From: Chytridium lagenaria
Taxonomy: Eukaryota > Chytridiomycota > Chytridiomycetes > Chytridiales > Chytridiaceae
DNA: 64,000 nucleotides
Reading direction: 5' to 3'
Assembly: GCA_025449115.1 (NCBI GenBank)
Contig: JAHLKC010000092.1
Coordinates: 103,112-167,111 of the forward strand
In this document: positions 1-64,000 of the stretch, one piece after another
Numbering within the stretch: the first letter of the stretch is position 1
Layout: every line of letters begins with the position of its first letter
Position numbers and translations under genes: made by a program
Notes under the pieces: model-generated
What the model was told of the DNA's origin: nothing
Databases searched by the model: none
Seen by the model: only the letters and a program-made list of their open reading frames with translations

Positions 1-2
1 GA

Positions 3-3000
3 GATGCGTTCAGAAACCGGTTGAGAATGTTCCCTTCACTCGTGAATTGCTGTACTATTGATTGGTTCCAAGTGTGGCCTGAGGACGCTCTAGAAATTGT
101 TGCTAAAAAGTTTTTGGAAGATGTAGAGCTAACCCCTGACGTTCGCACAAATGTGGTCAATTGTGCAAAGAATTCCATACAGGGAGTCGGCTGCTTTCAG
201 AAAAATTCTATGAGGGGTTGCGAAGGCACAACTACGTCCACTCCGACGAGCTATCTTGAGCTTATTCAGACTTATAAATCTCTGTTGGAAATTAAACGTA
301 AAGAAGTCAATGCTTTGAAATCTCGTTACGAAGTTGGTTTGGAGCAGCTTGCATCTGCAGCCTCGCAAGTTGGTGCTATGCAGGAGGAGCTCCATGCTCT
401 CCAGCCTCAGCTTATTCAGACTCAGAAGGAGACGGATGAAATTATGGAAGTGATAGCAAGAGAATCTATTGATGTCGAGAAAAAGCGAGCCCTTGTTAAG
501 GTTGACGAGGCTGTCGCCAACAAAAGGCATCAGAAGCCAAGGCGATCAAAGATGAATGTGAGGCAGATTTGGCGGAGGCTATTCCGGCTCTTGAAAGTGC
601 CTTAGAAGCCCTCGACACACTTAAGCCTGCTGATATCACCGTCGTCAAATCTATGAAGAATCCGCCAGGCGCCGTAAAACTTGTTATGGAAGCGATTTGC
701 ATTATGAAAGGGATAAAGCCGGCTCGTATTAAAGATCCGGGAGGTTCCGGAAAGATGGTGGAGGATTACTGGGGCCCCGGCTCAAAAAATGCTTAGCGAC
801 TCTCACTTTCTACAATCACTTAAATCTTACGATAAGGACAATATTGACCCCAAGATCATTGAAAAAATTAGGAAACAATATTGTACAAACCCAGATTTTG
901 ACCCGAATATTGTGAAGAACTCTTCTGGGGCCGCAGAGGGTTTGTGCAAATGGGTTCGAGCCTTGGACAAATATGATGTTGTTGCAAAGGTTGTCGCTCC
1001 TAAGAAGGAGTCTCTCGCGAAGGCTGAAGGCGAATTGGCCGTGGAAATGGCAAAGTTAAACTCTAAGCGAGCAGAACTGAAAGAAGTCGAGGACAAAATG
1101 GAAGCTTTAGAGTCTCAATTCCGTGCCATGACGGCTAAAAAGGCCGACCTTGAGCAGCAGGTTGACCTTTGTGGAAAGAAGCTCGTTAGGGCAGAGAAGC
1201 TTATCGGAGGCCTTGGAGGTGAAAAGTCTCGATGGAGTGATGCTGCTAAAACATTAACGGTCACATACAATAATTTGATCGGTGATGTGCTCCTTGCGTC
1301 AGCCGTTATTGCCTACCTTGGAGCGTTCACTTCTTCCTATCGACAAATGTGTGTGAATTCTTGGAATGAATCTTGCGTTGCGAAGAAATTCCATGTTCCG
1401 GGACCTTTTCTTTGGTCAACACCTTGGGTGACCCTATATCACTGCGAGCTTGGAATCTTGCAGGACTCCCGAACGATAGTTTTTCTAGCGATAACGGTAT
1501 CATCGCCACAAAGCAAGGAGATGGCCCCTCTTCATTGACCCACAAGGCCAAGCAAATAAGTGGGTAAAGAACATGGAGAAGCAGAACCGACTAGCCGTCA
1601 TAAAGCTCTCTGATTCTGATTACGTGAGGACTTTAGAGAACGCTATACAGTTTGGAACCCCTGTTCTCCTTGAGAACATTGGTGAAGAGGTCGACTCCGT
1701 TCTGGAGCCTCTACTCACTAAGCAGATATTTAAGCAAAGTGGTGTTATGTGCATTCGGCTTGGAGAAGCCATTATTGAATATTCTCCCGAGTTCAGGTTC
1801 TATATTACGACCAAACTGAGAAACCCTCATTATCTTCCCGAGTTGTCGACTAAAGTCACAATCGTAAACTTCATGATTACTCCTGAAGGACTTGAAGATC
1901 AACTTCTCGGGATTGTTGCGGCAAGAGAAAGGCCTGAGCTTGAAGAAGAAAAGAACAGATTGGTTTTGGCTTCAGCGAGCAATAAGAAACAGCTAAAAAG
2001 AGATTGAAGATAAGATTCTCCATATTTTGTCTAGCAGTCAAGGCAACCTGTTAGAAGATTCCACCGCTATTGATGCTCTCACTAGCTCTAAGGTGCTTGC
2101 AAATGATATCGCTCAAAAGCAGCAAATCGCTGAGGAAAACTGAGAAGCAAATCGATATTACACGTCAAGGATACAGGCCTATTGCTTTCCATTCGTCGAT
2201 ACTGTACTTCGTTATTGCGGATCTGGCAAATGTAAGCTCTTTAAAAATTTTTTAATTCCACCTCTACTTAACTTCCTCATAGATTGAGCCTATGTATCAA
2301 TATTCTCTGGGATGGTTCGTCAACTTGTTTTTGCAGTCGATTGCGGATTCGGAGAAATCGGATGTTCTGGCAACCAGAATAGAAAACCTGCGGAACCATT
2401 TTACGTACTCTTTATACTGTAACGTCTGCCGGTCACTTTTCAAGAAAGACAAACTCTTGTTTCTTTTCTTCTCTGTATTGGCTTAATGCGCGGGCGAAAT
2501 GAAGTCGATCTGGACGAATGGATGTTCTTGTTAACCGGCGGTGTGGGAGTAGACCCAAACCTGCCCGCAAATCCTGCACCAGAGTGGCTTAGTGATAAAG
2601 CTTGGGGCGAAATTAACAGATTATCGAATCTTTCGGCTTTCGCGAGCTTTGGCAACTCTTTTAAAGCCGCCCCTTTGCTTTGGAAGGATATTTCCGATTC
2701 CCCTGAACCACATAAAGAGCCTATTCCTGAAGAGTGGGATCAGAGAATGTCAGCATTCCAAAGAATCATCATCATTCGTATGTTGAGACCTGATAAGCTT
2801 GTGCCTGCTGTGATGGAGTTCGTCAAAGGCAAGATGGGACTCAAGTACATTGAGCCTCCGCAATTTGACCTGGCTGGGCCCTTTGCCGATTCGAATAATT
2901 GTGCGCCTCTGATCTTCATCCTATCTCCTGGAGTTGACCCTATGGCAAGGTAGAGTTTTTGTAATTATTTTTCTGCATTTCTTGTATGCTAAATCTTACT

Positions 3001-4948
3001 GTTTTATTTATAGCTTATTAAAATTTGCTGAGGGGAAAGGATTCGGAGGCAATAAGTTAACATCCATTTCGCTCGGTCAAGGCCAGGGCCCCATCGCAGC
3101 CACCATGATCCGTCAAGGCGTGAAAACCGGCGCCTGGGTTGTCCTCCAAAACTGCCACTTGGCGGTAAGTTGGCTATCAACTCTTGAGAAAATCTGCGAA
3201 GAGCTCACACCCGAGACAACACACGTCGACTTCAGATTATGGCTAACAAGTTACCCGTCTGATAAATTCCCGGTAACCCTTCTACAGAACGGCATTAAGA
3301 TGACAAATGAGCCTCCAGCTGGGCTGAGAGCAAATCTTTTGAGATCTTATTCCAGTGACCCGATTTCTGATGGGTCATTCTTCAATGGAATGAAGAAGAA
3401 GAATGAGGCTGGATGGGAGAAGATGTTGTTTGGGTTATGTTTCTTCCACGCGCTTATTCAGGAGCGGAGAAACTTTGGGCCTTTGGGATGGAATATTCCT
3501 TATGAGTTTAACGAATCTGACCTTCGAATGAGTGTTAGGCAACTGCATAAGGTAAACGATTTTTTTTTTTCGAGCTTTGTTAAAATTTGGTAGTTCCTGA
3601 ATGAGTACGACGAGGTGCCTTGGAAGGCGTTGACTTACTTAGCTGGAGAATGTAACTATGGAGGTCGTGTGACGGACGACCGTGATCGTCGCACCCTAAT
3701 GTCGTTGCTTTCCATATTTTATACAGAAGAAGTTCTCGAAGATACCTACGCATTCTCACCCTCTGGAGTCTACTTTGCACCCCAAAAGGCTCTTTCGAGA
3801 GCTATATCCTCTACATCAAATCCCTCCCCATGACCCAACAACCCGAAGTCTTTGGCATGCATGCCAATGCTGATATCGCCAAAGATCTTGCAGAAACAAA
3901 CCTCTTGATCGCGTCAGTTCTTCTCACGCAAGCTAGGACCAGCGGCGGAGGTGGCGGAGGTAAAAGTGCTGATGAAATGACGAGAATATTGCAGCAGGAA
4001 TTTTATCAACACTTCCTGATGATTTTAACCTGCCGGAAGTGCAAAAAAGCTTCCCTGTGTTGTATGAAGAGAGTATGAATACAGTGCTGGTACAGGAATG
4101 TGTGAGATTTAATAAGCTACTCAGGACGATTCGTGATAGTTTGCAGAATGTCATTAAGGCATTGAAGGGTTTGGTCGTCATGTCAAAAGAGTTGGAAGAA
4201 GTAGCTGTTAGCCTTGGGTTAAACAGAATCCCGGATATGTGGGCATCAAAGTCATATCCATCATTAAAGCCACTGGTGAGTTGTTTTTTTCCCCCTATTT
4301 TTTCGGCGTTGTAATGGTTTTTCGCTAACATGCCGAACATTTAGGGTTCTTACGTGACTGATTTCTTGGCTCGTCTCAAGTTTCTGCAAGGTTGGATAGA
4401 CAAAAAATCATCACCATGCGTGTTCTGGGTGTCGGGTTTCTTTTTCACGCAATCCTTCTTGACAGGTGAATTTGATTTTCTTTAATTTAACTAATCACCA
4501 TATAATGTCCACCCTAGGCACGCTCCAAAACTACGCCCGAAAGTACTCTCTCCCCATCGATCTCCTCGCCATGCAATTCACTGTCATGGATCTTGACGAC
4601 TACACCGACTCCCCGGAAGACGGAGTCTACATCCGCGGCATGTTCCTCGAAGGTAGTCGTTGGGACCGCAAAGCGAATGAGCTCGGAGAATCCCTACCAA
4701 AGCTTCTATCAGATCTCATGCCCGTGATAAGAGTCACTCCCGTCCTCTCCGACGACGTTGAGTACATCAACATGAAGCAAAAATGCTATGACTGTCCGGT
4801 CTACAAGACCAGTGCGAGACGTGGAACATTGTCAACGACGGGACACTCTACCAATTACGTGATGAGTGTCCATCTCCCAACCTCTAAACCAGCGAGGCAT
4901 TGGGTGAACCGAGGTGTTGCCATCGTGCTTCAACTTTCTGAAGCTTAG
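3..4948 (+). CDS. Axonemal dynein heavy chain, C-terminal part (inner-arm type), 5' truncated by window
   Basis: This is the C-terminal part of a dynein heavy chain, the ATPase motor that slides doublet microtubules in flagella. It is open at the left edge. In order it shows the end of AAA4 ([19 protein letters not shown]), the long coiled-coil stalk with the microtubule-binding tip ([15 protein letters not shown], about 650-1000), AAA5 ([16 protein letters not shown]), AAA6 and the C-terminal domain ([19 protein letters not shown]), stopping at 4946-4948. The [19 protein letters not shown] stretch resembles the single-headed inner-arm DNAH1/3/7/12 group. Introns fit GT-AG at 2232-2282, 2950-3013, 3552-3593, 4276-4344 and 4466-4517. 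About ten single-base frame changes are needed, for example near 175, 235, 522, 786, 1370, 1515, 1997, 2137, 2460, 3795 and 4000, mostly in A or T runs. Either the assembly carries indel errors or the gene is decaying; intact splice sites and conserved residues favour the first. Confidence 0.93.
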
Positions 4949-5305
4949 GCGCCTCCTCTTCTTTTGTTATTAAATGTGTTGTTTGAATGTGAATAAGAAA
5001 TGTTAATTGTGTTATAAAAGCCATGATTTTCGCACTTCCTTTCAAATAAGGAACTTGTTGAGCTGACAAAAGATGCGAAAGTGTACGATTTCATTCAATT
5101 TCATAAAAATCAAATCGGAATTGGATAATGCGTGAGGGAGCAAGAAAAGAAAGCCAACCAAAATTCTCATCATCCTCGAACCCCCAAACGAACAATTTAT
5201 CAGCATTAGCTTTCGACAAAAAAAAAAAACAAAAAAAAAACAAAAAAAAACAAAACCGTAGGACATCTCCATGAAAAAAAAAACAAGCAGCTAAAGATCG
5301 ACAGT
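4949..5305. other. Convergent 3' intergenic spacer with an A-rich tract
   Basis: The spacer lies between the dynein stop and the stop of the minus-strand Hrd1 gene, so it holds only two 3' ends. It contains a tract of A runs broken by single C bases at about 5219-5255. No gene is seen. Confidence 0.7.
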
Positions 5306-7547
5306 CTAAGCAACAGCTGGCTCCTTCCCTTTCCGCGATGAGCTTTCAGATCCTGCGCCTTCATCGATAGGCAACGACGCACTGACGGTTGGGGCGGGTA
5401 TGGGTGTGGTGCGGCGGTGGTGGTGGTGGAACAGGTTCAGGGAGCAACTGGAGGATTTGGGTAAGCTGAGTGACAACGCCAGTCAACTGAGACTGAACGT
5501 TTTGAACAGCCTTTATCCGATTAATGACAGCATCTCTTGTTCGGCCCTCCAATCCTGCGAGCTGCTCATCCGTGAGGTGATCCAGTACTTGGGGAGTTGT
5601 AGCGACTAGTTTCGGGCAGAAGTTAGTTGGTAATATATTACACCTAAAATAGCTATAAGAAGAAAGTCTATTTATCCCACCATTTCCATATGGCAGCAGC
5701 GGGGTCAATGTAAAGGGGAACGCGTTCGCAGCCTTGAAGCGTTTTGAGTTAGATTAAGCCAGAAGTAATAATTAATTAGTTAACAAACCCCATTGATCCC
5801 AGCAGGCATTTCAAACGATAACGGCATGATGGGTACACTCGATGTCGAAACAGCTCCACCAGCAGGCACCGCAATCCCAGCAGGACTGCCAGCGGGGGAC
5901 AACAGGAGGCTGTTGCGCCTGCTGAGGTTGCCCTTGTTGATTAAAAAGCGCTTGCAAAGCTTGCTGAAGTGGGAAAGCAGCACCAGGAGCAACACCAGCC
6001 ACAGGAGGAATTTGACCACCCTGTGCAGCAGGAGGAGGAACTTGACCGTTTGCTCCAGGCGCAGCTCCAGGAGCAGCCGCCGGTTGTGGGGTATCCGCTA
6101 AAACTGAGCGACGACTTTCAAAATGTATAACTGTCAGTGCTTTTCCCAACGTACAAAAAGTATTTACCAAGTAGGACAACTCTGCTGCCTTTCCAACCAA
6201 CTCCGCAAGCACCTGAAATGGAAAATATGTCCACACCCAAGTTTCTTCGGTGTGCTCGGATCCCCCGCCGCAGCACCCCCACCAATACCACCAAACGCGG
6301 CTGCATTCGGCCTTGCGCCTCCTGCGTTCGGGGCAGGAGCAGCCGCACCAGGGACAGGTTGGGCATTAGCACCGGGGAGTTCCATTTCCTCACGACAAAT
6401 AATACAGACCCTATCGGTAGCAGCAAGTTCTTCTGGAGTGGCATCGGGATACCTCTCGTTCATGTTTGCGGTAGCACGACGGTATTGGATGAGGTCGCGG
6501 CACCGTTGGATAAAGCTGCGGAGGGTCATGTAGAGGTCACGGATGATGTGGAGGGGAAGACCGTAGAAGTGGACAACGATGGCGAAAAAGAGGAAGTAGG
6601 TGATCAGCTTGAAAAAGTCTGCAGAAATAGTCATGAGTATTGCGAGATAATTCCGTGTGGCATATTTATCAACTGTAAAAGCCAAGCTCATGCCTTCATG
6701 TAAAAACTTACCAACAACCAACTCCAAGTAGAAAATGTACATAGACTTGTTCTCCCATGGATGCTCACCACGCGCATCAATAGAATGCAAAATGTACTTG
6801 GCGCTTATAGAAAAAATCAACGAAATGAGGATGGTGTACTAGAAAACGCATTAATAGTTCCGTCAAACTGCACTTACAAACCTCGAATCCAAAAATAATC
6901 ATCATGGAAGCACCCCTCCGCATCGTATAATCTACCGTATAGTACAATAGCCCCATATCTGCGATGTACAATAAAGTCATCACCCCTATCATTTTTAAAT
7001 GAAATGACAGTGATAGATTTGGTGATTGCTCCATCTACGACGTCAGCAACAGCTTGTATGGTAGAAATCTTACAAAGTCTACCCTATCTTGTGCTATCCA
7101 GTGGAATATCTTTACTAAAAGGAGAATCGCAAAGAAAATGATGAACCGAATATCAAACTCGTCTCGGAAAATGGTCATCGCCAAGCAAGTTTCTGTCACC
7201 GCGAACCAGGAACGTTCATACAAATGCTAATAAAAGTCATCAGAACAAGCACCAGAATAGAATGGCCAGTCCACATCCACAACTTCTCCTCCCAATAAAA
7301 GCAACGTTCGATCCAAAACATACTTCAACTTCCAAAGCCCGCAGGTTTCCAAAAAACAGTCTTTGCATCCCTCTCCAAAGATGATCGTTAAGAACAATCC
7401 CAAATTCAGCAAGACCATTAACGATGCGCTGGATCGAGTAAGGTGCAAGCAAGTCGGGTAAAACTGTCGTCTTTGAAGCCATGCACTCGAAACAACAAAG
7501 ATGGAAAGTCCCGTTGAGATGAGTCCGTAAATGGCTAATCGCCCCAT
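5306..7547 (-). CDS. HRD1: Hrd1/synoviolin-type ERAD E3 ubiquitin ligase (multi-pass membrane, RING-H2)
   Basis: The protein is an ER-membrane ubiquitin ligase that retrotranslocates and ubiquitinates misfolded proteins. It starts MGRLAIYGLISTGLSIFVV and carries successive hydrophobic segments, the conserved LFFGNLRALEVE-HLYERSWF and FRDEFDIRF stretches, then HFYGLPLHIIRDLYMTLRSF before a RING-H2 finger. The finger runs from VCIICREEM through CGHIFHFRCLRSWL to SCPTC-RRSVLAD and holds an unusually long Gly/Ala/Pro-rich insert between its first cysteines and CGH. A Pro/Gln-rich tail and the family's LTDEQLAGLEG helix follow. Exons fit 7547-7324, 7226-7074, 7034-6882, 6838-6712, 6618-6168, 6114-5789, 5732-5681 and 5605-5306. 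Two donors read GTTTGT and one intron is only 39 nt. Three single-base frame changes are needed, near 7370 (G run), 5900 (C run) and the CCA/CCG run near 5415. The last sets the stop at 5306 rather than 5361. Confidence 0.92.
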
Positions 7548-8225
7548 GATGAATTATCCTTTTTGACGTCAAGAGGGGTTGAAGTGGGTATGTAAGATTA
7601 TTCTGTAAATTTGCTGAGATGATATTGCTGTTGTCCAGGCTCCGTTGAAACGAGAACTCCTGATAAACCGCAGCAGTCCACTTCCTCCTCTATAAGCGGC
7701 TAGTCTCGTCCCTCTGTCCTTCCGTCAATGATCCCGCACCACTTCAACGTTCAAAAGTCGTCGTTTGGGCTTGTGATAAAATGCTGTGTGGAGAAATTTT
7801 TGGTAATAAAAGCGAAGGTTGGTGTTTTTTTCTCATTGGCGGGACGGCCTTCGCAATGGGGAAGTGCGTTGCGGAGCAGCGCTGGGAGATATGATTCTTA
7901 GCAGAGCGACTACGCCATGACGAAGGGTAATGCCCTTATCGGCATCAGCAACTGTTCGCGATTATGAAAAAAATGAAAACGGTATACAGAATTTATAATG
8001 AGAATTGTAAATAAATTCACTAAAATCCCAAACTTTAACAACACCAAACTTAATCAATCCGTGTACCCAAAATCAAAATAGAGAGTAACTATGTGATGAA
8101 AGGGACAAATCCTTAAGCATAGGGAACAAAAAGAAAGACTCCGAGGGAACTTAAGCGAAACGAAACAACAAGTGAAAAGTAAAACAAATAAAACAAATGA
8201 CGGGGTTTGCAACCATAAGGGTGGA
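7548..8225. other. Intergenic: Hrd1 promoter side and adenylosuccinate synthetase 3' flank
   Basis: The stretch separates the Hrd1 start from the stop of the next minus-strand gene. I see no reading frame with family resemblance and no RNA gene. It is A/T-rich towards 8000-8200. Confidence 0.6.
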
Positions 8226-10606
<2,381 letters not shown>

Positions 10607-11743
10607 GTTCAAGGTTGAAGCCCTGTTCACCTCAAACAGAAATCTAATCTTTTTTTTTCAAAAAACACCCGCGACTTGACTTGGTTCGACACGCGTAAAG
10701 GAACAATGGGACTCAGGGATTCTTAGTAACAACCGTTAGGTCAGGGATTATCAGTAACGACCGTGAGAGATTGAAGATGAGCGGAGTTGTAGACTTGAAG
10801 GCTCTGACGATGCCTCTGTGGTGAGGGTTCGCTTTTATGTTGTGGAGTTTGGGATAATGGGGAAGCGACCATGGATTTTTTTGCCATTTTTCACTTCAGA
10901 ATTTGCTGACTGTTCAGGGTTGGGTGATTCAGACAGCATCACTAAATAAAGCTCGGGAAAGAGATACATTGACTACTGGTGTGTTGATGATGTCGATGAA
11001 TGTTAAGGGAAATAGGTTGTGATTGTGGTTGTGGTTGTGGGGGATGTGGTGATGGTGGGTATCGGCTAGTATCACCCATGCAATGAAGACTCGCGGTATG
11101 TTTGCGTAATCCTCTTCACGGATGCTTACGCTATAGAATCACCATAGCGGGATTAGTTTTCTACGGGAATCATAACCATTGTTTTAAAGAGATCGTCCAG
11201 AAGGGAAAAAAAAAAAGACAGAGGAGTGTCTTTATGCCTAAGCAGCTAGCTGGAGAAACTGTATGGGTTGATTTTAATCGTCCATCGCTGTCGTCTTGAT
11301 ACTTGCTTTTAAACAAGTGCTTTCAGATGAACGTGCTCCCACTTTATTTGTTGACCATCTGTTTCCATCGGCCGTACCTAGTAATATACCACTTTCTTGG
11401 ACTACATATATACCCCCACCACCAATTTTCATCCTACAGTTTAGCATACGAACGCGCAATCATGTGGAAAGTAGATACGCATTGCAGCACGTCGATCGGC
11501 TCTTTTTTTTTTTTTTTTTTTTGCGCAACTATATCTCCAATTTCCAGTACCATCACTTTCTAATTACTTCACATCCGCACCCGACCCTGCTTTCATGCTT
11601 ATTCTGAATTTCTTATGTTATGTAAATCGAAAATGAAAGCATTATTAACTTATCGCACGAAAAAATAGACTGCGTATGTGGAAAGTAGAGGCTCAAAAAG
11701 AGGAAAAAGCTTTAACGTCATCGTTAACGGATGTTCCACCGTC
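10607..11743. other. Intergenic: adenylosuccinate synthetase upstream region
   Basis: The region holds GTGGTTGT-type simple sequence near 11020-11060 and a T run at about 11501-11521. No gene is supported. Short open frames here have no recognisable content. Confidence 0.6.
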
Positions 11744-11835
11744 AGGACAACCATTGACGGAAGAGACTACGCCTACTGAAAGGTTTTGTTGGAAAAATCT
11801 TTGACCTACGTAACAACGCCTTGCTTACCAACATT
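11744..11835 (-). pseudogene. Decayed 3' tail of a secreted S1-type gene
   Basis: Read on the minus strand, this segment matches the last ~95 nt of the S1 gene (12132-12227), with shared blocks such as GGTAAGCAAGG, GTTGTT, GTAGTCTCTTCCGTC and GGTTGTC. S1 codes there for AGKQGVVAQVKGLLQQALSL followed by LTRRSLFRRWLS. The copy carries stop codons (one right after the VVT equivalent) and substitutions throughout. The similarity ends at both sides, so only a tail remains, about 390 bp beyond the S1 stop. It is a remnant of an extra array member or of a local duplication. Confidence 0.7.
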
Positions 11836-12125
11836 CGCCGCTTTTTCATAAGCTGTAGCCCAGCAATTACGGCATACAAGCTTTGGAACTTAAACTCTTT
11901 TTCAAACATTTTGAAAAATGTAATATGTATGATGCAAAATGCAGAAAGTGCTCTTTATAGACATGCGGGTGTACAGGAATTCAGTGAGTGTATGTATGAA
12001 AAGAACCGACTTGAAACACAACGGAAAATAATGCATAGAAAGATTGAGGGAATGTTCAACGAGAGGGAACATTTCCGTCAATTCTCTAGATCGAAGGGCT
12101 TTCAGCGGAGGTGTCGTAATCACGT

Positions 12126-13459
12126 TCACGACAACCAACGACGGAAGAGGCTACGCCTAGTGAGAAGGGACAGCGCTTGCTGGAGAAGACCTTTCACCTG
12201 CGCAACAACACCTTGCTTACCAGCATCAGCAGCTCCTCCAGCAGCGGCATTTCCAGCAGCGGCAGCAGCATCAGCCGCATCAGCCGCCGCGATAATAGGG
12301 TCCACAGCTGCAGCCGCACCCGCGTTACCGGCACCCGTGTTACCAGAACTCGGGTTACCAGCACCCGCGTTGACTTGATTGTTGTTGTTGTTCTTGTTGT
12401 TGTTCAAAGCTGGAGGAGGGGGGGGTGCAGCCGCATTTCCAGCAACACCTTTCATCAAGTTCTGCGCAGCGTCAACAGCGGGTGCAAGGGCTTCACCACC
12501 ACTGGCTTCTTTGAGAAGGGTGATGGCTTGTTCAATGAGGGTTTTAGCTTGGGCGACACGTTGAGTGAGATCACCCGTGGCATCCACGACGGCAGGAGGA
12601 GCAGCCGCAGGGGGAGCAGCCGCAGGGGGGCAGCCGCGGGTGGAGCAGCAGCGGGAGGGGCGGCACCAGCACCTCCACCTTTCACGGCTCCAGCTTTAGG
12701 TGTGAAGTTCGCAATACCATCAAATCCAAAGCCCTAAAAGAAATAGAGAAGGTCAGCAGGAGAACCTTCAACGAAGTGAAAATAAGGAAGGAAACTTACG
12801 AAAACAAGATCAGCGACAGAGACGTCAGCGGCAGCTCCTGGACCCCTTCCAGCAGCTTTGGCGGCTGTAAGGATATCGGCACCAATTCGGTTGACGGTTT
12901 GAGCGCCTTGGACAAAATTTTGGTTGTTGCTTCCGGGAGCGGCAGTTCGAGGATCGACCTTAGGGACGATGCCCCTGAGGATGGGGTTGCTCGGGAAAGC
13001 AGGGTCCGTGCAAACTGATAATAATATAATTATGTTAGACGTACTTGGGCGGTAGATTCGAAGGTTTTGAAAAAACTCGCTACGTGATAAAGTAGGGGAA
13101 TGAGGAAACTTACTGGTATCCCTAGCATCCGCATTAACCGGGTTAAAGTTCCTCTCAGCTGCCACAAGATCCATTGCCGCATCAATGATCTTTTTGAACG
13201 CCGGTCCATCATTCTCACACTCCTTCTTGGCAGCCTCAATCAAATCATCGGCCATCTTGAGTTTAGCGCAAGGGCTCGCAGCAGCAAGCAGGAGTGAGAT
13301 CTCCTGCCCTCCAAAGCCCAGAGCATTGTCACCAGGCGATTTGCGACATCCCGAGGCTTGGACTTTTTGACCAAGTTGGACCAACTGCTCTTGTTGAAAA
13401 CGAGCGTCGACGGTGGATGCGAGGGTGGCGAAGGCGAAAAGCATGGGAAGTAGATGCAT
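12126..13459 (-). CDS. S1: secreted Ala/Pro/Asn-rich protein, four-cysteine N-domain, no C-terminal module
   Basis: I do not recognise the family. Residues 1-20 form a signal peptide (MHLLPMLFAFATLASTVDA), followed by an N-domain with SGCRKSPGDNALGFGGQEI, ASPCAKLKMADDL, KKECEND and, in exon 2, CTDPAFP: four conserved cysteines. Exon 2 ends near VSVADLVF. Exon 3 begins GFGFDGIANFTPKAGA, then runs of Ala-Ala-Pro-Pro, and ends with two copies of the amphipathic pattern AQ(A/V)KxLLxQA(I/L)xLL around an Asn/Gly/Ala linker. Exons are 13459-13114, 13014-12800 and 12733-12126; introns are 99 and 66 nt. One base is missing in the six-G run at 12625-12630. From just after the signal peptide into the Ala-Pro linker, introns included, it is almost identical to S4 (20850-22646). 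It lacks the C-terminal cysteine module of the other five members. Confidence 0.85.
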
Positions 13460-13576
13460 TTTGTTGGTATAGTGGTGTGTATGTATGCGAGGTTTTTTCT
13501 GTAGGAAGTGGGGTATTCCACGTTTGAGTGATATGAAATGAGAGTTATGAAGTGAATTAAGGTCAACTGTGTCCTC

Positions 13577-13584
13577 TTTTTATA
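13577..13584 (-). promoter_or_regulatory. TATA-like box of S1
   Basis: TATAAAAA on the minus strand, about 120 bp upstream of the S1 ATG. An equivalent box precedes every other member of the array, which supports a real core-promoter role. Confidence 0.6.
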
Positions 13585-13976
13585 CAACCTTGAACCTTTC
13601 AAGAAACGTCAAAGGCGCATGATGGGACCAGGTGGGGGGTTTGAGTGTTGTTTCAGGAATCTTTGTGTGCCGTTCAACACCTTTACCATTCTTGTCGAAT
13701 GCGCCGTCACGCACCAATCGCGCTCATCACCGTCATGGTGTCTTTTCTTGTCAAGGCGCGGCACGCCGCAAATCGCGTCAGTTATTGAGAATGTATGTCG
13801 TACAATCAGGAGGTACGTTGACAAGGTCCTCCTTTGTTTTAATGTTTCAAAGTTGGGGCAAACAAAAAGATGAAATGACCGTTTTTACGGCGTCATTTGG
13901 TTTTTTTTTTTTTTTTTTTTTTGGTAGTTGCTTTTTGTTTTATAAAAAAAAGCCTTCAAATTTACTTAAGTCTTTA

Positions 13977-14014
<38 letters not shown>

Positions 14015-14995
14015 CTTGTTTTAGAGGTTTCAAGAGCTGCCGTCAATTGATCCCGTGCTGTTGGTCGGCTTTTCGAATCCTTGTGTATATTTAAGAGTCA
14101 TATAAAGGGATAGAAACGTAAAGACACTTAAAAACGTGTTCTCTATTCAGTTCAGAGTGGGATTGGCTCAATAATTGTATCGACCTGCAGATAAATAATA
14201 ATGTGCAGGAATTTGCAGAGCAGAAAGCCAAATAAGAAGGATAACGAGATAGAGAAATGTCCTTTATTTAACGAAATAGAGAAAACTGTCAATATAAGTC
14301 AAAGTCATCAATATCCATTCCTACTTTCATCCTTTTCTGCCAACAGAACCAATCTTCACGGCATTCGAATCGTTTACATCATGCGAAGGCTGAGAAAGTT
14401 GTGAGCGGCATTTCTGTTACGATCCATAAAGTCATCAAAGTTTTGAACGAAAACATACAAAATAATGCATTGACAAAACTTCAGGATTAGGAGGATTGCA
14501 CTGGCGGAGTAGGTTGCTCGTTGACTGAATTGTGATTGCTCGATGAGAAGAAGAATAATGAGACTGCGAGGGATGTTGGCATTCACGAATGTGGACACAA
14601 GACACCAAAGGGATTGGATGACCAACTCACGCGCACTTTGTTTTGTTAAAAGTCATCTGCATAAAATTATGGCAAGAAATTGAAGAAAACCTAGAATTTA
14701 TAACAGGCTATCGAGGCTAACAATTGTGCGAACAAAATTATGCATATCAATGTATATGTATATATGGATAAAAGGGGTTAGGCTCCACGCTGAAACAACA
14801 AGACTGTTAGTTTGCACACTACCATAAAGGCGTCACTAAACACATTATGACCAACAATTTTCGATCGAACAGCTGATCAGGTCGAAGATGTCCAGGTGTG
14901 CAGGCGAAGTTAAGAAAGGTCAAATATGGGGATATCGGACGTAAGAGTCATGTTTTATTTCTTGTCTCTTTGACGAATACATAAAAGCAAAACAC
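13585..14995. other. Intergenic between S1 and S2 with long T tracts
   Basis: No gene is supported. Two long T homopolymers lie at about 13902-13922 and 13980-14012; on the minus strand they are A tracts. Homopolymers this long are sites of copy-number and sequencing error. Confidence 0.6.
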
Positions 14996-15327
14996 CTAGA
15001 GACCAACAGCAGCGTTAAACTGTTTAGCCGCTGCAATGTTCTGCGCGGCTTTAGCAGCATCAGCACCGGTGGAAAATCCGCGGGCACCAGAAGCGACGAG
15101 AGCAGCACCTGCAGCCTCACACTTGGCCCTGCATCCATCTCCCTTGACTAGGTTAGTGCAAAGCTGTCCAACGACGACACCAGGGTTAAGCGCAACCTGG
15201 TTGCCGTTAAACCCAAATCTGTTCTCGTTGCCTCTCGAGATGAACTCCATCTTAGGGCCAGTGCAGGTACCAGCGGCGCCGTTGTTGTTTCCCTGACCCT
15301 GGTTGTTGTTCTGGTTCCCTTGACTTC

Positions 15328-15374
<47 letters not shown>

Positions 15375-16996
15375 GCCTTGACCCTGTTGTCCACCGGCAC
15401 CAGCGAATTGTGCAGCAATGTTGCTCTGCTTACCAAGCGCAACGTTAAACCTATCAGCAGCCTCAGCAGCCGTCTGGACTGCGCAGCGTTAAATTGACCA
15501 GAGTAGCCACGAGCTCCATTCATGGCTCGTCCAGCTGCCTCACAGTTAGCCTTGCAGGCTCCAGCTTGGTTACAGATCTGCTGAACGACAACGGCAGAGT
15601 TCAACGCTACTTGCTGGCCTCCACGTCCAAATCGGTGTTCACTAGCACCAGGTTGCGAGATAAACTCCATGGCTTGGACGTTGGAGCAGTCCAAGCCGGC
15701 GGGAGCAGCTACAGCGCCGGCTCCACCGCCGGTTATAGCCGGGGGTGCGGGAGCGTTAGCGAATTGAGCAGCAAAGTTGGACGGATTTCCAAGAACAGCG
15801 TTGAAACGATCGGCGGCTTCAGCGTTAGCGCGGGACTGAGCAACGTTAAATTGACCAGAGTATCCACGAGCTCCGTTCATGGCGCGTCCGGCAGCGTCAC
15901 ACTGAGCCCTGCAGTTGCCAGAGTTGTTGCAAATCTGCTCAATTACGATCGCAGAGTTTAACGCGACTTGCTGGCCACCACGTCCAAAACGATGTTCTCT
16001 ACCACCAAGTTGCGAGATGAATTGCATCTGTTGGACGTTGGCACATTGCCCTCGACTCGCTTGGACTTGAGGAAGAGGGGATGGAGGGGGTGCGACAACA
16101 GCAGGTGGAGGGGAATGGGACGGTTCTGGCCGGCGTTGTTGTTGTTATTGTTGTTGTTGTTGTTATTTCCAGCACCAGTGCTGCCGTCACCACGAGCAGC
16201 ACCACCACGGGGTGTGAAAGCGCGATACCGTCAAAGCGTTGGCCTAATTGTAATTTTAAACAAAATTGATTAGGTAAGAAATTATATAAACATGATGCAT
16301 TCTAGATAACATTAAGGTCGAAAAAGATGCATAATACTTACAAAGAGAAGATCGGCCATGGAAAGAGCGTTACTGGCCCCTGGACCCGTACCGGCAGCCT
16401 TGGCGGCGTTCTGGATCTGTAAAGCCCTGGCATTCAAAGCTTGAGCACGAGCTGAAAGCGCCTGATCGTTGTTGGTTGTGCATTGGTACGAGGGTCAACT
16501 TTCTGTAAGATTCCCTTGAGCTCTGCTTGAGCGGGAAGACCCGGAGTGGTGCAGACCTGTTATAATGTAAAAGTATAATATTAGGTATAACAAAGTATAT
16601 AAGCATAATATGTATATAGATCTTGTACATGAGATGAGAAAATCATATCCAACTTACCGTGTCCAGGTTTCCGGCGAAAGGATTGAAGTTCCTCTCAGCT
16701 GCAACGAGATCAACGGCAGCGTCGATGGCTTGTTGGATAGCGTCAGTGTCGGCTCCACAGGAAGCTTTGGCGCGAACGATAAGGTCGTCTGCCATCTCGA
16801 GCTTTGCGCAAGGTGAGGCGCCGGCGAGGAGGAGGGCAATCTCTTGACCGCTAAATTGACGACCGAGGGCTTGGTCGTTGAGACAGGCGGGGCCGCTGAT
16901 TTACCGGCGAGGTCGACGGCGTTCTCTTGACCGAAGCGGGCGTCGACGGAGGTGAAGAGAAGAGCGGAGGCAATGGTATGATAGTGGTAACTTCAT
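14996..16996 (-). CDS. S2: secreted protein with three C-terminal four-cysteine modules
   Basis: Member of the unrecognised S family. The N-domain is of the second type (GPACL, FSGQEIALLLAGASPCAKLE, then VCTTPGLPAQ in exon 2) and nearly matches S5. After an Asn-rich and Pro-rich linker come three C-terminal modules: CANVQQMQFISQLGGREHRF, CSNVQAMEFISQPGASEHRF and CTGPKMEFISRGNENRFGF. Each repeats the pattern of one Cys, 20-30 residues, then Cys, a short spacer, Cys-x3-Cys (for example ICNQAGACKANC). Exons fit 16996-16658, 16556-16342 and 16243-14996. Several one-base indels break the frame compared with S4 and S5: in the signal peptide, in the AAAA before ISGP, in exon 2 near 16485, at the exon 3 start, and near 15478. 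The last throws a poly-Asn run into a Thr frame. Some indels may be real, so pseudogene status is possible. Confidence 0.82.
15326..15376. repeat. (GTT)n microsatellite inside S2 linker
   Basis: About 14 GTT units on the plus strand. In the expected reading frame they would code for Asn; in the present frame they read Thr because of a nearby base loss. S4 has only about five units at the same place, so the tract is length-variable between paralogues. Confidence 0.8.
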
Positions 16997-17173
16997 GGTT
17001 GCTGAATTTGTTGAGAGTGAGTTGTTGAAGTGCTTATGGTATAATCAGTATGAAATGTTGTATTCTGGTTTTGAGGGGTATAGCGATGATAGTCGCCGTA
17101 AGAGCTACTGGGTATGGAAACAATTGAGTATTGATGGTTGAAGATAGTGTTAAAGATGAGTGGACTTCACGCG

Positions 17174-17181
17174 TTTTTATA
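17174..17181 (-). promoter_or_regulatory. TATA-like box of S2
   Basis: TATAAAAA on the minus strand, about 180 bp upstream of the S2 ATG, with the same core as at the other S genes. Confidence 0.55.
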
Positions 17182-17308
17182 CGAGTTTCGTAGAGTTATG
17201 AGACGTGACCACATATTGTTGATGTCAACAAATAAGATTGAACCATGATGAACTGCCATAAACTTTAACGCTTACCGCAATCTCAAACAAATCAGCTACA
17301 TGCGCCCA

Positions 17309-17341
17309 GCAGTCTGATTGGTTATTTTCTGCATATTTCCG
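17309..17341 (-). promoter_or_regulatory. Conserved CCAAT-containing upstream element of S2
   Basis: This 33-bp block, read on the minus strand with an AACCAATCAGAC core, recurs almost unchanged upstream of S5 at 25951-25983. It lies about 310-340 bp from the ATG in both. Conservation in otherwise drifting promoter DNA could be function (a CCAAT-factor site) or recent duplication. Confidence 0.45.
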
Positions 17342-18030
17342 TACATATGGGGAAGTTTTTTGCAGTTCATTTTAGGCGGAACGAAACAAATGTCGACATC
17401 TCTTCGTTGGCCAGAGTAATACGCGGCCGCTCGTGGTAATGCGGCCTAACCTGCACAGCATGTCTCTGAAACAAATCTGCCGCTCTTTTAATCAGTGACG
17501 AATCTTGAGACTTACGTTAAGAGGAAATGAAAGCTTAGGATTGCTGCTATAAGCCATAATTGGCGTGTAAAATAATTTAAGAGTTACCTACTAATTTGTG
17601 ACGTTTTTTGTTGCTGAGCTAACTCTGGGGTCCGAACCGTGAGGGGGATATGCGGTTTGGTCCAGCTTGATATTTATCACAAGGAAAAAGGATTTGCTAA
17701 TGATCTTGTGTGTGAACAATTCACTTGAGAGAATTAAAGTCAGACGTTAAATGGGCATTACTGTTTTCCTTCAGCTAGTTTCTTGAGCCCAAACTCAAAG
17801 AGGATGTTAATGAAAGTTGATATGGCGAAAGAGTGCGCTCAACGATAAAGTGTCTTTAATACGGTGAATGACCATACCAAGATAAAAATGCTGTTGTATT
17901 GTTAACGAAACACGAAAAGATGCTTTTGATGTTTTACAATGCATGACGGAAACCAAATGCTCAGTCGATTATAACCCATTTTTGACTATTTACTTTGAAG
18001 TGCATTTATTATAACTTAAAGTTAAACATA

Positions 18031-18276
18031 GCTCTATGTTTAGGTTTTAGAGTGCTGCCGGTACTTGGATTGGCTAAAGAAATAATTTTGGTAGAACCAA
18101 CTCACATGCTCTTTTGCTCAGTAATTAAAGCGGAATAAGGACATGGTATAGAGCAAGGTTTAAGAATGTAAATCAGAATGATAGATGAAAGAGCAATATC
18201 CAATGTTTTATTTCACAATGCAGAGATATGGAGTAACGAGAAATGGTAAGGGATATGTGTATCGAAAAGGAAAAGA
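18031..18276. repeat. Intergenic duplicate (copy 1), downstream flank of S3
   Basis: The block beginning GCTCTATGTTTAGG, about 250 bp, recurs at 26293-26540 downstream of S6 with few differences. It extends into the 3' flank of the S3 and S6 genes. It is one of the markers showing that S1-S3 and S4-S6 arose by block duplication. Confidence 0.8.
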
Positions 18277-18475
18277 GTGCAAAAACGAACACCACATCCG
18301 ATCAAGAGACGAGAGGGTAAAAGAAAAAATCAAACAAACTTGAAACAGATATGTATTCAGAAAAAAACACACCGAAAAGATATAGAGTCTAAAAATCAGA
18401 AGCCTGGTGTGTGTTCTGACAGCGGTACGAACGATATGGAAAGAGAAAAAGGTAGGTAAAAGGGAAAATAGTTGT

Positions 18476-20159
18476 TTAAGCAAGGCCAGCATCAACGTTG
18501 AATTTGTTTGCCGCAGCGGTGTTCGCCTCAAACTTTGCCGCATCCTTTACATTCGTAAAGCCGCGCACCCCGAAGCAACTAGGGTAGCCCCAGCAGCCTC
18601 ACACTTGGCCTTGCATCCATCGCCCTTGACAAGGTTCGTGCAGATCTGTCCAACAACGACAGCAGGGTTCAAAGCCACCTGGTTACCATCAAATCCGAAT
18701 CTACTCTCAGACCCCTTTTCAATAAACTGCATCTTGGGACCAGTGCATTGCCCGCAGCTCCATCACTACCTGTAGTGACTCCGGCGAATTTTCCGGCAAC
18801 GTTGGTAGGGTTGCCAAGGGCTTTGTTGAAGGTATCAGCAGCTTGGGCGTTAAGAAGATCCCTGGCGGGGTCAGCCGCGTCACTAGTGAATCCCTTGACA
18901 CCTGTGGCGACAAGTGCGGCCCCAGCAGCATTGCAGATGTCCTTACATTGACCGTTGGCGCGATCACAGATCTGTTGGACGACAATGGCCGGGTTGAGAG
19001 CGACTTGGGTATTGTCAATGCCGAAACGGTGTTCCCGGCCTTGAACGACAAAATCCATCTTGCGGACGTCTGCGCATTGACCGGCGGCGGCGGCGGGTGC
19101 GGTGGCGGGAGGAGGAGTCGCAGGTGGAGGAGCGGCGTTTCCAGCATTATTGTTATTGTTGTTGTTGTTGGCGGGTGGGGGAGTCGCAGCGCCTTGACCG
19201 GAAAGGAGGGCAATGGCTTGTTGGAGAAGAGATTTGGCCTGTGCGATCTTGGCGGCTTTGTCGGCACCAGCGTTACCAGCGTTGCCTTGGTTCTGGTTCC
19301 CCTGGTTTTGGTTGCCCTGGTTCTGGTTACCTTGGTTCTGATTGCCTTGGTTGCCCTGAGCAACGCCGCCTCCGAGGACCGCACCCGCCTTAGGGGTAAA
19401 ATCTTTGACGCCGTCAAACCCGTTGGCCTGTGGGATAGAATGAGGAAAATGGTTTATTATTAGTTGCGCGCCATATAATAAGGAAGGGTTGAGGGGAAAA
19501 GAAAGGGTAAAAATTGAAAAGTAGAGAAAAAATATTAAAGGCTTTTCGTGTCCGATATCGCAAAATACAAAAGAACAACTTACAAAGACAAGATCAGCGA
19601 TAGAAACACCAGCAGGTGCACCCGGCCCCTTTCCAGCGGCCTTTGCTGCGGCGAGGATGGCAGTGGCTCTGGTGTTGAGAGCTTGAGCCCTGCCAGAAAG
19701 AGCTTGGTCGCCGTTGTTGGGGTCAGCTTGACGAGGGTCAACCTTGGGAATGATACCCCTCAAAACCTCGTTCACTGGGAGCGTAGCATCCGTGCAGATA
19801 GCGTCGAGATTCCCGTTAAAGGGGTTAAAGTTCTTTTCGGCTCCGAGGAGGTCCATGGCAGCCGCAACAACATTGGCAAAAGCAGGGGCATCGTTCTCAC
19901 ATTCCGTGCGAGCAGCAGCGAGCAGGTCATCGGCCATCTTGACCTTGTCACATGCACCGGCACCAGCGAGGAGTTTAGCGATTTCTTGACCACCAAAACC
20001 GAGGGCTTTGTCACCAGGGGATTTGCGACATCCTGAGGCCTCAACTTTTGGGCCGAGATTAGCTTCACGCTCTTGACCGAAACGCGCATTCACAGAGGAA
20101 GGAAGATTAAGGGAAAAGAGCAGGGTAGAGGCAACAGCGAGGATGGTGGAAAACTTCAT
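18476..20159 (-). CDS. S3: secreted protein with two C-terminal four-cysteine modules, one intron
   Basis: Member of the unrecognised S family. The signal peptide runs to about residue 24 (SSVNA). The N-domain is S1-like (SGCRKSPGDKALGFGGQEI). Exon 1 (20159-19584, 192 codons) reads straight through the place where all other members have intron 1 (FNPFNGNLDAICTDATLP). The single intron, 19428-19583, is 156 nt: a multiple of three with no stop in this frame. Exon 2 (19427-18476) has NQGNQ repeats, the helix KIAQAKSLLQQAIALL, a Pro/Ala linker, and modules CADVRKMDFVVQGREHRFGI and CTGPKMQFIEKGSESRFGF. Frame is lost by single bases near 18755 (a missing C before QCTGPK) and near 18565. The C-terminal half is nearly identical to S6. 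Confidence 0.83.
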
Positions 20160-20386
20160 TTTCGTTTAAAGGTTTATATGTATATGGATCAAAACGGAAA
20201 GAAGTGGATAAGATTAACGGGTGAAACCTCAGGGCAGAATGAAGTTGAATGACAATGGGTATGTGAGTATTCGAATGAGTAATTAACAATACGTGTCTAC
20301 CGCATATAACAAAAGTGCAGTTTAGTTTAGTTTCTCTTGTTGTTGAGGAGATGTGAAGGGCCGTTCAAGGGGAAAATGCAGCCAGC

Positions 20387-20394
20387 TTTTTATT
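20387..20394 (-). promoter_or_regulatory. TATA-like box of S3
   Basis: AATAAAAA on the minus strand, about 230 bp upstream of the S3 ATG. It is weaker and more distant than the boxes of the other members. Confidence 0.35.
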
Positions 20395-20849
20395 GATGTA
20401 TGAAAGAATAGGAAAAGGTGGGAGGTCAGAGGTGAGAGGTGGAGAAAAGACAAGAGGCTGGACCTTGTCAACCAACCGCACATGTAATACACACCGCAAT
20501 GCTCGTGTATTTACCGTTACGTAACCATTTTCTCTGTGTATTTCTATTACCTAATCAGGTGAATTGGCACCCCTTCAAGCACACACAAAGTATTAATTAC
20601 TAATAATAAATAATAATAAATAATAAATAATAAATACCTATATATGTACATGCAACGGAAAAATAAAAAGACGTCTGCATGTGGCGTGTGCGTGTGTGGT
20701 GAAATGTGATGAGTAAATTGAATGAAACGCTGAAAGAAAATAAATACTTATAAAAATGCAGTAGTAAAGTAAAAATGTATTTGCATAAAGAAACAAAAAT
20801 GTGTGCGAGAAAAATGCAAGAGAAAAACATGCAAAGTCTTTGTAATAAC

Positions 20850-22646
20850 TTAGACAAGACCAACAGCAGCGTTGAACTGGTTAGCCGCTGCAATGTTCTG
20901 CGCGGCTTTAGCAGCATCAGTACCGGTAGAAAATCCGCGGGCACCAGAAGCGACGAGAGCAGCACCTGCAGCCTCACACTTGGCCCTGCATCCATCTCCC
21001 TTGACTAGGTTAGTGCAAAGCTGTCCAACGACGACACCAGGGTTAAGCGCAACCTGATTGCCGTTAAACCCAAATCTGCTCTCGTTGCCTCTCGAGATGA
21101 ACTCCATCTTGGGACCAGTGCAGGTACCAGCGGCGCCGTTGTTGTTTCCCTGACCCTGGTTGTTGTTCTGGTTCCCTTGACCTTGGTTGTTGTTGTTGTT
21201 TTGACCTTGTTGTCCACCAGCAGCTGCACCAGCGAATTGTGCAGCAATGTTGCTCTGCTTACCAAGCGCAACATTAAACCTATCAGCAGCCTCAGCAGCC
21301 GTCCTGGACTGCGCAGCGTTAAATTGACCAGAGTAGCCACGAGCGCCATTCATGGCGCGTCCGGCTGCCTCACAGTCAGCCTTGCAGGCTCCAGCTTGGT
21401 TACAGATCTGCTCAACGACGATGGCAGAGTTCAACGCGACTTGCTGGCCTCCACGTCCGAAACGGTGTTCAGTACCACCAGGTTGTGAGATAAATTCCAT
21501 GGCTTGGACGTTGGCGCACGCAGAGTTAAGGTTAGCCGCAGGCGGGGCGGGTGGTGGAGGAGGGGGTGTAGCAGCGCCAGCGCCGGCACCAGCACCAGCA
21601 CCAGCGCCGGCACCAGCACCAGCACCAGCGCCGGCACCAGCACCAGCACCAGCGCCGGCACCAGCACCTTGGCCAGTCAAGAGAGTGATGGCCTGCTGGA
21701 GAAGAGACTTCGCTTGAGCAATCTTTGCTGCGTTACCAGTAGCGGCACCAGCTCCGGCGTTTTGAGCAGGAGGTGCAGCGGCAGAGGAGCAGCCGCAGGG
21801 GGAGCAGCCGCAGGGGGAGCAGCAGCGGGTGGAGCAGCAGCGGGAGGGGCGGCACCAGCACCTCCACCTTTCACGGCTCCAGCTTTAGGTGTGAAGTTCG
21901 CAATACCATCAAATCCAAAGCCCTAAAAGAAATAGACAAGGTCAGCAGGAGAACCTTCAACGAAGTGAAAATAAGGAAGGAAACTTACGAAAACAAGATC
22001 AGCGACAGAGACGTCAGCGGCAGCTCCTGGACCCCTTCCAGCAGCTTTGGCGGCTGTAAGGATATCGGCACCAATTCGGTTGACGGTTTGAGCGCCTTGG
22101 ACAAAATTCTGGTTGTTGCTTCCGGGAGCGCAGTTCGAGGATCGACCTTAGGGACGATGCCCCTGAGGATGGGGTTGCTCGGGAAAGCAGGGTCCGTGCA
22201 AACTGATAATAATATAATTATGTTAGACGTACTTGGGCGGTAGATTCGAAGGTTTTGAAAAAAACTCGCTACGTGATAAAGTAGGGGAATGAGGAAACTT
22301 ACTGGTACCCTAGCATCCGCATTAACCGGGTTAAAGTTCCTCTCAGCTGCTACAAGATCCATTGCCGCATCAATGATCTTTTTGAACGCCGGTCCATCAT
22401 TCTCACACTCCTTCTTGGCAGCCTCAATCAAATCATCGGCCATCTTGAGTTTAGCGCAAGGGCTCGCAGCAGCAAGCAGGAGTGAGATCTCCTGCCCTCC
22501 AAAGCCCAGAGCATTGTCACCAGGCGATTTGCGACATCCCGAGGCTTGGACTTTTGACCAAGTTGGACCAACTGCTCTTGTTGGAAACGAGCGTCGACGG
22601 TGGCGAAGAGGAGGGATGAGAGAGCGATAATGAAGGTGAATTTCAT
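20850..22646 (-). CDS. S4: secreted mosaic protein with two C-terminal four-cysteine modules
   Basis: Member of the unrecognised S family. Signal peptide MKFTFIIALSSLLFATVDA, then the S1-type N-domain. Exons are 22646-22303, 22202-21989 and 21922-20850. From just after the signal peptide to the Ala-Pro linker it matches S1 nearly base for base, introns included (intron 1 differs by one A in a run). From the linker on it matches S2 instead: CANVQAMEFISQPGGTEHRF, CNQAGACKADCEAAGR, then CTGPKMEFISRGNESRFGF. Between lie the helix KIAQAKSLLQQAITLL and a Gly-Ala repeat. One-base losses occur in the T run of LGQKVQA (near 22552), at 22130 and in the Ala-Pro linker near 21780. The gene is best explained as a recombinant of an S1-like front and an S2-like back. 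Confidence 0.85.
21575..21667. repeat. 24-bp minisatellite coding a Gly-Ala run in S4
   Basis: About four tandem copies of a 24-bp unit of the form GCGCCGGC followed by ACCAGCACCAGCACCA. On the minus strand they code for alternating Gly-Ala between the helix and the first C-module. It is absent from S1, S2, S3 and S6 at this position, so it expanded in this gene. Confidence 0.85.
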
Positions 22647-22786
22647 GGTTGCAGATGGATTTTTCTTGGATTTAAATTGGTATAGGCAGGTGAAGATGAG
22701 AATATATGCTTTGGTGAGGGTATGAAAATTGTTACAGTTAAATATGCTGATGGAGTATGAGTAGGTGATGGGGGAAATTGGGATGC

Positions 22787-22796
22787 TTTTATATAT
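22787..22796 (-). promoter_or_regulatory. TATA-like box of S4
   Basis: ATATATAAAA on the minus strand, about 145 bp upstream of the S4 ATG. Confidence 0.55.
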
Positions 22797-24052
22797 ATTT
22801 ATCTCGTCTATGCACACAAAGACTCAAGTTAATTGGATCCATCCGACGGAACACTTGCCGTCAAACGGACCGCAAAACATCGCGTGTCCAATGCGGTGCA
22901 TCGGAATTAAAGTTATCGACATGAAACGAGCCGTTAACAACTTCAAAGAACCAACCCCTTCGTGATGCACATGCGTTTCAATGACGGCCACGCTAAAGAA
23001 TTATAAACGCGTTGCTGACGAACGCGTAACTCAAAGTTTCGATCAACGTGATTGGTAGTTTTCTATAGAGTGTCTGTTGTTTACTTTTACTTCTTTCGGT
23101 CGGTTTTATGAAACAATTGGGGATGTATGGCGCCATGGGTTTGAGTGACGATGCCGTTGTATATGTTCTAAGCAAATTGTCTTCTAAGCAAAGCATTGTG
23201 TCGTCATGTAAATGTGTTTCCAGTATCTCGTTTTGACAAGAATACGTTAATTGTTTTAAACATTCCGATTTTGAAGTCCCCTCTCTTAAAATGTATTAAG
23301 CGCGCCATACGCATTTTTTATATTCTTCTATTTGGGGATGTTTAAATTTTTGTTTTTCAAACCTTGTGGCTACCTCGTTTAGATCACTTAGATCCAAAGA
23401 AAGTGTTTTTATTAACAAGCACTGAAATGCGTTGTGAGATTGGTTTGATAGGAGATAAACAAAATCGTCAAATGGTGAATTCCAGATAAAGGAAGGTTTT
23501 TGTTTCAATGGTAAATGGGAATACGACATTCATGCTTTCTAGGACGATTATTCCCAAAGAGATAATATTTCATTTCAATGCAACACTTGATTTGTTTGAA
23601 GGAAATAAACGAATGCGCTTAAAATGTGAGATTTGATGTATCGAATTCAATAATTAGTTCGTAAGGCAACATAATTTTTGAAACAATGTAATTATCAAGT
23701 AAAATTATGTGTTTATTACAGTCCTACTCTGTCCCGAGTGACTGTATCCAGTTGTAAGAAACGTAGATAATCAAGGTGAGGGTATTACTCGTTGATTACT
23801 TCGATTTTTGCATTGCATAAATGAAAAAATACTGATGAACAACACCTTTATTCTTTTTCCAGAATAATGTCGTAAAGACTTCAGTTAAGACGACGCCTCC
23901 TTTCATTTTCTGATAAGACACGTTTGGTCTCATTAAAATGGTAGCAATATTACCCGAGCTTGATCACAAATAAAAGCTTAAATCATAGATATTGTATAGC
24001 AACCACTTTTATTTTTTAAATCAAAGTAGGGGGTTATAGTTTGTTGTTTTTT
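22797..24052. other. Intergenic between S4 and S5
   Basis: About 1.25 kb holding the upstream DNA of S4 and the 3' flank of S5. Short open frames have no recognisable content. I see no RNA gene or transposon. Confidence 0.6.
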
Positions 24053-24818
24053 TTACGCAATTTCGTTCAAGAGGGCAACAGCTTGTTCGATCAGTGTCTT
24101 GGCTTGTTCGACAGCACCAGCGCCAGCAGCACCAGCAGCGCCAGCAGCGGCTACAGCGTCAGCAGCAGCTTGAGCCACTTCATCAACCCCTGCGTTCTGT
24201 TGGTTCACTTGACCGGCGTTGTTGTTGTTGTTGTTGTTGTTCCCTTGACCCTGGTTGCCCTGGTTGTTGTTGTTCTGGTTGTTGTTGTTCTGGTTGTTGT
24301 TGTTCTGGTTGTTACCGTCTTGCAAGGTGGCGGGAAGGGTTGTAGCAAAGTTAGTGGTGACGCCGAGAACCTTGTTAAAATCATCCGCAGACTTTCCAAG
24401 AGCAGCAAGCTCAGCAGCCGATGCGTCGCGCTTACTACGTCCCAAGTTGGCTTGAGCAGCAAAACAGTCGGCGGCAACAGTAGAAGGAGCTTTGCATTCG
24501 TTTTGAATACGGAGGCAGATAAAGTTCCCAACAATCTGAGTGTTAAGAGCGGATGGCTGATTCTTGAAAATACTGCCCTGAAGAGCACCACCATTGGGAC
24601 CGTTGGGTGCAGTTACGGCCCGAACTTCTCTAACATTACCGGGATCAGCTCCAAGACCCACAAAGATCTGTGCCTCTGCCGCATTACATGATCCAAGGTC
24701 GACGGCGCCTGCAGCTTGACCTTGATTCTGATTACCTTGGTTGTTGTTGTTGTTGTTGTTGTTCCCTTGACCCTGGTTACCCTGATTGTTCTGGTTGTTG
24801 TTCTGGTTGTTGTTCTGG

Positions 24819-24857
<39 letters not shown>

Positions 24858-25650
24858 CCGGCACCAGTGTTCGCGTCTCCCAAAACGGCTCCATTGCGTG
24901 ATGTGAAAGCAGCTATACCATCAAACCCATTCGCCTATAAAATGTCCCCCAATTAGAAATTTTATTGTGAAGACATAGCAATCAAAGTTGTACTTACAAA
25001 AAGAAGGTCCGCCATCGAAAGGTCGTTCGAGGCTCCAGGACCAGCGTTTGCCCCCTTGGCGGCGTTCTGGATCTGTAAAGCCCTGGCATTCAACGCTTGA
25101 GCACGAGCCGAAAGCGCCTGATCGTTGTTGTTGGGTGCTTCTGTACGAGGGTCAACTTTCTGTAAGATTCCCTTGAGCTCTGATTGAGCGGGAAGACCAG
25201 GAGTGGTGCAGACCTGTTAAAATGTGAAAGATAAATATTTGCCGGTATAACGAAGTATATAAGAATATCGCTATTGTACACGAGATAAGAAAAGCATATC
25301 CAACTTACCGTGTCCAGGTTTCCGACGAAAGGATTGAAGTTCCTCTCAGCAGCAACGAGATCAATGGCAGCGTCGATGGCTTGTTGGATAGCGTCAGTGT
25401 CGGCTCCACATGAAGCTTTGGCGCGAACGATAAGATCGTCTGCCATCTCGAGCTTTGCGCAAGGTGAGGCGCCGGCGAGGAGGAGGGCAATCTCTTGACC
25501 ACTAAATTGACGACCGAGGGCTTGATCGTTGAGACAGGCGGGGCCGCTGATTTTACCGGCGAGGTCGACGGCGTTCTCTTGACCGAAGCGGGCGTCAACG
25601 GAGGTGAAGAGAACAGCGGAGGCAATAGCGATGATAGTGGTGAACTTCAT
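24053..25650 (-). CDS. S5: secreted Asn-rich protein with a divergent C-terminal cysteine module (intact)
   Basis: The best-preserved member of the unrecognised S family. Exons 25650-25309 (114 codons), 25213-24998 (72) and 24934-24053 (294) give 479 residues with no correction. Residues 1-20 are a signal peptide (MKFTTIIAIASAVLFTSVDA). The N-domain cysteines are at about 39, 64, 81 and 116. The third exon starts ANGFDGIAAFTSRNGAV and continues with long Asn runs mixed with NQNNQ and QGQGN. A module differing from the other members follows (SCNAAEAQIFVGLGADPG, then FICLRIQNEC, then AADCFAAQ), again with four cysteines but a longer first spacing. A second Asn/Gln run leads to the terminal helix VEQAKTLIEQAVALLNEIA, the helix other members carry before their modules. 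The 5' half nearly matches S2. Confidence 0.9.
24742..24860. repeat. GTT-rich simple sequence coding Asn/Gln runs in S5
   Basis: Runs of GTT broken by CTG and CCT triplets; on the minus strand they code poly-Asn with interspersed Gln and Gly. A similar tract at 24214-24312 codes the second linker. These are coding simple repeats that can change length without frameshift. Confidence 0.8.
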
Positions 25651-25788
25651 AATTGCTGATTTGCTGATAATGAGATAAGAAGAGTATTGAAGAGTTTGAG
25701 TGTGATGGGTGGGTGTATGAATGCTTTGGTAGGGGTATGAAAGCTGTTGAGTTTTGTTAATGAGATTCGACAGTAGTGTCCAACAATC

Positions 25789-25796
25789 TTTTATAT
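25789..25796 (-). promoter_or_regulatory. TATA-like box of S5
   Basis: ATATAAAA on the minus strand, about 140 bp upstream of the S5 ATG. Confidence 0.55.
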
Positions 25797-25950
25797 GAGA
25801 AAGATTTAAGTTTGGGTTTTACGCCGAAAACAAACCCTGTAGCATGTTTGTTTCATGGTAAAGTTTCAAGCGGTCCATTAGCCGCATGTTTACATGAAAA
25901 CAGGGTTTGTGTACTTCTCGCGTTATAAAATTATGGGCTAAATACGCCAA

Positions 25951-25983
25951 GCAGTCTGATTGGTTGTTTTCTGTATATTTCCG
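25951..25983 (-). promoter_or_regulatory. Conserved CCAAT-containing upstream element of S5
   Basis: Second copy of the element upstream of S2 (17309-17341), differing at two bases, with the same orientation and a similar distance from the ATG. Confidence 0.45.
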
Positions 25984-26292
25984 AATTATGTTAGGTAAGG
26001 TTATACAATGAAGGAGTTTCGGACATTGGTGTTCGAATGGTCAAGGGTTCGAATTGTTCCAATTTCAGTTTTAGTGTCGAGTAACATTTAACGAGAAAAA
26101 AGTGCCGTCTTTGTCATTGGTTATGGGTAGATACAATTCTCATTTCACAATAGCGACAAGGAGCATCAACTCACAGATTTTCGGGGTATTCATAACAAAA
26201 TATGCAATCTTCTTGTTCCGTTACGGTATTTATCGCATCGCAGTTAGGGTCAACAATCCGAAGTGCAGTTATATATCTTAAAATAAAACATG

Positions 26293-26540
26293 GCTCTATG
26301 CTTAGTTTTCAAATTGCTGCCGGTACTTGGATTGGCTAAATAAATAATTTTGGTAGAACCAACTCACATGCTGTTTTGCTCAGTAATTATAGCGAATAAG
26401 AACATGGTATAGAGCAAGGTTCAAGAATGTAAATCAGAATGATAGATGAAAGAGCAATATCCAATGTTTTATTTCACAATGCAGAGATATGGAGTAACGA
26501 GAAATGGTAAGGGATATGTGTATCGAAAAGGAAAAGATTG
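26293..26540. repeat. Intergenic duplicate (copy 2), downstream flank of S6
   Basis: Near-identical to 18031-18276; see that entry. Together with the S2/S5 and S3/S6 similarities it marks the second block of the duplication. Confidence 0.8.
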
Positions 26541-26750
26541 CGAAAACGAACATACATCCCGAAAAAGGTTGAAAACCACGAGACGAGAAGGCAAAAGAAA
26601 AAAGCAAACAAACTTGAAAACAGATATATAAATCGAGAAATGAGCACCCACACACCAAAGGCATTAGAAATCAGAAGCTAGTGTGTGTTCTGACAGTGGT
26701 GCGAACCGAGGTGGAAAGAGAAAAAGATAGTTAAAAGGGAAAATAGGCGT

Positions 26751-28468
26751 TCAAGCAAGGCCAGCATCAATGTTGAATTTGTTGCCGCAGCGGTATTCGC
26801 CGCAAAAGCCGCCGCATCCTCTACATTCGAAAACCCACGCGCCCCCGAAGCAACTAGGGTAGCCCCAGCAGCCTCACACTTGGCCTTGCATCCATCGCCC
26901 TTAACAAGGTTCGTGCAGATCTGTCCAACAACAACACCAGGGTTCAAAGCCACCTGGTTACCATTGAACCCGAATCTACTCTCAGTACCCTTTTCAATAA
27001 ACTGCATCTTGGGACCAGTGCATTGAACCGCAGCTGCATCACTACCTGTAGTGGCTCCCGCGAACTTTCCAGCAACGTTGGTAGGGTTGCCAAGCGCTTT
27101 GTTGAAGGTATCAGCAGCTTGGGCATTAAGAAGATCCCTGGCGGGGTCAGCCACGTCACCAGAGAATCCCTTGACACCTGTGGCGACAAGTGTGGCTCCA
27201 GCAGCAATGCAGATGTCCTTACATTGACCGTTGGCGCGATCGCAGATTTGTTGGACGACAATGGCGGGGTTGAGAGCGACCTGGGTACCATCGATACCGA
27301 AACGGTGTTCCCGGCCATTAACGACAAAGTCCATCTTGCGGACGTCTGCGCATTGACCGGCGGCGGCGGCGGGTGCGGTGGCGGGAGGAGGAGTGGCAGG
27401 TGGGGGAGTGGCGTTTCCAGCATTCCCGGTATTTCCGGCGTTGTTCCCGGCGTTCCCAGCATTTCCAACGCTTCCAGCGTTGTTGTTGTTGTTGTTGTTG
27501 GCAAGCGAAGGAGCACCTTGGTCATTCAAGAGAGTAATGGCTTGCTGGAGGAGAGTCTTGGCTTGAGCAATCTTTGCGGCGTTACCGGCGGCACCAGCTA
27601 CAGCCCCAGCGTTATTTTGATTGTTGTTGTTTCCTTGGTTGTTGTTGTTCTGCTGACCATTTCCAGCTGCGGGTGGAGGAGGTGGAGGAGCCGCCGCACC
27701 TCCGGCCTTCGGCGTAAACTTGGCGATACCATCAAATCCAGTTCCCTATAAAAAAAAAAACGGAGTGAGTTTTCAACTACATGAATGAACCTCAGAAAGA
27801 GATAACTTACAAAGAGAACATCAGCCATGGAAAGGCCGTTACCAGCACCGGGACCCTTGTTGGCAGCCTTGGCGGCAGCAAGTACTTGCTCGCTCTTGGC
27901 ATTCGCGGCTTGAGCCTTAGCGTTCAACGCCTGATCGTTGTTGTTGGGGCCAGCAGTACGAGGATCGACCTTTTGTATAAGGCCCCTGAGCTCGGGCTGT
28001 GCGGGGAGATTCGGGTTGGTGCAAACCTGCAGTAAAAAAGCAGTATGTAAGAGTCCGAAGACACGAAGAGAAAGCTCGCAGGAGGAAAAAAAAGGCAAAA
28101 AACAAGTAAGTACTCACAGAATCAAGGTTTCCGTTGAACGGGTTAAAGTTTTTTTCAGCAACGACCAGATCCATAGCCGCTTTAATAGCCTGCTCAAGTC
28201 CCTTGGCATCATTCGCACAAGACTTTTTCGCACGAGCCACAAGGTCGTCAGCCATCTCAATCTTGGCGCAAGGATCAGCTGCAGCAAGGATAAGACTGAT
28301 TTCTTGTCCCTGGAACCCACGATCAAGGTTCTTAGGGTCTTGGCCTAAACAAGCGGGACCTTGGAGTTTCCCACCGAGTCCAACGGCGTTTTCTTGACCG
28401 AAACGAGCATCCACGGTGGTGGTGAAAAGAACGGCGGAGGCGAGAGCGATGATGGCGGTGAACTTCAT
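26751..28468 (-). CDS. S6: secreted protein with two C-terminal four-cysteine modules
   Basis: Member of the unrecognised S family. Signal peptide MKFTAIIALASAVLFTTTVDA; N-domain of the S2/S5 type (GPACLGQDPKNLDRGFQGQE, ADPCAKIEMADDL, KKSCAND, VCTNPNLPAQ). Exons are 28468-28118 (117 codons), 28026-27811 (72) and 27745-26751. Exon 3 has GTGFDGIAKFTPKAGG, a Pro and Asn/Gln linker, the helix KIAQAKTLLQQAITLL, a NAGNAGN linker, and modules CADVRKMDFVVNGREHRFGI and CTGPKMQFIEKGTESRFGF. Compared with S3 one A is missing in GCGGCAAACAAATTC near 26781. The literal frame therefore runs past the true stop (26751-26753) to 26678 and its last residues are spurious. Its back half matches S3 but its front half does not: an exchanged combination. 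Confidence 0.87.
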
Positions 28469-28604
28469 GACGGACAGAGATTGGTGTTTGATAATGAGAG
28501 ATGTGGGTATGTAATAGGTTTTTTTTCCGTGTGTGTGGGGTATGCAAGAACTGCTTTTTTTTGAGTTTTGGTGATTGGAACGAAAACTCTAAACTTATCC
28601 AAAC

Positions 28605-28612
28605 TTTTTATA
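28605..28612 (-). promoter_or_regulatory. TATA-like box of S6
   Basis: TATAAAAA on the minus strand, about 140 bp upstream of the S6 ATG. Confidence 0.55.
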
Positions 28613-30074
28613 CCCCAACTCATCTTGGCACCTCAATTTCCATTAAAGGCGTTCCTAATTCTCGCACCACCCACAGTGAAGCGGTAGGTCCGAACATGCA
28701 ACGTCGTTGATTGGTGTCCGAATCTGAAACGTTTATTGTCAAAACACACCTCAAAAGCGGCCACCATTTAAACTTCTTCTTTTGGAAAGGTGCGGCAAAC
28801 TTTGGTTTGAAACACATAAACGAAAAGAACGCAATTCTTACAGAATAATATTAAATCGTTTGGCCGGCGTTTTTGTTTATAATTAAATAAGAGCTTATAC
28901 GTATTCACGCATTCTTGCAACACGTCGAGCGTAGTCTCACTCTTAATACGTGCTACCCTGAACCTTGAGGAAATTAGAAAAATGCCTCTGTACGAAGGTG
29001 ACTCGACAACTGTCCCTTGTGATGTTGGGAACCTGAACACGTAATGGTGCCCAGCGTCAAATTCACGCATCTTACGCGTGTCTACGATTATCCTAATCTC
29101 CTACTCGCACAGATCGTACTTCCTTCGTGACTTGCGGGTTACTTTACGAAAAGTTTAGACTATCTGAAATCTTCAACTTAATATTTAGACAAGCTCTATT
29201 ATATTTGAATTCACAAAATTCCCATTCCATGTTTATTCCATTCCAGCAAACATTTTTCATACGAAAAAAGGAAAAAAGGAAAAAAAAAAAAAAGAAAACC
29301 CCAACAATTTCCATTCCATTCAAGCACACGAAAAAAACAAACGTATGTAGGAGAAAAAAAATCGACAAACTATCCATCCACTACATACACACGTTAGAAA
29401 AAAAAAAAAGAGGATAACCAACGAAAAAACTCCTGACAAAAGCACCTTTTGAAAGAAAAAAAAAACCTTACTGACCCAAAGTACTAAAAGTTCTTTTGAT
29501 GAAAAGTGGTTTGAAAAAAACCAACAAATAACGAAATATGTACCGTAAAAAGGAAACAAGAAAATTTTGAAAAAAAAAAGGAATGGTTGGCATCGGAGTA
29601 AGGTTTCCTTCAATGGATAAGATAACCTATCAAGGAATAAGAATAAAAACAAGAGTGGCTTTGAGTATTTTGATATGCACTAGGGGTAGGGGGGATAAAG
29701 TATATAACGCTAAGAAGCCATTGACGGAAAAGAGGAGCGGTTGTTGAAATGCCATTATAATGGATTTGCGCTTGCATTCAACACCGACGCACCTCATACA
29801 AGAAAAAATAGGCTTTCCGAAAAAGAAAAAAGAAAAGATGAAAGCGAAAAAACATTAACTTCCCGAATTGTGGGAGAGAGAGTGTAGGGGATATGTTCTT
29901 AGAGTAAAGATAAGGATAAATCATTTCAAGGGTAAAACGAGTTGTCACCGCGCACGGGCGTGAAAGAAAAAAAGAAAAAAAGAAAGAAAAAAATGGGGAC
30001 GTTTCATACACAAAGGAAAAGAATGGGTTGATCAAAAAAAAGGAAAAAGAAAAGAGATAGCCGCTAATAACAAT
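28613..30074. other. Intergenic, A-rich 29270-30050
   Basis: Lies between the S6 promoter and the PUF stop. Many A runs at about 29270-29600 and 29800-30050. No gene is supported. Confidence 0.6.
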
Positions 30075-33000
30075 CTACTGCTGCCTCACAGGAGGCCTAG
30101 CCCCCATTCCAGAATGTCCCTGCGGCATAAAATATCCCGCCAAGCTCGATCCCGAAAAAGTCCGCCCGGACGCTCCCTCAAACCCCGGCCCCACAGTTCT
30201 AGGATCCATCAACCCACTCCCCGTCCGTCCCATCGGTCTCCCATACTGCCACTCCCCGCCCTGATAGCCAAACCCGGCATACTCTTCATCAGGGAGCGGG
30301 GAAGCCGACAATCGCTCATCATAAGCATGATGGTACGGGTTATGAATACTCCGCAAACGTTGTGCCGTCAACACCCGGTCCGACGCTTAACCCCTGCGCA
30401 GCTGCACTTGAATAAAGGGAGGGCGAACGAGAACCAATGGATGGAACGAAATCAGCCGTCGTCGTCATTTCAAGCGCATCGGCCATCTCCAGCATCCCAA
30501 ACGCTCCATCAGAAGAACTCGGCCATATTCCTCCCGCATTTCCGCTCATCCCGGTGTTTCCAGCCATCCCACCGCCATTCCCCGCCATACTTGATGAGCT
30601 TGACCGTCGATGTCCACCCATCGCCGCAAGTTGATGTGAAGTTGGCGTCACATAACCCGCAAACGCCTGTCCCGTGGGCGACAACCCTGTAGCCCCTAAA
30701 ACCGGAGACCCCGACTGTCCATACCCCATTGAAAAATTCCCGTTTCTCGGATAATCCCTGGGCATTCCGTGAACATTAAACATGGCTTGCTGGGGTGACA
30801 CCGTTCCCGGCGTAAACGCCGAACCAAGGGAAGGCGCAAACGAGGACCCCGGTGACGTCCCGAACGGTGTAGAACTCCATTGAGCACCAACGTTACTCGT
30901 AGCCGCATTAATCGGCGTAGTCGAACCACCCCTCCCAAACGTGCCCCCTCAAACACCCCAGCGTTCAACTCAACATTTGGCTGAGATGGCCCAACACCAC
31001 TCTGTTGTTGGGTCCCCGCACCTTGATGCCCAATAATGGGATCGGCACAACCTGCAACCCCCCAAAACTCCTCCCCCCCAAACTTCCCTTCCGCTGCGTC
31101 ACCGTCTCACCAAGCCCTTTGGGGCCTATTGCCAATCCAGTCGGGACCCCGGCAAGCTCATCCAACAGTTTCCTTAACCCACCCAGCCCAGCATCCTTCC
31201 CCTGCGTCCAGCTAGCATTTGTCGCGGCCTGCGCGAGAGCAAGGACTTGGGGGACACGTATAAGGACGACACGGAGACGATCGGCGAGACGGATGCGTTC
31301 GTCCAGGTTCACACAGGAGGTGGAAAGGATCTTGTGGAGGACGGTGACGCCTTGAGAGGAGTCCATAATGACTTCGGCGATGGATGCTTCGTCACGGAAA
31401 AAAGAGGGCTTGGAGGATTGCTTCCCGGGCGTCGACTTCGGTGCGTTGATTAACTATATTTTAAAATGTCAGTTTGCTAAAAAAGCACCAAAAAAGAAAA
31501 ATAAGAAAAATATAATGAAAACCCACCCATCTTCAAAACAGTAGCCGACCCCAACTTATGACAACACAACGCATGCACAAACGGTGCAACCTTTGGCGCA
31601 AGCACCCTATACCTCCCCGAAATTCCACTCCCATCAAGCAACCAAGTCACAAGAATCGCCCCATTCGGATTCCCAATAAGCCTCACTGCCTCCCCAACAA
31701 TAGCCCCTGCAACCCCCTTCACCTGCTCCCGGGCCGCAAACCCACTCTCAAGACACGCCCTCATCGCGCGAGCCCCAAATCGTCCCGTCCCACTTCAATA
31801 CATTTCGCCGTCATGGCGTCAAACACAAATTGGTTCTTGGGCGTCCCAAAGCGGAGAACAGCATTGGACCACGTAGTTGCCAAAGGGGTCAAGGAGCAGA
31901 GGAGGGGTGTACGGACGGAGAGCGGCGATGACAACGTCCATATGGGCGGGGGTGGTGGCGAGGTCGATTATTTTTTGGACCGCCCAGGTGCCATTCTTGT
32001 GGACGCCTATGACGGCCATATGGGGGGCGATGGTTTCGAGAAGGAGGAGACGGTGGGAGTCGCCACTACGTTCGAGGATTTTCTGAAGAACAACGTTGCC
32101 AATGTAATCTGTTTTTTTATAGTGATATGAGCAACAACAAAGAAAGTCAAAATCAAAAATTAGGTTAGCTGGATGTGGCATGTAAGCCTCCTCAATAAAG
32201 AAACGATTTTTTTGCACATCTCTACCAAAATAAACCTTTCTCCTAACACCTTGACTCATCATCATCCCAATGTATCCTCCATATAAAACCATAAAAAAAA
32301 TAAAGGAACCACAGCAAAAACGTTCAAAACCCACAACCAATAAAATCTTTCTTCTTTAGAAACAATATCATTACCTGTACACAGATCCACAGCCTCCCCT
32401 ATAACCTCAAAAAACATGGCCTCGACCTCTTTGTGCGTCACACCATGCATCTCAAGCCTCTTCCTCATCTCCCTCAACCGGTTCTGATCTACACGCCGCG
32501 TCATCTGCGGCTCAGGGAAGGGGGGGAAGACACTGTGCGTATATTCCTACAGGTTCAAAGCAGTGGTCAGTACGTTCACGCAACAGAAAAGGACAAAAAA
32601 AAAAAAAACAAAAAAAAAAAAAAAAAAACAAAAAAAAAAAAAACGAAATATAAAAGGTGTTTCGATCACATTTTCTAAAACAGAATATGCGCTTAAACCA
32701 CAATAATGGTGAATGTGAAGAAAAATAGCTTACCATCCCCATTATACTCTACGTGATCTCTTAAATCACCTCCATGCTCTCCATCGTTCCCAAATTCCAC
32801 ACTACCCCAAACTCCCTTTTCTCCTCTCTCCATGTCCTCTCAAAAACGGCATATTCTGCTGTCCAGTCCAAGCCGCATCCCTGAGATCCGGATGAATCAT
32901 GGTGGGTTCCGGGGATTGCCGAAGAAGCTCAACAGACCGTGGAGGTTCCTCCTCGCCATCATAAGGAGACGACGACGGGAGTGAGTAGAATGGTGATGAA

Positions 33001-34710
33001 GAGGCGGGTGTGATGTTAGTTTGACGTTCGATACCAATGGGAGTGATATAGGCGGTGGTGGTGGAATTCGATTTGGAGTGGTGAGGGGTGCGACCAGGTG
33101 TACCGAGTTGGGAGGTGTAGGGTTGGCTAGCCCCAATGCTCATGGTGGCTCCACTGAAGGAATGGTGGCGTTTGTGGAGGGTGTTGTAGCCAGGAGTGGT
33201 GGGAGGTGTGAAGGCTGCGGTGCCGAATTCTGAATGATACACCCCGTACGCGGAGGGAAAGACAGATGGGACCAAAGGGGGAAGAAGGAGCGGGTCCTGA
33301 AGATGAAAAGCGATCACGTTGACCACCGAGTTGAGAGGATTTGAGCCGAAACAAAAGACGAGGAGGAAGAAGAAGTGTTTGAGACGGAGGACGATGAAGA
33401 GTGTGTGCGGGAATGGACGGCGGAAGAGAATTCGGAGAGAAGGAAACGTGAGCGGTGGTCAAAGAGGGTAAAGTTATTGGCGGGGTTCGTTTGACACGGA
33501 GGAAGAAGAATTTGTAGATGCGGAGGCCAAAGTCGTGCTGGTCAATGAATGGAGAGAGGCAAGAGGAGGAGTCACGGCACTGGAAAGGTGTTGCTGTGCA
33601 TGATGCTGCTGTTGCTGCTTCGCTGAATCACGATTGTCTTGATGGTGGGGTGGTTTAGCGGGCGAGCTAGCTGGTGAGGCCCAAGGGGCCAAAGAAGCAT
33701 TCCTGTTGTTGGCAAAGTCGGGCTCAAGCTCAAATGACTTGGACGATGCCGGCAGAAGATGACGCTTCTTAGCGTCGTCATCCTTCAAAGGCCCAGTGGC
33801 GTCATCTTGAAACTGCCCGGTGGTAGTCCCGGCAGCAGTCCCATTGACAGAGGAGAGGCCTACGCGGTTATTGTTGCCATCATCATGTGATGTCACTTTC
33901 TTGGAGACGATGTTGATGGAAGCGGCGGTAGTGACATCACTACCATGGCCATCCTGCATATGCTGGCCATTTCGTATTCCAGATGCGTCCAATGCATGAT
34001 CCGATGATGACGTTGACCTGTCGGCATCATTCCCACGGTCCATGGCTTTGGAATCTATCCAGGCAGTGTGAGCTGATGACGACCGATTAAGGTTCGCTAT
34101 GATGGTGTGAGTAGACGAAGAGGCTAGCGAAGGATGATGGGGCTGGTGATGAGGTGGGGGTTGGGGTGTGTGAGAGAAAGGGAGGGGAAGTTGAAGCGGA
34201 CGAAATTTCCGGGCGTTGGTGCAGCAGTCAGAAGGGCAAAAAAAAAACACCGTCTTCGACGCGATGGCTGAGGGGGATGAGCTGACAGATGGATGTGGAG
34301 AGATGATCATTGAGGAATGGATGCTCACCTATTCCTCGCTGCCTTCTTCGTGGGAGGATGCGGGCTGGTGATGAGGTGTCCACATTTCATTGTTGATGCT
34401 GTTGGACGGTAACGACTCAGGGATGAGAGTACGGCCAGATGCATACGAGAAAGAGGTGGAGGGGGTAGGGTAGTGGTTACGATGGAGTTGATTATGGATG
34501 ATTAATGAGTTATCACCGCGCAATGTCATCCCTTTTGATGAATGACGACGCCAGATTACCATAGACCACCTCTTCCTCTCCCTCCTCCTCTTCACCACTA
34601 GAATGATGAGGATGCTGATGGGACGACGTTGTTGATGCTGTTGATGCGGTAGAATGAGCGAGTGGAGGTGATGTGGATGATAATGATAATGACGGATGAT
34701 GATGCTCCAT
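30075..34710 (-). CDS. PUF-domain RNA-binding protein, Jsn1/Puf2-type
   Basis: PUF proteins bind 3' UTR elements and repress or localise mRNAs. The repeat region is clear: MTRRVDQNRLREMRKRLE, DYIGNVVLQKILERSG, IAPHMAVIGVHKNGTWAVQK, LLLDPFGNYVVQC, VLRFGTPKNQFVFDAM, FGARAMRACLESGF, NPNGAILVTWLLDG, then HKLGSATVLKM-VNQRTEVDAR. This order matches the fungal Jsn1 group rather than canonical eight-repeat Pumilio. GT-AG introns fit at 32547-32733, 32109-32374 and 31454-31526. Large Ser/Pro/Thr/His/Gly-rich flanks extend to MEHHHPSLSLSS at 34710 upstream and to RPPVRQQ downstream. The domain itself needs single-base corrections near 31850, 31790 and 31395; the flanks need several more (for example near 30380 and 30930). 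The N-terminal exon structure above 33300 is not resolved, and whether an RRM is present could not be seen. Confidence 0.85.
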
Positions 34711-35630
34711 AACGAGGGGTATGAAGAGGAATGGGGGGTGGAATGAGTGTGCCCTCGACTGATGGTGTCTGTGGGAGAGGGTTAATATTATATATAATAA
34801 TTCCCAACAATTTCCTTGTTGTTTTGTTCGTCTCAACAAAAAAGGAAAAATAAATATTTTTAGCCCAACCCTTGAGTCCTTGACATCCGCTGAGATTTAA
34901 ATAATATTCCCACCGACAAACCAAATATTTTCACCATCTCATTTAAAATTTTAAATGGCACCCACTCTCTTATAAGAAAAAAGATATACCAGAATATCTG
35001 TAAAGTGCTGACTGAAATGTTTCCTTGAAGAAAATCGGGGGTTGTTGAATAAAATTCAAGAAAGCAAGAAAGCAAGAAAGCAGCACGCAAGCATCTTCAA
35101 GCAGCAAGCATTAATAACAAAATTAAAAAGGACCCCGTCCCAAACCAACAAAAAAAAAGAATTTTTGGAATGGTCAATGTCGTACATCTAATTAGTAGTA
35201 TCCAGTGCGTTGGGTTGAGACATGGTCATTTAGGGTAAACCAGGTACGCGGGAACTATATAGATACACACGGGCACTGCCATCATTTGAAACCATCATTC
35301 AGTTCCCCTCACTTACACGAACGTCTGGTTCTAAAGTTCGTCCCTTTAAAAAAAATAAAAAAACTAAAGAAGTAAAGACGCGAAGCTCCAAAAATTAATA
35401 AAAACCATCACATTCGTTAGAACTTCAGCTTACACTTGTAAAACAGGATAAGTCTCAAAGACGCGTTGTATAAAGGGAAAAAAGGTCAAAATCTGAGTAA
35501 AAAGAAAATAGGCGATAAAGCCCGTCAACTAAACAACAAAACAAAACATAAAAACAAGCGTTCAGGAGGAACAAATCATTTCACAACACAAACAAAACTG
35601 AACAACAGGAGAAAATAAAAGAAAGAGCGA
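34711..35630. other. Intergenic between the PUF start and the PARP stop
   Basis: Promoter side of the PUF gene and 3' flank of the PARP gene. A/T-rich with short A runs. No gene is supported. Confidence 0.55.
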
Positions 35631-38600
35631 TTACTCTTCCTTCTTAGGGAACATGTGGTTAAACTTGGCTCGGTGGTGATGCGTTGACTGAGTCCTGCAC
35701 TCGTATCCCCAGTTACACCTTTTCCCTATCGCGAATAGAATCTATACGGAAGAAGAAAAATAAAGGCAATGAGTTTCTCGCAAGTACCTCAATATTCACG
35801 AGAGAAGAACACCGAAAAAGAAGGAAAACATACCTGGTAAAATCCCAGAATTTTTCTCCATATACGAAGCAAGCAGATCTCCAACACCAAATCCGCGCAG
35901 TTCTTACAGGTCTTACTATTTGTCCTCAACTCGGTCGTAGGCATCCACCTCTTCGTATACCTTTTTTCCGTCACATACTCTCCAACTCCTTCTCAAATAC
36001 ATTCTTCACCGTCTCACCCTGAATCAACATCATGGTAGCAACAACCTCCGCCTCAAATTCATTTCTCGCCTTGAGCGTCGGCGGCAATTTTCCCTCACCA
36101 TCACCTCATACTCCCCAGCGTACTCCATCAACGGCTTCGTTCCCGACCCAGGACACAGGTGACACATGTTCGAGTTGCGCACCAACAGAACATATCGGAT
36201 TTGACTTGAGCAGGATTGTAGACAATGTACTCGTTATAATTCAGATGTGTCTGAATCGCCTTGCCTTCTTTATCCTTCTGCGGCGGTAACTCCTCAATCG
36301 GGCCAAATCGCACCGCAACCCCATCCTTGTTGAAATAAAGCGGCGAATCCTCTTTCGGTCCATCCTCCCCCTCCCTTTGTGCTCAACTTCCCCTCCTTTG
36401 CCACCTCCATATACTCGCTTTCGCAAGTCTCATACATCTCCCAAGCGCCACTTCACACAACAACAAACAACTATAAGCAGAACTATGATGTCCACTCTCA
36501 TTCCCACTATACCCGAAACTTTTCGTAACACATCCGCAAAGTAGATTCCCTTCCCAAACATGTACCCCGTCATCATCGCCTCAACAGGCGCAAACGGAGT
36601 CCACTCGTTAAAATCCCAATGAAATTCGACATCCTCGACCCATGCCACAACAAACGTCGATTCCCATCATCAGAGAACGGCGCAAACGACTGTGACTCTC
36701 CAGCCTATCAACAGCAAACAGTGATATGAGTTCAACCTTTGAATACGACGAGGTCATATCACCGGTAGTCTGCATGTATCGATGCACTAGATCCCATTCC
36801 TGCGTATCGGTCTTAACCTCCTTCATGGAAGCCCCCAACGCCTCGTAGACATAATCAAGCGGATTCTTGACCTGCTTCTTGTGATGCGCCGCAATCAAAA
36901 TATTCGACGCCGAATCAAGGTACGTAACGAATTCATCTTTTGCATGTGTTTCCCAACGCGTCTTTGGTGAGGATCGCCTCAATGTCGTTAAGCTTGCACG
37001 GGATCTTTGTGAAGTATTCGTCGGAAAGGAGAATAAGCTTGCATTTGATGGCGTTCATGGTCGCCACGTCGGTGGAGGTGGAGCGTTTTTCTTCAAGGTC
37101 GGTGACGAGGGGGCGCATCTTTTCGAGGATCGCGTTGCCTTCTTCTATCACTGTGTGCTCAAGATTCCCAAGGGGCAGGATGTCGGAGGCTTCGGCGATG
37201 GCACGTCTCATTGAGGAGATGTCGGTGAAGATTTTAAGGAGGTCTTGGACCGAAGTAGGAAGTTGGGAGGGAGGGGATTCCTTTAGGTTGAAGGGTTGCA
37301 AGTTTACGGGCTTGGCAGTGTAGTTCTAAAAGATGGAGATACAGAAGGTCTCAGTATAGACCTAGCACCTATTTTTGAAATATAATCTTACTTTGACTGG
37401 GGAATACTTTTCGGGAAAGGGAGAGAAGCGTTCACCAAACGTGTTTCCAGTCTTGGCTCTAAAGATCTTTTTGAACTCCTTGATGGCTTCCTCCCTGCTC
37501 GTATGCGGTGTCTTTTGATGCATACCCTATAATAGGAAACAAAAACAGGCAGTTCAGTAATCTATTAAAGAACAACAAGGATGGCAAAATAAAAGAGATT
37601 AGTAAAACTTACATCTTCCCCAACACCTCCCCAACGTGTGAACAATACATACACATCCTGCAACCGATTGTACACTATCTGCATAACATACATTTGTATG
37701 CTGTTATAATAGCTCTTCAAATCACACTTGGTCATAGTAACACTGTAAGGCATGTAAGTGTCATCATCCTCACTCCCTCAAACAACACATATCCCTGATC
37801 CTTGGTCACACCTGCATTCTTATCAATCTTTGCAAGCCACTTCTCCCTCTCCTCCTTCAACAAAACATCCACTGAAACACCACGATGATGAGCCTCCTTC
37901 TCTAATTTCTCCCGATGCTTTACCTCCGCAAGTTTAACGAGTTCAGCACGTCCCAACACCGCATCCTCTCGATAATCCATCTTTTCCACCTCAACCACAT
38001 CATCCACATCCATATCCTCTCCATCATCTTTAGCCCCCAACCTCTCCAACGCCTCAGCAATCCCCTTCATTCGATGTCTCCTAGCATACCCCAAAGGCGA
38101 CACACCAGCATTATCCTGAGTCTCCAACAAAGCCCCTTCGCAGCAATCATCTCCAACATCGCCACATTCTCATAACTCGCCACAACCTCTGGGTCAACAA
38201 CATAATGCACACAAGTGCGTCCATCCGTGTCTTCTGCCTCTAGATCCAACTCTGTTTCCAACAACGCCTCAACGGCTTTCAAGTCGTTTAGCTTGATCGC
38301 AAGCATGAGGGTTGTGCGTTGAAGCGGGTTGCACGAGAAAAGGGACTTGATGTTGGCGTCTGCACCCAATTTGAGAAGTTTGGTGAAGAGAATAGTTTCA
38401 CCGTTTTGTAACGCCCAGTCTAACGGTGTGAGACTGGTTTTGGTGCAGGGGAGGCTAAGGTTTGGGTTCGCGTCGAAAAACACTTCAAGCAGTTTTTTAA
38501 ATTCGTCGGTTCTGTTGAAAAGGACGGTTTGGAATGGCGAATGTTCGGTTTTAGGGTCTATGATATCTACATTTGCACCGGCTTGTAATAATGCCTAGTT

Positions 38601-41600
38601 AAAGAATTAGAGGGAAAATATTGAGATGGGGGCATTACCGTCACTACTTCCGCCCGACGTTGAGTAAAGTGGAGGGCGATCATAAGAGGGGTTCGTCCGC
38701 TTATAGGATGTTTCACATTCACATCCGCGCCTGATGTCAACAGCGCCTAAACAACAAAACGTCAGTCTTCACCAGAATAAAATAATAATAATCTGACCTC
38801 ATACACAAACACGCTCTTTCCTCCAACCTCACACGCTCCCTTCTTAATTGCCACAAACACCACCTCAACCATAGTCTCCTTCTCTACTGTCCCATCCATC
38901 ACCTTCAAATATGATTTTTGGTTCACGTCTGCCTTAGCGTTAAGGAGGGCAGTGACCATTTGATAGTTGTTTGCTTGGACGGCGAGCATGAGTGCTGTTT
39001 CACGTGGGAAGGAGCCGTCGATGTTGGGATTGTAGGATGCGTTGAGGAGGATGGTGAGGATTTGAAGGTTGCCGGTTTCAACAGCTGCGGCGACGGGAGA
39101 CGAGAGGGGAGAGCCAGAAGACAGGTTGGGGTCGGGATTGGCGTTAAGAATAAGCTATAAAATGATATAGATAAAGTTTAATAATCACATAGGAACTCAA
39201 AGTAAAAGCAAATAGAAATTGGCCAGAAATGGAAAGTCTAGTTAGCAACGAGGAAGAAGAAAAAAGGAGATATTATCTACCTCAACCACCTCAAACGACC
39301 TAGACAAGACACCGTAAAGAAGCGGTGAACCACCCTCTTTATCCAACACATCCACCTTTGCCCCGTTCTCCAATAACGTCTTCACAACATGTACCTGCCC
39401 ATTCCTTGCCGCATTATGCAAAGGATACCTTCCAAGCTCCACGTCAGGGCTATCCAGCGGTGTTTTAGCCTGCAGCAACGCCTTGGTCACTTCACTTGCA
39501 TATTCTTCATTCCACGTCTCCCCTCCAGCATGATCCCCAACAACATGCCAAAGCGTCCGTCCCTTGGGATCAACAGAATCCCTAACAGCCTCCATGGGAA
39601 CTTTATGTATAATGCTAAGTGCGAGACTATATTTGCCGGATTTAAGGATATCGTGAACGGCTTCAATCAGTTTCAACCCTTTGTCGAGGACGATGTAGGC
39701 CAATGGCATAAAGTTTTTGGAAAGACATAAACGGAGGAACGATCTTGACGGCTTCCCCTCGGCGTCTTCTTCAGGGCCAGAGGTGACGGTGGCACCGTGG
39801 TCGATAAACGCTTTAGCACATTCACTGTGCTCATAGAGAAGTGCCAACGCCAACGGAGAGTCCCCATCCTCATCCACCGGATCCACCTTCACTCCTTTAT
39901 CCAAAAGATAAGAGCAAGAAAAGAACGCTCCAACACGAGCAGCATAATGAAGGGGGGTCTTCCAAAGTTATCGACAACATCGAGTTTGATATCTTTCATG
40001 TCGAGTAAGAAATTAACGATTTCAACCGGGTCGGATTTCTTGCTCGCGGTCTCCCAGTATTCGCCAACGTAGTCGGAGGACTCAACCTTGGTTTGCAAGA
40101 CCTTTTCTTTTTCTTCAACCAGCTTAAAAAGACGAGGGGATGTGAACCAGGGAAGTTCGGATGCGACGTTTTTGGTTGATCCCAAAACTCTTGTGACGTT
40201 GCTAGTCACGGCATCAATGCTGCTGTTGATCTTTTCAAGCTTGCTTTTAAACACCTCAATACTCTTCTTATCGCGTTTTCGTCCTCTCAGTGTTAGGGAT
40301 CTGGTTCACGTCGATAAAAGCATAATGAAGCGGTGTTCGACCACGAATGTCTTGAGCGTTGATGTCTGCCCGTTGGAAACAAGAAGCCTCTCAACAAACA
40401 AGCTGACATCGTTGTCAGACTTGGAGCAGCTAATGGCAATATGAAGAGGCGTGAGCTTCTCCTTCTCCGACGTAATATTAACGTCAGCGGTACCTGCGGC
40501 CAAAACGGCCTCAACGATATGTTTGTTTTCTCGAGTACACGGCTTCATGAAGAGCCACCGACCTTCAGGACCTTTGACCTTCACGTTGGCTTGCGAGCAT
40601 GAGAAAGGAGTGCCTTAACACAGCCCACGCTTTTCGAAAGAATAGCTTCGAGAATGGGTATCTGCCATCAACCGAGCAAGCGTTTAAATCGGTTGAACCT
40701 TCCAAGACAAGAATTTCCGCACACTTGGTCAATCCTTTGCGGCAGATATAGTGAAGCGCAGTGAAGCCTGTGCATTTTTATAATTAACAGAGAGGGTCGC
40801 TTTCATTGATGTGGGAAGCTCATCAGAGAGGAGGTATTCGGCAATCTCATTGTTCTCTTGACAAGCGACTATGAATGGTGTGTTCCCGTGGTTGTCAGCG
40901 AGAGACAATCCGCCGTATCAGTCATGCCAATAACGGCCTTTACAGTACCCAAACGACCAGACTTGATGGACTTTAGGATAGCGTCTCCTTTTGCGCATCA
41001 GCAACATCAACAGAGCATGCCTTTGCTTCAGCAAGCCAACGAACAATAAGATAATCCTTGGAATCCAAAGCAGCGATAAGCGGAGATTTAGCTGTCGCGC
41101 TGGATGGTTCATGAGGAAGCTTCCCGGCAGACTGAATTAACCATTTGACCATTTTTTTAATTCGTCTTCGGCTTTCCTTCCTTTCGCAGCCATGACAGCA
41201 GCGAAAAGGGGAGACTCGTCTTGTACCTCTTTGTCGGCTAATTTCAACAAACAAGACGTATTGGGGTTTGCCCCGCCCTTGAGAAGCAGGTCCAAGCATT
41301 TGCGGTACCGTTCGGCGGGAGGCTTAATCACAAGTTTATACTTTTTCTCAAACTCCTCGCTCTCTTTCTGAAGGGTTTGCGGGAATTTACAGGCGAGGTA
41401 GAGCGGCGTCACGAGCTTAAATGGCTTCTTCTCAAAGAATTTCTCGGGGAGTTCCGGGGCCTTTGCGGCGGCATTGATGTCGCCTCCATGAGATACAATA
41501 ATCTTGATAATGTCTGCTTCGTGCGCTTCGGCAGCCAAGTGAAGCATGGTGTACCCGTAGTTTATAGGGAAGATATCGTGTTCCCAATTAAAGATTTTCG

Positions 41601-44600
41601 GAAGGCCAACACCGCTATTAAAGTCAGGTTTGCAAAAGGTTACAAAATCTTGGATGATGCGACTCTTTTAAAGTTGAGGTTACGGACATAAGTTGAGAGA
41701 TGATAAGTATTATTAAAGAGAAAAAATAATAATGTCAAATAAAAAACCTTACCCAGGTTGTCCAAATCATGTTCAAGTCAACATCACCCTCCTCCGGGCG
41801 AACCTGTCCGTAATTATTATTCCAAGAATAATACGACTGAGTTGCCTGTCTGCAGTCCTCCAGCATTTGTTTGATTGCATTCTTCTGCATGGTCATACTT
41901 TCCTTTACAGAAAATATCAAAGGCTTATATCCATCAACATCTGCCTCATTTAAAAGCTCTTGAATGACAGGTTCATCCACCATATCCCTGATCGCGCACC
42001 ACAACATCCAGGCTTGGTCCACAAGCATATTTTGCTGCTCAATAACTTCAGGATGCTGATCGGGCCTCTTGTATGGCCTTGTCTTGGAAAACACATCAGC
42101 CTGTGCGGCCGCCGTAAACAGACCGTGGAGAATGTTACGACCCTTCATAAAGCCGGATCCAGATGCGGTATCAACGTTGGCACCAGCAAGAATGAGGATC
42201 TTTGCTAGCAAAAAGTTGCCTTTGGCCAACGCGACGCCAAGCGGGGTGAAACCACTGCTGTTCTTAAGGTTCATGTCGGCACCGTGCTGGATCAAAAGAG
42301 TGGCAAGGTCGTTGACGAGCTGAACAGGATCCACTTTTTCTTCGTCACCTTGATCGCCGGCTGGATTGGGATCCGTATTCATCTGGTTGTTATCACCATC
42401 ATCGTCTTCATCCCAGAATCTAATTCTTCCATATCATCATCATCGCCGTCGTTAGTTCCAGCTTCAGAGTTCTCTGGAACATTATCAAATGAGTTCTGAT
42501 TGTTGTAGTCGTTGTTGTTAGAACTAAAACCAAATGGCGAGGATGAGGATGTGGCATTTGCAAACTGTTTAAAATGGTTAAAGGAATCGCACTCGGCAAG
42601 AAGATGGAGAGGTGTAGTGTCATCAATCCCAACGATACTAGCGTTGGCACCTCTATCGAGGAGAATGGCCATCCTCTGTTTCGCACGCTCGGCGTAGTAG
42701 GAAGACGTGAAATCCGTCTTTAGACAAGTGTGGAGTGGAGAGAGACCAGTGTTGTCGAGAAAGTTAACTTCCAGGCCAGGAAGGTCTAGGAGGTAGTTCA
42801 TGATCCGGAGATGGCCTTTAAGGTTGGCAATCATGAACGGGGTGCACTTCCAGCTATTAAGGGAGTTTAACGAAGCTCCACCATACTCGATAAGAAGTTT
42901 GCAAATGTCAATCCATCCGTAACCGGCAGCGTAATGCTGAATGATACCAGTGTTAGCATTAACAAATATGCAAGCGAGAATTTTTTTTAAAAAAAAGAAA
43001 GAACAGGATGCAAAGGCAATGAGTAACAAGCTTTTTAAAAAGCATGTAAATAAAAACAACAGGGGGTCAGCCAATCTCACCAGAGCCGTATTATCCGACG
43101 TATCGACTGACTCGGCATTAGCACCAATAGAAAGAAGATATTGCGCAAGATCAAAGTGTCCATTCATGACCGCATAATGAAGCGCAGTCCTTCCATACTT
43201 GTCAGCCAAGAACGCATCAGCACCAGCCTCAACAAGAGCCTTCACAATCTCCAACCCTCCAGTCTTGGAAGCTTCAATCAAGGACGTCCCCTTGTTTTCT
43301 TTTTCAAGCATATCAACAGTAGCTCCCGCTTCAATCAAAACCTCGATCACATTCAAATGCCCATGGTACGCTGCAAAATGAAGCGCCGTGTACCCCTTTG
43401 CTGTAAGAGTATGATTGGGACCGTCTTTCCCAAGTTTTTCAATGATGAGCTTGACGTTCTCTACACGCCCGTATTTGGCGGCGAGGAGGAGAGGCGTCAT
43501 GCGACCGCTGTCAGCCATTCTGACATCAACGCCTTCAGCGATAAGGTACGCAAGGGGCTCTCGCCCAACGCAAGTAGAAGCAAAATGTATAACGTTACGT
43601 CCAGCGCTGTCAGGCATAAGACCATCGACGGAGGAAAGTTGGCTGAACAATTCTTTAAGGTATTTGGGCTTCCGGATTGATGGCAGCGCAGTGGATTGGA
43701 AGCAGTTTGTTGAGAAAGCTTTTTTTCATGACTTGGTTTGACCTGTATTTTGTATAGTCCTCACCCTGAAGCTATATAGAGATAAACAGGAAGAATTATT
43801 TAGTATATTGCCTGTCTCAGCAAACCAACAACGAAAAAATGTCTGCAAGAGCAGAAATGCTATCAAATACAGCAAACAACAATCTACACAGCGAGACATC
43901 GGATACGGAACAAAAGGCCTTTCCAAAAAACCTAAAATAAAGTAAAACCTCCAAAAAACTTTACCTTTAACGATTCAAGATGCAAATGGTTGATGTTCAA
44001 ACCATCTCCATGCTTTTCCAAAAGATGCGCAGCCAACGAAGCATTCCCAGACAATACAGCTTCATAGACTGCATTGTGGCTCACAGCATTTTGCATACTA
44101 TAATCTGACTTTAATGACAAAAGATCCAACGTTTCTCCATTCACTCTAGCATCCCTAGACGCAGCACCAACAGCAATCATGTCCAAGGTATCATACTGCG
44201 GTACACCTCGAGCAAATTCCATAGGAAGCGACGTCGAGCTCCTAAAAAACGCATTGTTACCCTCCCGGTTTCCACGCGACTCGTTGACCTTTCGCAATGC
44301 ATGGCCGTAGGTGCGTCTTGAGACAAAACCAGTGGAGACGGCTTCAGTCGCAGATGCAGGAGGCGCGATGCGCTGGACATTAGCACTGCAGAGAATGCTA
44401 ACTGCTTCAAGATCGTTGCGAATCAGAGCTTCAGAGAGAGGCGTGCATAGAGGGCTGTCCGGGAGAGCGGCATAAGAATGATCAGGAATGCGTTTCACAT
44501 CTTTAGCACAAGCCGTGAGGAGACTGTGATTGTTGGATTGAATGGCGCGTAAAAATTCTCTGGATGAACAGAGCGCGCAGCATGAGGTGTCGGGGACAGA

Positions 44601-45926
44601 GCCGGTCAAAGCTGTCTTGACGGGGACTTGACGTGTCTTTCTTTCGTTTACAAGCTTTTCACGCTCAGCGGCTTCTTCGAGAGCAAGTTTGGCCTTTTTC
44701 GAATTGGCGGCTCGCTTGGCCGGCGTGGCTTTTCGCTTACCCTTTGGTTTGCTGTCTTCGTCGGCATCTTCATCCTCTTCATCATCATCATCATCCTCGT
44801 CATCATCAGCCAAGTTTTTCTTGCCCTTCTTGCCTTTTCCGGGAGTGCCTTTGGACTTTCTTCGCGAGGGTTTCTCGTCTTCGTCTTCGGTACTTTCGAA
44901 AGCGTCAATGATGGGTTTAGACTTTCTACGGACGCTTCGTTGAGGACGGCCGCTCTTTGTGAGTTCCTGAGGTTCTTCTTCAACCTCAGGTACGTCGCTC
45001 TCCTCCGCATCCTCGTCATCTGCTTCCGAATCTTCCATGACGGGGTTTGAGTTCTTCCTAGGCCTGCCCCTCTTCTTTGGAGTTTTATTGGCATCTCCAT
45101 CCTCCTCCTCCTCTTCCTCATTGTTTTCCTCGTCCTCATCTTTTTCCTCCTCGTCGTTTTCGTCATTTTCCTCGTCAACCACCACTTTCGGTTTGCTCTT
45201 TGCACTAGCTTTTCCTTTTGGTCTCCCTCTCTTGGCAGGCTTACGAGATGTAGTCTCTTCCTCCTCTTCTTCGTCAACATTCTCCTCTTGCTCCTCATTT
45301 TCCACATCTTTCCCATTAGCAGGTTTCTTCCCCTTCCCGTTTACAACTGCACGCTTTTTCGGAGTGCTCTTCCCATTGGAAGCTTTGGCGGGGGTAACTT
45401 CCTCCTCGCCTTCATCATCAACTTCCATGGCATCACCCGCTTCCTCCTCCTCCTCAGTCTCTTTAGCTCACGACGAGCCCTCTTGGGCGCTTTTGACAGA
45501 GCATTAGAGGTCGATGGTTCACTCTCATCCTCTGTAGCGCGATCAGAAAGTCTCGGACGACCGCGCTTTTTGCTGGCAGATGGCTTGGGAGTTGGTGCAT
45601 CGGATAATCGAGGTCGACCACGTTTACGAGGAGCAGGTGCATCGGTTTCCTCAACCTCTTCTTGATCATTGTCACCATTTTCATGATGATCTTCTTCATC
45701 ACCGTTCTCCTCTTGGTTGTGGCTGTTGCCGTTCTTTCCGTTCTGATCTGTCCCGTTTTCGTCATTTTCTTCGTCCGATTCCACAGTTTCTTTGGATTTC
45801 TTGCCTCGAGCTATAGATGCGGTAGAAAGGGGGCGTGGGGGTGAGTAAAAACACGTTCCTTGGTATATAAACGAAGGTAGTACCTGATCTAGGAGACTTT
45901 GCAGCTCCTTTCGCAGGTGCCTTCAT
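35631..45926 (-). CDS. Large poly(ADP-ribose) polymerase: AT-hooks, ankyrin repeats, WGR, regulatory and catalytic domains, C-terminal PBZ finger
   Basis: PARPs transfer ADP-ribose from NAD+ to proteins. From the N-terminus: acidic/basic disordered region with AT-hook cores ([39 protein letters not shown]; 44900-45800); many ankyrin repeats (for example [40 protein letters not shown]) at about 38000-43700; a WGR domain ([21 protein letters not shown]; 37400-37830); the helical regulatory domain (36940-37300); and the catalytic domain. The H-Y-E triad is visible: LLWHGSR near 36640, GKGIYFADV near 36540 and NEYIVYN with Glu at 36230-36232. A CHFR-like PBZ finger closes the gene at the stop 35631-35633. 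ATG 45926 is the safest start; exons up to about 46120 may belong. At least a dozen single-base corrections are needed. Ankyrin-WGR-PARP resembles nematode PME-5 more than vertebrate tankyrase, which lacks WGR. Confidence 0.85.
35655..35717 (-). other. PBZ-type (poly(ADP-ribose)-binding) CCHH zinc finger in the last PARP exon
   Basis: The last exon reads [20 protein letters not shown] followed by H. This fits the PBZ consensus C-x-aromatic-G-x2-C-x7-H-x3-F-x-H exactly, and shares WG, CRTQ and KFNH with the CHFR ubiquitin ligase finger. Upstream lies [10 protein letters not shown], like the CxxC stretch that precedes PBZ in CHFR-type proteins. The acceptor ending TATAG lies at about 35742-35746. 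One base in the AAAA run at about 35721-35724 must be removed to join it to the preceding exon. Confidence 0.8.
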
Positions 45927-47850
45927 TCTTTCAACACGCGATGGAGTCGCTGAAGCACTGCGAGTAGCTCGAAGCTGATGAAACAAAAAAAGCGGGTAAT
46001 AAAGTCAGAATCCACTCTACACTGCCAAAAAATTCGACATTCAGGTACATCAAAGGGGGGGGGGAACGCTACTCACCGATCTAGGAGATTGATCGGCAGC
46101 TGCAGGCGACGCTGCGGCGACCTTTGATGATAAAAAGTCATGGTGTAAAAGTTAGAGCGGTGAATGCGTGAATGGCAAAGGTAGTGTTCAAGCCACTGAA
46201 TAACGCCTTTATAAGAACGCAACGAGGGAATCAAAGGATCATATGGATGCATGTATCAAAGTGATCTTTTGATCTGTATCAACGTCATCTGACGCGACGG
46301 TACACCAGATGCTCCTCATTTCATCATGTTGGGATCGAGCTATTCTCGTACACCCCTTGCAACTTGAATAAACTCTTCCCATTAAACACCCAGTGATCGC
46401 ATCACTTTACAAAGCGTGAAGGGCGATTAACACTGTTTGATGCCTTGACCCACCCGTCCGTCATCGACGCCTTCCTTTCCTCCATCCATCCATCCTTCCT
46501 TCCTTTACTGACGGCATGCAAAGGTTGCCTTTGCTCACCTTCTTTCCAGCCATTTGAGCACAGAAATATTTTATAATACAAATCTCCCCTTTTGGATATA
46601 TTTGATGAGGCCAAGGCGAATCATGACAATCATTGTCTGAAATATTTATTTTAATTAGCATTGACAATACTGTTTTTTTACTTGTTTATTGCCTTTTATA
46701 TATAAACAAAAGTATGGATATTGTTCATTAAAAGTTACGACACTTTGGTTAAGGTGGATTTGCAACATCGTTGTCGTTTTCGTTACCACCGTGGGCAGGG
46801 CGGGGGGTGGGGGGGTTCTGTCCTTTTTTTGCTATGGAATATGCAAATGTTGCTCGATCGCGGTTGAAAGGTCCCAGTTTCTCCTCTTCCTCATCGTCAG
46901 TCATCAACCATATTTCCCTTTCAGTCCTCTCGCCTCTGCAGTCTCCCCCCGGCCTATTTTTTTAACCCGTTCATCGTCATCGTAAATAGCCTTCCCCGCC
47001 CGGCTTTAATAACATCCTTCTTTCCGCGTTCATTTTCTGTGACTCTACATCCGTCTTTTCATCTCGCGGCGAGTTGAGTGCGGAAGGCACACGGCCTTTA
47101 TCCTCCATCTCATATCACATCAACACAACTCATCGGCTTCCTACCATCACCAATTATATAAATGCAATGCATGATTGAATTCAGATAACTGCAACCTAGA
47201 GCTTAATACACTAAAAACAAGCGATGAAGGGATGAATGGATTTGCTGATGCACTTATTACAGCAATCACCGAACTTTGGCCTAATCTTTTTCCTAATTAA
47301 ATATATATAAAGAAAGTGGCAGAAATGGAGACACAAACTTGTGGATGGTCAAGCCATCGATGTACACTATGGCCGTTTGTGAGTCGACACCCCAGCAAAA
47401 TTAACATGGGATCAACAGTGGGACCCAACATCGATCGCTATTAGAGATGCACTGCAAAAGCGCGTTTGAAAAAGAACGCTCTGTGGGAGTCATGTCCATA
47501 GCCTCCTCAATTGCTGACTTTGGGGATAAGACATTTTCTTGAGTTGGATCCCGCCCCTCCCCAACAGTACCCCGTTTTCGACTTTAAATTATGCAGTAGG
47601 TTTGAAGGGGAAACAGTTACGTGTTTCGTTGTCATATGACTGCATTGGGAGGCACAGTATGTAGTGTGGAGGAACATCATTTTTCCAACTTAAAAATAAA
47701 ATATAAAGAACCCCACTGTCCACAGAAACAACTGAAAATTAAACACCACCCTTTCTCCTCATCGTTCGACTTTTCAAACCATTCACCGACATACCAATCA
47801 AGACGGAATTGCAATCCATCCCCAATTAATAACGAAATACTGAAAACGCA
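45927..47850. other. Intergenic between divergent PARP and acetyltransferase genes
   Basis: May hold extra 5' exons of the PARP gene: 45960-45983 continues the frame upstream of the chosen ATG, and a GTGAG donor near 46076 closes a possible SPAAADQSPRS exon. A run of ten G bases lies near 46057. Otherwise nothing recognisable is seen to 47850. Confidence 0.55.
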
Positions 47851-48307
47851 ATGGGCGACAACACCACCACATTCCGTCCAACCTCGTCGACAACGTGTGT
47901 CTTCGAATCACGAACCAGAGCCGTGTTGAATGCCGTTCTTGGAAGAACCCTTTGGACAACACCAACATTTTAGAAATCTTCACACGTACACGCCCGAAGA
48001 TCAGCGTCATCAAGGTCACGCTGATGAGGTGACGCGACGCGCTTTCGAGTTTGCAAAGAACAAGGGAATGAAAGTGTGGCCGACTTGTCCATGTGAGTTT
48101 TTGGTTTTGTTTGTGATAAAATGGTTTTTTTTTTTTGTTTAAAGTTGTGTGTGCGAAAGATGTGTGTATTTTAACATTGTTGGGGTTCTATTTTAGATGT
48201 TGAGGGGACTTTTTTTGGATCGACACAGGGAGTTAAAGGAGATGTGTGTTGTGCCGCAGGAGCCAGCGAAATTGACGGCCAACCCGCTTCCTTCGTCTGA
48301 TAGTTGA
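47851..48307 (+). CDS. Small GNAT-type N-acetyltransferase (NATD1/YidJ-like)
   Basis: The core HTYTPEDQRHQGHADEVTRR, continuing AFEFAKNKGMKVWPTCP, matches the acetyl-CoA-binding stretch of small GNAT proteins of the NATD1/YidJ kind (HT-x-P-x2-R-x2-G then KV-x-PTC). The intron fits 48092-48195, giving TCP-YVEG. After the T run near 48210 a one-base shift gives TFLDRHRELKEMCVV, as expected after the second strand of the fold, with the stop at 48305-48307. ATG 47851 is one candidate start, but its frame differs from the core by one base and the N-terminal strand is not recognisable. The substrate is unknown. Confidence 0.6.
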
Positions 48308-48403
48308 ATTGGCGGAAATGATATATTTCTTTGGGATGTATATATTATTTTCTCTTGTTCTTTGTTTTTTTCTTTTTTTTTTTCTCTCTTCCCAATAGAT
48401 GGG

Positions 48404-48500
48404 ATTGGGTTGATGGAATGCAGATGATGGGGATTAAGGTTGATGGTTATGCAGATGCAGATGGGGGATTGGGTTGATGGAGTGCAGATGATGGCTGATG
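48404..48500. repeat. Imperfect tandem repeat downstream of the acetyltransferase
   Basis: The phrase TTGGGTTGATGG(A/G) followed by (A/G)TGCAGATGATGG occurs twice (about 48406 and 48470), with partial copies between and after. Confidence 0.6.
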
Positions 48501-48785
48501 GAATGCGAGTTGGTTGTTGTTATCAAGAGAAAAACAAAAAGGTTTTGCTGCGGTTCAATATTTAAAATGATAAAGATGTAAATATAAAAAAAGCATGATA
48601 TAAATATTGAATGATAATTACTTTACATGATAGTATATAAAGAAGAATAAAGAATATGATGAATGATCATTGATAATGATGGATGTATATATATATTTAT
48701 TTATGCAGATAAATATTATTTTATGTATTGATGTAAATATTTATTATTATTTATTTTACATAGATTACATGTACATGTGAATGGA

Positions 48786-48869
48786 ACTTCTAGAAGGTTA
48801 TTATATAATCATAGATATTACTTATGTAGTGTTTAAATCATTGCGGTTCAGTGTAACCCTTCTAGAAGT
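48786..48869. repeat. Inverted repeat with TTCTAGAA cores upstream of chitin synthase
   Basis: Arms 48786-48800 and 48854-48869 are inverted copies (ACTTCTAGAAGG-TTA against TAACCCTTCTAGAAGT), about 53 bp apart. Each arm contains the palindrome TTCTAGAA, which fits the GAA/TTC units bound by heat-shock factor. They lie about 310 and 240 bp before the chitin synthase ATG. Confidence 0.55.
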
Positions 48870-49099
48870 ATATAGTCACAAGAGTTGTACAGAATATTTA
48901 TTATTATTCATTCATTTTATTAATTAATAATTGAGTATTACATTCATTCATTAATTAATACCCAGCCTTCAAAGACAAACTTTATTATATCTAATAAATA
49001 ATGTATAGAACATCTTTCTTTCCTTGCTCTTTATTATTAAACATAATATTTAATTAAATATTATTATTAGTATAAACTTACTTTACTTACGGGAAGAAA

Positions 49100-52000
49100 A
49101 TGCAAAACAATAACGGCTACAACGGTGGTGGTGGTGGTCCACCTCCTCCTCAGGATTATAGGTCTAGGAACAACTATCCTCAACAACAACCATCTGGAGG
49201 TGGCGGTGGTTCTTCAGCTGGATCAAGCGCTTACTCTTCAAGAAATGGAAGCACTTACACTCCCGGCCCTCCTGTCAACCCACCTCCACCTCAACAACAA
49301 CAGCAGCAAATGTACGGTGGTGGTGGTGGTGGTGGTGGTGGTGGTGGTCCTCCTTCAACTCCATCCGCCTACAGCTCTCGAACAGCAAATTCCGTCAACT
49401 CCTCCCCAAACTTGAGCTCGAGAAACAACAACAACCCTGCTACCTCTCCCCCTCCAAATGTAAGATCTGCGCAGCAGCAACAACAGCAGCAGCAGAAGCA
49501 GCCTCAGCCTTTACAGCAGAGATCGTTTAGTCAACAACCTTTTGATTCTAATTCTAATGGGGCAGTGTCCCCGCCCATGCAGGCGCTGGCGCCATTGAAT
49601 AGTGGACCTTCTGGTGGGAGGTACCCTGCTCCTGGACCTGGAACAAATCCGGCTGATGTAAGTTGACATTTGAGCTGAAATAGCCTTTGGAGAAGGATAT
49701 AAAAAATGGGAAAAAGGAAAGACAAAAAATGGAGAGCGAGAGCAGAGAGGAGAGAGGGATCGGACATGCAGTTTATTTACTTGCACGAGGACATGAAATG
49801 ATTATTATAAAAAAGCTTTTCTCTGCAGGATATCTCTTTCTTTCTTTATATATTATCTACCACAGTAGTATTTTATCTTTTAAGATCTATTCTACTCTAC
49901 TCTTATTCTACTCTTATTCTACTCTACTCTACTTCTATTCTACTTTTATAGTTTCTACTCTCTCTTTTTAGTACCCCATTTTACAAATATCTACTATTCT
50001 ATATCCATATATACCTATTATATTCTATATTCTATATGTCTATTATCTCTATCTATCTACCTATCTATTTATCATATATATATACTCGCAGAATAGTATT
50101 TATTTATTATTCCTTTTTTACACTTTATTCATCTTGTGTAACCTTCTATCTTTATTACATTTTATTATATATTTCTTATTTATTATTATATCCATTACTA
50201 TATATGAATATTACTACTCTGAGTATTCTACTCTGAGTATCATCCATCCATCCATCCCCTTATTATCCCCTTGGGTTTATTATTATTTAGTTATAGTGTT
50301 TTTATTTTATTTTTAAATGTCACTAATCACTTTTTTTTTATTTATAAAGTGGTATGATGGAAATAACCCGCCTCAAAACAACTTCAACAATAATGGAGGA
50401 TACGGCCGGTACCCTCAGCAACCTCAACAACCCTCCGCATCCATCCCACCTCCCTCTCATCACTCACAGTTCCCTCCTCAACCTCAACCTCCAATGAACC
50501 CCACCCCTACTCCAAACCCATCCCTTCAAACCCCGCCCCTTACGGTTCAGCTCCCGGTTCAAACCCTTATGGCCACCCCATGCAACCCTCCTCCGCAGCA
50601 GCATCAACCCCCATCAACCGTAAAAAAACTGTCCGGCAAGTCGAACTCACGGCTCAAGGAAACCTCGTCATTGATGTGCCCGTCCCCGCTAAAGTGCTGC
50701 AGTTGTCTAAATTCAGGGATTCCGAAGAGTTTGTCAAGACGAGGTATACGGCTTGTACCGTGGATGCGGACCTTTTTGCTACGAGTGGGTACACTTTGAG
50801 GCAGCAGGAGAGTGGGAGAAAGACAGAGATTTTTATTGTCGTCACTATGTAAGTTATTGGTTTTTTTTTTTTTTTAAAAAAAAAAAAATTGGCCAACGGA
50901 GTTTTTTTAATTTTATTTTTATTATTTCTTTTAACTCGCCAAAGGCGAGATCGCCGAAGGCGAACTTTATTCTTTGACTTGTCACTTGCCAAGGGCGAGT
51001 CTATATGTATATTTACTCTCATAATCATCACTTACAATACCCATTATAATAATCATTCCTAACCACCCATACAATTTATTATATTATTTCTTTTTAAAAA
51101 AAAGGTACAACGAAGGCGACGACCTCTTTTGCAAAACCCTTCTCAGTCTCTACAAAAACATTGCCTACCTTTGTCAACGTTCCCGTTCCTCCACCTGGGG
51201 TGAGCAAGGCTGGAAATCCGTTGTCATCTGTATCGTCTCTGATGGACGTACCAAGATTAATTCTCGTGTGCTTAGTGTTTTGGGGTTGATGGGCGTCTAT
51301 CAGGACGGGATTATGAAGAATATGGTGAATGAGAAAGAGGTGAAGGCACATATCTTTGAGTTTACCAGTCAGATTGTGGTGGATCAGGAAATGAATGTGT
51401 TGGGACTTGACCAAGGTTTTGTGCCTGTGCAGATTTTATTCTGTTTGAAGGAGAAGAATGCAAAAAAGGTAACTTTATTTCTCGTTTTTATTAATTATTT
51501 GATTTTAATTATTTCGTTTGCCATCGGGGTGTTTTTTTTTTTTTTTTTTCCTCATGTTTTACCTTTATAATTTCCACTCTTTTTTTTTCACGCTTGCCAT
51601 CTTTTTTTCCCCAAAATATTAATTATTATCACTCCAACATCATCTCAGATCAACTCCCACCGCTGGTTCTTTAACGCCTTTGGTCCCCTCCTCCGTCCCA
51701 ACATCTGCATCCTCATCGACGTTGGCACAAAACCACCAACACCTCCATCTACCATCTCTGGAAAGTATTTGACCGTGACGCCAAAGTTGGTGGTGCCTGT
51801 GGCGAGATCTATGCCGAGCTTGGGACCGGCTGTTCCAACCTCTTTAATCCCCTTGTGGCAGCCCAGAACTTCGAGTACAAGATGTCCAATATTTTGGATA
51901 AACCTTTGGAGAGTGTGTTTGGATTCATTGCGGTGCTTCCTGGTGCCTTTTCGGCTTATCGGTATGTGGCGTTGCAGGGGATGCCGTTGCAGCAGTATTT

Positions 52001-53810
52001 TAGGGGTGAGACTATGCATGGAGGGAGTGATATCTTTGCGGCGAACATGTACTTGGTAAGTTTTCTTGGTGTACTTATTGTTTGTGGTAGTTCTCCTTAT
52101 ATTACTTTCCCTTATATCTTTGCATCCACTCTCTACTGACATAACCCTCTTCATATTATTACAGGCCGAAGACCGTATTCTCTGTTTTGAACTCGTCACC
52201 AAGATGAGAGAAGCGTGGGTTCTCCGTTACGTGAAAGCGGCCAAAGCTGAGACAGATGTCCCTTCATCCGTACCTGAATTTATCTCTCAGCGACGTAGAT
52301 GGTTGAACGGGTCGTTCTTTGCAGGGATTCATGCTTTGAGTCATTGGTATCATATTTTCCGGTCTGGACATTCGTTTCCGAGAAAGTTTGGGTTTTGCGT
52401 CGAGTTTACGTATAATTTTATTTCGTTGTTGTTTAATTGGTTTGGGTTGGTGAGTGCTTCGATATTTTTTTTTTGTTTTTCTTTGTTTTTGTTTTTTGGT
52501 TTTTGTTTTATTTTTATAAGGGGAGGGGGATTTTTTGGGGGGTTTGGTCGGCGGGTTTGGGATGCTTTTTTTCATTTTTTGATTCTTACATGACCTCTGT
52601 TTTCTTTCTTCATTTTCCTTCCTCTGGTTTTTATTTTTTCACTGCGCTAACTACTATTTTAAACTCTAGGCCAACTTTTACCTCACTTTCTTCTTCCTTG
52701 GCAAAGACACTGTCCGCTCCTTTGAAAACAAGAACGCGTCCACCATCATTGTCAACAACCAAAAGTTTATCCCCGTTGTCGATCCCCTCACAAAGGAAAC
52801 CTATCTCACCTCCCCGACCTTTGACCCTCTCGGCCCCCGCCCTGATATAGTCTTTTACGTTCTCACCCAACTCTACATCATGTCCATCTGTCTCGTCTTT
52901 ATCTGTTCCCTCGGTAACCGTCCTCAAGGCTCCAAAATCACTTACACCCTCGCCATGATTCTGTTTGCACTGATTATGGGAGTGATGCTGTATCTCGGTG
53001 GATTCTCCATCTACTCGATTCTAGCCCTTGCGAAACCTAATCTGAGAAAACTCGATGACTTGTTTTTGAATTTCCCGGCGTTCAGAGACCTTGTGATCAG
53101 TGTTGGAGCAACTTATGGACTTTATTTTGTGTCGAGTTTCTTGTATTTGGAACCTTGGCATATGTTTACAAGTTTCTTCCAGTATTTGTTTTTGTTGCCG
53201 AGTTATGTTAATATTTTGATGGTGTATGCCTGTAAGTTGACCTTTCCCCCCCTTTTTTGTGATTTTTTTTTTTCCTTTATTTTTTGCTTTCTCGTCTTCT
53301 GCAATGCTTTTGCGTTTGTTATTTCTCGGCCTCTCGTTGCTATTAATTGGCATGTTTCTCGTTGCACCATTTTTCCTTGTTTATTCGGTTCCCCTCCACC
53401 ACTTTCCATATATCGAGCTAACCACCCCCCCCATTCTTAAGTCTGCAACCTCCACGACGTCTCCTGGGGCACCAAAGGCGACAACTCAAACGCGCACGAC
53501 CTCGGAGAAGTCAAATCCTCCAAATCCAAAGACGGCAAAGACACGCTTTGAGATAGACATACCGTCAGACATGACCGATATCAACACGGGGTATGATCGA
53601 TTTGTGCAAGCATTACGAGCGCCTCGACCTGATGAAAAAGCGAAACGAGATGTCAAGACGAAGCAGGAGGATTATTTCAAGAATTTTAGGACCAAGGTTA
53701 TTCTTTGGTGGCTTTTTACGAATGGGGTTTTGGTGATTGTACTTTGTTCTGATCTTGTGAGTGGGATCTTGTTTTCGGCTTTGGGGTTGAAGGCCGGATG
53801 GACAGATTAA
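49100..53810 (+). CDS. CHS: Chitin synthase, division 1 (class I-III type)
   Basis: This plasma-membrane glycosyltransferase polymerises UDP-GlcNAc into chitin. Residues 1 to about 300 form a Gln/Pro/Gly/Asn-rich disordered head. The conserved region begins [20 protein letters not shown] and continues with [37 protein letters not shown], a [12 protein letters not shown] stretch, AEDRIL, and the acceptor-site motif [13 protein letters not shown]. Membrane segments follow, then [16 protein letters not shown]. Exons fit 49100-49657, 50350-50848, 51105-51468, 51649-52055, 52165-52449, 52670-53231 and 53442-53810 (about 1014 residues). Intron 1 is 692 nt. Single-base corrections are needed near 50500, 51730 (AAAA) and 53550. 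All catalytic motifs are present, so the gene is probably functional and the breaks sequencing errors. Confidence 0.93.
49885..49960. repeat. Pyrimidine-rich TCTAC/TTCTAC repeat in chitin synthase intron 1
   Basis: Irregular tandem CTACT, CTTATT and CTACTCTACTT units on the plus strand inside the unusually long first intron (49658-50349). Confidence 0.7.
50935..51000. repeat. Three small GC-rich hairpins in chitin synthase intron 2
   Basis: Three successive palindromes stand out in an A/T-rich intron: CTCGCC-AAA-GGCGAG (50935-50949), TCGCC-GAA-GGCGA (50951-50963) and ACTTGCC-AAG-GGCGAGT (50984-51000). They share a GCC-three-base-loop-GGC core, as in mobile GC-rich palindromes. Confidence 0.65.
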
Positions 53811-55727
53811 CCCGTATTTGAAGGTTTGTTTTCTTTCTTTCTTTCTCTCTTTCTTTTTTTTTTTATCTCGTTTGTGGTAGTTGTTTTTTCCTTTTTTTCA
53901 CCGCGTTTACTTTCCTTTATTTTGTTTTTGTGTTTTGTTTAGTTTGCATGTCACTTAACAGGTCTTCTATGAAATGATTATACTGATACACCGTTTTTTA
54001 AATCTTATTTTTTACAGTTTATCTTCTACTCTGTGTTGGGGTTATCGACGTTCCGGTTCTTTGGATGTGTTGCATTCTGCTCGTCACGTTGATTTGTGGA
54101 TAAAATAATCGCGACATCGGGGGGGTCTTTGTTAATCCTCTTTGTTCGCTTTTCAACCCCCTTCCCTCCCCACCCTCTTTTTCTTCGGTCTCCGCTACAA
54201 GTCGTTTCTTTTTCTTTTCTTTTACTTTGTTCCGGGTTTTCCTATTCCAAGATTATTTGTTAGCGGTTGTTTTCGGGTGTTTTTTTTGATATACTACGAC
54301 AAGGTTTCTTCTGTTTTGGGGGGAATTGTTTCTGTCTCTTTCTATATTGCCTTTTTTTGTGAGTGAGTCGCATTTTGGTTGTTGCGAAACGCAAAATACC
54401 TTTTTTCTTCTTTTTTTTTTTCTTTCTCATTTTCCCATGTTTTTGTGTTTTGCTGGGTTTATTTTTGTTTGCGTTTATTTTTCTTTTGCACTTTTCCCCC
54501 CTCGTCTTATTTTTCCGATAGGGTTTGGGATAAATCATTTTATCTTTTTCTTTTCTCGGTTGATCGGCGTTTTTCTTCTTTCAGCATGTTTGTGTGTGTG
54601 TGTGCGTGAGTGTGTGTGTGGTTCTTTTCCCTGATCTTTGTAGTTTGATATATAAAGTGGAGTCTGATGTTATACATTGTTAATTGTTTTGTGATTATAT
54701 CTGTTTTTTTTTGGGGGGGTGGAGATATTTAGAATTCTGGTGAGAGGATTTATCATTGTAAAAGTAGTTGATTATGATGAAAGACGGCAAAGGGTTAAAA
54801 AAGCCCCGTCATCAACTGAATGCATACATATGAGGTTATTGTGGAAGTGTTTGATTATAATGAAAGATAGCAAAGAGTTAAAATGAGATAGTAAATCAAC
54901 TGAATGCGTATGCCAAAAGTTTACTGTGGATTTTGTGAAGGGAAATTGACTATGCAAAGGGGCAGTTTTCGTGTGGAAGGTCCTCCGAAGTTTTGGACTG
55001 AAGAATAAAAAGACCTCTCGTTTTAACTCTGCTGTCCCCGAATTACCTCCCAATACCTCTGTCTGTTGGTCATCTCGTGAGGCACCTCAAGATCTCTTTC
55101 TTTCTAGGTTTGAACAGGAAACACGGCAGAAGTCGCTACCCATCCCAAGTACCTTGCTGCTACAGACTTTGACATCCTCTCCCAACCTCATTCAGAACAG
55201 CCCCTTGAAATCCTCTTGGCTTGCTCCCAGGTTCAGTAATAAGATTCCCAGAGGTGAAGACCTCTAGGTGTTAGAAAGATCGGTTTTTGTTGTATTTTTG
55301 GTGAGTGTAGCTGAAGACACTTACATTTTTTGATGGGCTCAGGTCACTTTTGGTGGTTTTGGTTATTGTTTTCTCTGAACTTTTTGGCTCTTGGGCCAGA
55401 AAAGTTCACAGGATCTACATAACCCAGAACGTGGAAGTATCAACGTCAGAATAATCTGAAGCATTATCATAGGACGAAAGGAACGTCACCATTGCAAAGG
55501 CACCAGCAAGGCAAGGTTGGTCATAGTAGAAAGTGATAATTTCTTCATCTGATTCTTCATCATCTACAGGAGTTGTGATCTTCTCTTGACCAATCCCTCC
55601 CTACCTAGCTTCGACTAGGAGGTAGGGGAGAAGAGCAAAAGAGTTGCTCCAGCAGAGCAAGTCCACAGAGCACCTAACGACAGGATGTACTCCTGAATCT
55701 AAGTGATGTTGTTGTTTGGCAATGGTG
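53811..55727. other. Intergenic, T-rich 3' flank of chitin synthase, then unassigned DNA
   Basis: 53820-54560 is T-rich with many homopolymers. A (TG)n stretch lies at about 54590-54620. An imperfect direct repeat lies at 54768-54828 and 54851-54909, 83 bp apart, sharing TTGATTAT(G/A)ATGAAAGA and ATCAACTGAATGC. A frame at 54971-55267 has no recognisable content. A hairpin CCCTACCTAG...CTAGGAGGTAGGG lies at about 55595-55627. Confidence 0.55.
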
Positions 55728-55732
55728 TGGGT

Positions 55733-56235
55733 TGTTGGGTTTTGCTCACTTGACTCACAAGGACGCGTCAGGATCACTCTCACCATTAGTCCGCGGCGTC
55801 AGGCGCAACACTAGACTGCTCTGGAATTTACGCGTTGTTAGAGTTGAGCGCAAACGCGCCCACTGGACTTCTAATTCACTCTCTGGACTCATTTGAATTT
55901 CCACTTTGATTTACCTTCCGTGATTGGTAAATTTTCTTTATGCCAGTTTAATTATAACTCTACCTGTTTGTGTTTGGACATTCCCTTCTAGCCTTTTTCC
56001 CTTTGTTCCCGTCAAGGCTCTCTGATTTGTTAATCTTTGTAGTGGAGAGTTTAACGCGTGAGTGTACGCGTCTCCTGTAGGTTTACCTTTGTGCTGTCTT
56101 TCCTTTTTACTTGTTTGTTTTATTTGAGTATTTAAAGACTCATGTGTTGAGTCGAAATAAATCAAGAACGTTGTTCGAGCAAAAGTGCGTTTAACTTTGT
56201 TTTAATTGAGCCCCGTGAACAACAAGTATTCAACA
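55733..56235 (+). repeat. 5' LTR of the deleted copia element
   Basis: 503 bp, TGTTGGG...TTCAACA, about 90% or more alike to the LTRs at 57542-58037 and 59947-60446 by eye. Confidence 0.9.
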
Positions 56236-56243
56236 ATCATCAG

Positions 56244-57541
56244 ATGTGGCGTCTGGTGCCTCGACCAAAGGGCAAGCGCATCATCAAGAGTGGAAGGGTG
56301 CTCCGTTACAACCAAAAGGAAAACGGCTCCGTGGAAAGGAGAAAAGCTCGATTCGTTGCGAAGGATATTCGCAGAAGAAGGCGTGGACTACTTGGAGACT
56401 TACGCGCCAGTGATGAAAGGGGCGACCTTTCGGACAGCACTCGCGGTGGCAGCTCACGAGGGGATGGTGTTACGCCAATACGACGTCAAGACGGCCTTTC
56501 TCAACGGCAATCTCAAGGAGGAGATATACATCAAGCAACCAGAAGGTTTTGTGATTGTTGGAAGGAAGACTGGGTTTGTCTTTCTTGAAGACTTGTACGG
56601 TTGAAGCAATCACCTCTTGGACGGAACGAGGTGTTGGATGAGTTTCTCATCTCGATAGGCTTCACAGTTCGCTCTCGGATCCCTGTCTTTACTACCGACG
56701 CAACGGCAGAGGTTATCGTTACTGGTTGTCTATGTTGACGACCTAGTGCACGCGTGTCCTGATCAGGAAGAGGCAGACGCGTTTCAGATGATTCAAGCGT
56801 CGGTTTACGGTCACAAGCCAGGGGAGCCAAGATACGCGGTTGGAACCCAAGTTCGCTATAATCAAGATGAGAGGCATGTGCGTATCAAGCAAGAGGCCTA
56901 TATCATCTCGATGATGAAGAAGCTACGAGTGCCAGAAGGACATCTCAGAAGCTTCCGCTAAGGCCAGGAACGCGTCTCAGACAAGACAACGAGACTCCTT
57001 TGGAAGAAGTGGAGGGACTAGCCTATCGAACTGTGGTCGGTTCATGATGTACGCGAATGGTTAATTCGCGTCCTGACGTGGCATTTGCAGTTGGAATGCT
57101 GGAGCGCTACCAGGCGCGTCCTGGACACGAGCACTGGGAGTGTGCTCGGATTTAGTCGGGTATTTACAGTTGACGCGTAGCTTGAGGCATAAGCTATTCG
57201 CGTCAAGGGAACAAGTTGAAGCTTGAATGATTCAGCAAGAAGTCAATCAGTGGATTTGTCATCATGCTGAATGGAGGAGCTATGATGTGGGGTGCGCGTA
57301 AACAAGCGTCAGTAGCTGTTTCAAGCGCAGAGGCCTAATATGTCAAGTTGAGTGAGGCATCGTCAGAGCTCATCTGGTTAAAGCAGCTTCTGGAGGAGAT
57401 AGGATACTCTTTGACGATCCACCAACGCTTTGGTGTGATAACACGGCAGCAGAGGCCATTGCAAAGAACCCCATCATCAGCTCGAGGACGCGACACGTGG
57501 ATCTTCGATTCCACGCGGGTAGAGATTGCGTTGCCAAGCGT
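56244..57541 (+). pseudogene. Copia reverse transcriptase/RNase H remnant
   Basis: Broken pol fragment. Recognisable pieces are the RT stretches LRRIFAEEGVDYLETYAPVM and YDVKTAFLNGNLKEEIYIK, then YVDDLVHACPD, GEPRYAVGTQVRYNQ and the RNase H stretch SSELIWLKQLLEEIGYS. Frames change several times and stops occur, so no product is expected. The 3' junction at GCCAAGCGTTGTTGGG shares GTTG with the LTR start, as if deletion ran through microhomology. Confidence 0.85.
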
Positions 57542-58037
57542 TGTTGGGTTTCGCTCACTTGACTCACAAGGACGCGTCAGGATGACTTGAACCATTAGTC
57601 CGCGGCGTCGGGCGCAACACTAGAGTGCTCAGGAATTTACGCGTCGTTAGAGTTGAGCGCGAACGCGCCCACTGGACTTCTAATATGCATTCTTGACTCA
57701 TTTGAATTTCCACTTTGATTTACCTTCCTTGATTGGTTTATTTTCTTTATGCAATTTAATTATAACTCTACCTGTTTGTGATTGGACATTCCCTTCTAGC
57801 CTTTACTCCCTTTGTTCCGTCAAGGCTCTCTGATTTGTTTATCTTTGTAATGGAGAGTTTAACGCGTGAGTGTACGCGTCTCCGATAGGTTTACCTTTGT
57901 GTTGTCTTTCCTCTTTACTTTTCGTTTGTTTGATTTAAAGACTCGTGTGTTGAGTCGAATTAAATCAAGAACGTTGTTCGAGCAAAAGTGCGTTTAACTT
58001 TGTTTTAATTGAGCCCGTGAACAACAAGTATTAAACA
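57542..58037 (+). repeat. 3' LTR of the deleted copia element
   Basis: 496 bp, TGTTGGG...TTAAACA, followed directly by the TGGGT duplication. Confidence 0.9.
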
Positions 58038-58100
58038 TGGGTTAGTGATCGCGAGATTCTGCTTAATTAAAGGGAGAAGGGAACGTGTTTAGTATCTTCT

Positions 58101-58446
58101 ATGTCGACTTACCTTGCTAAAAACCAAATTGAGCACCAGATCGTCTCCTGGCAATCGGGGAGGGCTGAAAGTCTCCTTGCTTCCTGCTATGGCACCTTTT
58201 GGAACGTGATGATCTCGTTGCCTCACAAGCTGGCACAGGGTAACCTCACTCATCACCTGCCTGCAGTGTCGATCACCAGCTTGGGGATCAACAGAGGTGG
58301 AATGTAGCTGACCAAGCCTAAGCTAAAGGACACTGACAATGAGGAGGACCCTTGGGCTTCCATCGCAGCTTTCTGCTTCAAACAGCTGGATTGCGGCTTC
58401 ACCAGGTGGCAGGGGGTAGAGGGTGGGCTGCCATCCAATAAGGAGT
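58101..58446 (+). pseudogene. Unrecognised open frame with one in-frame stop
   Basis: A frame starting MSTYLAKNQIEHQIVSWQSG runs to RGGM, meets TAG at 58305-58307, then stays open to about 58446 (LTKPKLKDTDNEEDPW...). G+C content is higher than in the surroundings. I do not recognise the protein. It may be a decayed gene or a transposon part. Confidence 0.3.
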
Positions 58447-58761
58447 GAGGGAGATCACGTCGAGGCCACGCGCGTGAGATAGAGGATGGGGAATCAACTC
58501 AATATCAACTACTTAATTCAACAGGTACAAATTAAACTAAGAAATCTCTCATATTAAAGTAATACACAATGTACAAATAAATAATAGACACAACATATGC
58601 ACACACACGTAAACGGCACATATCCGCGCCACCTCCTTCAATAAAAACCCTATAAACGTGGGGGAAAAGTACATATAAGACCCCAAAGGTAAAAGAAGGG
58701 AGGATTCAATATGACGCATAAATATTCGCGTCGACGCGGGATATAACGTAACTCAACGGAG
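58447..58761. other. Unassigned A/T-rich stretch
   Basis: Nothing recognisable; low-complexity CACACA near 58600. Confidence 0.5.
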
Positions 58762-59578
58762 TTAGGCAAAATGTCCTCTTGAGCCATAGGCCATGTGAAT
58801 AATGTAATTCTTCGCAGAGTGTCTTTGTCTACAGGCAGACGGCCCACCAACTGCGCAGACAGGCAGACGGCGCACTGACTGCACAAACCCGACTGGAAGA
58901 TCATTGAACTCCTCCTCATCAGCACCGTCCTCCATGGCCTTCCTCGCGTTCGCTCCGGTTTTAGGTTTTCCACCCCTGCTCTTATGGTCTCCTCCCAGGA
59001 CAGGCTCTTTAACTACGTTCACCACAAAACCCTTTGGTCCTGCGAGCTTAGTGTCATGCGGTCCTTCAATTGCTTTGGCCACGTCCACCTTGTTCCCATA
59101 CGTCCAAAACGGAACCCAGCAGGTTTCTTGCTTCCCCTTTCTGTTATAATGAACCCCTCTATCACCTTTCTGAACCTCTAAAACTTCTTTACCAGGGCAT
59201 CCTCGTCAACTCCCCAACCCAATCCCCCATTGTACAGCTTGGTCGCTTCCGCCGCCTTCCTCCACGAGCCTTCCTTGAATTGACAGTTCCCCAAGGCCGT
59301 CTCCTTCACCTTTGCCTCCAATCTGGCTTGGTGCGCCTTTTCTTCCCCGCTATTGATATCAGCCCATTGATCCTTGCTCAGACCTTTTCTTGATCTTGTT
59401 TGACCTGGTACGCAACATGCCTTCAGAGTTGTCAATAATCCCTTTTGTCTCGAAGACAACAGTGAGTATCTTGAGCGAGTCTCATAAAGTCCCAGACAAA
59501 ACTTCCGTGCGGCTTTGTTTTTGAACGCCGTAACCACCTCAGGCACAGCAGCTTCTGGGTACTCAAGGAGTCAAACAT
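58762..59578 (-). pseudogene. Unrecognised protein gene broken by two frame shifts
   Basis: The minus-strand frame can be followed from MFDSL (ATG at 59578) through AFKNKAARKFCLGLYETRSR and KETALGNCQFKEGSWRKAAE to KLYNGGLGWGVDEDALVK. After a shift near 59178 it continues with GVHYNRKGKQETCWVPFW, then GPHDTKLAGPKGFVVNVVKE and GGDHKSRGGKPKTGANARKA. One shift near 59560 and one near 59178 break it. The C-QFKEGSW-RKAAEA stretch faintly recalls Myb/SANT-like domains found in transposon-associated fungal proteins; this is weak. It sits between two copia elements. Confidence 0.4.
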
Positions 59579-59946
59579 GGCCCAAAACTAAGTCAAGCGG
59601 TGACTTTAAATCAATGTAAAATGTCAAGACGGAGTACCTGTGGCAGCTTCTAACGCTTTGTGCGTCTTGCAATTTTTAAGTTTGACTTTAAAACTCATAA
59701 AACACTATAGAGACGTGATAGGTGTGAAACCAGCACCGATGAACTCCCCAAAGCTGTTTCCTTTGGATCTTGCAAACCCAAGGCTAGGCTTAACAGAGTG
59801 GTGTAATTTTAGGGCATGGGTGTCAAAAGCTTTCAGATGAAAATACCAAGTTTGGCACATGTGTGTTATATCATTTGAAAGCGCTCAATGAGTGGATGTT
59901 TTTAGGTACTGTTGCAGCTTTTAACACTCTTGCAGTGCCTGCCATG
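59579..59946. other. Unassigned spacer before the copia 3' LTR
   Basis: No gene seen. The five bases CCATG at 59942-59946 abut the LTR and are the expected target-site duplication. Confidence 0.5.
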
Positions 59947-60446
59947 TGTTGATACTTGTTGTTCACGGGGCTCAATTAAAACAAAGTTAAACGCACTTTT
60001 GCTCGAACAACGTTCTTAATTTATTTCGACTCAACACACGAGTCTTTAAATACTCAAACAAAACGAACAAGTAAAGAGGAAAGACAACACAAAGGTAACC
60101 TATCGGAGACGCGTACACTCACGCGTTAAACTCTCCACTACAAAGATAACAAATCAGAGAGCCTTGACGGGAACAAAGGGAATAAAGGCTAGAAGGGAAT
60201 GTCCAATCACAAACAGGTAGAGTTATAATTAAATGGCATAAAGAAAATAAACCAATCAAGGAAGGTAAATCAAAGTGGGAAATTCAAATGAGTCCAAGAA
60301 TGTATTAGAAGTCCAGTGGGCGCGTTCGCGCTCAACTCTAACAACGCGTAAATTCCAGAGCACTCTAGTGTTGCGCCCGACGCCGCGGACTAATGGTGCG
60401 AGTGATCCTGACGCGTCCTCGTGAGTCAAGTGAGCGAAACCCAACA
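59947..60446 (-). repeat. 3' LTR of the minus-strand copia element
   Basis: 500 bp; on the minus strand TGTTGGGTTTCGCTC...AAGTATCAACA. It has the same termini as the two plus-strand LTRs. Confidence 0.92.
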
Positions 60447-60457
60447 TTCTCCCCTTT
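60447..60457 (-). other. Polypurine tract
   Basis: AAAGGGGAGAA on the minus strand directly precedes the 3' LTR, the position of the second-strand primer in LTR retrotransposons. It is missing from the deleted element. Confidence 0.85.
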
Positions 60458-60516
60458 CGTGAACTTTACTCACGACTTCTCTGGCTCCCCCATCTCTGAA
60501 GCATCATCATCAACGA

Positions 60517-63500
60517 CTACCATCCCCACGCGTTCACGACACCTCTCCAGGTCCTACGCGCCAGCCCTTCGTGAGCATGTCTGCAGGCTGTTCCTTGGTT
60601 CCAATGTGCTCCACCTGAAGCAACGCTTGGCAACGCGATCTCTAACCGCGTGGAATCGAAGATCCACGTGTCGCGTCCTCGAGCTGATGATGGGGTTCTT
60701 TGCAATGGCCTCTGCTGCCGTGTTATCACACCAAAGCGTTGGTGGATCGTCAAAGGAGTATCCTATCTCCTCCAGAAGCTGCTTCAACCAGATGAGCTCC
60801 GACGATGCCTCACTCAACGCGACATACTCGGCCTCTGCGCTGGAAACAGCTACTGACGCTTGTTTACGCGCACCCCACATCACAGCTCCTCCATTCAGCA
60901 TAATGACGAATCCACTGATTGACTTCTTCTCGTCCGGATCGTTCCCAAGATCCGCGTCGCTGAATCCTTCAAGCTTCAACTTGTTCCCTTGACGCGAATA
61001 GCTTATGCCCAAACTACGCGTCAACTGTACATACCCGACTAAATCACGAGCCCACTCCCAGTGCTCGTGTCCAGGACGCGCCTGGTAGCGCGCCAGCATT
61101 CCAACTGCAAATGCCACATCGGGACGCGAATTAACCATCGCGTACATCAATGAACCGACCACTGTTCGATAGGCTAGTCCCTCCACTTCTTCCAATGGAG
61201 TCTCGTTGTCTTCAACGCGTCTGAGACGCGTTCCTGGCCTTAGCGGAAGCTTCTTGAGATGTCCTTCTGGCACCGTAGCTTCTTCATCATCGAGATGATG
61301 TAGGCCTCTGCTTGATACGCACATGCTCTCGTTGATTGTAGCGAACTTGGGTTCCAACCGCGTATCTTGGCTCCCCCTGGCTTGTGACCGTAAACCGACG
61401 CTTGAGATCGTCTTGAAACGCGTCTGCCTCTTCCTGATCAGGACACGCGTGCACTAGGTCGTCAACATAGACAACTAAACGATAACCTCTCGCCGTTGCG
61501 TCGGTAGTAAAGACAGGGATCCGAGAGCGAACGTGTGAAGCCTATCGAGATGAGAAACTCATCCAACACCTCGTTCCATCCAAGAGGTGATTGCTTCAAA
61601 CCATACAAGGTCTTCAAGAGAAGACAAACCCAGTCTTCCTTCCCAACAATCACAAAACCCTCTGGTTGCTCGATGTATATCTCCTCCTTGAGATTGCCGT
61701 TGAGAAACGCCGTCTTGACGTCGTATTGGCGTAACACCATCCCCTCGTGAGCTGCCACCGCGAGTGCTGTCCGAAAGGTCGCCCCTTTCATCACTGGCGC
61801 GTAAGTCTCCAAGTAGTCCACGCCTTCTTTCTGCGAATATCCCTTCGCAACGAATCGAGCTTTTCTTCTTTCCACGGAGCCGTTTTCCTTTCGCTTGTAA
61901 CGGAGCACCCATCCACTCTTGATGATGTGCTTGCCCTTTGGTCGAGGCACCAGACGCCACGTCTGATGCTCCAGCAACGACTGGTACTCCTCCTGGAGCG
62001 CCTTCAACCATTCTTCTGAATCGACACGTCCCAACGCGTCCTCAACGGTTGCTGGATCTGTCACGTCCTCGTCACTCATCACGGTAACGGTGTGTGCAGG
62101 ATTACGTGGAGCAGGAGCGCGCTTTCCTGGAGCTTGAGCCTTAAACCATTCTGCATTTGCTGGCCTCCTCTCTCTCAGGGAATAACGACGAGTGCCTTCC
62201 TCTGCTGGTGGTGTTGCTGGTACCGGGAGACGTGAAACGCTGCGTGTAGCGCGTTGAGGAGTCCTTCTTGGCGAGGTTGGCGCGTCTTCGAACTCTTCTG
62301 ACGCGTCGTTCTCTTCCTGAGCATCCTCGACATCATCCTCCAACGCTTCGCTGTCTTCACTGACCTGTGACGCGTTATCTCCATCATCCTCAGAGCTCAA
62401 TGACTCATCTTCGGAATCCTCGGAGTCTTCATCGCTCCCCCAACTCCTGAATCGCTTCCCACCTTGTCCAGCAGCTTCCTGTGTACCTTCCAGGTGGACA
62501 CGTCTGCGTCGTGTCCTTCCCACACTCCAGTGTTCAACTCGTCAAACACAACAGTCTTGCTGCGCACTACTTTCTTCGTGACTGGGTCATAAAGGCGATA
62601 TCCCATTGCCTCATATCCCAAGAAAATGCATTTGCGCGCGTTCTTCTCCATCTTCTTCCGTCGTTCCTTTGGGACGTGCGCGTAACATGCGCAACCGAAG
62701 ATTCGAACGCGTTTCAGGTTAGGCTTCCTTCCCGTGAAGCCTTCCAGAGGTGAAATCCCATCCTTACGAGGAGATCGATTGTACAAGTACGTGGCACACG
62801 TAACGGCCTCTCCCCAGAATTTGTCGTCAAGACTCGCGTCGCTAAGCATGCACTTTGCCTTCTCAATGAGCGACCGATTCATTCTTTCCGCGACACCGTT
62901 CTGCTGAGGCGTGTAGGGCATGGTGAACGTGAGCTTGATGCCTTCCTCCAGGCACCATGCCTCCAGCTGCTTGTTCTTAAATTCCCCACCGTTATCTGCA
63001 ACAATCTCCAGGAGATGCGGCTTTTCTCGAAGTCGTTCCATCTCCTCAGGGTTCCTTTCCGAGTATCTCAACGCGTCAATCCGTCGACCTGTGAGTGCCT
63101 CGGCCTCTCTCTTGTACTGCTTGATGTACTGAACCGCTTGCTTCTTTTCCTTGAGCATGTACGTGTTGCAGTAACCCGTTGACGCGTCCACAACCACCAT
63201 GAAGTAACGCGACCCTCCCAAGCTCTTCCGCTTCATGGGTCCCGCCAAATCCACGTGAACGCGTTCCAGACTTTGTAGTCCTTCTCAACTCTCTCCGGGT
63301 GAGAGGAGCGCGTAAGCTTCCCCTCAATGCATCCCTTGCACAGCACGTCGTCGTCGTTATACAACGTGATGCGTACACCCGTTGCCGATTTTTCAAGCTT
63401 CTTCACCGCCTTCATCGAGATGTGACCCATCCGTCGATGCCAAATCTGCGCGCTGTTGAGCGACTGGCTTTTCACACCCATCGTGGTGTTTGCTGCGGTG

Positions 63501-64000
63501 TCTGGCTGCACCAGATAAAATAGGTTGTCCTCAACCTTGAACTCTGCCGTCACGTCGTTCGATCCGACGTGTCTGAGGCGATACTTGCCGCTGGATGACT
63601 CCAAAACAACGCCACGCGACGCTGCTGCACCCAGAGATGAGATTACGCGTGAGCTCCGGCATAGAGTACGTTCTTGAGCGTGATCGTTTGCGTGGCCTTC
63701 CCGACCTTGATGCTGAGGGTTAAATCTCCTACTCCCTCCACGCGTATTCCTTCGCCGTGCTCTGCAGTTTTTACGCGGCTGCTCGCGGCGCGGTAACCCC
63801 GCAAACCTTCCTTCGAGAAGGTCATATGGTGAGTGGCTCCAGAGTCCAGAATCCATCGGTTATCCCGCTTCTCCAGCTTAACCGACAAGGCTTCCCCAGC
63901 CTCCGCGTCAACCTGACGCACAATAGCCATAAAGGCAATTGGACTCACGCACCCGCGTGTTTGCAGACTTCTTCTTGTCCGAGGCGCTTCTTCCACCACT
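60517..64000 (-). CDS. Copia Pol polyprotein (protease-integrase-RT-RNase H), frame-broken, 5' truncated
   Basis: Read from the right edge: aspartic protease (RWILDSGATHHMTF, near 63830); GAG pre-integrase (IWHRRMGHISMKAVKKLE, with CKGCIEGK); integrase core (MDLAGPMKRKSLGGSRYFMV, VADNGGEF, PYTPQQNGVAERMNR); an acidic Ser/Glu linker; reverse transcriptase (RLVPRPKGKHIIKSGWVLR, LETYAPVMKGATFRTAL, YVDDLVHACPD near 61460); and RNase H (SGFVIMLNGGAVMWGARKQA, AEAEYVALSEA, HVDLRFHAVRD). The reading changes frame several times (for example near 63650, 63270, 62500, 61470, 61330 and 60630), so as given it would not be translated whole. Many shifts are single bases, so the element may be more intact than it looks. 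Confidence 0.9.

What the first reader, a model, noticed from the sequence alone, without database searches (positions are those of the whole stretch)
12126..28468. Tandem array of six modular secreted proteins of an unrecognised family
Six minus-strand genes in 16 kb share a signal peptide, a four-Cys N-domain, an intron at the N-domain border, a GFDG(I/V)xxFT segment, Asn/Gln/Gly/Ala/Pro linkers and zero to three four-Cys C-modules (core HRFG-x3-QVALN, then IC-x5-8-C-x3-C). I can place it in no named family. Seen: architecture and tandem layout. Known: lineage-specific arrays of secreted Cys-module proteins often serve walls, spore coats or host contact. Inferred: an extracellular or wall role.
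Basis: partly seen in the sequence, partly recalled or inferred. Interest (0 to 1): 0.85.

Follow-up and report, generated by a model that had tools for sequence, protein, structure and literature searches.

The report
Unnamed fungal secreted cysteine-module family
A chytrid fungus carries a row of six genes for secreted proteins built from small cysteine-braced modules; relatives with the same layout occur in distant fungi under misleading names, and the proteins probably sit in or on the cell wall, though no function has been tested.

Summary
In detail: six related minus-strand genes lie at 12126-28468, in Chytridium lagenaria. Each has a signal-peptide-like start, a four-Cys N-domain and a low-complexity linker; they carry 0-3 four-Cys C-modules. 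dN/dS was 0.06-0.32 in 13 of 13 in-frame paralogue comparisons, so these are selected proteins, although only g5 reads through unbroken (probably assembly indels). At least four more genes lie elsewhere in the genome.

'Lineage-specific' is wrong. A profile search gave 492 proteins; of the 120 listed, the named ones are Ascomycota apart from one agaric and one 'Phytophthora' contig. UniRef calls some 'Circumsporozoite protein'. Chytrid and Dikarya N-domains match at hhalign 99.9%, C-modules at 97.7-98.4%. No scanned member had a significant Pfam match in either domain. The C-module models at pLDDT 95.2 with no PDB match at E<=0.001.

Best reading: secreted wall or matrix proteins whose C-modules bind a polysaccharide. 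Two chytrid proteins join C-modules to an Egh16-like domain, a family with one member reported as an LPMO-like copper oxidase (PMC12377627, passages). Binding is inferred, not shown.

The parts
12126..13459 (-). g1: leader, four-Cys N-domain, introns about 13015-13113 and 12734-12799, linker with two LLQQAI-like motifs, no C-module; one frame break in the linker
   Evidence: 98.7% identical to the g4 5' half over 829 columns
14996..16996 (-). g2: leader, N-domain, introns 16557-16657 and 16244-16341, linker, three C-modules (15788-16045, about 15420-15688, 15002-15265); several frame breaks
   Evidence: homologous genes on contigs C80 and C232
18476..20159 (-). g3: leader, N-domain without the border intron, one intron 19428-19583, linker, C-modules 18813-19076 and about 18482-18747; frame breaks in the second C-module region
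   Evidence: public protein P0002
20850..22646 (-). g4: mosaic gene, 5' half of g1 type and 3' half of g2/C80/C232 type; C-modules 21261-21518 and 20859-21122; frame breaks in the 5' half
24053..25650 (-). g5: the one unbroken gene; introns 25214-25308 and 24935-24997; one SALN-type C-module 24362-24688; C-terminal helix motif about 24056-24115
26751..28468 (-). g6: leader, N-domain, introns 28027-28117 and 27746-27810, linker with helix motif about 27521-27586, C-modules 27089-27352 and about 26760-27022; frame break near the C-terminus
   Evidence: public protein P0001; structure models
11742..11842 (-). Decayed copy of the 3' end of g1, just downstream of g1
   Evidence: local alignment score 87 against a maximum of 23 in 200 shuffles

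Best explanation
The array encodes secreted, non-enzymatic proteins of the fungal surface. Shown: a hydrophobic leader, followed in most members by a conserved RF(G/A/Q)(Q/E) start; an N-domain predicted as helical; an unstructured Asn/Gln/Gly/Ala/Pro linker; 0-3 copies of a compact C-module (predicted three strands, then three helices) with four conserved Cys; purifying selection; and the same N-domain, linker, C-module layout in Ascomycota and one Agaricomycete. Inferred: the N-domain is held by disulfides C2-C4 in all and C1-C3 in most chytrid copies; the C-modules bind a polysaccharide of the fungal wall or matrix, such as chitin or glucan; repeating them on flexible linkers gives avidity, so the proteins coat or cross-link the wall; the chytrid LLQQAI-like helix may let them self-associate. 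Tandem duplication and exchange between copies (g4 is a mosaic) varies the number of C-modules.
For: Leader and repeated disulfide-type modules on low-complexity linkers (72-83% Asn/Gln/Gly/Ala/Pro in three linkers). RF-type start in 124 of 150 fetched proteins. C-module Cys conserved in 18 of 18 aligned sequences; model pLDDT 95.2. Layout shared with Dikarya. dN/dS 0.06-0.32 in 13 of 13 comparisons. Two chytrid proteins put C-modules after an Egh16-like domain: P0016 (E 7.3e-9) and P0039 (E 2.9e-13); an Egh16-like protein of a nematode-trapping fungus has a modelled LPMO-like fold and copper-dependent oxidase activity (PMC12377627, abstract and passages). Module-plus-enzyme layout is typical of carbohydrate-binding modules (general knowledge).
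Against: No binding, localisation or expression data. Only two fusions, in two chytrid genera, and their Egh16-like domains keep just the N-terminal His, so a two-His copper brace is not complete there. Egh16 proteins are also known as virulence factors, so the fusion fits an effector role too. No C-module resembles a known carbohydrate-binding fold in these searches.
Confidence: 0.5

Rival explanations
1. They are host-contact effectors: secreted proteins that act on the organism the fungus lives on, with the C-modules as docking units.
For: Secreted, cysteine-rich and tandemly duplicated. The Egh16-like fusion partner belongs to a family described as virulence factors (listing; PMC12377627 passages). 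A circumsporozoite-like Fusarium graminearum protein is discussed as possibly aiding infection (PMC3320895, passage), though its membership here was not tested.
Against: dN/dS 0.06-0.32 in 13 of 13 comparisons shows constraint, not diversification. The family occurs in many Xylariales and other fungi by name, which is wider than one host relation.
Confidence: 0.2
2. They are self-assembling coat or matrix proteins (zoospore cyst, spore or thallus surface) in which the C-module binds other proteins, not glycan.
For: Repeats on flexible linkers and the recurring LLQQAI-like helix, found by pattern in 11 of 43 tabulated proteins, all 11 from named chytrid-type fungi.
Against: No known coat family matches; the helix motif was not found by that pattern in the Dikarya members tabulated, although these have the rest of the layout. 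The fusion to an Egh16-like domain points more to glycan.
Confidence: 0.2
3. The array is largely decaying: mostly broken duplicates of little present function.
For: Five of six genes carry frame breaks, and a decayed 3' copy lies at 11742-11842.
Against: dN/dS well below 1 also between recent copies. In the g1/g4 BLAST alignment gap openings (6) outnumber mismatches (5) over 829 columns, as expected of read or assembly error.
Confidence: 0.1

Closest known systems
Unnamed Ascomycota proteins, some called 'Circumsporozoite protein' in UniRef
   Same: Same N-domain and C-module by profile and the same order along the protein
   Different: By pattern two N-domain Cys instead of four (129 of 129), mostly one C-module of the EALN type, no LLQQAI-like motif found by pattern. 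They are uncharacterised in the papers found here.
Egh16-like virulence factors (PF11327; TrsA of Arthrobotrys flagrans)
   Same: Secreted; an Egh16-like domain is fused to C-modules in P0016 and P0039
   Different: The array proteins have no PF11327 match; the shared part is the C-module, not the Egh16 domain
Carbohydrate-binding modules of fungal enzymes
   Same: Works like one, if the reading is right: a small module, repeated, on flexible linkers, twice beside an LPMO-related domain
   Different: No Pfam match, no PDB fold match at E<=0.001, no binding shown
Malarial circumsporozoite protein
   Same: Only the borrowed database name and a repeat-rich, low-complexity look
   Different: No thrombospondin-type or other significant Pfam match in 18 of 18 members scanned

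Membership tests
Egh16-like (PF11327) | Match to PF11327 in the array proteins | tested here: not met
   None of 8 window pieces matched it at E<=1; the fused domains of P0016 and P0039 do match
LPMO / Egh16-type copper oxidase (for the fusion proteins P0016, P0039) | Two His for a copper brace within the domain | tested here: not met
   Only one His, at the start of the mature domain, in the stretch examined: residue 21 of P0016 and 25 of P0039
Carbohydrate-binding module | Measured binding to a carbohydrate | not testable with these tools
   Inferred from two domain fusions only
Carbohydrate-binding module | Fold of a known carbohydrate-binding module | tested here: inconclusive
Hydrophobin, CFEM or other named fungal surface family | Match to that family's Pfam model | tested here: not met
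   No such family among matches at E<=1 in 8 window pieces or at E<=0.1 in 18 of 18 homologues
Circumsporozoite protein | Thrombospondin-type repeat domain | tested here: not met
   Not among matches at E<=0.1 in 18 of 18 members
The fungal family proposed here | N-domain and C-module homologous between chytrids and Dikarya | tested here: met
   hhalign 99.9% for the N-domain, 97.7% and 98.4% for C-modules; N-domain against C-module as control 1.0%
The fungal family proposed here | Secretion and wall or matrix location | not testable with these tools
   Leader judged by eye; no predictor and no proteomics

The most novel reading that the evidence does not exclude
The C-module is an undescribed, old fungal carbohydrate-binding module with a fold not yet in the PDB, used alone and in repeats to decorate the fungal wall, and recruited in chytrids as a targeting unit for an Egh16/LPMO-like domain.
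Probability: 0.3. Interest if true: 0.75.

Novelty: new variant of a known kind. Interest (0 to 1): 0.5.

Why it matters
Two protein domains found in chytrids, in many Ascomycota and in at least one agaric had no Pfam match in any of our scans and carry at best a misleading database name, so their genes are easily passed over in secretome studies. If the C-module binds wall glycan, it would be a new marker and tool for fungal walls. The high-confidence model makes both structure and binding directly testable.

Tried and rejected

Rejected: 'lineage-specific family'; 'circumsporozoite protein' as more than a label; a fast-evolving effector. The DNA pattern was wrongly written (Arg codons), so its zero means nothing. 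In one search the g1 model used a wrong intron-1 acceptor; the one given here was read. The counts use rough patterns and miss, for example, g6's N-domain. Whether C. lagenaria itself has Egh16-like genes is unknown: the one request for it did not complete. Ten literature searches listed no paper that I recognised as describing this family; that says nothing beyond these searches. The Penicillium 'circumsporozoite protein' of PMC5051111 (passages) was not tested for membership.

Full report
What is there. The window lies in a 41.9-Mb assembly of 356 contigs. Two of the six proteins are in public databases as hypothetical proteins of Chytridium lagenaria (P0001 = g6, P0002 = g3). All six genes lie on the minus strand between 28468 and 12126. 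Each begins with a hydrophobic leader followed by ARF(G/Q)QE, then an N-domain with four Cys. Intron 1 at the N-domain border is in five of six genes and missing in g3; intron 2 is in all six, before the exon that opens with the GFDG segment. Then come linkers (72-83% Asn, Gln, Gly, Ala and Pro in the three measured) and 0, 3, 2, 2, 1 and 2 C-modules for g1 to g6.

Real genes, imperfect sequence. Only g5 splices into one open frame. In pairwise alignments 11 of 12 gaps between the g1 and g4 5' halves are not multiples of three (6 of the 12 in the divergent leader, 1 in an intron), 12 of 13 between g2 and g5 (an intron and one end gap included), 5 of 5 between the g3 and g6 3' parts, and 7 of 8 between the g2 and g4 3' halves (mostly in the low-complexity linker). 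Yet dN/dS (Nei-Gojobori, my own script) is 0.06-0.32 in all 13 in-frame comparisons tried, 4 of them at dS above 1.5 where the ratio is rough. I read the breaks as mostly assembly error; no unrelated gene was measured as a control. The array is dynamic: g4 is a mosaic, its 5' half 98.7% identical to g1 and its 3' half 91-96% identical to g2 and to copies on contigs C80 and C232. A decayed copy of the g1 3' end follows g1. In Phlyctochytrium bullatum, P0003 and P0038 have consecutive locus tags (HDU96_005339 and 005340) on contigs of equal length, which suggests a tandem pair there too.

How far it reaches. A search with g6 gave 35 proteins, the C-module half of P0016 gave 11 including itself, and a profile of 18 members gave 492, of which 120 were listed (7996 candidates were scored, so 492 is a floor). 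Among the 120, the named ones are Ascomycota by my reading of the names, apart from Flagelloscypha (an agaric; P0102) and a 'Phytophthora cactorum' entry on a 2645-base contig that looks like contamination; the rest are unnamed. Profile comparison ties the chytrid and Dikarya forms: N-domain 99.9%, E 2.2e-32; HRFG-type C-module 97.7%; SALN-type C-module 98.4%; N-domain against C-module, as control, 1.0%. These profiles were built from 5 to 10 sequences that I chose. The four C-module Cys are present in 18 of 18 aligned sequences, P0014 included.

What it may do. No named enzyme or surface family matches the N-domain or C-module. The best clue is that two chytrid proteins, P0016 of Dinochytrium and P0039 of Phlyctochytrium, carry an Egh16-like domain followed by C-modules. 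In PMC12377627 (abstract and passages) an Egh16-like protein of a nematode-trapping fungus has a modelled LPMO-like fold and copper-dependent oxidase activity; the authors discuss glycoprotein or chitin targets. In the two chytrid proteins only the N-terminal His is present, so the fused domain may bind without cutting. I therefore favour C-modules as glycan-binding units of wall or matrix proteins (0.5), with effector (0.2) and protein-binding coat (0.2) as rivals. Constraint rather than diversification and wide occurrence weigh against an arms-race effector; the virulence history of Egh16 proteins weighs for it.

What is in print. Ten searches of the open library listed no paper that I recognised as describing this family. 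Passages only were seen of: a circumsporozoite-like F. graminearum protein (PMC3320895), 'ribosomal protein s17' effector candidates in Sclerotinia (PMC4039746) and Raffaelea (PMC7441637), and a Penicillium 'circumsporozoite protein' (PMC5051111). That the name 'ribosomal protein s17' attaches to this family is my recollection; none of these was tested for membership.

Noticed in passing
P0014 (285 aa, metagenome contig of 3460 bases): Two HRFG-type C-modules behind a leader that looks like a bacterial lipoprotein signal; no relative in two scans of prokaryote genomes. Possible transfer between kingdoms, or a contig of mixed origin.
   Followed up: partly
L036 (contig C68), ORF 1468-2349 minus strand: Leader, LLQQAI-like helix (SLITQAISLLKE) and one divergent C-module, without N-domain: the parts are shuffled within this genome.
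   Followed up: partly
Nowakowskiella and Gaertneriomyces members (P0007, P0008, P0010, P0012): The mature start reads RRFG(Q/E)E, a dibasic pair before FG, as for a Kex2-type processing site, where most others read ARFGQE.
   Followed up: partly
60554-63284, minus strand: Frames that look like integrase and reverse transcriptase/RNase H parts of a copia-type retroelement (by eye); observed only.
   Followed up: no
39242-45467, minus strand: Ankyrin-repeat-like gene or genes; around 42400 two overlapping frames look like one broken acidic stretch, possibly another assembly indel (by eye).
   Followed up: no
P0036 (785 aa, Quaeritorhiza haematococci): Four near-identical SALN-type C-modules on long low-complexity linkers, with no N-domain recognised by pattern.
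   Followed up: no
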